In this document: one piece after another, positions 1 through 64,000 of the stretch
How positions within the stretch are numbered: the first letter of the stretch is position 1
Layout: each line of letters opens with the position of its first letter
Origin: Gautieria morchelliformis
Lineage: Eukaryota; Basidiomycota; Agaricomycetes; Gomphales; Gomphaceae
Assembly: GCA_015179125.1 (NCBI GenBank)
Contig: WHVA01000207.1
Location: forward strand, 62,001 to 126,000
Length of the DNA: 64,000 bases
Direction: 5' to 3'
Notes under the pieces: model-generated
The model's input: only the letters and a program-made list of their open reading frames with translations
The model's database searches: none
What the model was told of the DNA's origin: nothing
Position numbers and translations under genes: made by a program

Positions 1-920
1 CATCATGCCAGCAAGACTTGCAAATGAAGAAACATAATGTCACATCATTGTAATTGGAGTATATGTTGACTTTATATTATATTTGAATCCTTAAAGCTGA
101 GGTTTTGGCCATGTAGAAGGCTAAAAAGGCTGGGAGCAGGCAAAGAGACATGCACCTCCCCCCCTTCCATAGCCAGCAGATTACAGGCTTGTTTTATGTT
201 TCAAATATTTATACATATACATTACTATAATCTGACCAAATGATAGCCCTCATTAAAATAATTTGAGGGCATAATGATGCATATAAGCACAATTATTTGA
301 ATATTAAATATGTCAGAATAAGCCACCTTTTCTATACCAAATGGTAGCTACTACATATAAAAGTACATATACAAGGTATAAACCCTTAATTGTCAATGGT
401 AGAGGAGATACAGGTCAATCATTGCAGGCGGCAGCAGGCAGCATGTATTTTGGACTCCGCCTTGTGTACCCGAAATAGCTGTAAACAATATATCTTTTTC
501 TTCATGTGTAGTACTTCATCGCCTACAACGCGCGTTGTGTCAGCGAAGTTGTAGGTTGGATAAAAGTAGCCAACGGCTTTCTGTAAAAGTCACGCAGGCC
601 ACTATTTTGTGCTATGTATGTATTGTTGAACGTTCTTTTGAAGCCTGCTGACTTCTGCCACTTTTCACCATACTTCTTTTATTTTCATGCCCTGCCAGTG
701 CTCTAACACGCATGAGCATGAGGTGAGGTGAGTCCCAGGCCAGAGACTATTCCATTGAGCAAGCACGCAGGCGCAGGCGGATCTTGATCCAGGGAGCACC
801 GTCGACGCTGATCTTGAGCTCCTGGGCCATTCTGCAACTACTGTAATGCACAGTTGCAGACCCTGAGCTCGGTCCCACTGCCACCGCTGCATAGGATGCA
901 GATCTCCTGGTGTACTGTAC
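1..920. other. unassigned, AT-rich left edge
   Basis: I see no convincing gene. Around 770-900 the minus strand can be read as a short decayed stretch that includes GLQLCITVVAEWP. It is weakly similar to GLHTALVLVLED at 11.4 kb and GLHTMLVVVLKDP at 26.7 kb, so it may be a third decayed copy of that unknown family. Long frames running through 665-1226 exist only because the tandem repeat next door has no stops in those frames. Confidence 0.4.
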
Positions 921-1080
921 GACAATGTATTTGAAAATACGACAATGTATTTGAAAATACGACAATGTATTTGAAAATACGACAATGTATTTGAAAATAC
1001 GACAATGTATTTGAAAATACGACAATGTATTTGAAAATACGACAATGTATTTGAAAATACGACAATGTATCTCAAAATAA
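921..1080. repeat. 20-bp tandem repeat, 8 units
   Basis: The unit GACAATGTATTTGAAAATAC is repeated seven times perfectly in direct orientation (921-1060), followed by one degenerate unit to 1080. There are no spacers, so this is a minisatellite and not a CRISPR-like array. The perfect identity of seven units points to recent expansion or ongoing homogenisation. Confidence 0.95.
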
Positions 1081-1982
1081 AGCAATATATTCTGATGTCC
1101 TCGACCAAGGGCCGCGCTGATGAAGCCGGCATGGCCCTGGGTCTGTAGCTCTTCTGTTAATACCTTTGACATGATGAAAAATGAAGAGGCAGCTTTTGTA
1201 TCCAAACCTCCTTTTAGCTCATCCAATGAACAATTTATTATGTTGTATATAATAGATCCGAGTTCCTGTTTCTAGCCTAGATGATTTACAATCAATGAGA
1301 TTAGCCAAGCTGCCTGTGAGTGAAGCCACAAGGCCGCCGCATCCAGTAGAGCGCCGCTGGGCAAACTACAACTTTTGCACCCACTGCAGGCAGCCGTCTC
1401 TGAAGATTGGGCTCTATTAGCTAGGGAAGAGGGTTGCTAGGGGAGGCGGATGTGCAGCTGTTTCGAGCTGACAAAATCTCTCATCAGGGGAATACCCCTA
1501 CCCCTACTGCTCGCCTTTCCAGTTCTCTTTAGGAGTTGCTACCTCTGAGCCTTTGCTAGCTGGAGTAAGTGGCCCACATGCGTGAACATGTCATGACCCA
1601 TCTATTTTGTATACCCAGTAACCTCGACACCCCACTTTTATGTTCTCCCTGTTCGCTCCTTGCTGAATTCGCTGAACATTTATTCATTTTCACATCATTC
1701 ACACGTAGCAGCACTACCTGTACCCGATCAACGCCTTCTCCCTGGCTCGATGGTCCATCACGGGTCCCTGTAAGGGCAACCCTGGCTGGTTGTGGAGATC
1801 ACACTACCACACAACTGACAAGGGGAAATCCAAAGAGAAAAGTCTAAGGACCCCCAATGTCAGCGAGCCCGTATTATACTATGCTGCGCAGCCAGGGACA
1901 ACACTTGGCACCCGCCATCAACCCTGCATCCTCCTGACCTCCCTGACCCTTGATCGACCCTTGATGCCACCTATTACGCGAG

Positions 1983-2192
1983 TCACTTGATTTCCGACAC
2001 TGTTCCGAGAGTGGAAGTCGGAAATTGGAGTGGAACTGGCAAAGCGAACAGAACTGGTGGAAGTTCTCCCAGAAGCGGAATCATTCCCGAAAGCGGAGGC
2101 GGAGATGGAATCGGAACTGGAAGCGGAGTCGGAAATGGAGTCGGAACTGGGTGTGGTGTCGGAACTGGAAATGGAACACAGGGTGTCCCCTG
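1983..2192 (-). mobile_element. CGGAA-rich Ty3/gypsy LTR fragment
   Basis: This stretch matches, in reverse complement, the LTR-like region at about 63375-63620. Shared landmarks are TCACTTGA followed by CCGACACTGTTCC at one end and CAGGGTGTCCCCTGACA at the other. It is built from GGAA/CGGAA-rich, roughly 6-codon periodic sequence. It is a truncated fossil nested in the solo LTR at 1589-3670. Its outer boundaries are approximate. Confidence 0.6.
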
Positions 2193-2923
2193 ACAGTCCC
2201 CTCACCTCCCTGACTCAGATGCTCCTCTGATCGGACAGCATAACTCATTTATTTCCTGCACCTAGTTAGCCCTATTATCCATTTCCCCAGTCCTCCTCTA
2301 TGTTAACGTGGCTTCACCCTCCCCTTGGGCCACGGCTCTTCAATGATCATTCTATTCACCCTTCGCCGCATTTCGCCGAACACCCATTCACTGCTCATAT
2401 CATTCGCCAGCAGGCACGCCATCAAACATGATTGACATCCCCTACCCGGCATGATGGCTCGTCACTGGCTCCATCAGCTTCTCGATCCAACCCCTTTAGG
2501 TGTTCATATGGCCAGGATGTGTTTGCGGGACGTCCTGCCCGTAGGTCATGTGGGATCAACCCAGTAGACGAAGAGTCCGTGCAGGGTAGCATATATGCAG
2601 GTCCCAAGACATGGTTTCATACATAAGTGCCTTCGCCATCTTTACTCTCTGTCGTTTCATGTTCACCCTCCTCCCTCACTCTATTGTATGTTTATTTCAT
2701 CTATTTTGTATCATGACTGCGCACCCCTGTCCAACCCTGACTCATGACGGCCTCTTTCCTATTCGCTGATACCTTATGAGCATTCGATATAAGTAGTTTA
2801 CATTCGCATGTATATTCCTCAGTTCAATTATCATATGTCTACCTTGTGCAAACTTGACCTCACTGTGATCATCGTCTTGAGCCCTCACCTGTAGATTTCT
2901 ATCTTCGACCAGAGGAGGACTTA

Positions 2924-3324
2924 CACTGCAGGCATATAAAAGTTTTCTTGTCTGAAAAACTGTTGAAAAAACTGTAAAGATTTTCCAAATATTTTTAGTG
3001 TTTTTTATATAAAAAAAACTATAATAAAATTTTGTGTTTTTATTAGAATTTGCTGAGCAAGAAAATTGTAAAAAAAAATTCAAAGTTTTTTTCAGGGTTT
3101 TTTATGGGTTTCTTTGTGTTTTCACAAAAAAACTTATAAAAAGACATAAAAAACCCTGCAAAAAACTTTAAACTTTTTTACAATTTTCTTGCTCAACAAA
3201 TTCTAACAAAAACACAAAATTTTGTTAAAGTTTTTTTACTTTAAAAACACTAAAAAAAATTTGGAATATCTTTATTGTTTTTTGAACAGTTTGTCAGACC
3301 AGAAAATTTTATATGCCTCCAGTG
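2924..3324. mobile_element. 401-bp foldback MITE with CACTG termini
   Basis: The element begins CACTGCAGGCATATAAAA and ends TTTTATATGCCTCCAGTG. The two halves are inverted copies of each other over nearly the whole length, so it can fold into one long AT-rich hairpin. It is flanked by a 3-bp direct repeat TTA (2921-2923 and 3325-3327). The related solo LTR at 8061-9088 shows the empty site (GGACTTAGGCATCACTGG). CACTG termini with a 3-bp duplication resemble CACTA/EnSpm-type elements, though the TTA site would also fit PIF/Harbinger. It has no coding capacity. Confidence 0.85.
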
Positions 3325-3903
3325 TTAAGCACCACTGGTGAGTTTTTGTACTTCACCTTCGTTACTTTAGCCTTTGAACTATTTTATGTGCTATCAGCGA
3401 AGGGCTCCGAAGGAGCACCTTCACCGGTGAAAGGATTGTCGCTACTTAGACAACCTTTCCATGACACCTTGCACGTTACATCGTCAAGTGCCATGGGCTA
3501 TTTCGCTATGACTGTAGATAGGGCGAGCTCCATTCGGGCAGCCCTCTTATCTCCTGAACATTTATTGGTTCACCCTATTCGCCAAACGGCATACTTATTC
3601 GCACAAGTTATTCAGGCATTCGCTGTGTTCACTAATACACGATATTAACGCCTAAAAACCAATCTCGACAGAACAGTGCCTTTAGCCACCAGAACAGAGA
3701 TCACTAATGGTGCTCATGACCTGCCAGTGGAAGGTGTACAGGTTGGTGGGAGCACTAGTCAGAGGACCGAAGCTTTGTCCCAAGCTCAGCTCAAACTGAC
3801 TAACCATGGTACTGCAGCCGGTAGTTTCCAGTCTGGCCTCATACATTCTCATGTCCATGCAGCAAGACGATGCTGGATAGCACCAACAGTGTGACGTCAA
3901 AGC

Positions 3904-3922
3904 TAGGGCTCGGCGCCGTACC
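3904..3922 (+). repeat. hAT left terminal inverted repeat
   Basis: The 19 bases TAGGGCTCGGCGCCGTACC are the exact reverse complement of 10112-10130. They are preceded by the 8-bp target duplication GTCAAAGC. Confidence 0.95.
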
Positions 3923-4108
3923 GTATACGGTTACAGCCGTATGTTGTACGGCCAAATTATGGTCGCCTCTGTACTGTATCCGTACCGTATGCAGGTCACC
4001 AAACTGCTCGACAGTAATGATGGCCGTATTACGGGCATACGGGCTTTACGGGATGTGTTGTGTGACTAAATGTATTACAGCCACGGTAAATATCTAGGTA
4101 TATGGTTC

Positions 4109-5751
4109 TCATTCATCCAGCTTCACCGGTACCAACTTGAGGGATTGTTTGACGATCATCAGCATACAGATAGTCTGTGCCTTCAGACTTGCGCGCTGCA
4201 AGGATATTGTATCCCGTCTGCCAGAGAAGATCCGCTCCACTGCGACAGCAGAACCTGGGCATGCTGCATATGAGTCAAAGAATGGGTAGAGTAAAAAAAA
4301 CAACGTCTACCAGGTATTGTCATGATATTGTGTGGGAGTCGACTCTATGTCGGGAATTGAGCCATGCGAGCAGCCCACCACTTTACTGGGTCGCAGTCTT
4401 CCCATACCTCAGGCGGAAGGCATTGGAGCGGGGCCTGTAACTTGCGGTTGCGATGCTGATGTCTCAGAGGAGAGGGAGGTGAGTTGAGCATAGTCGTTAG
4501 TATAGCACTTCTCCATCTTGTAGTAGACAGGAATTATAGGCAGTAGGTATGGACTTGTTGCTCAAAAGAATAGACTAGAAATTAATTCACTCTCTCAGTG
4601 AATTTAGTTGTCACTATAAATATATTATACACTACCTAGAAATTAATTCACTACAGAGGATTTCTAGGTCAATAAATCGAAGGAACACTAGACTAATTTA
4701 CTTGCCTCTCTCAGTGAATTTAGTTGTCACTGAGAGAGGGGGAAATCTGTCTCACTGTGCATGTACTACTACCCGGCCCTTTAGCGCCCAAGAGCTCGCA
4801 CGTCAAAGTCATTTCAGACTCCGCTGGGTGCAGCCGCCTGTGAAAGTAGAAAGTAGAAATAACAAAATGAAATGGAGAGGCAGGGAGTGACTAGAAAACT
4901 TCGAAAATTATCAAAGAAATGGATGCATGGTACAAGAACAATGTGAGAAGAGATTGAGAAATCATACAACAAATTGAATATATTATGCTTGATTTTGGTG
5001 CAGGAGCATAAATGCACCCAACACATCTGAGATTTGCACATCTCAACATGTGCGAGCATGTCATTGTCCCCGGCATAGTCATTCTGCAATTGTCCATAGG
5101 TGATCCTCAGATCAAGTACTGGGGTAGTTGTATCTGTAAAGCTGTCAAGACTTCAATGGTATCAAGGAGGCACGTACTGGCAGCCCATATATAATATGGT
5201 GACTTGTCGAATTTATAGAAGTAATCACTGAGTTTGCAATGTGCACATACTAGACTGTCTCGAATTTGTGGTGGGGATGTATCGGGAAGGTCACGGAGAT
5301 GTTGTGCGAGCTCATCTTGCAGGCCCTGGAAAACAGCATGCGTGGAAGAAAGTATGGATTGCTTTGTGGTCGACATCTGGGTGGTGGCCTCACGGAAACA
5401 GCGCAGCCATTGCGTGACAACCTTGATACCTTCCCAGTCTTCTGGGGTCATTTCGTATGTGCGCAGTTCTTTGTTTTTGGCTACGTAGTTGTCCACATCT
5501 TGCTGATAATCTAATGCACAACCTACAGTACTCTATGAGCAAAATAATGGGCGAGGCAGATAAAGGAATGCACGAAGCATTTGGTGCATGGAAGACCAGT
5601 GTGTCTTGACATCAAGGATAAGCATTTTGGCAATCTCATCCCGCTCCTGATTAGTCGCCTTGTTGTGTAGGGATGTCTCATCAATATATTGCATAGGAAC
5701 AATGTGCTCACTGGGTGTATGGACCTTTGGATCTAGGTTCCTTGGGATCAA
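4109..5751 (-). pseudogene. hAT transposase, C-terminal block
   Basis: Read on the minus strand, this block contains the hAT hallmark DVKTHWSSMHQMLRAFLYL (near 5600), which closely resembles the DVKTRWNST-type motif of hAT transposases. It continues with WEGIKVVTQWLRCFREATTQ (near 5400) and reaches the C-terminal dimerisation region containing VAVERIFSGRRDTISLQRAS (near 4200). The block is interrupted by stops and frame changes, partly explicable by introns. It belongs after the middle block now lying inverted at 5756-7194. The transposase would cut and paste the surrounding element. Confidence 0.8.
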
Positions 5752-5755
5752 AGCA

Positions 5756-7194
5756 AGTTTGAGCAGTTGTTGGTCGAGTGGCAGGTTGCGTGTGACCAGC
5801 CTTTTGACGAAGTTGAAAAACCCAAGTTTAAGGCGCTAATGCACCATACCCACCATTCCTCAGCACCGCTGCATATCCCCAGTGCTACTGCCATCAAGTG
5901 GCGTGTGATGAAGATGGGAGAGTCTACTGTTGATACAATGAAGCAGTTTATTATGGTGGGCACGCACGGAACCAGAAACATGGAACGTTGGCTGACTCAA
6001 TAGGGTGTTTCAGGCTTGCGTTTTCGTGGCGTTTTCGTCGATATTTTCACGACGTTTTTGAGGCGTTTTCGGAAAATGCCCTAGAAAAACGTGAGTTGCA
6101 AAAGCGCCGCCGGAGGCCCTTTCGCCGCGTTTTTGATCGCATTTTTCATGGCGTTTTTCAGGCAATAGAAAGCTCCCTTACGTGTATTATATAATAAATG
6201 TAACTTTTCTTAATGCCGGGATCCACCCGTTTCACGCTTGGCATTTTCCACGCATTTTCGCTGACCTTTTTCCAAAAGTGGCGACGAAAACACTGACGAA
6301 AAAACCTCTGAAAAAACCACGAAAACGCAAGCGTGAAACACCCTAATGACTACCACTAGGACCTTGAAGGCAAAGTAAGCTTGTTGCTTGACGCATGGAC
6401 ATCCAGCAATGGTTTCGCATTTCTGGCTGTAGTCATGCACTATGTGTCTAACAGTTGGGACTTAGGTAAGAGTATCACCAGTTGAGGATGCCTCCCACCA
6501 CCTAACATTCAGAACGAGTAGAAGAAGTGTTGATAGATTTTCAGGAGCTAGTCGGTGAGCACTCAGAAGAGAACATGGCTCTGTCACTGTGGAAAACCCT
6601 GGAACTGTATGGCCTGAAAGGACAGGTATGTCTGCTTGACCCCTTTTCTCACCGATCTATGCCACTTATAGATCGACACCTATGTCGCTTATAGATCCAA
6701 GCCATTGTTGCTGACAATGCCAGCAACAATGATACTATGATGGAAGCCCTTGGTATGTTATGTGCAAAAGAAGGGATTCTGTTTTCAGCATGCGAGGCAT
6801 GGATGCGCTGCATCCCTCACACTGTTCACTTAGCCGCCCTGAAGGTACACAGTCGGAATCCCTCCCATATTATGCACACCCTCATTTTCCCCTCAGTTGC
6901 TTGAGGGTCTCGGCGCCTTTAGCACATCACAGAGGCGAGGTGCTGAACAAGCCAATTATCAGGATGCGGTCACTCTGCCAGTCACCCGCGAATCAGATGC
7001 AGACATCGTAAGCCAGGAAGATGAGCTAGAAGAAGAGGACGACCACATGGGACCCGTACTGAGTGCTGTAGCTAAGGTGTGTGTCCCTAAAATATTCCAT
7101 GGTAATACATTCAGCCTGCTCCCAGATTCACAAGATCATGCGGGCTGTATGTTCCAGCCCTCAAAGATGATGACTATGGCTGGAGGAGCTCACA
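5756..7194 (+). pseudogene. hAT transposase, middle block, inverted
   Basis: On the plus strand, 5760-6000 reads FEQLLVEWQVACDQPFDEVE and HIPSATAIKWRVMKMGEST. After a MITE insertion it continues with KVSLLLDAWTSSNGFAFLAV (about 6370-6430), the first catalytic part of a hAT RNase-H-like core. Then come QAIVADNASNNDTMMEALG (about 6700) and an acidic EDELEEEDD segment near 7020. In hAT proteins this belongs between the N-terminal block (7195-9803) and the C-terminal block (4109-5751), both of which lie on the minus strand. The simplest explanation is an inversion of about 1.4 kb with break points near 5755 and 7195. Confidence 0.8.
6001..6345. mobile_element. 345-bp MITE inside the hAT transposase
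   Basis: It starts TAGGGTGTTTCAGGCTTGCG and ends with the near-perfect inverted counterpart CGCAAGCGTGAAACACCCTA. The terminal inverted repeats are about 28 bp with one mismatch. It interrupts the transposase middle block between the RVMKMGEST and KVSLLLDAWTSS segments. The interior is rich in GCGTTTTC-type words and has no coding capacity. The flanks share only TGACT, so the target duplication is not clean. TAGGG termini suggest a hAT-derived non-autonomous element, but this is inference. Confidence 0.8.
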
Positions 7195-9803
7195 CACGCA
7201 CCTCATTCTTTGCCGCTTGATGTGAGAATGCTGCACGCAGGGGGCCCTGGTTGAGTTCCAAGGTGCGAAGATACTCTTGAGCTGTTTTTGAATTCAATGG
7301 GATCTTGTTTTCTGCAAATTGTATCTCTTCCACGGTAGGTCTCTGATCCTGACGGCGTTTAATTGATTGATACAACCAGAACATTTCAGGAAAGTGAGTC
7401 TGTAAGTGCATTACCAGACCTGCACTTGTCAATTGTGCTGCACCACGGGGTCCATACATGTTCATACCATTTTGCGATCCCTTCATTTTTTTGGTTACAG
7501 TCAACGTCTTCCGCTTACCATGGTAACAGCGATAGTGCTTGTCTCCTGGTTGCCCATTTCCTTCAGCATTATTTGCTACAATTTCATAGAAATGGTAAAT
7601 CGGGGGCCCGGTAACACCAGCAACCAGCGTCTGCCTGAATTATATCGGTAAAATTTCTACTGGCTAACCTATTTACGCACCCGTGGATCAACATCACCCC
7701 CATTGCTGGGTTCTTGGGCCTCCATTGTCTTAACCTTTTTGACAGGGGGCTCACAATCTCAAGTGGTGCATGGGAGTTCATCAGCTGCTAATACCTTGTA
7801 ATTTCTGCACTGCGAAGGTTTCAATGTAATACGTTTCCGCTTCTTGCCCTCATTCTCGATTGCCGTGTTTGCTGCCTTGGCTGCAATCCATGGCGCAGAG
7901 TGGTTCCCAGCTTTGGTAATTGTTTCTGGAATGGTTTTACGAGGAAGAAGATCTGCGAGCTGTCAACTCTTGAGTGCGGTGGCCACATTTTTCTCAAATT
8001 GATATACTTACTTCCTCATTAGGAACAAACTCATCGGTATCACTTGCTGAACTACACACCTGTCATGACCTGTCTATTTCCCTTACCCCGCTGCCTCTAT
8101 GTTCCCCCTTGTCACTCCCTAGCATCTTCGCCAGAGTTCGCCCCACCCTTCGACCACTCTTCCTCTACGTTCGCTCCATTCGCTGTTTGCCCCATTCTCC
8201 GAACCACTATTCACCGCTTTCACATTTCGCCAGCAGGCACACCATCAAATACGATCGATACCATTTACCCGGCATGATGGTTCATCACCAGCCCCATCAT
8301 CTTCTTGATCCAACCCCCTTTGGGTGTTTATATGGTCAGGATGCATTCGTGGGACATCCTACCCGTAGGTCATGTGGCATCAACCCAGCAGACGAAGAGT
8401 CCGTGCAGGGTGGTGTATATGCAGGTTCCAAGGCGTATTTCCGTACATAGGTGCCTTCGCCCCCTTTCCTCTCCGTTGTTTCATTTTCGCACCCTTCTTT
8501 CATTCTATTGTATGTTTAATCCATCTATCTGTAATCATGACTGCACACCCCTATCCAACCCTGACTCATGACGGCCTCTTTCCTATTCGCTGATACCTTA
8601 CGCAATTCGGTATAAGTAGTTTACATTCGCATGTATATTCTCCAGTTCAATTATCATACGTCTGTCTTGTGCAAACTTGACCTCGCTGTGATCATCGTCT
8701 TGAGCCTTTTCCTGTAGATTCCTATCTTCGACCAGAAGAGGACTTAGGCATCACTGGTGAGTTCTCATACTTCATCTTCGTTACCTTAGCCTTCGAACTA
8801 TTTTATGTGCTGTCAGCGAAGGGCACCGAAGGAGCACCTTCGCCGGCGAAGGGATCGTTGCTACTTAGACAACCCTTCCATGACACCTTGTATGTTACAT
8901 CATCAAGTGCCACGGGCTATTTCGCTATGACTGTAGATAGGGCAAGCTCCGTCCGAGTAGCCCTCTTATCTTGTGAACATTTATTGGTTCATCTATTCGC
9001 CGACCGGCATACTTATTCACACAAGTTATTCAGGCATTCGCTGTGTTCCCTAATACACGATATTAACGCCTACAAACCAATCTTGACAACACCCCACTAC
9101 TTCCCTCTTCAACATATGCAGAGGAACCTCTAGGTGAGTTGACATCATTCTCTAAGATCTCAAATGCATTCTTGCTTCTCGTTGACCCTGGCAAATTCAT
9201 GGAAGGATCCTGCATTATTCCATGACTCTTCTGCCCCTGTGCTTTGGCTCTTGCCATTGCATTTGCATCTGCAGCCTGTTCACGAAGCTGTAGTTGCTTA
9301 TTTGGCTGGTGAGTTTGACGACTTCTGCCCTGTGCGGCAATGAAACCGCAGTCTTCAGATCCCCCTATCAACCCATCAGTGTTTTATGACACATGGGACC
9401 ACATACCAGCAACATCTTTATTTTCTGCAGTGGCTCCAGCTGCCTCAGCCGCCACACGCAAAGCATCAATCCACAGCTTCATGAAGTCAGTGGCAGGGTT
9501 CTCTTCCTTTTTCATCTCATCCAAACACCAGCGCACCAATGCAACCGTCTGCATCAAAGCTGTCCCTCACTCAGTCAGCTGAATACCACTCGACTTCTCC
9601 CCAAACGACACATGCATGGCTTTGTTGAACGCTGGCCATACACCGTCCTCCTGCAAGAACACAAAATCTAACACTGGAGGCAATTTTGAGTTGGGGGGTG
9701 AGTCTGGCAAAGTTGTTGGAAGTTGTTCAAAGAGATATCGCAACTGGGTGCATTCATCCTCGCAGGACATCACCATGGTGGGAAGAGGCTCGGTTCGGAA
9801 CAC
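7195..9803 (-). pseudogene. hAT transposase, N-terminal block (split by a solo LTR)
   Basis: The minus strand carries a decayed coding stretch. It includes ECTQLRYLFEQLPTTLPDSP (about 9730) and, left of a solo LTR at 8061-9088, GMNMYGPRGAAQLTSAGLVM (about 7430) and RRQDQRPTVEEIQFAENKIP (about 7330). The latter resembles the N-terminal zinc-finger/linker region of large fungal hAT transposases, though I recognise it less surely than the core. It ends near 7195, where the inverted middle block begins. Several stops and frame changes are present; some may be introns. Confidence 0.55.
8061..9088 (+). mobile_element. solo LTR, copy B (LTR retrotransposon fossil)
   Basis: A 1028-bp solo LTR runs from TGTCATGACC to AATCTTGACA (TG...CA ends) and is flanked by an exact 5-bp target duplication ACACC (8056-8060 and 9089-9093). 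It lies inside the hAT element at 3904-10130, so it inserted after that element. It shares most of its sequence with copy A (1589-3670), for example GACGAAGAGTCCGTGCAGGG and the shared end CTAATACACGATATTAACGCC. No internal region of the element remains here. Strand is arbitrary. Confidence 0.88.
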
Positions 9804-10111
9804 AAGAGGTCAGGTGTGCTCAATCACAGTGTGGGATGCCCATATGCCCGTGGCCGATGGCTTACACGACTACTGGCACACCAATTAGTCGTTCGCTACT
9901 GCTCTCGTACTGTATTCAACTTGTTGAGAATTGTACAACAGTACTTACTACTACCTACATACATGCGTAAATACGCGACCGTACACTTCGTAAATATGGC
10001 TGTATTCATACAGCATCATATGGGGGTCATTCCTGCCGTCACCGTCATACGGTCAGATATGCTCGAGCGAGCGACGGTACAGGTACGGCCACCGTAAGTA
10101 CGGTTAGTACG

Positions 10112-10130
10112 GGTACGGCGCCGAGCCCTA
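10112..10130 (-). repeat. hAT right terminal inverted repeat
   Basis: GGTACGGCGCCGAGCCCTA is the exact inverse of the left terminus at 3904-3922 and is followed directly by the target duplication GTCAAAGC (10131-10138). Confidence 0.95.
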
Positions 10131-10138
10131 GTCAAAGC

Positions 10139-11100
10139 TGAGAGCTTGGGAAGGTGTTTGTCCTGTACCTACTTAAACACTGATGAATTCCTAGGTCTGA
10201 AGGAGGCCAGCTCCAAACAAAGGGTAATGGCTGCCGGTGCCTAGCGAGGTCACCTCAGCAGAAAAAAACATTTGGACACTCATATAATGGTAGAAACATG
10301 ATGTGAATATGTGGGAAGGAAGTAGTAGAAAGCCTGCCAATGTTGGGCATCAACAGCATGCCAACTGTGGATGTGGGCCTTTGAATGACATTGTCTGTGA
10401 AGTGGCGGCGCTGGAATGAATGGAATGGCCACCGACTTCTGGGCCAACTCCGAGAGCATGGGTTAAAGGTGAAGTAAACCAGAATGATGCCGTTAGAGGT
10501 GAGCCAAACCACTGGGTGGAAGGGAAAAGAGAGTGGCAAGAAAGGATGTAGTGATGCATGAAAAGAAGCACCTCAAAGGGGTGCTTCAGGTTTTTGAATG
10601 ATCATCTTGCTGCCAAGACAGAGTGCAAAAGAAAAACTGATTAGAAGTGTGCTGAGAAAAATGAGGTGGTCATGGGATGGGATGTCAAGGGTAAGAGCTC
10701 ATTCTTTGAAGGGAAACAGAGGAGCCACGGTGTTAGTTAATGCCTGCTAAAGAGCAGGAAACAAGGAAAGAGGTTTGAGTGGAACGAACATGTACGTAAT
10801 AAGGTTCGAGAGTGTTTCAGATGCCGGAAATGAAAGTGGCTCTGAAGCAGGCATGATACGGTGAGGCATGAAGACGGGAGCACTGATCGTTGTTTGAAAG
10901 CTAAGTTGAAAAGGTTAGAGGTGCCAAGGTGTAAGTGCAAGGTCTGAAGTGTGACGACCGACTAATGACATCACACTCAATTCACCGTTTATTTCTTCCT
11001 ATCCTGTACGATGATACTTCTCCGAATAACCCGCTGTACTCCTACGTCTTCGACAAGGGTCGCGCTGGCGACGCCGGCCTCTAGTAAAAGCATTACTGTA
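10139..11100. other. unassigned
   Basis: This is sequence to the right of the hAT element and continuous in origin with 3671-3903 before the hAT insertion. Only short open frames occur and I recognise none. The purine-rich plus strand between 10500 and 10950 may be a decayed repeat, but I cannot name it. Confidence 0.4.
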
Positions 11101-11129
11101 TCCTTGTGACTTCCGGGCAAATGTCACGT

Positions 11130-11600
11130 CGGCGTAGACCGGAGGTGATGGTGATCTGGAACGCCCGCGAACCACAAACTACGACCCATGTGGACGAATC
11201 CCGACTCATCCACTGATAGTCGATTCGATGAACCTGAATCAGAGGCACCAGAACCGAGTGCTGCAACGACTCTGGACTCTAGTTTGCCGTTATTTTGGGC
11301 TGCGCTATGAGGACGGGTTTTACTGTGAAGATGTTACCCGGCCCCAGGACCGGCGGGTCTGCTTAGTGACGAGTGTACATGCGTGCGCGTGGCTGACTGA
11401 CTGGGTTGTGTGCGCAGGTCCCCGCGCAGCGGGGTTGCACACGGCGCTCGTGCTCGTCCTGGAGGACGCGGCGGACGCAGACACGGGCGCCGGGATCTGC
11501 AAGGTGACATTCTGGGTTGGGGGGCGGGGGGGGCGCGGCGGGGAGGTGGAGAGCCCGTATGACAGGATCATGATGACACCGATGCTCGCGGGCGGGGACC
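11130..11600 (+). pseudogene. unknown family, copy 1 (duplicated at 26.26-26.83 kb)
   Basis: The stretch from GGAGGTGATGGTGATCTGGA onward is a diverged direct duplicate of 26265-26830. Shared landmarks are the segment reading NQRHQNRVL, a FYCEDVTRPQDRR-like stretch (FFCEDVTPRDRR in the other copy), then LVTSVH and GLHTALVLVLED (GLHTMLVVVLKDP). It then reads GICKVTFWVGG, against RICEVWLQVRDG. An open frame covers 11228-11731, but the strong GC skew and frame differences between copies suggest decay. I do not recognise the family. The two copies flank the F-box gene and its nested elements. Confidence 0.4.
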
Positions 11601-11849
11601 GCTGTCATGTGGCGACATCACCTAAAGAGAAGCTCCTATGTGATTCGAATAGGGCGACTACTTATGTCATTGAATGGATGAGAGCGTTGTGTCTCCGACA
11701 GGTCCCCTCTTCATCCGGGGTCTCTATTTAACAGAGACCTCGCACATTCATTCCCACTCGCTTGTCTCGCACGCCCTTCCTCGCTCAAACGCTTTTTTGG
11801 CTGACACACTAACTTTGACGCCGCACGGTCTTTCCGTAGGGATTTAGGG

Positions 11850-11954
11850 CTATGGATAAGTTACTTGGGACTATGGATAGGTTACTCGGGACTATGGATA
11901 GGTTACTCGGGACTATGGATAGGTTACTCGGGACTATGGATAAGTTACTTGTGA
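11850..11954. repeat. 21-bp tandem repeat, 5 units
   Basis: Five direct copies of CTATGGATAGGTTACTCGGGA-like units lie about 150-255 bp upstream of the chosen F-box start. The three inner units are identical in the core and the outer two carry AAG...TTG variants. On the minus strand the array reads as repeated SNLSIVP, which is a by-product of the period being a multiple of three. Confidence 0.9.
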
Positions 11955-12104
11955 CTGTGAGTGGCACATATTGATACAAATCCAAACAAGATATCTGAGG
12001 CATGTTACCCTCAGCTCCAAGCCTTTATCTTCCCCGCTCAGCATCAGGCCCACGTTTCATCTCCTGACGTGAACGTCACTACCACGGCCATCCTGCGAAC
12101 AACC

Positions 12105-12890
12105 ATGAATAATAGTCTACCCCGAGAACTCATTGATAAAATTATGGACCATGTTGACAAGAAGGACGGTATTAGCCGCTTTCACCTGCGCGCCTGCTCG
12201 CTCGTTTGCCGATTCTGGCTTCCCTCAAGCCAACGTCGCCTCTTTCACCACATAAATCTTCTGCCTCGACCAGTGCGGCTCGCAAAGCTGTATGCACAAA
12301 TCCAGCGACTCGACCAGGTTCTACTCAACTCGCCCCATCTTATCAGTCATATCCTAGTGCTGGAGCTGTTTTTGTCGAACAGTGAACATTCTATATACGA
12401 CCACCCCGGCTCCCCAAGTTGGATTGCGATAGATAATCCACTCACCCCACTATTGCGCAAGCTCACCCATGTGCAGATACTCAAAATTTCAAACCTGAAT
12501 TGGAGTTTATTGCCAGGGGATTTGAGACAATCACTTTGCCAGGTACTTGAGCTTCCCTCGATGGCGTTTGTATGTATCAGAGTCGCTCTATTTGCTCCCA
12601 CGGACGACTTTACGAACTTTATAAATCATGCCAGAGGCCTAACAGCCCTCTCCTTAAATTTTGTCGACTTGTCATGGGATGCTCAGAGTCTTTTGGAAAC
12701 CAAACATGGGGAGGACAATAAAGAGAGGTTCGAGCGGAATCGCATTCCCCTTACTAGCCTGGATATGAAGTGCTGGCCCAACAATTCCGCATTTATTAGC
12801 TGGCTCCTTGGACCTCGATCACATTTGGGCGTATCGCACATCCATACATTACACATAGGGACCCTTGACACTGAAGATGATAGTATCAAC
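12105..12890 (+). pseudogene. F-box protein gene, 5' part, cut by a Ty1/copia insertion
   Basis: The start MNNSLPRELIDKIMDHVDKK is followed by LRACSLVCRFWLPSSQRR and LFHHI, a typical fungal F-box (residues about 3-50). In this family the F-box binds Skp1 of an SCF ubiquitin ligase. A leucine-rich, LRR-like substrate region follows (e.g. LTALSLNFVDLSWDAQSL). I chose 12105 because the upstream in-frame ATG at 11961 adds a low-quality N-terminus before the canonical MNNSLPREL. The frame runs open for exactly 262 codons to ...DDSIN, where the copia element starts. The last five bases TCAAC reappear at 25433-25437, and the same frame resumes there. The allele is split over 12.5 kb and presumably null. 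Confidence 0.85.
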
Positions 12891-13067
12891 TGTTAGTAAT
12901 CGGGACGATGATACCCGAGGCAGAGCCGGCACGCACTTAGCCGGAGGTTCGAGATCGCTCTCGACCCCGGGTCGCTGGTGCGCCGGCATCGCATCGGCAC
13001 AGCAGCTCGAAGAGATTGGTAATACAATGGACATCATATTTTGTATATAAAGGCAGAACGATCTACT
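12891..13067 (+). repeat. copia 5' LTR, left piece
   Basis: It begins TGTTAGTAATCGGGACGATG and matches the 3' LTR (25210-25432) up to CAGAACGATCTACT, where the gypsy element inserted. It contains TTTTGTATATAAAGG, a plausible TATA region of the LTR promoter. Confidence 0.95.
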
Positions 13068-13760
13068 TGTTACGTATCGAGATTTCCACTAAGTCGGAAC
13101 TGGAAAGGACAGCGGCTTCAACTTATAGGTTGCGCCCCCAATGAACTATCGTCCTAGGTATTTCGGAAATGAGCCGGAAGTCGGAAAGTACTGGACCAGA
13201 GGTTTGGTCGGAACTTGAGTCGGAACTGAGGCGGAGGGCGGAAGACGGAAGGCTGAGAGAGAGACTGAGATCTTGCTAGACTCGCTGTGCTAAGAACAGG
13301 AGATGGAGCGAAGGAAATCAAGTATCGAAGGTGATTATCTGATTGCAGAATAACAGACATACATGAGGGGGTTTTTATACAAAGCGCAAAGCAACAAGTA
13401 ATGGTGTTGTACTAAGCAAATTCCGGAGGAAGCGGAAGTCGAGTACAATGTGTGGGAACTAACTAATTGGGAACAATGGAACTACAAGGGGGGTTCAGGG
13501 TAAGGTAGAACAATGGCAAAGAACAAGGGGTCGGGAAATCATATCTGACAACGAACTACAAGGGTGACCGGATATATGGTTTTGATGGATGGCGAGGTGG
13601 GTCCGGTGGGTCCGAGTAATAGAGTCGAAAGAACAAGGGAAATGTACAAGGGGCGGAATGTCGGAAATGTCGGAGGGGCGGAACGTGTTGCGGAACTATT
13701 GGAGAGGCGGAATGTATGGCGGAACTGAGGGTCGGAAATCGGAAATGAACGGTTGTAACA
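13068..13760 (-). repeat. gypsy LTR (3' LTR in element orientation)
   Basis: 693 bp, TGTTACG...TGTAACA, apparently identical to 20407-21099. It is rich in CGGAA/GGAA words on the plus strand. Confidence 0.95.
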
Positions 13761-13882
13761 GTATCTCCCTTCTAAGGTCGAGCCCCGCGAGACCACAAGT
13801 CGGAATCACGTGACCTGTGAACAAACGCGTCGGAGTTTGAAATATAGGCTGAAAGACAAACGCGTCTTCTCCCTATTCCATC

Positions 13883-15107
13883 ATGAGTGCCCCAGTAGAT
13901 TTCTCTAAGATGTCCAGCGCGGAGATGAAACAGCACTTCGCTGATATGCTCGCGCAAAAGGAAATGGCCGAGAAACGCGAGGCTGAGGAAGCTGCGCGGA
14001 AAGAGAAAGAACGTCGGGAGAAGGAGCGGAAGGAGCAGGAGAGGAAAGAGCGCGAACGCCGCGAGGAGGAGCGCGTTCGTGAAGAAAAACGGAAACGGAA
14101 CGCGGCACGGAAGGCTGCTGCGGACAAGGCTGCTGCAGAGAAAGCGGCTGCGGAGAAAGCGGAAAGGGATCAGGTGAGTCGGAAATGTCCGGCGGAAATG
14201 ATTTTGAAATTAACTAGAGTTCTTCCAGAATCATGTTCAGGACGAGTCAGAGTCAGACTCGGAAGGTTCGGCGGAAAGTACACCGACTCCGGAAGGAAAA
14301 GGGAAGCAAAAGGAGATTGCGACCCCGGTGAACCTTGTGGCGGAACGGAAAACTCGAGCGGACGCATTCCAGAAGGCTCGAAAGGAGAAGTTGAATCGGA
14401 TGTTAGAACTCCGTGAACTGGGGCCGGAAAATCCCGCGACTAAGAAGCGGAAAACTCGGGACGGTGATGAGGAGAAGGCCCCTTGTGACCCATGCGAGTC
14501 TAAGGGGGTGGATTGCACGTGGTCGAGCAATCCACGGGAAACGTCGTGCGACCAGTGCCGTGACAGGAAAAGGCGCTGCGTCGTGGACGGGTGCGCTTCG
14601 AGGCTGGAGCGAAAGAAACAGAAGGTTGAGGAGTCAAATCCGAAGGCGGAGCCGGGACCGAGCGGAGGGAGGGCCGAGGAATCCTTTCCGATGACCGGAA
14701 AGTCGGCACAGGCGGTGTTGAACCGGTTCACCATGGCTTCTCCACTCCTCGACATCGCCGGGTCGCTGAGGGCCATGCGGGAACAGCAACGCGAAATCCG
14801 GGATATCATGATCGATATGGCCGAGGTTCAACAGCATCAGGTTCTGTCGATTCAGAACCAGATGACTGTCATGTCCACAGTGCTACAGCAGTTGACGCGG
14901 GAAATGAGGTGGCGGAATGATTTGGTCCGGGACCGAATGGATGCGCGGCTGCGGGAGCAGGGAGTTGGGGCGGAAGCGGGTTCGAGCGGTGGGGCGGAAA
15001 CGAGGGAGAGGGTGGAAATGGAGTTGGTGAGTGTCGAGGTAGGGGAGGCGGAAAAAGAGCCGGAAGCGGAAAAGGAGGTCGAGGCGGAGACAATGGGGAA
15101 GGAGTAG
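13883..15107 (+). CDS. antisense reading frame of the gypsy element: coiled coil plus Zn2Cys6-like cysteine cluster
   Basis: On the strand opposite to gag-pol, between pol and the 3' LTR, two adjoining open blocks (13883-14416 and 14328-15107) encode one kind of protein; a short intron between them is possible. The N-terminus MSAPVDFSKMSSAEMKQHFA leads into a long charged K/E/R/A coiled coil. Next comes an acidic segment, then cysteines spaced C-x2-C-x6-C-x10-C-x2-C-x6-C (starting at CDPCESKGVDC; second half CDQCRDRKRRC), the spacing of fungal Zn(II)2Cys6 clusters. A glutamine/methionine-rich helical part and a V/E-rich tail follow. A diverged relative of the same N-terminus lies at 62566-62880 in another element copy. 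The function is unknown; DNA binding is inferred from the cysteine spacing only. Confidence 0.65.
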
Positions 15108-15236
15108 GGGTGTCAAGGACTTGTAGATAATTTCTTGAAGTGTCGGAAAATAGAGTAACGGAAAATTAATCGGATTTTGACAAATGACTTGAGGACTGTA
15201 AGAATCAATGGGCGTCGGAAATGAGGTCGGAAATGA

Positions 15237-18200
15237 CTAGGGCGTGGAAATGGGGCCAGGCTTGTCAGGATATGACTTGTGGAAATCAGAGACGAGGTCA
15301 GAGGCGTGGTCAAGTTCCGTGGCGGAAATCCACGAAGTCTCTTCGTCAGTGTTTTCATAGCCTGCCCACTTGACTAGGTACTGGAGTTGGCAGCGGTATC
15401 TTCTGTCGAGCTTGGAGTTGAGAATTTCCGAAATCTCATATTCCGGTTCTCCGTCGATGACGACTGGCGGAGGCGGAGGTTGTTCTCGATTCGGAATTGT
15501 ATTCGGAACTGCGGGTTCAAGCATGGAGACATGGAATACCGGATGTACTGCGCGCATATTGTCAGGAAGTCTGAGGGTGAAAGAACGACTGCCGGCCTAG
15601 CGATGATCTCATAAGGACCGAGGTATTTCTCAGAGAGCTTCTTCGAGGGGCGAGTGGTGCGGAAGTTTTCCGCTTTGACAAAGGCTTTGTCGCCTATCTC
15701 GAATGCCGGTTGCGGAAGGCGTTTCCGATCGGCGGAAGTTTGGTATCTCTTCTGGGCAGCGGTAATGTTCTCTCGGAGGTGCTGGTGAAGGTCGTCAAGT
15801 TCCACAACGAAATCTCGGGCTCTTGCAGAGGCGAGGTCGCGTTCAGGGTGGATGGCGAGATTCGGGTGGTAGCCCTTGTTGGCATAAAAGGGTGAAATTC
15901 CGGTGGTAGCGGAAGGCGCGTTGTTGTAGGCAAATTCCGCGAGCGGAAGAAGGTCGGACCAATTGCTATGTTGGTAGTTGCAATAGACGCGGAGATACTG
16001 CTCAAGGGTCTGATTAGTACGTTCCGTTTGTCCGTCTCCTTCGGGGTGATAACCGGAGGTGAAGTGGAGCTTCATGTCGAGAGCCTTGCCGAGTGTGCGG
16101 AAAAAGGAGGACACAAATTCGGATCCACGGTCGGAAGTGACATGGGAAGGGATTCCGTGCTTGGAAAAGACGTGGAGCACAAAGAGCTGTGCGAGCTGGG
16201 CGGAAGTTATGGTGTCGTAGGTCGGAATAAAGATGGACTGCTTTGTAAGGCGGTCAACGATCACTAGAATGGTATCATAGCCGGATGACTTAGGAAGTTT
16301 CTCAATGAAATCCATGGATATCGAATTCCACGGTTGTTCCGGGATCGGAAGTTGTTTCAGGAGGCCGTAGGGTTTGTGACGTTGAGGCTTGGCTCGCATA
16401 CAGGTGGTGCATGACTTGCAGTAGTCTTGGACCATTGTGCGGAGGAGAGGCCAAGTATAGGTGCGTCGGATTATGTCGAGGGTCTTGTTCTGGCCTTGGT
16501 GTCCTGAGAGCGGATGATCGTGGCTTTGCTGGAGCACGCGAAGTCGTAGATCGTTGGTGTCCGGAACGTAAATCCGGGACTTGTACCGGAGAAATCCGTC
16601 GGAATCGAGGGACCATCCAGGACTGGTGGGGTCATCGAGGTGGGCTGCGGAGGTGGGGTCGGAACGGAGTGCGGATCGGATGTCGGAATGGAGAGACTCG
16701 GTGTCCATAATAATTGAGGCGCGGAGTAGCGGAAATGCAATGCTGTGGCACGCAGGGACGATGCCAGTTGCTCAGTGGAGAATACTGGGCGGAAATTGTG
16801 CGGATTAACGCTGGCATAGTCGCTACTCCCTCTTTTGGGTAGACGTCCCAACGTCTAGTGAGCGCGTCGGGTTTTGCTCCGAGCTTTCCGGGGCGGAAAC
16901 GGATCACCATGTTGAACTGTGAGAGGTATTCAGACCAGCGGACTTGACGGCGAGTCAAAATCTTAGTGGTTGCAAAATACTCAAGGTTCTTATGATCCGT
17001 TACAACGTCGATCGGATAAGTTGGACCTTCGAGGTAATGTCTCCAGATTTTGAAGGCTTCGAAAATCGCAAGTAGTTCCTTATCGTGGACGTCGTAGTTG
17101 AGTTCCGGGGCGGAAAAGGTGCGGGAATGAAAGGCGATCGGATGAATTTCTCCGTCGTCGGGTGAAATGATGGAAAGAATGGCGGCTAGCGCGTAGTCAG
17201 AAGCGTCGGTTTCGAGTACAAGTTGGGCATCAGGAATCCAGAAACCGAGTATGGGAGCCGTGGTGAAGGCCGATTTGAGAGCTTCAAATGCGGAACGGCA
17301 TTCCGGAGTGAAATTCCATGGGGCACCCTTCCTGGTGAGACGCGTGAGCGGAACAGTAATGTCGGAAAAATTATAAATGAAACGCCGGTAAAATTGGCGA
17401 AGCCAAGGAAAGACTGCACATCCTTAACACGTCGGGGTTCCGGCCATTCTTGAATTGCCTTGACCTTGTCCTCTGCCATGGTAAGACCTGTTGGAGAGAG
17501 GATGTAGCCGAGGTATTCGACCGTGTCGCGATGCCATTCGCATTTCTCTGCTTTTGCATAGAGATGATGTTTGCGTAGACGGCGGAGTACTTCGCGGACA
17601 TGTTCCCATGTTTTTCCGGTGTGTCGGAATAGATGAGGATGTCGTCAATGTAGACTAGGACGCATACGTCGAGGAGGTCGGAAAATACGTCGTTCATGAA
17701 TCGCTGAAAAGCGGCGGGAGCATTGGTTAGACCAAAAGGCATGACAGTCCACTCAAAAGCACCGTAGCGGGTGCGGAAGGTGGTTTTCCACTCGTCACCT
17801 TCCCGGATGCGGACAAGGTGATAAGCGTGCCGGAGGTCAATTTTGGTGTAGATCTTCGCCCTGCGGGGGTGTCGAGTAAGTCGGAAATGCGCGGAAGCGG
17901 ATATTTGTCCTTTTTAGTGAGGGCATTGAGTCCGCGGAAATCGACGCAGAGGCGGAGAGATCCATCCTTCTTCTTGACGAAGAGGACCGGAGCGCCGTGC
18001 GGAGACAGCGAAGGGCGGATAAAGCCCATGTTGAGATGTTCATCGACGAACTCTCGGAGAGTCAGGAGTTCACTTTGCGAAAGGGAGTAGATCGGTCCAA
18101 GGGGCGGAGATGCTCCTTCTTCCAATTCTATCTTCAAGTCGTAAGGTCGATGTTCAGCAGGTTTGTCGGCTTTGGCCTTATTGAACACGTCCGGGAAGTC

Positions 18201-18790
18201 ACGATATTCTTCCGGAACTGAGCTCATGTCGACCGGGGCGGAAGTCGAGGCGGAACGAGCCTTGACTGAAGCCGAATCGGAGAGGTGAAGCTGGAAAACG
18301 GTCGTATCTTCTTGCCGTTGCAATACGCGGAAAGCGGTGGCGGAAACGAGCGCAATTCGAGGAGCTTCGAGGGGCGGAGGGCTAAAGCGGGACCGGAGTG
18401 CGGAACTGAATCCACGAGCGGAGTTGCAGAAGAGGCCTGAGCCATCTTTGCGGACGACGTCGGAATAGACGGAAGTTGATCCGGGGTACGGAACTGTATT
18501 TGACCCAATGCCCAGTTAATCGACGGATTATATCGGGTGAGCCAATTGTGTCCTAGTACAACGGAACAGCTAGCATCTAGCGGAGTAACGTAAAACGTAA
18601 CTTCATGGTTGTCCCCAGTAGCGAAACGGATAGACAGATCCACAACTTGGGAAATTCCCGTGTTGGAAGACCCGTCGAAAAGGCGGAGCGGAATAGTCGG
18701 AATATTGCGGGTCGGAAGTTTATGTTTCAAAACAAAGTCGGAATCGAGGAAACAATGAGTCGAACCGGAGTCGACCAGTGCTGTAAACGG
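15237..18790 (-). pseudogene. gypsy pol region (protease, RT, RNase H, integrase, chromodomain)
   Basis: Read on the minus strand in order: an aspartic protease with LVDSGSTH near 18770, a reverse transcriptase with [17 protein letters not shown] and the YIDD box near 17650, and an RNase H region around 16900-17100. An integrase follows, with a zinc-binding HH-CC part (SCTTCMRAKPQRHKPYG) and core motifs SMDFIEKLPKSSGYDTILVI and TSDRGSEFVSSFF. Last comes a chromodomain-like tail containing YLVKWAGYENTDEETSW. This order (RT before integrase) is diagnostic of Ty3/gypsy, and the tail of chromoviruses. The region is broken about five times and is treated as a fossil. Confidence 0.9.
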
Positions 18791-18933
18791 GGGTGCGGAA
18801 ATGGTGTCGGAAGTGAGCGGAACAGAGAGAGAGTCGGAGGACGAAAGAGCGGATGCGTTGAGTTTAACCTCGTTTGTCGCACGAATGGGGTCAACACAGC
18901 CCTCGGCTCGTGCGGAGGCCAGAGGACTGCTGA

Positions 18934-20373
18934 CTATTTTTTTGAATCCGCAGCGGGAACCGCTTCGGATTTCTCTTCCGTCTTTGCTGCGCGGCCCTTG
19001 GCCTTAGCAGCGGAGGCGGAAGCGCGAGTGCAGTCGCGAGCGACGTGACCTCCTTTGCCGCAGAAGAGGCAAAGGTTGTTGTCCATGCGTCGCTGGCGTT
19101 CTACAGGGGTTAGTTTTCCGTCCTTCCCAAGTTTGTCGGAAAGATCCGGGGTGCTCTTCCGGGCGTTGGTGTTAGAACCAGAGGCCTGGTTGTTCCGAGG
19201 GGTGTTGTTGTTGTTCCGGTTGCCGGAGTTGGATCCGGAACTGTTGTTGTTGTTGTTTCCGGAGTTGGTGTTTCCGGAATTGGTCTTCTTCTTGTCTTTA
19301 TCAGACTTCTTGTCAGAAGACTTGTCGTTCTTGCTCTGGGCGGAAGTTTCACGAGCAATCTCGGAGTGTCTTTCCCAGTAGCGCGAATCGATGGATTGGG
19401 CGAGGTTGCGGAGGTCGGTAAGGGTGGCGGGTTTTCCGACGCGGGCAATTTCATCCTTGATGCGGGATGGCAAGCCCATGTAAAACTGGCGTCGGAGTGC
19501 GGCTTCTCCCCATTGGACTCGAGGAGCGAGCTGCTGAAACGTGACGATATATTTAGCTATCTTATGAGTGTCTTTCATGCGAAGCTTATCGAGTTCGTTC
19601 TCCGCATCGGCTTCCATATCAAATGGTCCGAAGTTGCTGCGGAGTTCGGAAATGAAATTGGGGTAATCGTCGGCCCAGTCGACGAGAGCGAACGGATCCA
19701 TGAGGGCGGGTTCGAAATAGTCGAGCGCCGTGCCTCGGAGATAGGAAAGGGCATAATTGACCTTTCGTTCGTCGTCGGGAAAGGCGTCGGGACGATCACG
19801 GAAATTGAGTTGAAGCTGAACCAGAAATGGCTGGAGCTTCTTGGGGTCGGAACCGTCGAACTGATCTGGTTCGCGGACCTTTGTCTTGGGGCGTGGTGGT
19901 GCTTGGGCCGGGCGCTGGAGTTGTCCGGCTAGCATGGCGATGGCTTGTGCAAGATCCGGAACTGGCGCGGGCGGAACTGGGTTGGCGGGAATCTGAGGTG
20001 GAATTGGAGGTGGAGGACCGCCGGGAGGACCGCCTGGGGGACCGCCGGGTGGGCCGCCATGAGGGCCGCCTGGAGGGCCGCCTGGAGGTGGTCCTGGTGG
20101 AGGTGGTGGTGGTGGAGCTGGGCGTCGGTATGACGCTGCTGTTTGTTCGCCGCTGCTACTCGTCGAATTCCCGTCGTAGTCGGGATTGCCGTCGGGATTA
20201 GCGTCGGGAACTTCTTCGAAACGTTGCGGAAAAGCATCGGAAAGCTCATCGTCGGCACGAGAGCTGTTGGAGGGTTCCGCGTGCCTTGGTGCTGCGGATC
20301 TAAGATTGCCAAAATAAGAGAGAGCTTCGACAGCTCCTGCTCGAGCTGAAGTAGCTGTGGTACGAGGAGGCAT
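18934..20373 (-). CDS. gypsy gag
   Basis: A 479-codon open frame on the minus strand. It has a low-complexity Pro/Gly-rich stretch of PPGGPPGGP repeats (residues about 85-130), a capsid-like central part (QPFLVQLQLNFRDRPDAFPD, LRGTALDYFEPALM) and an Asn/Ser/Gly-rich linker. A single CCHC zinc knuckle, CLFCGKGGHVARDC, lies near the C-terminus. These are the parts expected of gag in Ty3/gypsy elements. It looks whole. Confidence 0.9.
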   Translation of the reverse strand: MPPRTTATSARAGAVEALSYFGNLRSAAPRHAEPSNSSRADDELSDAFPQRFEEVPDANPDGNPDYDGNSTSSSGEQTAASYRRPAPPPPPPPGPPPGGPPGGPHGGPPGGPPGGPPGGPPPPIPPQIPANPVPPAPVPDLAQAIAMLAGQLQRPAQAPPRPKTKVREPDQFDGSDPKKLQPFLVQLQLNFRDRPDAFPDDERKVNYALSYLRGTALDYFEPALMDPFALVDWADDYPNFISELRSNFGPFDMEADAENELDKLRMKDTHKIAKYIVTFQQLAPRVQWGEAALRRQFYMGLPSRIKDEIARVGKPATLTDLRNLAQSIDSRYWERHSEIARETSAQSKNDKSSDKKSDKDKKKTNSGNTNSGNNNNNSSGSNSGNRNNNNTPRNNQASGSNTNARKSTPDLSDKLGKDGKLTPVERQRRMDNNLCLFCGKGGHVARDCTRASASAAKAKGRAAKTEEKSEAVPAADSKK

Positions 20374-20406
20374 AGTGATAGTTATCGGGTGGGAATCAGA
20401 TAATAC

Positions 20407-21099
20407 TGTTACGTATCGAGATTTCCACTAAGTCGGAACTGGAAAGGACAGCGGCTTCAACTTATAGGTTGCGCCCCCAATGAACTATCGTCCTAGGTAT
20501 TTCGGAAATGAGCCGGAAGTCGGAAAGTACTGGACCAGAGGTTTGGTCGGAACTTGAGTCGGAACTGAGGCGGAGGGCGGAAGACGGAAGGCTGAGAGAG
20601 AGACTGAGATCTTGCTAGACTCGCTGTGCTAAGAACAGGAGATGGAGCGAAGGAAATCAAGTATCGAAGGTGATTATCTGATTGCAGAATAACAGACATA
20701 CATGAGGGGGTTTTTATACAAAGCGCAAAGCAACAAGTAATGGTGTTGTACTAAGCAAATTCCGGAGGAAGCGGAAGTCGAGTACAATGTGTGGGAACTA
20801 ACTAATTGGGAACAATGGAACTACAAGGGGGGTTCAGGGTAAGGTAGAACAATGGCAAAGAACAAGGGGTCGGGAAATCATATCTGACAACGAACTACAA
20901 GGGTGACCGGATATATGGTTTTGATGGATGGCGAGGTGGGTCCGGTGGGTCCGAGTAATAGAGTCGAAAGAACAAGGGAAATGTACAAGGGGCGGAATGT
21001 CGGAAATGTCGGAGGGGCGGAACGTGTTGCGGAACTATTGGAGAGGCGGAATGTATGGCGGAACTGAGGGTCGGAAATCGGAAATGAACGGTTGTAACA
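20407..21099 (-). repeat. gypsy LTR (5' LTR in element orientation)
   Basis: 693 bp, apparently identical to 13068-13760 over its whole length. It is followed by CTACT, the target duplication, and then the rest of the copia LTR. Confidence 0.95.
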
Positions 21100-21104
21100 C
21101 TACT

Positions 21105-21148
21105 TGAGATCGTAGAATAACAGATTATTATATCTCCTTCGTTCCACA
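21105..21148 (+). repeat. copia 5' LTR, right piece
   Basis: TGAGATCGTAGAATAACAGA through CTTCGTTCCACA matches the last 44 bases of the 3' LTR (to 25432). It is separated from its left piece by the gypsy insertion. Confidence 0.95.
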
Positions 21149-21170
21149 GGTTATGGGCCCCGGCCATAAC
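21149..21170 (+). other. copia primer-binding site region
   Basis: GGTTATGGGCCC directly follows the 5' LTR. Its complement GGGCCCATAACC corresponds to the anticodon-loop region of eukaryotic initiator tRNA-Met, which fits the internal (half-tRNA) priming known for Drosophila copia. The site sits in a small palindrome, GTTATGG...CCATAAC. Confidence 0.6.
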
Positions 21171-21238
21171 TAAACTATTAAACATCTAGCTTACTCCAAC
21201 TACGTTCTATACTCCAACAACTCAATAACCGATCGACG

Positions 21239-24200
21239 ATGTCGAGTAGCAACAACACGTACAAGATCGACCCCTTGAACGGGGATAATTACGCGGCGTG
21301 GCGCCGACGGCTCGAGTGGATACTCGATGATTTAGATCTGTGGGACGTGGCTATCGGCAGGGAGATGGAACCGAGACCGGCAGATGCCGACAAGGTCACT
21401 GCGACCAAGCAGCAGGAAATCGACAACTGGAGAAGGAAGGACAAGAAAGCTAGAAAAGAGATTTGCCTTAGAGTCGCCGATGAACAACTAGTTTACATCA
21501 ACCAGATGATGTCTGCATTTGCTGTATGGACTAGTTTACAAGCGATATTCGAATCTAAGGGAGCCGTAGGGATTGTAAATCTCCGAAGAGATTTCTTCCG
21601 GACGCTTGCCGAGGACGGCGCGAACATGGAGGAGCACGTACGCAAGCTCCGCGGCATTCAACAGGAACTGAATGCGCGGGGACATTACATCAGTGACACC
21701 GAGTTCTCGAACATGTTGCTGACGTCATTACCAGATTCTTGGTTGGCGTTTATTATGGCAGTAAACGCCAGTGGAGCCGGGACGACAGCTGATATATTAA
21801 TAGCTCAGGTCCTCAATGAGGATCGAGCATGGAAAGCTGGATCGGCACGGCAGACGGCGCTTAAGGCGCAACAACGTCACAGGTCCAAGAAAGGTGACTC
21901 AGGAGCAACAAAGGGAAAATGCCGAAATTGCGGCAAGAAGGGTCATTACATGAAGGACTGTTGGGCGAAAGGTGGCGGCAAGGAGGGCCAAGCACCGAAA
22001 TGGTTCAAATCAGGGAACAAAGAAACAGTCAAACAAGCGGAAGAAAAGGACTTCGCGTTTGTATCTAAGGAGGTAGCATACAGTGCTATATCTGCATCCG
22101 ACTGGCTAGCCGATTCAGCGGCAACAACACATATAGCTCGAAGCCGAAACGATTTCGCTAGCTATGCCGAGGAACCATCAGAAATTGAAGGAATTTCACC
22201 CGGTGCGGTACTACATACACAAGGCCGAGGCACTATATACATGGAATTCAAGATCAGCGCCAAGACGAACATGATCGAACTACATGACGTCAAGCATGCA
22301 CCGGATGCGCCGAACAACCTTATCAGCGTGGGGCGTCTAACTAATAAGGGCAACACGGCCACATTTTCAGGCACCGGCGTCGAATTCAAATCACGCGCCG
22401 GAGTTACCTTCGCACAGGGACAGAAGCGCGGAAGGCTATTCTGTATGAAGGCACGAGTCACTCGATCAATCGAGGCACGGGACTTTGCCACAGCGGCAAA
22501 GGGACGGTCATGGGACAAATGGCACAGGATACTAGGGCACATCAACATAAACTCTATAAAATTGTTGAAATCTAACGACCTAGTTACTGGACTCGAGATC
22601 GATGAGTCAAAAGAGCCAAGTCAGTGTAAAGCCTGCATACAAGGCAAACGGCATGTGGAGTCATTCCCCAAAAGAGCCGAGGACACTGTAGAACAAGTCG
22701 GTGACCTAACAGTATCCAATGTATGGGGGCCTGCCCAGACCGAGGGACCATCACGTGAAAAGTACTTCTATTCTTTCACGGATATCAAATCCAGGTACAC
22801 AATCATCTATTTTGGGAGCGCCAAAGATGAAGCGCTCAAACACTTTGAGACGTACAAAGCATTCCTCGAGACCCAAACAGGTCAGAAACTGAAGAGGTTT
22901 CGCTCAGATAATGGAGGGGAATATGTCAATAAAAATTTCAAGGAATTCTGTGCAAAATATGGCATTATCATGGAGACCACAGCTCCATACTCCCCAGCCC
23001 AGAATGGAATCGCCGAACGACTCAACCGGACCTTACTTGAGCACGCACGGGCAATGATATTTGCCAAGAACCTGCCAAAAATACTCTGGCCCGAGGCCGT
23101 GGCTTACGCATGTTATATCAAAAATCGATCACCCACGCGAGCGCTTGGAGATGACGCAACGCCGTTCCAGGCACTATTTGGCAAGAAGCCGAACATAGCA
23201 CCTCTAGAAGAATTTGGGACAAATTGCTGGGTTATGGTGCCGGATCAACGTCGAGCCAAACTTGATCCAAAGGCAGAAGAACATATCTTCGTTGGAGTAG
23301 CAGAACATGCAAAAGCCTGGAGGTATTACAATAAAGCCTCAAAGCATGTCCAAATTTCGAGAAATATTACATTCGACGAAAACGACAACAAACTCTACCC
23401 TATCCCAGATAACGACGATGACGACACGGCACCGCTCGAGGGGGAGCACTCACCGCGCGAGCATGTGCCAGACACGATCCCATCTACCCCGCAGATGTCA
23501 TCACCCCAGACGACACCCGTTCCTGATCCACCTGAACAAGCGCCAGCTCCACAGATTCGACGGAGCGCGCGTATCACTCAAAGACCAGATTATCGGAAAC
23601 TGAATGATTCAGGACACACTGAGCAGGTTTACATAACGAGAGAAATCTTCACTGAACCTGAGAATTTCAGAGCGGCGGTATCACGTGATGATGCGCCGAT
23701 CTGGGAGAAAGCGATGGAAATTGAGATGGACCAACACAAAACGTTAGGAACATGGGAATTAACAGAACTACCACCCGGACGAGTAGCTATCGGTTGCCGA
23801 TGGGTATATGCTGTCAAAACACAACCGGATGGACAATTCGATAAGGCTAAAGCAAGGGTTGTGGCTCAAGGATTCACACAGAGGCCAGGGATGGATTACT
23901 ATGAAATAACTTCACCCGTGGTCAAATTCGATTCACTACGTGTTCTATTAGCCATCGCAAACACACTCGATTGGGAAATTGAAATAATGGATGTCAAAGG
24001 CGCCTACCTCAATTCAACCATAGATGAGGAAATCTACATGCGCCAACGCAACGGTTTTGATGATGGATCTGGACGCGTTCTAAGAATATACAGAGCGCTC
24101 TACGGACTCAAGCAATCGGGACGAGCTTGGCATCAGCGCTTATGCAAATTACTACTCAATCTCGGCTTCCATCAAAGCACAGCCGATGAATGCGTCTACA

Positions 24201-25261
24201 TCAGACAAAATAAGGACTCAATTGAAGTCATATCAGTATACGTGGACGACTTTGGACTATTTGCTGATTCCAAAGGAGGGATGATTAAGCTCAAGGGGGA
24301 GCTTCATGGAAAATTCCCCTTAACAGATTTAGGAGAAATGAAGAAAATCTTGGGAATTAGAGTTGAGAGGAATAGGGATGAAGGAACACTGATCATGTCT
24401 CAAGGACATTACATCAACATCATACTCGATCAATTCAACATGGCTACGGCACATTCCATATCTACACCCCTACACAAAATGATCAAACTCACGACACCTA
24501 TGGACTCGACAGGTCCAACTGCTGAAGTACCCTACGCGAAAGCGATCGGATCATTAATGTATGCAGCACTCAGCACGCGACCTTATTTGGCCTTTACCGT
24601 ACAACATCTGAGCCAATTCACTACTACTTACGGAGCCGAGCACTGGACGGCGATCAAGCACACGCTCAGGTACCTCAAGGGGTCATGTGACGACGGCATA
24701 ACCTTCCGATGAGATGCCGGTCTCGACCTCGAAATATTTGTTGACTCAGATTATGCTAATAGAAACGACGCACTATCTATTAGCGGCTATGTAGCTATAC
24801 TAGGAGGGGGAGCCATTGCATGGAGCTCAAAGAAGCAGCGAACGATCGCGCTATCTACTACGGAGGCCAAATACATGGCACTTACCAAGGGCGCCAAGCA
24901 ATTGATCTGGCTAAGGCACTTCATCAAGGAGCTAGGAATAGATCAAGCCCAGCCCACATCACTTCAATCAGACAATCTAGGCGCCATTACACTATCGCAT
25001 GACGCAACGTATCATGCGCGTACCAAACACATCAATGTCGCATATCACTTCATCCGTGAGAAAGTGGCCTCTCACGAGGCATCACTTACGTACATACCGA
25101 CGAAGGAGAACGTAGCGGACATATTTACAAAGGGATTGGATTTACACCAACATAGGTATCTATTAGGGAAATTAGGATTTTGCCGAAGGGACTTCTCGCT
25201 GAGGGGGAGTGTTAGTAATCGGGACGATGATACGGCCGAGGCAGAGCCGGCACGCACTTAG
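21239..25261 (+). pseudogene. copia gag-pol polyprotein region
   Basis: In order: gag starting MSSSNNTYKIDPLNGDNYAA, with a CCHC knuckle CRNCGKKGHYMKDC; protease with DWLADSAATTH; a GAG-pre-integrase part (WHRILGHININSIKLL, CKACIQGKRH); integrase core (FRSDNGGEYVNKNFKEFC, YSPAQNGIAERLNR); a variable acidic/proline-rich linker; reverse transcriptase (WVYAVKTQPDGQFDKAKARV, SVYVDDFGLF); and RNase H near the end (VDSDYANRNDALSISGYVA, STTEAKYMAL). Integrase before RT is the Ty1/copia order. Most of it is open, with about one break. The frame runs slightly into the 3' LTR, as is common. Confidence 0.92.
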
Positions 25262-25432
25262 CCGGAGGTTCGAGATCGCTCTCGACCCCGGGTCGCTGGT
25301 GCGCCGGCATCGCATCGGCACAGCAGCTCGAAGAGATTGGTAATACAATGGACATCATATTTTGTATATAAAGGCAGAACGATCTACTTGAGATCGTAGA
25401 ATAACAGATTATTATATCTCCTTCGTTCCACA
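25210..25432 (+). repeat. copia 3' LTR
   Basis: A 223-bp LTR from TGTTAGTAATCG to GTTCCACA, preceded by the polypurine run GAGGGGGAG and followed by the target duplication TCAAC. It is nearly identical to the divided 5' LTR. Confidence 0.95.
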
Positions 25433-25437
25433 TCAAC

Positions 25438-25974
25438 CGGTTGCTTTGCGCCATCGGCAGCTCGCTCAAGCACGTCTGTGTTATCCTGCAATGTGACTGT
25501 GAGTGACCACCTGTTTGATTGTACACAAAACCTGTGCCTGACTTGATAGCATAAGCCTGTTTCTTTTGTAATCTGGCGTTCAACGTGAATATTGAAAGCT
25601 TACATGTGGTTGACATGAATATGCAAAGGGACAGCCTATCCACCTTAAGGAGGGTCCTGTCTACTATCAATGCATCCAACCGTATACATCGTATGGAATT
25701 GCGTACGGATGCTCGCAGCCCCGTGGACTGGGCAGCTTGGGAAGAAGTGTACAGCGTCCTTGCGGGACCTCATTTCCAGTTTCTACGGGTGCTGTACATC
25801 AATATCTGGTCTGATGGGGTTTTACGCGATGGCCCTGTGGTTGAGAGGAGTAAGAGCATGGTTGCCGGACATCCGTCATTAGCAACACGAGGCGTTAGGG
25901 TGTCTTCTTGTGGGCAAAATCGTAATTACCATTGTATATTTTGTCGGACTCATCGCTGGATAAGTGGCTTTTAA
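25438..25974 (+). pseudogene. F-box protein gene, 3' part
   Basis: Immediately after the copia target duplication the reading frame of the F-box gene (12105-12890) continues with RLLCAIGSSLKHVCVILQCD. A likely 57-bp intron follows (25499-25555: GTGAGT donor, CTGAC branch-like site, AAG acceptor). The second exon includes LHVVDMNMQRDSLSTLRRVL and SPVDWAAWEEVYSVLAGPHF and ends at a stop at 25974. Without the insertion the protein would be roughly 420 residues, normal for Agaricomycete F-box/LRR-like proteins. Separated from its promoter and F-box, this part is presumably not expressed as a functional protein. Confidence 0.8.
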
Positions 25975-26264
25975 ATGATCATTTCTGCATTTCTGTGAGT
26001 GGACTGATCAATTTCCGTAAAGAGTGGGAATACAGTACTATTAACACGGCCGAAAGAAGCTTACTAGGAGCTTAAGACCAAAGTCAAGCATAATGTCTGG
26101 ATGACGGCTGCAGAATCGCTACCAAATACTGAAGATCAATTCACTTCTTAAGTGAAAGTGGGGCAGGTGCACACAAGTGATGAACTAGGTCCATAAGTGG
26201 GGATGTGGATGAATGGCTGAATAAAGGTATTATTCTTGTGACTCCAGTGAGGTGCGGGCATGGC

Positions 26265-26830
26265 ATTCATGCCGAAGGTGATGTTGATCTGGAACGAACC
26301 CACAACCCATGTGCACGAATCCCGACACATCCACAGGTGAACCACAATCAGAGGCACCAGAAACGAGTGCTGGAATGATATTTTGCCATTATTTCAATTA
26401 GATTGGACCAGTAGCTGAGCTACCTACAGTACCGCGTACCGCTATCCTATATCACTGGGGACACGCCGGCGAGGGAAAGGATAAGGTGGCGCGTTACGGA
26501 TCGGATCCGGCGGCAGGGCATCCGTTCTTCTGCGAGGACGTCACGCCGCGGGACCGCCGGATGTGTTCCTACGCATGTGACTAGTGACGAGCGTGCACGG
26601 TCCTCGGGCGCGGACGAGCGGGGACGGAGCGTGGCGTGGTGCGTCGGGACGCCGCGCGCGGGGGCGGAGGCGGGAGCGGGGCTGCACACGATGCTCGTGG
26701 TGGTGTTGAAGGACCCGAAGGCGTCGGCAGGGTGGGGACGGGGACGGGGAAGTGCCCACAAGGATCTGCGAGGTGTGGCTCCAGGTGCGGGACGGCCCCG
26801 GAGCCATTGAGGTGGTCGAGTTTGGGTAAC
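26265..26830 (+). pseudogene. unknown family, copy 2 (duplicate of 11130-11600)
   Basis: This direct-orientation relative of 11130-11600 shares the segments reading IPTHP, NQRHQKRVLE, FFCEDVTPRDRR, LVTSVH and GLHTMLVVVLKDP. Frames are interrupted, and the 26500-26800 part is very GC-rich compared with its surroundings. The family is unknown to me. The similarity is clear at DNA level near GAGGCACCAGAA and drops further right. Confidence 0.4.
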
Positions 26831-26859
26831 GATGCCGCGTGGGATAACCACAGGAAAAG

Positions 26860-27490
26860 GTAGTCAGCAGCGATGTCCCTTGAGTTGAAGAGATCGAGCG
26901 CATTGAGTGCTGGGATTTCCAAATTCTTCAAATTGGACAGTTGCTTCATACTCGGCAGGAAGGCTTGCTACAATTCGTTCCACATGAATGCACTATTAAT
27001 CGGTACCCAGCTCAGCGAGATGAGAACATTTCTCAACCAGTCCCAGTATGATTCGGTTTCTGAGACCGAGAGTGTCGCCAGTAAATGTGTTATCCTTCGT
27101 GATGGTGAACGATTGATAAGGCGGAAGACTCGGAGGCCATTTTCGAGAGATCGAATGAAACGCCGCTTGCATTCGGACTGAAGACACAGTGCAGGTGCAA
27201 ATGTGCACGAGCTACGCAAGTCAGTGATACATGGAACTCATAATGTGGGTTCCAAACGCCAATAGGTCGGTGAGCTCTGGGGGCAGCCAGCCCGGCATGA
27301 ACACAAAGTAGGATGAAGAGCGCACGCCGCGAGACGCACAGATATCGAAAGCGTAGCCTGTTACTCGAGACATGGGTAGTTCACTTGAAGCACCCCGAGG
27401 TAATCGAGCAAGTGACATTACTGTAATGATGCAATGATGGCAGGAACTCGTGCGGCCAGCGCCCGGGACTTGGGCTGGCGGTGAAGTCAT
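26860..27490 (-). pseudogene. LRR-like remnant, possibly of an F-box gene
   Basis: The minus strand reads SMKQLSNLKNLEIPALNALD followed by LFLWLSHAASLPKLDHLN, a leucine-rich pattern like the substrate region of fungal F-box proteins. Upstream on the same strand lie other open pieces (WLRNVLISLSWVPINSAFM; GWLPPELTDLLAFGTHIM). The pieces are separated by stops, I find no F-box, and it abuts the duplicated family copy at 26.8 kb. It is probably a decayed gene. Confidence 0.3.
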
Positions 27491-28800
27491 CCATCCGAGG
27501 CTGTGCTAGCCAGTGCGGTAACACGCCAACAGGGGGTCTCAAGATTTCAATGATTGTTTCGAAGATATTCCGACATCTGGCTTATGGCACTGTATAGCTG
27601 AGAACATTGAAGGAGGCTGTTCGAACTCGTGCTCCTTTGCCAGCATAGCCGTCTTCACCAAATTCACATCGTGCCTGTGCGGGCATCTCGCCTCGGTTAC
27701 ATCGCCACACCCATCTCCTGTAATGTGCGTGCCAGCTCAAGATATGACTCTTGGATATTGACCAGTTGGCATTGATTTTGGTGATTTGATCACAACGCCT
27801 CCCGCGGCCGGGACTCCTACCCAAATTTACTCGGCCACATATTTCAGCTTCGATACTCTCACCCCGCATAGCCATAATATATGCTTCTCTCCGGCTATAC
27901 ATGCTATGCTTGTACCGCCTATACTCCTCATGACTCCCGGCAGGACTGGCTGGTTGACTCGTCCTGAGGATTCTCCTCGACACCTCCAGCATTACGGCGG
28001 TGTTTTGTCTCCCCATAAAAAGGCTGAAAGTGAAGTGTCCTCATCACCATCCTTATCCCATTTGGTTTTTCTCTACCCCGATACTATCTACCGGTCCTTA
28101 CTGCGTTCATCGGAACATGAAGGCTGCATGTTTCATACTTCCACCCTTCACACCAACCACGCACTCTTATGTGGCATCTTGCACAATATATGTGAGCACC
28201 TATTCTATCGAAATACTGCATCTAACTCTACGTCTTTCCGATAGAGCTACACTCGCCAGTGTTGATCTTGCAAATGCTTGACGTGTGGACCCCTTCACCC
28301 CAAATCTACCGAACTATCCAAGTGGACTATTATCCCCTCCTCCGCTTAGGTCGTGGGGCAAGGGATCCCAGAGATATAATCGCAGGTAAGGCAACTTCCA
28401 ATGTATTACATTTGCAACTCACGTGAAAACCGGACTTCTCTCTAGAGTTCTTGGTTCTATGCGACCTTATTTCCCTGAGATCCCTTGCTGCACGATGTAG
28501 CCGGCGGACGGAATAGATCACTGATAGTTTATTATGATTGTAAAATAACGACAACACTTTATGACATCTCATCCCTGTCAAACTACTTGCAGGAAACTTC
28601 AGGTAATGGTGAAAGCTACCCGTAAACGATCGGATGGATAAAATGATTGACTTGCGAGTGTATCTTAAAATCAAGGTGAATATGTTACTGAGATAAAGCC
28701 TTATGAAGCATATCAGGCCATATCTGGACGGAAGACCGATCAGGGTTTTCGGATTTTCCCGGCACGGTGTAGAACTCAGCGAACGGGTGTTTGTGAAGTA
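27491..28800. other. unassigned
   Basis: Open frames of up to about 160 codons occur on both strands, but none has a recognisable motif, convincing codon pattern or splice structure. It is probably decayed sequence between repeats and the host gene block. Confidence 0.4.
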
Positions 28801-28809
28801 CACTCCTGC

Positions 28810-29575
28810 CAACCTTAGGGCACAAATCAGCTGATGCGCACTGGCGTGGAGCTAGTGGGCGCTGGTAGCCTCGTGGATCTTGCGCCTATAAACGTTACGG
28901 GAATAGCGACAAGTGAAATTAATCAAGTTTTTGACTTTACATAACATATCCAATCAGGGTGGCGTGTCTCACGCGTGGCGCGAACTTCCTCGAGACAGTG
29001 CCCTGGCCACTAGTGAACGGCGGATCGTCCAGCTTACAGTAATAGAAGTCTAGCTCCTTCAGGGTTCAAAATGAGGCTGTAGGTGCGAGGCACGCCTACA
29101 CAGTCAATAACACATGCACTGGCTTTCATATCGATTGCTTGGCCTTCGAGGCTTCGACGTTCGACTGTGGCGTATACACACCGTAGAATCACTTTATTGA
29201 AACTCCGCCGCAACCGGTTGGCACTGTCACGGTGCCAGTCACCTTGACTATTTCCTTCCTTACCAGCTTTCCGTGCAGCTAGCATCGTTTATCGACGATC
29301 AGCTTCTTTGATAAGTACCGCACCATCATGCGACACTACTCACTGACTTCTATTCTACACAGGCACAGACCCCCGCTGACTGGGCGGCCATGCAGTGCTC
29401 ACTGGTGAGGAGGATCCAAGTTCGACTGTCAAGCTGTTCATACAAATTACAAGACGAGCGTAGCGCCAATACGGCACTTCACAGCACGGGTGCACGCATT
29501 ATGCAAGTACCGGTTGATCATGATCTGCTAATGCCACCGCACCGGGTCAACAAAAGCATGGCTTCTGAATGAATG
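28810..29575 (+). pseudogene. possible F-box-like gene remnant
   Basis: The plus strand contains VSHAWRELPRDSALATSERR (about 28965-29025) and, near 29370, TPADWAAMQCSLVRRIQVRL. The latter resembles SPVDWAAWEEVYSVLAGPHF of the F-box gene second exon at 25.7 kb. Between them the frames are broken and the leucine pattern is irregular. I take it as a decayed paralog, at low confidence. Confidence 0.25.
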
Positions 29576-30495
29576 CTGACTTTTCGAACTAAATTCATCA
29601 TGGTCTCACTGAACATAGGTTCCTATTAGTCGAGGAGCCGTTCTCTAGTGATTCGATTTCACTCTGGGACATCTAGTCCAGCCTTTATTTCAGAGTTGCA
29701 AGCGGACGATATTTCATATGCCGAGCTTAGGGGAGTTCCGCAGTCGAATCTCTCACCGAAGACACATGACGGCGTGCCAATCGAGTTCATCGGCATTCTG
29801 AATTGGTGCTTCAGACTTCCGTAGTCGAGACTGGCATGCAGCATTTTCGAAGCACAAGCAGTAGCACTGCATTGAAGATGGCAATGCGACCAGTGGCACA
29901 ACTATTTCCTGTCTCTCCAGGAAACCATCCTATCAAACCGACGTCCATTTTTCATACAAGACTGGCTATGAGTAATTCCGACCCTTGGGACCCCAGAACC
30001 CCAACAATCATACCGTCAGCGCTTCAACATCTAGTTGTGACCGGATCCATATGGTCGTGAGCTTGGATTATGCCCTTCTATAGCGGGGTGTGCTGGTGCT
30101 TAACATCGAAAAACGAATTAATAGAGCGTGCCAATCGCATTTTAATAGAGCGTGCCAAGTGCGACTGAAGTATCCAATTCCGCCCATTATCCATGTGCTT
30201 TGACCTTGTCTCCAGCTGTTCCTTCCCTCAATTCTTTCATAGACAGAATGGTTGCATTCCTTACAGGTTCCCAAGGGGCGTCCACACTAAATTCTCCTTA
30301 TCAAAGGCGGTATGTTGGCACTGGCTGTTGTTTCCGACAATAGGTAAAGTTAAGGCTGCTTCCCAATCTATATCTTTTGATCTCGAATCTTCTTCACAGA
30401 TTTAGCAAGCCATTTGGCACAGCACGGTTCGCCTGTCCTATGCAGCGATCTTTGCCTACTAGTCTATAGCTATTTCAAGCTGTCGCCAAAAAGCT
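29576..30495. other. unassigned upstream region of the P450-like gene
   Basis: I recognise no gene. A 14-base sequence TAATAGAGCGTGCC is repeated in tandem at about 30119-30157 (AATTAATAGAGCGTGCCAAT / TTTTAATAGAGCGTGCCAAG). Confidence 0.4.
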
Positions 30496-30504
30496 TAATA
30501 TAAG
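30496..30504 (+). promoter_or_regulatory. TATA-like element of the P450-like gene
   Basis: TAATATAAG lies 37 bp upstream of the ATG at 30541. This spacing would give a very short 5' leader. Confidence 0.4.
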
Positions 30505-30540
30505 GGCTGAGCCACCGAGTGCTAAGATCTCCTCACAACG

Positions 30541-31761
30541 ATGTCTTTCATGCCCACGTTCACGCTTCTTCTCTCCGTTTTTCTCGTATTTCCTATCCTT
30601 TATCTCTCATTTTGCATCAGGAGACCTTGCGGAAGACCGCCGGAGACCATTACAACCCCGGAATCAATTCGACTGCTGCTCGATCCCCCTCGGAAGATCG
30701 AAGTTCTCTTACGACTTCGTGCGCTACCGAACGAGCGACTTATCCGTGCTTTTGGAATCCATAATAGCACCTTTACGAGTTCATCGACAAACGTCCGCGA
30801 CAAATTCCGTAAAAATACAACGACGCGTCTCCGGCGCCTCGATACTCCGGGGAACTGGCAGACGCTAAGAGGAGTGATCAAGGACATTGTGGAGTTCTAT
30901 CTTCCAGACCATCCTAATCCAGGCCATTACGCGACATATATGCAGGCCATCACCTTCGTCGCCGTCCTAGTGGCATTTTTTGACCATGAAATACCTTCCC
31001 CCGAAGCCTCTCAGGTCCGCTTCGTGACTGAGGGCATTAATACACTCTGGAACACCTCTAAAACACGCACATTCGATCCTTCTTCGCCAACGCTAGCCCA
31101 AATCAATCAGTACCTTTCCGCGTGGATTCCCGATAACCCCTCGGATCCTTTCCACAAAAACCCCCTCGAGCTCATCTTGCCCGCATATGAAACGCTTTGG
31201 AGACTTGTTGCGCATACCTTCACATATGTTGAAGGTTCTCCTATGCATACGCGTACCTTTGTGGATTTTTTCGATGACCCTATAGCCGCGCAGTTCATGA
31301 AGCCAGGGACATCTGAGAGCCCGAGCGTGCACGACATCGTGCAGGAGGCTTTGCGACTTCATCCTCCGACCAAACGCATCAAGCGAGGTCAAGATAACAT
31401 GACATCGATTGCCGCTTGGAACCCACGCCGTCTCTTTAGAGCGGCCGGTTTCACATGCGATTATATTTGCAGCAGCACTGTTGCAGCAGATATTGAGGCC
31501 CTCCAACGGTCGTCCGTTTGGGGTCCCTCGCCCCACGATTTTGACGCTAAGCGTCATAAGGCTTCTACTGAAGCCCAAAAAGAATGTTTCCTGCCGTTTG
31601 GGCTCGGCCCGCTGAAGTGCGTGGCCTCAGCCTTGGCACCACGTCTTGCTGGCATGATAATTGCCGGCGTGGCGAGTAGAGATGATATTGAGTTGACGAG
31701 AAGTCAAACTCAAGGTGGTCGAGAGGGATGGGAAGGCTGGATGATCTGCAGGAGGAGTTGA
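30541..31761 (+). CDS. cytochrome P450-like protein, short, intronless
   Basis: A 406-residue single-exon protein. An N-terminal hydrophobic anchor (LLLSVFLVFPILYLSF, residues about 9-24) suggests ER-membrane attachment. P450 landmarks are an I-helix-like PAYETLWR (about residue 215), the K-helix ExxR in EALRLHPP (about 268), a WGPSPHDFDAKR segment in the PERF position, and a heme-binding loop FLPFGLGPLKC with the cysteine at about residue 360. The family role is heme-dependent monooxygenation using a reductase. Typical fungal P450s have about 480-550 residues, so this one is short, mainly between the anchor and the I-helix. The loop has L-K before the Cys instead of the common R-x pair. It may be a divergent or specialised P450; the substrate is unknown. 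It converges with the minus-strand gene ending at 31919. Confidence 0.8.
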   Translation: MSFMPTFTLLLSVFLVFPILYLSFCIRRPCGRPPETITTPESIRLLLDPPRKIEVLLRLRALPNERLIRAFGIHNSTFTSSSTNVRDKFRKNTTTRLRRLDTPGNWQTLRGVIKDIVEFYLPDHPNPGHYATYMQAITFVAVLVAFFDHEIPSPEASQVRFVTEGINTLWNTSKTRTFDPSSPTLAQINQYLSAWIPDNPSDPFHKNPLELILPAYETLWRLVAHTFTYVEGSPMHTRTFVDFFDDPIAAQFMKPGTSESPSVHDIVQEALRLHPPTKRIKRGQDNMTSIAAWNPRRLFRAAGFTCDYICSSTVAADIEALQRSSVWGPSPHDFDAKRHKASTEAQKECFLPFGLGPLKCVASALAPRLAGMIIAGVASRDDIELTRSQTQGGREGWEGWMICRRS

Positions 31762-31918
31762 CGGAGATAAATCATAATGCTGAAACATATGTACCTGCTT
31801 GAATATTTATGGACGATGTAAATACAGGGCGCTGACGTGTATCGTATCACTTGAGCGCAGTACGATATATACCGTACTTGTATTACATCGGAAATATACA
31901 AAACGTATAAATAAGTGA

Positions 31919-32742
31919 TTAGACACCTGGTATACCTTGCAATTCCCCCATTTCCGACAGTGTCTGATGAAACAAATCGTCAAACTTCTGGCGTGCTTCC
32001 ATTACTTTCAACGCTTGTTCTTCCTCAATTGTCTCTTCTGGTGGAATCATAGGCAGTTCTTCCACCCATTGTTCCAGCTTGTTAGTGCCCAAAAGTAGGA
32101 GACTCCGCAGTCTGGTCCGGTCTGTCTGACTTATCGGGGGAGATCGAATGTTGGTACTCGAAGGCAAAATCAGATCAACACCTTTTCGAGACTCCACACT
32201 CCAAGTCTGGGAACGGAGCACCGCAAGCCATCCACAGTCGAGTTCGTCCAATATATCCAGCAGCGCCACTAGATCCGTGCTTGGAGGATATCCTGGAATA
32301 CATTCCAAGATTTCCCCAGTAAGGCGTAGGAGGAGTGATGCACGCAAATGAACGGAGGCTTCGATAGGAGGTATCATGAGGATTAAGTTTAAAAGAGGGC
32401 GAATAGCATTTATATAAGCTGAAAGTGTGCGCAAAGACGATGTTTCATAGTTTCTAATTGAGAAATGAATGAGAGGTGTAGTTCGCTCGATTCACAGTAA
32501 CGAATCTAGGCTTGCCGTTTCTTGTACTCCCGTTGAATCTCAAGGGTCTTCTCGTCGAGATAGTCTGTTAACCGACGCTCTTGAACAGAGCTTAGAGGGC
32601 GTGGTACTCTGGCACCATTAGACACGTGAGGCCTGTCAGGAATTGCAACTGCAGCGGAGAACATGGTGGATTCGAAGCAATCAACCAGAAATGTGATCGC
32701 ATTTAATGCGCGGTGTTTGAACTTTGGGCTACTGTCATCCAT
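31919..32742 (-). CDS. conserved-looking hypothetical protein, two exons
   Basis: The first exon begins at 32742 (MDDSSPKFKHRALNAITFLV) and runs to near 32510 (RRLTDYLDEKTLEIQREYKK). After an intron whose borders I cannot fix, the second exon (about 32450-31919) reads LRTLSAYINAIRPLLNLILM, GEILECIPGYPPSTDLVALL and WVEELPMIPPEETIEEEQ. The protein is mostly helical, soluble and about 240 residues long. I do not recognise the family. It lies 84 bp downstream of the THI20-like gene on the same strand and converges with the P450-like gene. Confidence 0.6.
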
Positions 32743-32826
32743 CTTACATCAGAGGTCGATTTTGTGTAATTTGTACCATACATCAGCTGAAGTTTCAATA
32801 TTCTATACCTCGGGTTATTTCCGTCT

Positions 32827-43480: not shown

Positions 43481-44889
43481 CGGCTCGAATTAGGGCTGCG
43501 TATAGATGTAAATATCTGTAAAATAAGCGCTACATGTGAGAACCGCCACAAACCGAAAAATGGAACTATAACCGATATTTTGGTCGGCTGAGAGATGCGC
43601 AGAGTCGCTGTGAGATGTGTAGCGATGTTCTCACAGGTAGATAGCTGTAAGAAACATATATTTTCTGTCTGTGTACAGCTGCTGATACATGTATACACCC
43701 GATAACTAGTATCTGCATTCCACTGCTCTACACACCTCGGAACCGAATTCTTGTCCCCAGTTCTGTGCCCCTTTCAACCGATCTCCACAGGTAACCCACC
43801 GCCCTGCGCGCCTCCTTGATCCACCCCAAACCCCAGGCCGATGGCATTGGAAACTGGAAGATGGAGAAAGACAGGATCGAGTCTCGTGGTTGGGGCTGGA
43901 TAGGGGAAAACGGTAAGGACGTGAGTTCGAGCTCTGCGGTGGGGAGAGCAGTTGACTGATTTCAGTATCAGTGAATAATCACAATGGGCGGCATACCTTG
44001 GCAACGGTGTGGACATCTCAGCTTCGGTATAGTATGTGGCAAACTTTCTCAGGCGCATAGATTAGTCTCTAAAACAATGATTGTGGTGATATTGTTACTA
44101 CACCTCAGGCCTCATTAAGCATTAATCGTTCTCTGAGCGCTGCTGGACGACCTGGAGCAAAGAACTGACTGGTTGAGATGGAGGTCAGGATCAAGAAGCA
44201 TTTGATTATACAAGCACCTTCGAGTCCAGCTTGCCGAATATGAACTGGGTGCACGCGCAGAATCGGGAAATATGACAGTGTGTGCAGGTGTAGGAAATTG
44301 AGTGGCAGAGCATCAGTATAAATCGAAAATGCACATACAAAAACGAGCGCGGGGAAACCTAATGTCTACAACCGTGTGGTCGAGGAACACTGTGCGTGCA
44401 ATTGCGCACGCATATTCAGAAAGAGAAAATTGAGTGCTTGTGCAGGGCAAATCGGTGTCGAGTGCAGAAACACGCAAGAATGGAAAAGGAAGTGACGAGT
44501 GCAGAATCAGTGCACGCGCAGACGCCCAGAAACGAGAAATCGGGTGGCAGTGGCGGACTGCAGATGCGAGTGTGTGTACAGACACGGAAAATCGAGTGAG
44601 AGTCCAGATGCGAGTGACAGAATAAGAGGAGTGCATGGCGAGTGCATTGATCAAGGATGTTGCCAAGCAGAAGCTTTCTTAGTTTCTTAGCGCTGCAAAA
44701 AGCGTTGACGGTCACAGCACGCGGGTATCGGTTGGTGGTGGTTCTGAACCGGAAGCAACTGAGTTTTGTAAAAAAGGATTTTCATGCATCGGTGCGTCAC
44801 AGATACCTGCAGATTTAACCCCGACTTTCTATTTCAATACCGGTATTTACAGCTACGCGCAGCCCTAATTCGAGCCGATTTCCACTGGG
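43469..44889. mobile_element. 1.4-kb element bounded by 46-bp inverted repeats
   Basis: The left arm (43469-43514) starts CCCAGTGGAAATCGGCTCGA. It is inverted at 44844-44889, which ends TCGAGCCGATTTCCACTGGG. The first 32 bases are perfectly inverted and the inner part is diverged. The interior has no convincing gene; its right third is a degenerate repeat. No clear direct target duplication is visible beyond a possible CCTGG on both sides. It could be a non-autonomous DNA transposon or a foldback element. Confidence 0.5.
44240..44650. repeat. degenerate satellite-like repeat inside the inverted-repeat element
   Basis: Variants of GAAAATCGAGTG, CAGATGCGAGTG and GTGCACGCGCAG recur irregularly many times on the plus strand. 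The pattern looks like an old minisatellite with units of roughly 25-40 bp blurred by substitution. Confidence 0.5.
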
Positions 44890-45798
44890 CCTGGTCCCTT
44901 CACGTGATCCCAAACAGGCGCTTGGTTTGGGTCAGTTCCACCTGTGCTAACCCGCCCCCTGCATCAAACTCTAAAGACGCTGTTGGTTACTGTTGCTCAT
45001 ACGTGGGGAAAAAGACATACGAAATTGCCATTGACAAATATCCCAAGTGAGACGACCTCGATCGCGTGGCGAACGTTCTTCGTTCCGCCGTTTCAACTGC
45101 CACAGTCTATACGGGAATTGAAAGAATGTTGGAATCATTGGAAGCTGTGGGATGTTGAGGATGAAGTGATGAAATCGGCTGAGGAGTGAATAACCAAAGT
45201 ACTTATAGCAGAAGGTTAGCCTCGACTCTGAAACCACGGGCTGTGTCTTCACCACTGCGTAGTACGTAGAAGAGGGTAACTAGTAAGATCGTGTTGGCGA
45301 AAATGATGATTGGTAGGCAAGATTAGCACTAGTGCCTTCGTCTTCGATTCTATCAGTGCATGATGGTCCGATGAGTGCCAGATGATTGGTAGCCGTCTTC
45401 TGAAAAACCTTCTCTAACCAAAATTCTGGTATTGGAGTCTGTACGGCCAGATCTAGGTACAGGCATATCAATACTGCGTAACGAGTGTGAAAACACTCCA
45501 AACCTGTGGGTGCTTGTGTACGCGTCTCGGTCACGCTAACTCCAGGAGGAGAGACGTAAAGCTCCTACAAACTCTGGGAAAGATGTAGGCAGCTTTCAGT
45601 TGTTACGCATGAGTGTGATACACGGCGGCCCAACAAAAGCAAAAATTTGCATACCAACGTCAACCTGTCACGCGTTACGTGTTACAATTTACGAGGTCAC
45701 ATGACAGTCCACACGCACGTGACATCTTATCGAACTTCTGCCAAACGGTTTCGAGCTTACTGCGCAGCAGTCCTCAAGTTAATTCAAGAGCTGTATAC
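44890..45798. other. unassigned region upstream of the Rap1-like gene
   Basis: Short frames include DDLDRVANVLRSAVSTATVY on the plus strand near 45060 and LECFHTRYAVLICLYLDLAV on the minus strand near 45480. These look protein-like but are interrupted by stops. They may be remnants of a decayed gene; I recognise no family. Confidence 0.3.
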
Positions 45799-47954
45799 AT
45801 GGATGACGACTCGGACGATATTTTCAGTGAGAGCGGTGGGGCACAACCGGCTGGCTCAGTGTTTACACTTCATGGGGAGCCTATTCCTATTCATCTGCAC
45901 AATTCGTTGGGCAGTGGTGGACGCAAGGCCATGGCGAAGAAGATCGAGGTATCGAGACTATTGTTGACTGCACTGTTTAGCTTGTTGACACTTGACTTCA
46001 GAATGCGGGTGGAAATCCACACGTCACGGAGGAAGATGCCAGAGTAATTATCTGCCGCTATAACGTTCCTATCTTCAATCAACTTGTATTTGCATATGAC
46101 CACGACCGGTACAAATGGGTCGAGCCTCCGTCTTGGGTCGACACGTGTATAATGTTAGGAAAGTATGAACACCACCTTCCTGGCAGAGTGGACAAAGCTA
46201 ACAGACGGTGAACCTTATACCATGGTCCTAGCGCTGTCTTTAACATAGTCAACGACAAGTAGACAAACCTCCCGGGTTCCATTCTCCGTCGAGGACGACG
46301 AGAACTTGGCTCAGTTTTTGGCCCACCGTATCCCGTTCAAGGATGCAGGCGGCCGTCTGGGACATGGTGTCTACAAAGATTTGTGCAGTCAAGCAAGAGT
46401 ATTGCATTCACATTTCACACCGCACATGCACTGAATACAACTTCAGGCCGATCGTTACCCGTGGGCAGCTCGGCACCCATGGCAGTCTTGGCGCGACAGG
46501 TATACCAAGAACCAGGATATTTTCGACCCGCGCATCGCGTACGCAGTCAACCACGACCCCGATCCTCCCAGCCCTGGTGGTAAGGGTCAGTATGTCATTC
46601 CACGGAAAGCGCGAAGGCCACCACTACGATATAATGTTACAGAGGAGGAGGAGGAGGAAGAAGAAGAAGAAGAAGAAGAAGAGGGGATGCAACAGAAACA
46701 GGACGACGAAGTTACAATTGTGCTGGAGACTGCCGCTCAGAAGCGGCATAGACAGGAATCAGATCTGCCCGATGGCAGTCCAGAAGGAACTAGACAAGCT
46801 GCTTCGCCTCCGCGAAAGCTCCCTAGAATCCACTCCGCTCGTGTTGATCCTGAGGACGACGCCTCTGCCGGTATGGGTCGGGATAGAGGAAAGGGGAAGG
46901 GGCGTCAGGTGCCTACAGAATCTCAGTATGAACGGTTTGTGGTCACTTTCACTTCATTTATCCTCGATTTCAAACATAACTTTGATTTAGACCAGAGAAC
47001 ATGTACGAGGAAGGAGTGGATTTCCCCTTATACGACGATAATGAGCCCGGGCCGTCTCAGCACTACGAAGAGACTGTTCTGAGAGACACTCAAGCAACGG
47101 TCGTCCCGTCGTATCCTCCCCGCCTCAATCCAGAAAGACCCCGGCGAGGAGCTCGTAGAGGCATTTCTCGAGACCCAGCGCCGCAACCATCGGTCTCCCA
47201 CAACACCCGCTCACATCGTCTCCCCAAGAACCAGTTGCACCAACTTGACACCAGCAAATCACCTTCGGCTGTCAAGAGACCGCGTGGCCGTCCGAAAATG
47301 ACACAAAGGCCGAACATTGGACGCCAGCCGCCGCGTGTCAGACGAGATGAACAGGACGCTGTTCCTCCTGTGGCCAATGCCTCTGTCCGTGAGGAAGTTC
47401 AGGTGGAAGAGATTCTACGGGTCGCCCAGCAATCCCAGGAAAAGGACCGTGACGAGGGCAGCAGCGGCGATGCCAGTAGCTCCGAGGACGTCGAGGCTCG
47501 GAAGTTGCTTAGTGCAAGCACCGAGATGATCCATGGCGCTCGTCAGCCACGGAGCACTAGCCCTGCTCCCGATGATCGACGGAAAACATCCTACATTGAC
47601 GTACCGCGCGAGTCTTCCCGTAGCCGCCAAAATGCTACCTTGCGACCGTATCCTGTAAACACTCGCCATGGAGACACGGGCACAGGTGCTCCTTCTAGAG
47701 CCACGGTACTTATTGTCAGGAAGGCTGCCAAGAAGACAGCAGCCCGGGAGCCTGCTTCGGAGTCGCACGAGTCTGATCTCGACGAACGGCAGACTACTGA
47801 TACTACTGAATCTTCGATTCCGACTGAGAGGACCCTGGCACATGACTATGAGACTGCAAAGAAGGCGTTCATACCTGCTCGTGGCACGATGGCCGAAGAG
47901 CATGTCCGCAGTGAAAAATCGAAAGGCAAAAAAGGGAGCAGGAGGGCAGCTTGA
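45799..47954 (+). CDS. RAP1: Rap1-like telomere-binding protein (BRCT + Myb + AT-hook)
   Basis: The start is MDDDSDDIFSESGG at 45799. A BRCT-like N-terminus follows (SVFTLHGEPIPIHLHNSLGS; after an intron NAGGNPHVTEEDARVIICRY, YKWVEPPSWVDTC), about residues 18-110. Then comes a Rap1-type Myb domain: FSVEDDENLAQFLAHRIPFK, DAGGRLGHGVYKDLCSQ and, after an intron, YPWAARHPWQSWRDRYTKN. A glutamate run (46642-46685) separates this from a long basic, disordered C-terminus containing KRPRGRPKM, an AT-hook. The order BRCT then Myb with the HPWQSWR motif is diagnostic of Rap1. In fungi and animals Rap1 sits at telomeres in shelterin-like complexes and affects silencing. About 620 residues; the C-terminal RCT domain is not obvious to me. 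Confidence 0.85.
46642..46685 (+). repeat. GAG/GAA microsatellite coding for a glutamate run
   Basis: About 14 consecutive Glu codons, first GAG then GAA, lie within the Rap1-like coding region after the Myb domain. Such tracts vary in length between strains. Confidence 0.9.
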
Positions 47955-48109
47955 AGAGCGTCTTAAGGGAAGCGCTTACTTTGCCACCATATACGCATTG
48001 TGTATACTGTGATTTGCCGAATTTTTCTTTTCGTTATTAGTTTATTTCCCTCCCACAGTTGTGCTGTTTATGTATGTTACGCTAAAATGTCCCCATACTA
48101 ACAAGATGT

Positions 48110-50245
48110 TCACGGTCGGGAACAGTACTCAGAGGTGTACCTTATGGCCATCCGTGCTCTGTACAGGCGTCAGATAACGAATAGAACTGCGAATGAAAGT
48201 GCAACTCACTCAAACGAAGAATCTCCTTCTTGGCGTCCCAGAATTGACCTAAAGCTTCATCGACGGTCTTCAGGACACGTCAGATGCATAATCCCCAAAG
48301 TCAGCACTGGACTTGGCTTACCGTGGACGAGAAGTGCAGATTCGCATAGACGTTACTGTGGCACACCAAACGTCAGCTAAACGTCGAACACAGTCATATT
48401 TAAAAATAAAGGTGAAGGACGAAGGTTGAATAGGTAAAAACGCTCACACCCCGGGTGGTAGCCATGCAATCATCTGCAGCTTAACGGTGACGGGCAGCTT
48501 ACGTAGCTTCGCCGCCACACGAGATGCCGGGAAAGCCGCATAAGCAAGAGCGAGGAGCAAAACCCAGGCATCTCGTTCTCCTGTCGGAACGCCCGTCGGG
48601 AGGGTCTGCGTCTGGAGGTCTGTCGCGCGAGGAAGATCAGGTAATCTATTACCTGGGATTGGAGATGGACGACGGAGGATTCCGTCCAAGGATCGAGAGC
48701 GACGTCGCGGGCTGTATGTGTTGGAGGACCGTGGGGGACGCGGTGGTTCCCGGAAGCCGGGGTCAACGCCATGTTGTGATATGTAGGACTCTGGCCATGG
48801 GATTGACACTACCGAGTCGCGCTGCGTGTGTGGGATGCGCGAGGGAAAGTCGTGAAGGAAGCTGAGCCAATCCACCGAGAGAGTACCCGGAGGCCCAAGC
48901 AGGGGTATAAGCGCCAGAAAGGCCGCGGTAAAGGCCGCGCGATAGGTTGATTGTGGTGTATGGGTCGTTTGAGTTCTATTCAGGGAGCAGATGTGAATAC
49001 GTTAGCTACAATAAATCCAGACTCACACACAATTTTTGTAGGAAAGACGCTACGGCTGCAGGGGTGTCATACGCCTCCTTACGAATCAGTCTGAGTTCGA
49101 GAAGGGAGGCTGCGACGTTGGGGACAGCAACACCTTGAACGGGGGCTTTGACTGAGAGCAGGGACGGGAGCGTTATACGCGATTGACGCTCGGAAGGATC
49201 TGGCGAGGGTGGGGTGATCGTTGATGGACGCTGCGGATATATCAGCAGGAAGGTCGAGGCAAGGGGTTGCTTGGGCTATAAATAACTGACATTTATAGAC
49301 TGCTCTTCCACCCTTTGTTCTGGCGTCGCCCTCTAAGAAAAGCACATAAGCAGATAACGTATATGAAAGATGGGACAGCTCACGGGCGCTTCTCCTATGA
49401 GCTGAGAGCCACTCGCTGCAAAGTGGACTACACCGAGCGCGAGAGGCTCTGCCGGATGTTCTTTCGCAGGCTCCTGTTCAGCCGTAGTATCGTCAAACCA
49501 CACTGCGGCTAGCTCAGCGCCTTCTTCTTCAAGATCACGCTTCTGTGTGTCATGGGTATCCTAAATGAAGGTGGGTAATGAGATCATAGGCGCGATAAGC
49601 GGCTCGCACGGGGATGTCGAGCTTAAGCTTTGGGGGGTAGCTCCGAGCAGCAGTGAGGTCCAGTACCTGTAGCATTAAATGTCAGTGTTAACACGCTTAT
49701 GTCTATCTGCATGCACGCACGGTGGAGTGACGCTGCGTTGTCTTGTATGCTGCGAGTCAATGACACGGGAGATAGAAACGGCATTCCTGGACTTGCCAGG
49801 TGTGTCTGTGGTGCGGCCCCGGAGGCAAGGCAGTCACGGAGCTTCCTCTCCAACTCGCCACTTCTATCGCGCAGGAGCGTCGACTGCTGTCGCAGCGACA
49901 TGACCTCCTTGAGCAGGTTCGCATTGTCCTGTCTCAGGAAGTGAATATCGTTCACGAGTTCCATGGGCGGAGGTGCTGCGGCCATGCAGCGTTTTTGTGA
50001 GAGTCGGCGACAAAGGCCCGAGCTTTATGTTTCGCCGGTACGCGAGTATTGAAGCGCTGAATACCTTTAGGCCACCGCGAGAACCGTGGAACCTGCCAGG
50101 AAGAAACGCTGAATGAACCCTTTGAAGGCATCTGCCAGATCTGCGCGTGCTACCTGTCAGACAGTTGTCAACAGGGAGGTTTGGACCCAATAGGCCTAGC
50201 ATGGTACTTACGCTGATCATCATTCCATTTCTCCCATTTTGGCAT
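48110..50245 (-). CDS. multi-exon hypothetical protein
   Basis: The start is MPKWEKWNDDQ at 50245, then a GTAAGT donor. Exons read on the minus strand include ARADLADAFKGFIQRFFLAG, MELVNDIHFLRQDNANLLKE with coiled-coil LRDRSGELERKLRDCLA, YPPKLKLDIPVRAAYRAYDL, KRDLEEEGAELAAVWFDDTT and VPNVAASLLELRLIRKEAYD. A possible membrane helix follows (AAFTAAFLALIPLLGPPG, near 48920), then an Arg/Ser/Pro-rich stretch and, after small exons, SNVYANLHFSST, VDEALGQFWDAKKEILRL and a C-terminus ARMAIRYTSEYCSRP ending at 48110. Exon borders are partly uncertain. I do not recognise the family. It converges with the Rap1-like gene and diverges from the inositol kinase gene 145 bp away. Confidence 0.5.
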
Positions 50246-50390
50246 GAGAGTCCCGGGCTGAGTCTATAGTTGAGCATATGATTGTGAGCGCTACTGTATG
50301 GGTTTATATAGTGATTGGAAATGTGTGCGCTCTTGGGCAAGCATCGAGGTTTGATACAAGGTTCAGGGTCGTTCTAATCGAAAGTGGAGT

Positions 50391-51554
50391 ATGACGGTGC
50401 TCTGTAGAACAGAAAGTCCGCCTCCGACTTCAACCTCCATGACCACAGCCGTGCCTCTAGACACGCAGGTGGGCGGACACGACGGGCTGCTCTCGTCCGC
50501 TGACGGCTCCGTCATCATCAAGCCCTGTCTGCCGCTCGAAATCGACTTTTACAACGCCCTATCGTCGAACGATGCCTTCGCCCATCTCCTCCCGCACGTC
50601 CCCAAATTTTACGGAACACTCAGGTTGCACGGCAGGATGGATGAGAACGGTAACATTGACGTGGCAGACGCTGACGACGAGGAGACAGGGAAAGATGAGC
50701 CATGTCTTCTTATGGGTCGGGTGGCGCACGCTCAACTAGTTACATTGGATGATCACAGTCGTTGGTCCTGCAGAACCTCACACATTCATTTTCCAAACCC
50801 AATGTGCTCGACGTCAAGCTCGGCACGATGCTGTGGGATGAGGATGCGAGTGCCGAGAAACGGGCGCGCATGGAGAAGCGTGCTCGAGAAACAACGTCCC
50901 TCGAAACCGGGGTGCGGCTGACGGGCTTCAGCGTATGCATGATAGCATGAGAGCAGGGTTATCCGTTGCTGAGAAGCACCTGTCTTCTTCCAGGTATATG
51001 ATCACACGGAGGCGTCTTTTATAAAAACGCCGAAGGCGTATGGCAGAGCCATCACAAAAGCGGAGCTACCTTTGGGGATTGCAAAATACTTTCCGTTGGC
51101 AACGTCGGACGTTCCCAGGGGCCAGGGGTTGCCACGAGATATGCTGCATCAAGTGCTTTCAGGGCTGGTGAGGCAGGTGGAGACGATACGTGAGGCTGTG
51201 CGCAAGACGGAGATGCGGATGGTGGGCTGCAGTCTGTTGGTCGTGTATGAGGCGGACTGGGATTTGCTCAGACAGCATTTACAATCGTGGCCGCCAGATC
51301 CCCGGTTGGACGAGGAAGACGGGAGTGCGGATGCGGATGGGGACAGTGAGGCGGAGGAGGACGCAGACAGCGACGATACCGCGGCCAGCGATGACGACAG
51401 GGCGCGCCCACCTTACCTCGCGAAACTTATTGATTTCGGACACACGAGTCTCCGGGCGGGGGCAGGCCCCGACATGGGGGTTATCATGGGACTGGACACG
51501 ACTATCACACTGTTCGGGAATAGAATGGAGGAGGTCGCAGGTCTGGAACCGTAA
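50391..51554 (+). CDS. inositol polyphosphate multikinase (IPMK/ARG82 family)
   Basis: The start MTVLCRTESPPPTSTS is at 50391; an alternative in-frame Met is 16 codons in. Exon 1 has QVGGHDGLLSSADGSVIIKP and LLPHVPKFYGTLRLHGRM. After an intron near 50710-50759 comes LVLQNLTHSFSKPNVLDVKL with the family signature P-x-x-x-D-x-K-L-G (PNVLDVKLG). A second intron (GTATGC...TTCCAG near 50931-50992) precedes VYDHTEASFIKTPKAYGRAI. An acidic insert (DGDSEAEEDADSDD) is followed by KLIDFGHT, the metal-binding 'IDF' motif. The enzyme phosphorylates Ins(1,4,5)P3 to InsP4/InsP5 in the nucleus; in yeast Arg82 also supports transcriptional control. The length of about 350 residues is normal. Confidence 0.9.
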
Positions 51555-52738
51555 TCTGACTGGCGTGCTATGTGCTCGCCCTTATTCGCATTGCCTAGAG
51601 CGCTTCGGGCTAATTAGATTGCTTACATAAATACACATGTTATTTCACTCAAGTGCACTTTGTCTTTCGCGTCCATCTACCTCCCTGGAGTAGATCCAGG
51701 ATCATCCCTTCCATCCTCTTCTTCGCTCCCAGCGGGTGGTAGCATAGCGCTCGAGGCGTCAGTGTGGTTGCCTGAAGGCCCAAACGCTCGTGGATCTGCA
51801 ATCGGGAGTTCCCGTTTTTCGGCGAACTTCGACTGCGGTCAAAGCAAAACCACCCCTCCCAAAAACTCAGCGCGAACAGTCAGTCTCTTGGTTGATCTGA
51901 CTATCCGTCGCCATTCGCCTCTACGCCTTATTGATCTATTAATTAACATGCCCCTGGCCCCAGAGCGTGACTAGATCTGGCCCAATGCTCTACTGCGGCT
52001 CGAAATTGGACGAAGCCTCTATCTACCCAAGTCAAATCCGCAGCGCTCGTGCTCTTCCGGAGAATAATCATCGCAACATACTCTACCAGCCCAGGCAGTA
52101 CGCCCAGATCGCCCAGAGAGTTTCTTCAATGATGTTTTTCGGGGTCCTTCGCTGCATTTGGGAAACGTATTCCGGGTCCACATGCTCTGCAAGGGCGGAA
52201 CTGCATGCGATAGTGCAGGTCGGCCCGGTGAAAATTGCCGCGCGACTCTGGCCACAAGATATGGTGATATGGCAGGACTGGCCGGATCTGGCGCATCATC
52301 TAGATTCGAGTACATGGCCCTGTGTGGCCGCTTCTGTTCTCGATATAATAGTTCGAAATCAAATATATTTGATGTCATAAAACATGGGACCGGCCAGAAG
52401 GCCGGGTCAACTAGTAGAAGCTACCGCCTACCGCTATCCTGTATATAATCCGCACATCGCCATTCCCAATATATGCATTGGAGGCAGGGAGAGTGAGAAA
52501 GAAAGCGAAAGCATGCATATATGTACCATGTCGATCCCACCGGATCTTATCAGAGGCATGTTCACCTTCGGTCCCGACTTCCGTAGCCGTGAGTGACCAC
52601 CGAAAGAAAGCCGTGCACTGTGGTGCGCCCAGCGCCACCTATGTAACAGACAAGTCTACAAAAAAAAGGTGAAGCTGGTAATACACTAGACACATTTACA
52701 TCTCGCGCGTAGGGACAGCTTAGTTGTTTGTGAGTGAT
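51555..52738. other. unassigned, between the IPMK and PKS genes
   Basis: No gene I can support. The minus strand has LPIADPRAFGPSGNHTDASS (near 51780) and further left-to-right pieces that look protein-like but are interrupted, possibly a decayed gene. There is no SINE, tRNA or terminal repeat that I can see. Confidence 0.35.
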
Positions 52739-55700
52739 TCAAAACGAATAGGCAGACTCGGTGGGGGAAAAGATGGGGGAAAGGGGACTGCCTTCAGTCC
52801 GCCGCTCCAGCTCATCCAGCGTCATATCCGCAAGCAGCTGCATCTGCGTCACCTTGAGCCCCGTGTGCCCCCGGATCGCCGCAGCGAGCCGTACAGCGAC
52901 GAGCGAGTCCAGCCCGTATGCGGTAAACGGCACCGCAGACGAGAAGTCTTCCCGCCCGATATTCAGCGCGCCGCACACTAGCGCCGCGAGGTCCAAATTG
53001 TCAGCGCTATCCTCCGTCCCCAACGCCTCGTTGCGTTCCGCGACACAGAGGTGCTGGAAAGATGGAAGCATGCCCATGTCCTCTCGCACGAGATTCCAGT
53101 TTAGCGCAGGGATATACTGCTCGAAGCGGTCCTGCCGCAGCTTGATGATGCCGTCTGCGAGGCAGTCGCACAGCTCTGGGAGGAAGTAAGCAATAGGAAG
53201 TCGAGCAGGAGGGAAGACATGCCGCGTGTCGACATTCCCCACTTCAGGAGATGGCTCGAGCGTGAGTGCTCGCCACGCTGGTCCCGCACGAGCCAGCCGC
53301 TGTCCGTGATACCAGGCACGACAAGCGAGAACGCATTCGGTAGCTTGCTCGTCATACCCTCGAGAGACGACGAGGCACTAAACACCCTCAGTTATAATAC
53401 AACGACCGGGCACCCTGGAACCAACACGCACCTAGTGTAATTAGACTGGCCCGCACTCCCAAACAGTGCGGCCACCGACGAGAATGAGACGAAGAAGTCG
53501 AAGGCCGAAATATCTGTGGCACGCGCCAGGTTTCCAAAGGCCACGGTCTTTGCAGCGAAGACCTTTCTGAAGTCGTCGGAAGTCTGATTGGCGAAGGACT
53601 TGTCTGAAAGGACGAGCGACATGAGGAAGCAACCGCCAATCGGCCTCTGCAGCGATTGAACGAGCCTGGCGGTTGCCTCGTAGTCGCTGGCGTCCACGGC
53701 CTCCAGTGAGAGTGAAAGGTCGGGGAGCCACTCCATGTACTCCACAGTGCGGAGGCTAGCCGTCTGGTTTGTATTGCGAAGCGATCCACGACCGCGGCGC
53801 GACGTCAACACGATGTCTCGAGCGCCGTTCTGTCCAATGGTTAGCGGAAGCTACGAGCGGCTTCCTCAGTACGCACCTCGTACATCCAGAGCGCCATCTG
53901 CACCCCCAAGCCGCCAATGCCGCCGATGAGCAAGTATGTCTTCCGGGCATCAAACAGCGGGGCAACAGTGGGAACGAGTGTCCCAGGGGAAACTGAAGCC
54001 GCGTCGGCAATCGGAACTGACGGGGCCACTGACGTAAAGTCTTCAGGGAGGGCTTGCAACGCGGCCTCCAGCGCGAGTGCAACGGCCCACGGATCGTGCT
54101 TCAACGTGTGTGCTAGGCCACGCTGCTCATCACTCCAGAGGTAGAGGGTTCCTTGCGGGGTGGTGAGCCGCTCGACCACTTGAACGTTAGGCTTGGTTTG
54201 TGCGCCAGACAGGACAACGTCGTACAGGCAACGTTGTCGGGCAACCCAGAGGGCGTTTGAGCCAACAGACACACGATCAACGGGTATCTGGAGAGACTTC
54301 GACAGTGCGACTACGTCCCCGTCAGCAACGCAGAATACGTCTAGGCCGAGGCCGGTGTATAGACGAGCTGCAGCGTGTCCCACTGGAGTATGCGCGTCGC
54401 AAACCAAGACATGTCGGATCGCAGCAAGGCGGCCTGGGCGACGAAGAGCTCCGGGCCCTAGGGCCAGAACAGCTGTAGCCAAACCTGGCACATCCGACAG
54501 CACGTCGCGGTGCCTGCTTTGGCAGGGAACAACAAATTCTGCGTGCACGACCAACCTATTCGAGACCTTCGCGTTGGTTATACCCATGACCCAGTCGCCT
54601 GCTGCATATGCCGATGTGCCCTTGTCCGTGATGGCGCCAATGAAAGCGCGAGGGAAGTTGACATCGAGAGATGACCAGTACGAGACATCCACCGCAATAT
54701 CATAAATGTCGAGCACAGGAAGCGTCCCGTGCACGATGCTGCTGCCGTCTTTGGCCCAGTGTTTGTCAGACTCGAAGGGCAAGCAGAGAGGCGGTGATGA
54801 CAACGGGACGACACGAGGTACGTAGATTGATCCCTTGACGTCAAGTTTGATCTCAGGCTCGACAGTGGCAAGGCCTTGGAGGTTCGCGAGAGCGCTGCGA
54901 CGTTGCTCGTCAGTCCATGATGACTCGCATACTACAAGATGAATCTTCCAAGCCGGTAGCTCCTTGCCAAGCGTCCGCGTGAGACCACGCGCTGCGTCAC
55001 CATCTCGACCTTCCGAGGCGACAATCCAGACGGACAAAGGATCCGCAGCGTCCAACGCTGCCAGCTGATCGCGAAGCCTCATTTCCTGCCCGAGAGAGTA
55101 AGTAAACATCGGCTCCGAGGTGTGGACTGGCGGCTCCTTGGCGATTTGAAGGAATGAAAGATCTTTGGGAGTGAAACTGTCGGAACCGTAGCATGTCGTG
55201 CCATTAGAATACAAGGGTGGGTGGCCGTTGGCCGTAGGAGGAAGTATGCGATGGTCTGCGTTAGCCTTCTGAGCAAGGAATACGAGCGAATGGTCTTCCT
55301 CCGGGTCACTGCAGGAGAAGGTGACGCAATTGAAGCCACTGCCATTCAGAAGTCTCCCCCAGTGGTCAAGGGAGATCGTGCAGTGAGTCGTCCGGTCCTC
55401 ACCGAAGTCAAACCTACGGAATACCATGAGACATGAACTCGGATATTACAGATTTGACGAATACGAACCATTCCTGGAAGCCACCGAAAACGAAATCGTA
55501 CCAGAGCGTACCAGGAACGCCGGTTTGCCAGGCTTCGCCATCAAAGTCGACGGTGAGGACATAACCGCCGGGAACAAGCAGATCAGAGATCGAATTCATT
55601 GTCTGGGAGAGATCGGCGGTTGCATGGAGGACGTGTAGTGCGCTCACGACATCGAATGATCCCGGTGCAATACCCTGTGTTTCGAGCGTCTTGGTGAGAT

Positions 55701-58700
55701 CGTAAGCAGCAGCACGCATGTAAGGGTGAGAGAATCGCTGGGCCGCCTGCATGGCCAGGCCAAGGGAAATGTCGGTAGCAACATATTCGACTATTAGGTC
55801 GGGGAATTCGGGGAGGACGTTCACAAGATGCTGCGTGAGCATACCGGTACCGCAGCCGACTTCCAGAACACGAATGACTTTCTTCCCACAGCCGACCAAG
55901 TCGGTGAGGAGCTTCCGGAAAATCGACGCACTCGCTTCACACGAGGGGATCACGGTGTTTTGCGGGCCATAAAAGTCCTGCATGATGTTGACCTTGGAAT
56001 ACAGCGCTTGTACGGTAGCCTAATGAGTTATTAGTACAGAATAATAGGAGTTCGTATCATCGCATGACTCACCGTCGAAGAGGTAAATATATCGCGGTGG
56101 ACCTTAGCTACTCGTTCGGTCACATCAAAGTATGATGGATGAGCCGCACGTAAAGCCGTAATGCGATTTGGCGCTAGAGCATCCTGGTCCGTGAGTTTCT
56201 TTGCGACATCCTGTGCATAGTCCCAGTAGCGTTGACGATGACGCTGGGACAAGGCGGTCAGTCTACGCATGCTAACACGCACGGCAGAGATACACACCTC
56301 GACGCCAACGACTACTGATTCTGCCAAGGTCTTCTTGATAGTCTCAATGGCGAGCGCATCGAGAGTTGTCCACAGAGCACGCGTGTTGCGCGTGAGCTCC
56401 CGGATGGTGTGTACTTCTTCAGCAGGATGCAAAGGAATGGAAACTGGCTGCCATTCGAGCTGGTAACGTTTCTTGACAGGAGTACTGATGGATTTGGAGT
56501 GCCTTGTCATCTCAAACCCACGGATCGTGCAGAGTCTCGCGCCCCCGTTGTCGACAATGAAGATATCGACAGATATGCCCCCTGGGCATATAGGTGAGTA
56601 ACGATGGACCGTGATCATCGGACGGCCTACCTGGGGTCCAGTTCTTTAACACAAAGTGCGCTGCAATCTCTTCAGGCAGTGTGGCCACCGCAAGAGCATC
56701 ATGCAACTCGACGCGAGCAGCTCTTGACGGGAGGAAATAGTCCCGCTTCTCAAAGTCGAGGATGACCTGCTCGTGCTCCATGATGAAGAACATGCAGCCA
56801 TGGAACACGGCGTCCAAAATCACGGGATCGAAGCGGTACGAGCCAGATCTGCATGGAAAAGATAAGTTTTACCGGAGAATCTACAGGGGGCTCCACACAC
56901 TCTGGTAAGTCGACAGGTCCACGCAGAGTCGCGAGCACCTCATCTTGACCTTGAACGCAAGACGTTATACGCTTGAAGTCCGCGCTATAGTCCGCGAAGC
57001 CCTTGAAGCCATGCTCATACAGATCCTCAATGCGACATGGACGCATACATCGCTCTTGGATCCCTGTAAGATTGAGTGGCGCATCATCGGTACTCTCGAC
57101 GTCAAACGACAGGAGACCCTGCGAGTGAATGCGATCGAAAACAGGACCCTGGCGGCAAAAGTCAGTACAGGATTCTCACGCGATGCAACAAGTCACCTTG
57201 TGGGCCCAGCTCATATGTGTGCCGTGACTAAGCGAAGACGACGTTTTCACATGCCATCGTGTACCATCAAGCCCCACCTCAACAGTGGCGGGCACGTCGG
57301 CTGATAGTGGGAGTGCAGCAAGGAATTCAACGTCCGTGAGCGTGCGAGCGCCGAACTCGAGCGCCATCTCGATAAAGCCCGCAGCGGGCATGATCGGTTC
57401 TGAATTGACGACATGACCAGCGAGCAGCGGATGAGTCTTCGAGTTGATGCGCAGACGGGGATGATTCAGTGGCCCGTTATGCGAGAGTAGGAGGCGGTGG
57501 AAGGCGGGCGTGTCAGCATGGAACGGGACATGCTTCTTGCTGAAAGGGTATGCAGGAAGCTTAACATTAGGATCCCATGTAGGACTGCCGTTCAGCGCGT
57601 CGAAATCCACGTCGTATCCATTGGTAGCGAGGCGTCCGAGCGACTGGAGGAAAGCGGCGCCTTCGAGTAACTCGCCTGTCTTTGCAGGGCGACGCGAAGG
57701 GCAGGTAATTCGGGAGGAGTCGACACCAGCCGAAGAAACGTACGAGGACAGGACGGGATGTGGAGAGATCTCGACATAACACATGCTCGGGAAATGGTTG
57801 ACGAGCTGCTCCGTGACCTGGTGAAACAGAACGGGTTGCCGCGCATTGCGCCAGTAGTAGTCGACTGAAAACGGCTGCTCCCATTTCCCGCCGGTGACTG
57901 TGGAATACATCGTCGTCGTCGGCTTACCTGCTTGGGGGAATCGTGAAAATACCTCCCCAACATGCGACTCGCACTGATATTTGCACACATCCATCAAATA
58001 TGAATGCACTGGCACCGGGATCTTCAGTCGGCGCGCAAGTATGCCACGGGACTCTGCGAGCACACAGAGCTTGTCCACGAGTGCGACGACCCCGGCGACG
58101 CTGACACCATCGGGGGAGTTGTAGCACGCGAGAACCAGACTCTGCTCGCGTTTAACATCTTCGAGTATACCTTCCTTGGCCAGGACTTTGTCGATCATTG
58201 CCTGTGCTTCAAGCTCGCCGCATGCAACCGCCGCCATCCCACCACCAACACTCTCCGCGACGCTCATCATCTTGGCCCTCGCCACGGCAACCTCAACCGC
58301 CATCTGCTTTGGCGCCGCACCCGAGGCATAGAGGAGGGCCGTCTCACCCGCGCTGTGCCCGAGAACAACATCAGGCTTGACCCCAAAGCTTCCGAGCAAA
58401 TCAAAAAGTGCAATCTGAAAGATTGTCAGCGCCGGAAGCGTAACCGTCCACTCTGACGACCTGGTCGACGAGCGTGGCCCGTCTGAAGTACTAGGCTCGG
58501 CGAATAATCCCGAGGTCTCGATGAGGGAACACCCCATGACGGAGCGGTATGCATCATCGCACTCGAACACGCTTTGACGGAAAGCCGCATATTTAGCAAA
58601 GAGCTGACGACCCATGAGAACGTGCTGGGGGCCTTGTCCACTGAAGACGAAGGCAAGTGAGGGTCGCATGCGGGGTGCGAGTTGCGCTTCGCAAAAGGTG

Positions 58701-60673
58701 ACTGCCCTGGGGATCTTACTGTGGGGATAATAAATTGCATATGAGCGCCATGTGAGCTGGCGTGCTTGACGGCCGGCGAGCTTGGCAAGGAAGGGCACGG
58801 TGTCAGGCGAAGCACTCGTGACTGCATCTCTAAGGAGATCTGCCATCACGCCGGCTGAGCGCGGGGACAGGCCACCAGCCATAATGAGGAATGCATCAGT
58901 CGGATATGCACGATGCTCATATTGTGTGAACCCTCCGGGCGACTGCCGCACAGGACCCTCGAGGACGACATGCCCATTAGCACCGCCAATTCCGAAGCTG
59001 GAGAGAGAAACGAGGGCTTTCCCGGAGGGTGAGCGTGGGGAGAATGGTACAGGTGCCGTTGCCGGAACGTGAAGGTTGTATTCATTCCAATGAATTTTCC
59101 GGTTAGGCACAGAGAAGTTCGCAGTCGGAGGGACGACATTATTTGCGACCATGTGCGTTACTTTCAAGAGAGACGCAAGGAATGCTGTGATCTCAAGGTG
59201 GCTATCGTGAGGTGAGCGTGAGTCGTGTGATATGGGAATCCTACAGCTCAAGATACGTACCCAAGGTTACCTTTGACGCTTCCTGCTAGGACGGGCGCAT
59301 CATCTGGTTTCTTGAATTGCTCACCGACCCAATTAGCCTCTGTCGGGTCGCCTGCCGCAGTACCTACAATGAAAAGGGTTCAGCATGTGCCAGAACTGAA
59401 CATGGGACACAGCGCGCCTGTGGCGTGCATCTCAACAAAGTCTGCTTCTATAGGTTCTCTTCCGGCGCGCTTATAGGCACAAGTCATGGCGGCCTGCTGG
59501 GCCGCTGCTACGGGCGCGTTCAGAGGTGCCTGATTTCCTGCGGCGTTGATGGCGCTGCCAAGAATCTAACGGAAACGAAGTCAACGGGTCGGTTGATGTG
59601 AGATAAAAATTGGGAGAAGAAAGGGAGCTGGGGGGATGACTAGAGGGTGGCTCACCGTGCCGTAAACATGGTCCCCATCTCTCATTGCGTTCTCTAGCGG
59701 TTTCAGAACGATACATGCAACACCTTCACCTCGTGCAAAACCGTCTGCAGACGCATCAAAAGGTTTGCACTTGCCATCTTTGGCGAGAACGCCAGACTGT
59801 GAGTACTGGATCCATTCGTTAATCCTGTACAGCGTTAGATTACTACGTAATCCAGAATATATGCGTTCGGAAACGTAAAAACATACCTGAGGTTCACTTG
59901 TGCACCACCGACGATAGCGCTTTCACAGTCCCCGGATCTGAGGGCCTGAACGGCGAGATGGGTAGCTATGAGACTCGATGAGCAGGCCGTGTCCACTGGG
60001 AGCGAGGGACCGTGCAAGTCGAGGTGATACGATATCCTGTTGGCGATTGTGGCAGGAATACCGGCAAATGTCGCGGGGAGGGAATGCGGGTCCTGTGGAT
60101 TGAATGAGCATGAACTGAGTAGCGAGGGTACCAGAGAGACGACTGACAGCCTCGCCAAGCACACTGGCATCGTGTCCCACGCCTGCGGTATACACCCCGA
60201 CCTTGGCTCCTCTGTAGTTAATGCCTGCGTCCCGCAGAGCCAGAAAAGCATGCTCGACTAGTTTTCGGGTAGCGAGGGGGAGGGCGGCAGCATCTGCTGG
60301 GGGGATGCCGAACTCGAGGGGGTCAAAGAGTGTTGGCTGCGAGAGGAATGCGCCGGACTTGGGGGTAATGAGGTGGGAGAACCTGCGGATGTAATAAGTC
60401 AGCGGAGAAGATGTGTAGTTTCATAAAGGACGCACGCCTCGAGATTAAACCTGTCAGAGGGGATGGGAGAAAATGCCTCACGCCTGTCCAGGAGGAAAGG
60501 CCAGAATGACGCATAGTCGAGGTTGTGGTCTTGATGGCCTGAAGGAAACTCTGCGGAGACCCCGACCTTGGAAGGTGGTAAGAAAGTTGAGGATATAGAC
60601 AGGTACTCAAGGGACATACAACTGCAATAGGAGTATCGGGAGTGGAAGGGGAAGCAGCTGGTGAAGGAGACAT
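52739..60673 (-). CDS. highly reducing-type iterative polyketide synthase
   Basis: The start is [18 protein letters not shown] at 60673, with an intron directly before [10 protein letters not shown]. Ketosynthase (about 60640-58960): the DTACSSS active-site Cys near 59990, EMHATG near 59425 and [16 protein letters not shown]. Acyltransferase (about 58670-57700): [18 protein letters not shown] and GHSAGE. Dehydratase (about 57450-56600): [17 protein letters not shown]-methyltransferase (about 55980-55430): [15 protein letters not shown]. Enoylreductase-like region (about 54750-54100): [18 protein letters not shown], lacking the glycine-rich GGVG cofactor loop. Ketoreductase (about 53960-53250): [11 protein letters not shown] and [18 protein letters not shown]. 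Acyl carrier protein at the C-terminus: [13 protein letters not shown] with the phosphopantetheine Ser. There is no thioesterase. About ten short introns. The product is unknown, probably a methylated, partly reduced polyketide. I see no tailoring or regulator genes alongside. Confidence 0.92.
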
Positions 60674-61050
60674 GACGCTCGACTCTCAGAGGGTTGAGCG
60701 TGCGCAGAGCCTAGAGAGCAGATGTCAAGAGCATTATAAGATGTGCTGAATGGGTAGCTGTGTCTGAAACAATAAAAATACGCATATCAATATAAATTAA
60801 CATCAGAACGAGCTGTCTGGCATACGAACCCCCGATTGAATACTTGAAAAATACCTAACATGGTATTCACTCTTATAAGACACTGTAGGGCGCCATCTGC
60901 TGTGGACGCTTGGCGGTAGATTGTGCTAGACCATATCTTGCGATAGGTCGACGGACCGAAGCCACAGAGACCACATTGACCACATTCGCACGTGATCACC
61001 TTTGATCGCCGTCGGTGAAAAGTACTTAGCTGTTCTGGCGCACGTTCAAT

Positions 61051-61142
61051 GCTGGTGTCGTGCTCGTGCTCGAGTGCTCGTGTACAGCTAAGATTTCAGA
61101 AGCATGGTACACGAGCACTCGAGCCATAGCACGACTGACAGG
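61051..61142. repeat. long stem-loop (about 34-bp arms)
   Basis: CTCGAGTGCTCGTGTAC at about 61068-61084 is inverted as GTACACGAGCACTCGAG at about 61107-61123. The pairing extends outward through TGTCGTGCT on the left and AGCACGACTGACA on the right with a few mismatches. The loop is about 22 bases. Confidence 0.75.
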
Positions 61143-61453
61143 CTGATTCTCGATTTCGTATTCAGGCATTCGCGGCGTACTGGTATACCAAGTCACGGGA
61201 GGATAGGAGGAGTAGCAGAGTTTCCTCTCTATTGATCATAGACACGAGCCACCTGGAATTTGATATCATTCGATGGTCTATCGCCGAGAATGACCGTGCA
61301 TGCCTCTGCGTGATATAATGGGGATAATGTACGTATGGTTAGGTTCGATCAGCGCCTAACCATATATTATTCGCGCCACGACGATCATCAGCAAGATTGG
61401 CTTGTGTGACTTGTAATGTCACGCCGTTACGCGTAAGTTACGCTCCCCACGGC

Positions 61454-61734
61454 ACTGTAGTATTTACGACCATTTGCTCACATCACGCATCACGGTGACC
61501 TCTGAGCCGAGCCATTTTGGCCTGTCGTCGCGCATCACGGCCCCCTCTCTGAGCCACAGTCCAGGCGTCACGCGGCAGCAAAAACGAGGCTGACTGGCGT
61601 GGATCTGTGGCCGAAATTCAGGTTTGAGCCATGTTCAGCAGCATCACGCATCAAGCTACCCATTGATCCACTGAGCCTACGAAACCGGCGGGTCACGCTG
61701 AAAGGTCATGAGCAGATGGTCGTAATACTACAGT
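61454..61734. repeat. 281-bp segment bounded by inverted repeats
   Basis: ACTGTAGTATTTACGACCAT (start 61454) is inverted at the other end as ATGGTCGTAATACTACAGT (end 61734). The arms are about 26 bp with two differences. The interior contains repeated ATCACGCATCACGG-type words. It may be a small MITE; no clean target duplication was found. Confidence 0.55.
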
Positions 61735-61899
61735 ACTAGTATGCTATAAGACGGTACCAGCACGAGACACCGTTTTCGCGGAATCACTGCCGAAATCCGC
61801 GGCAGAACAAACGAACCGAGTATTCGCTCAGTTTTGTCCAGTTTTAGAAGCCTTGATCGAATTCGAGCAAAAATCGCCCACACTCGTTGCAGGCGCGAC

Positions 61900-62290
61900 T
61901 AGAGCTCGGCGCCGCACGGTATACGGGTACGTACGGCCGTATGTCGTACAGCCAACCTTGTACCGTATCTGTACCGTATCCTGGGCCACCAAACTGCTTG
62001 ACGGTATACGGTCGTACGGACTTTACGGGACTTGTGGGGCACTAAAGATGTATTATAGTCATAGTGATTATCTAGGTACAGTATGTGTTATATACTTATT
62101 CCATCATCAGACAAGCAGCGGTGGAGTGACATCGTCACCAGTTGTGACACTCGCTATACCGGCCAGGAATACTCCCTATGGTTATCAATGCAAATGGGTG
62201 GTAATCTAGTGTCATAGTGGCAGGTCATGGGAAGCCTCCTGACATCTTGATGTCTTGTCATAAGTGTGTATAATTCTGGTCTTATTATAC
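61900..62290 (+). mobile_element. hAT terminus fragment, relative of the element at 3904
   Basis: TAGAGCTCGGCGCCGCACGG matches the hAT terminal repeat TAGGGCTCGGCGCCGTACC with a few changes. The following about 170 bp also match the left hAT end, for example CACCAAACTGCT, the CCGTATCxGTACCGTATxC words, and ATGTATTA(T/C)AG...TATCTAGGTA. The opposite terminus is not visible, so this is a truncated or short non-autonomous copy. The right boundary is a guess. Confidence 0.7.
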
Positions 62291-62565
62291 TGATGTTTTG
62301 CCACCCCGTTGGAATTGGGTGAGCGGGGGGGCACCGGGTTAAAGGTCCAAACCGATATCTTGTTCTACGTGCCAGTTCTATATGCCAGTTCCACTATCAA
62401 TTCACGATCAGCATTATATCCTTTCAAAGTGCTCTCTACCGCAACTGTCAACCCCCAGCCTTATTGTCATGGCCATAGTGCTAGGGTCATTCGCCGGCGA
62501 TTCATCACATATTTTACTACTACATTTGTCTTCTAAGGGTGCCCTCCTGGAGATTCAATGGTTTT

Positions 62566-62880
62566 CTAAAGTCCATTGTCAGCGTCATCAAGGGCCCAGA
62601 ATATTTCCAACCCACCTGTTTTTCCGCTGCCTTCTCTGTGGCTGCTTTTCTCCTCCTTCTCCCAGCGTGCCTTATCCCTGCGCTCTTCTTTCTCTTTGTG
62701 CTCCTTTTCCCTGTGCTGCTCCTCCTGGCACTCTTTTTCCTTGTGTTCGCGTTTGTGCTCCTTGGCCACACGTTTCTTGGCCAATTCCTTTTCCACAGTA
62801 ACATCGACGAAGCGCTGTTTTAACTCAGCACTGGACATTTTAGAGAAATCGCCATTTTGATCCATTATGGCTAAGGACAA
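62566..62880 (-). pseudogene. remnant of the gypsy antisense reading frame
   Basis: The minus strand reads NGDFSKMSSAELKQRFVDVT followed by a charged stretch rich in EHKE and EKE. This matches the start of the antisense frame at 13883 (VDFSKMSSAEMKQHFADM) at roughly two residues in three, then shares the lysine/glutamate coiled-coil character. The cysteine cluster part is absent here because the element is truncated. Confidence 0.7.
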
Positions 62881-63419
62881 GACATGTTATCACTCCTGCC
62901 TATCTTTTGAACTCCGCCACATTGTTCACAAGTCACATGACCCAGTTTGTGGTCTTGCGGGGCTTGAACTTAGAGGGGAGATACTGTCACGACCATACTA
63001 TTCCAATTTCTGACACTCACTTCCACTTCATTTCTGACATCCTGATACTTCTGATATTCACACCCCTTGTTATATCCTTTCTCCATTCAACTCTATTACT
63101 TGGACCCTCCGGACTTGACTCACAGCACAGCAAGACCATAAGTCTGTCCCCTCTGGAGTCCTGTTGTTCTGTCTTGTCAAATATGCTTTCCATCCCCTTG
63201 TTCTTTTGCCCATTGTTCTTGACTCTACCCTGCACCCCCCCTTTGTAGTTCTTTGTTCCTGATTAGTTACTTACCCTGTATATCATATCTGACTTCCACT
63301 TCCTTCGGAACATGCTTATTAGTACATCATTATATGTTGCCTCAGCTTTTTGTATAAAAACCCTCTCATTGTATGTGTCAGGGGACACCCTGTTTTCCAG
63401 CTCCAACACCACCTTGAGT

Positions 63420-63530
63420 TCCGCTTCCATCTCTGACTTGGCTTCCATCTCTGACTTAGCTCCCATCTCTGACTTGGCTCCCATCTCCGACTCGGCTCCC
63501 ATCTCCGACTCGGCTCCCATCTCAGGATCC
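63420..63530. repeat. 18-bp tandem repeat within the LTR fragment
   Basis: About six units of GACTCGGCTCCCATCTCC-like sequence follow each other directly (minus strand reads repeated MGAESE/MEAKSE). The same kind of GGAA/GAG-rich periodic sequence appears in the related fragment at 1983-2192. Confidence 0.8.
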
Positions 63531-63620
63531 GCTTCTGGGGGAACCCCCACCAGTTCTGTTTGCTTCACCAATTCCACTCCACTCTCTGACTTCTGCCTTC
63601 GGAACAGTGTCGGGAGTCAA

Positions 63621-63641
63621 GTGAGTGAGTGAGTGAGTGAG
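63621..63641. repeat. (GTGA)5 microsatellite
   Basis: GTGAGTGAGTGAGTGAGTGA directly follows the end of the LTR-like fragment. It may have grown from the LTR end or target site and hides the exact element border. Confidence 0.85.
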
Positions 63642-64000
63642 TTAATCAATTAGAGTGCTCAAAGCACTTGGCGCTTATGGTGCACTGTAGCCAGTCATAC
63701 AAACAAAGGACTAGTCTAATCATGTGATGCCACTTTTAACCCTTCAGTCACTCCGACTTGTGTGCCTCACTCATCCCTTCAACACCCGCCGCCATGTTGT
63801 TATTAGTCATGGGAATGTGTGACAATTCCTTCTAACTTGGGATAGTGACGCAATAGCGTTTCGTAAGGTTTGAGCGTAGCCATGGGACCATGGGTTCTAG
63901 GGCTAGGCCTAGATGTTAAGCGAGAAACACCCAATGCCTGATCCGGTAACATCAATATTGTTGAGAATGAAGGATGGCCGTTTTTGGAATGGGGAGCTTT
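63642..64000. other. unassigned right edge
   Basis: No feature seen in the last 359 bases. Confidence 0.4.

Follow-up and report, generated by a model that had tools for sequence, protein, structure and literature searches.

A hypervariable antisense gene that may be exchanged as a cassette between chromodomain Ty3/gypsy elements of Gautieria morchelliformis

Antisense open reading frames (aORFs) between pol and the 3' LTR occur in the plant Ty3/gypsy elements Retand, Grande (gene23) and RIRE2, and a nuclear or DNA-binding role has been proposed for their product, according to the accessible portions of PMC11963269 and PMC7264820. A fungal case is brtn, the antisense gene of a Boty-like gypsy element of Botrytis cinerea (Zhao et al. 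2011, as cited in excerpts of PMC7264820 and PMC8365987). HBZ of HTLV-1 is an antisense retroviral gene (PMC11963269, same portions). A figure legend in PMC2864245 names an additional ORF of unknown function, the legend giving no orientation, and the accessible sections of PMC3248453 hold nothing relevant on antisense ORFs.

The locus described here lies in a 64,000-nucleotide stretch of Gautieria morchelliformis DNA (contig WHVA01000207.1, positions 62,001 to 126,000), which we call the window. It contains a Ty3/gypsy element nested in the 5' LTR of a copia element, the split copia LTR pieces (12915-13069 and 21100-21148) matching 25236-25432. The gypsy element is young, its two 693-bp LTRs being identical. 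The parts of the nest are:

12915-25432: whole nest of gypsy within copia
13068-21099, gag-pol on the minus strand: Ty3/gypsy element with chromodomain
13068..13760, minus strand: 3' LTR of the gypsy element, 693 bp, no difference to 20407-21099
20407..21099, minus strand: 5' LTR of the gypsy element, pair of 13068-13760
13063..13067 (left) and 21100-21104 (right), no strand: target-site duplication CTACT, from the flanking sequence
18934..20373, minus strand: gag (PF03732, E 1.6e-10; PF19259, E 7.2e-10)
15374..16708, minus strand: integrase frame (PF17921, E 4.8e-20; PF00665, E 2.9e-8)
15237..15557, minus strand: chromodomain frame, the end of pol (PF00385, E 1.2e-8)
21239-24712: long frame of the copia element

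The matches to PF03732, PF17921, PF00665 and PF00385 all exceed the Pfam cut-offs. The pol of this copy (15237-18730) is interrupted and spread over several frames; protease and reverse transcriptase were sought in two short frames within it, at 17727-18730, where no Pfam family matched at E 0.01. Its chromodomain lies in a frame of 119 amino acids, and a 1257-residue frame is found in 17 of the 150 chromodomain matches listed for the genome. Assembly errors or fresh damage are possible reasons for a split pol despite identical LTRs. Beside the nest, a frame at 11961-12896 looks F-box-like by eye and terminates at the copia insertion; directly upstream of it is a 21-bp tandem repeat of about six copies (11826-11980). 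Minus-strand frames at 57176-60251 resemble, also by eye, polyketide synthase fragments.

The antisense gene lies directly inside the 3' LTR, on the strand that does not encode gag, integrase and chromodomain. The first-pass annotation, made from the letters of the window, had placed it there, and its start MSAPVDFSKMSSAEMK at 13883, its K/E/R-rich stretch, its cysteine pattern C-x2-C-x6-C-x10-C-x2-C-x6-C and its stop at 15107 are all present on the plus strand. A single continuous coding frame was not found; the frames 13883-14416 and 14328-15107 join only via a predicted GT-AG intron. The gene therefore comprises two predicted exons, 389 amino acids in total, between the chromodomain and the 3' LTR:

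13761..13882, plus strand: leader from the LTR to the antisense ATG, 122 bp
13883..14173, plus strand: exon 1, 97 amino acids, conserved start and charged stretch
14174..14228, plus strand: predicted GT-AG intron, 55 bp
14229..15107, plus strand: exon 2, 292 amino acids and stop
14484..14579, plus strand: six-cysteine Zn2Cys6-like segment, from the cysteine alignment

The gene is predicted to be spliced. The intron donor GTGAGT is present in every one of the 30 rows, from 29 places, in which a start could be recognised; two further rows gave none. In 27 of the 30 an intron of 49-56 bp would keep the reading frame, and at L012, L016 and L040 only acceptors lying further downstream do so. The acceptor in the window was chosen for the best pyrimidine tract, further in-frame AG acceptors being present. 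The leader, 80-94% identical in copies bearing other class I cassettes, may possibly act as promoter and 5' UTR.

The 44-residue start of a relic elsewhere in the window finds at least 150 places in the genome, so the N-terminus is widely kept. The rest of exon 1 has a charged, repetitive sequence. Exon 2 encodes an acidic stretch, basic stretches that could serve as nuclear signals, the six-cysteine segment and a conserved C-terminal segment. The cysteine spacing recurs in the two classes of the protein, I and G; in an alignment of ten rows from both (A1) five of the six cysteines are invariant and the sixth is missing in one row. The exact motif is found in ORFs of 67 loci, some of which overlap.

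This spacing had led the first-pass annotation to propose a fungal Zn(II)2Cys6 DNA-binding domain. In such domains basic residues sit between cysteines 2 and 3. The window protein has ESKGVD at that place and a basic run, RDRKRR, between cysteines 5 and 6. A search against the PF00172 profile gave 14.9 bits for the window protein and 11.2-17.8 bits for four others, the gathering score being 21 bits; eight of ten versions match at E up to 1, with a best E of 0.00093. The label thus holds for the spacing but not for the profile score of these five proteins or for the basic run, which falls in the second half of the segment, and because the scores are below the gathering score we use the term Zn2Cys6-like rather than assign the protein to the family. 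TRP28 (PF04195) was absent from the Pfam matches of the window protein up to E 10 and of the ten versions up to E 1. A search of PDB sequences gave no matches or weak helical ones (best E 0.021), a search of NCBIfam gave nothing useful, and no relatives were found in the viral contigs searched.

The gene is abundant. Exon 2 of the window gives at least 140 match rows in the 122-Mb genome, at least 114 of them without an internal stop, and the full-length matches listed are 63-100% identical. Together with two further versions as queries it finds at least 220 distinct places, a tally that takes in 134 of the 140 window-query rows (six short C-terminal pieces were omitted), every row of the two other queries and no class G rows; class G is an additional class revealed by a fourth query. 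Its donor is GTAAGT and its predicted intron 47 bp.

Most copies examined carry the frame antisense at the same place. It adjoins on the opposite strand in 121 of the 150 chromodomain matches listed: type A in 39, type B in 27, type C in 15, other class I in 31, class G in at least four (counted from the upper part of 149 class G rows) and type A exon 1 alone in five. Of the 29 chromodomain matches without an adjoining gene match, eight were read (C193, C374, C948, C388, C249, C460, C1076 and C354) and all eight hold a broken or partial gene; four more (C671, C575, C756 and C270) have an exon 1 match at the expected place, which leaves 17 others. At 19 stretches where the distance from gag predicted the gene, it was present in eight and other DNA in 11, and for C322, one of the 11, the gene is located further off; insertions, a wrong predicted distance or absence are all possible at these 11. 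One copy, L092 (C136:245221-246571), has an open pol frame of 1257 amino acids and an antisense gene reduced to its first 176 nt, and might reveal whether the gene is dispensable. Non-autonomous elements carrying the antisense gene alone were considered and found no support: other DNA interrupts L050, L057 and L040, and L055 (C489:9184-11584) is rearranged, an open antisense gene being followed by a reversed gag-protease stretch in place of pol.

Contrary to expectation, the divergence of the gene does not track the divergence of the element. Twenty loci (L039-L058) were chosen by exon 2 similarity, and for 17 the LTR side was compared with the window. LTR identity in these 17 is 84-97%. Pol identity is 89-99% in 13 copies; of the other four, one retains just 33 bp of pol and three have no pol there. 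Exon 2 identity is 69-79% in 16 of the 17, L058 having 91.5%.

The clearest case is C315, of type F. Relative to the window its LTR is 98.3% identical over 603 bp (the last 90 bp differ), its leader 93%, its two exons 69 and 67%, pol 99.1% and gag 99.0%, and its own LTR pair differs by one gap and no substitutions over 614 columns. C465 (type B) has LTR 95%, exon 2 71.5%, pol 98.2% and gag 99.1%; C1 (type C) has LTR 97%, exon 2 70%, pol 98.1% and gag 96.6%. The class G copy C309 matches the window at 96.1% in the LTR, 98.5% in pol (258 bp) and 99% in gag, and its antisense protein has 28% of residues in common with that of the window over the alignment; seven local matches between classes G and I are at 33-37%. 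Of the 89 gag matches listed, 37 were linked to a class I gene, and the 26 of these with gag identity of 97-100% carry cassette A (10), B (9), C (3) or other class I (4).

Among 35 young copies the mean LTR difference is 2.2% within type A and 2.7% between types, and the mean pol difference 1.3% and 1.9%. The exon 2 difference is 3.0% within type A and 27.3% between types (34 rows, class G being unalignable as DNA), the low spread within type A owing something to the selection of its rows as best window matches. The LTRs do not covary with the cassettes. This speaks against the idea that the diversity arose because each cassette recognises its own LTR; a recognition site common to all cassettes may exist. 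Comparably deep exchange was not seen in the LTR, in 0.3-0.9 kb of pol or in gag of four copies. These identities suggest that the antisense gene is a hypervariable cassette which is swapped between elements as a unit. Such an exchange is invisible from the window alone.

The extent of the unit was estimated from an identity profile in 50-bp steps:

13820..15220, plus strand: exchanged cassette, approximate extent

Its borders are sharp, near 13820 and at 15107-15220, and the diverged stretch, which includes the intron, begins some 60 bp ahead of the ATG and ends some 110 bp past the stop. In C1 and C131 a complete type C or F tail is followed by about 32 extra residues resembling a type B tail. 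A 280-nt stretch over this extra tail and the following intergenic DNA is 95-96% identical to B; since its intergenic part is common to B, C and F, only the extra coding tail is evidence of a scar. That tail looks like the remnant of a replaced type B cassette. Over the first half, 14 of 16 windows show types C and F at 94-100% identity, but the second half differs between them, so exchange has occurred within the gene as well. Assembly chimeras with identical borders in many contigs are unlikely.

Tree comparisons agree in part with exchange. A single type A clade is rejected by the pol data (p 0.011), and the exon 2 data reject the mixed pol clade (p 1.6e-5), which has support of only 73/85 and was defined after the pol tree was seen. 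With the LTRs, a single type A clade is not rejected (p 0.106), and the mixed pol clade is (p 0.016).

Despite its divergence the gene is under purifying selection. Among 25 intact copies the median dN/dS of exon 2 is 0.17 (range 0.08-0.50; 295 pairs with dS above 0.02), and dN/dS exceeds 1 in one of 300 pairs, a pair with dS of 0.02 or less. In all six pairs tested, dN/dS is lower in the aORF frame than in any of the other five frames. In eight diverged copies with alignable pol, dS relative to the window is 0.89-1.43 for exon 2 and 0.04-0.24 for integrase (the pol values of L050, L055 and L057, which derive from unrelated DNA, were discarded), with dN/dS below 0.3; fast mutation or positive selection alone was therefore rejected, as high synonymous divergence is combined with strong constraint.

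Older relatives of the element bear on the age of the cassettes. One is in the window itself:

62734..63376, minus strand: relic of an older relative, LTR piece and exon 1 fragment

The LTR piece (63049-63376) is 72.5% identical, and the 44 residues of exon 1 (62865-62734) 54.5%. Neither pol nor a significant exon 2 match was found in 60000-64000. What had been described as a second gypsy copy is thus a small relic, though one that keeps the start of the gene and only that. Elsewhere, L113 (C407:48200-50600) has an LTR 75-80% identical to that of the window with the antisense gene start adjoining and 71-87 exon 2 residues at 47-49%, and L114 (C716:22700-24300) has the same gene start and exon 2 at 45-51% over 157-167 residues; both are remnants of a related, older family. 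Among six relics of class G, pol identity is 86-88% in four, 78% in another and, over 133 bp, 80% in the last. Class G is farther from type A than L113 and L114 are, yet sits on a far closer backbone, and this suggests, from one LTR comparison and short matches, that the split between classes I and G predates the present family. With its place kept, its constraint and its presence beside the LTR of an older relic, the proposal that this gypsy lineage encodes an antisense accessory protein stands up well.

Template switching during reverse transcription is common for LTR elements. We propose that the antisense gene would be transcribed from the 3'-LTR side, and that its intron could outlast retrotransposition because the gene is antisense to the genomic RNA used for copying, splicing acting on the antisense transcript only. 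Cassettes would be traded by template switching between co-packaged RNAs. The product would be a nuclear, nucleic-acid-binding accessory protein which regulates or protects the element, and rare versions of the cassette would be favoured, so that old versions persist. To this whole reading, an exchanged antisense accessory gene of a chromodomain Ty3/gypsy element with a nucleic-acid-binding product and an advantage of rarity, we give about even chances. The advantage of rare cassettes, escape from silencing and neutral capture rank close together as explanations.

Neutral capture is the rival that survives best, though we hold it to be rather unlikely. It supposes that template switching occurs readily in the stretch separating pol from the 3' LTR, that old cassettes are acquired from relics or from kindred elements belonging to other lineages or species, and that rare versions are not favoured. 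The exchange within cassettes and the tail scars speak for frequent recombination, class G relics exist, and a hypervariable 3' region has been described in plant LTR elements (a title cited in PMC11963269, of which portions were accessible). Against it, exchange of comparable depth was not seen in the LTR, pol and gag stretches compared, and the gene is constrained while several of its types sit on young elements.

Somewhat less probable again is escape from silencing. The antisense gene would be the sole stretch transcribed on both strands, double-stranded RNA and siRNA would focus there, and common cassettes would be silenced by sequence match while rare ones escape, so that the unit diverges and the protein stays constrained. 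The coincidence of the diverged stretch with the predicted antisense unit, intron included, fits this account, as do the high divergence of synonymous sites in the cassette and the low divergence of LTR and pol; an old cassette would, however, diverge in its intron and silent sites for any reason. A tentative extension, which we regard as no likelier than silencing itself, is that the retrotransposon maintains, in its antisense gene, an old polymorphism under selection, with homology-dependent silencing of the both-strand stretch as the pressure. Copies might then be competitors that each bear one of a set of interchangeable cassettes for recognition or evasion, by analogy with the old alleles kept at host recognition loci, a speculation of the same low standing. 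If silencing is the pressure, the cassettes would be the trace, within one genome, of an arms race between copies of the element.

A chance open frame or a host gene taken up once is very improbable: the charged, low-complexity composition of exon 1 could by itself keep a frame open, but constraint in one frame rules out chance, the intron donor and cysteines kept across classes speak against both, and the gene's position beside the LTR of an older relic rules out a single capture, of which the 220 or more places show no pattern and which does not account in full for the similarity, as the first-pass annotation had allowed it might.

The preferred reading, exchange of a selected accessory gene, leaves a protein under constraint whose gene is nevertheless exchanged whole, in strongly divergent versions, between backbones that elsewhere are 1-3% apart. 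To our knowledge the function of antisense accessory genes of LTR elements is not settled. Here the role of the gene becomes testable, by looking for a property that differs between types and for better spread of rare types. Antisense ORFs at this position are already known; the exchange of deeply diverged antisense cassettes appears to be new, and we found no report of it in a literature search that consisted mostly of titles and covered few subscription papers.

The fungal gene has in common with the aORFs of Retand, Grande and RIRE2 its antisense orientation, its position between pol and the 3' LTR and its presence in most copies (PMC11963269 and PMC7264820, accessible portions). The plant aORFs encode TRP28 (PF04195) or no known domain in those portions, and the fungal gene differs in its six-cysteine protein, its chromodomain element, its predicted intron and its exchanged cassettes. 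It resembles brtn as an extra antisense gene in a fungal gypsy element, a likeness of description taken from citing excerpts. With the fungal Zn(II)2Cys6 factors (PF00172) the window protein shares the cysteine spacing, and it is unlike them in its profile score and in the placing of its basic run. The likeness to HBZ is one of arrangement, an antisense gene read, as would apply to the fungal gene, from the 3'-LTR side, and no homology is claimed.
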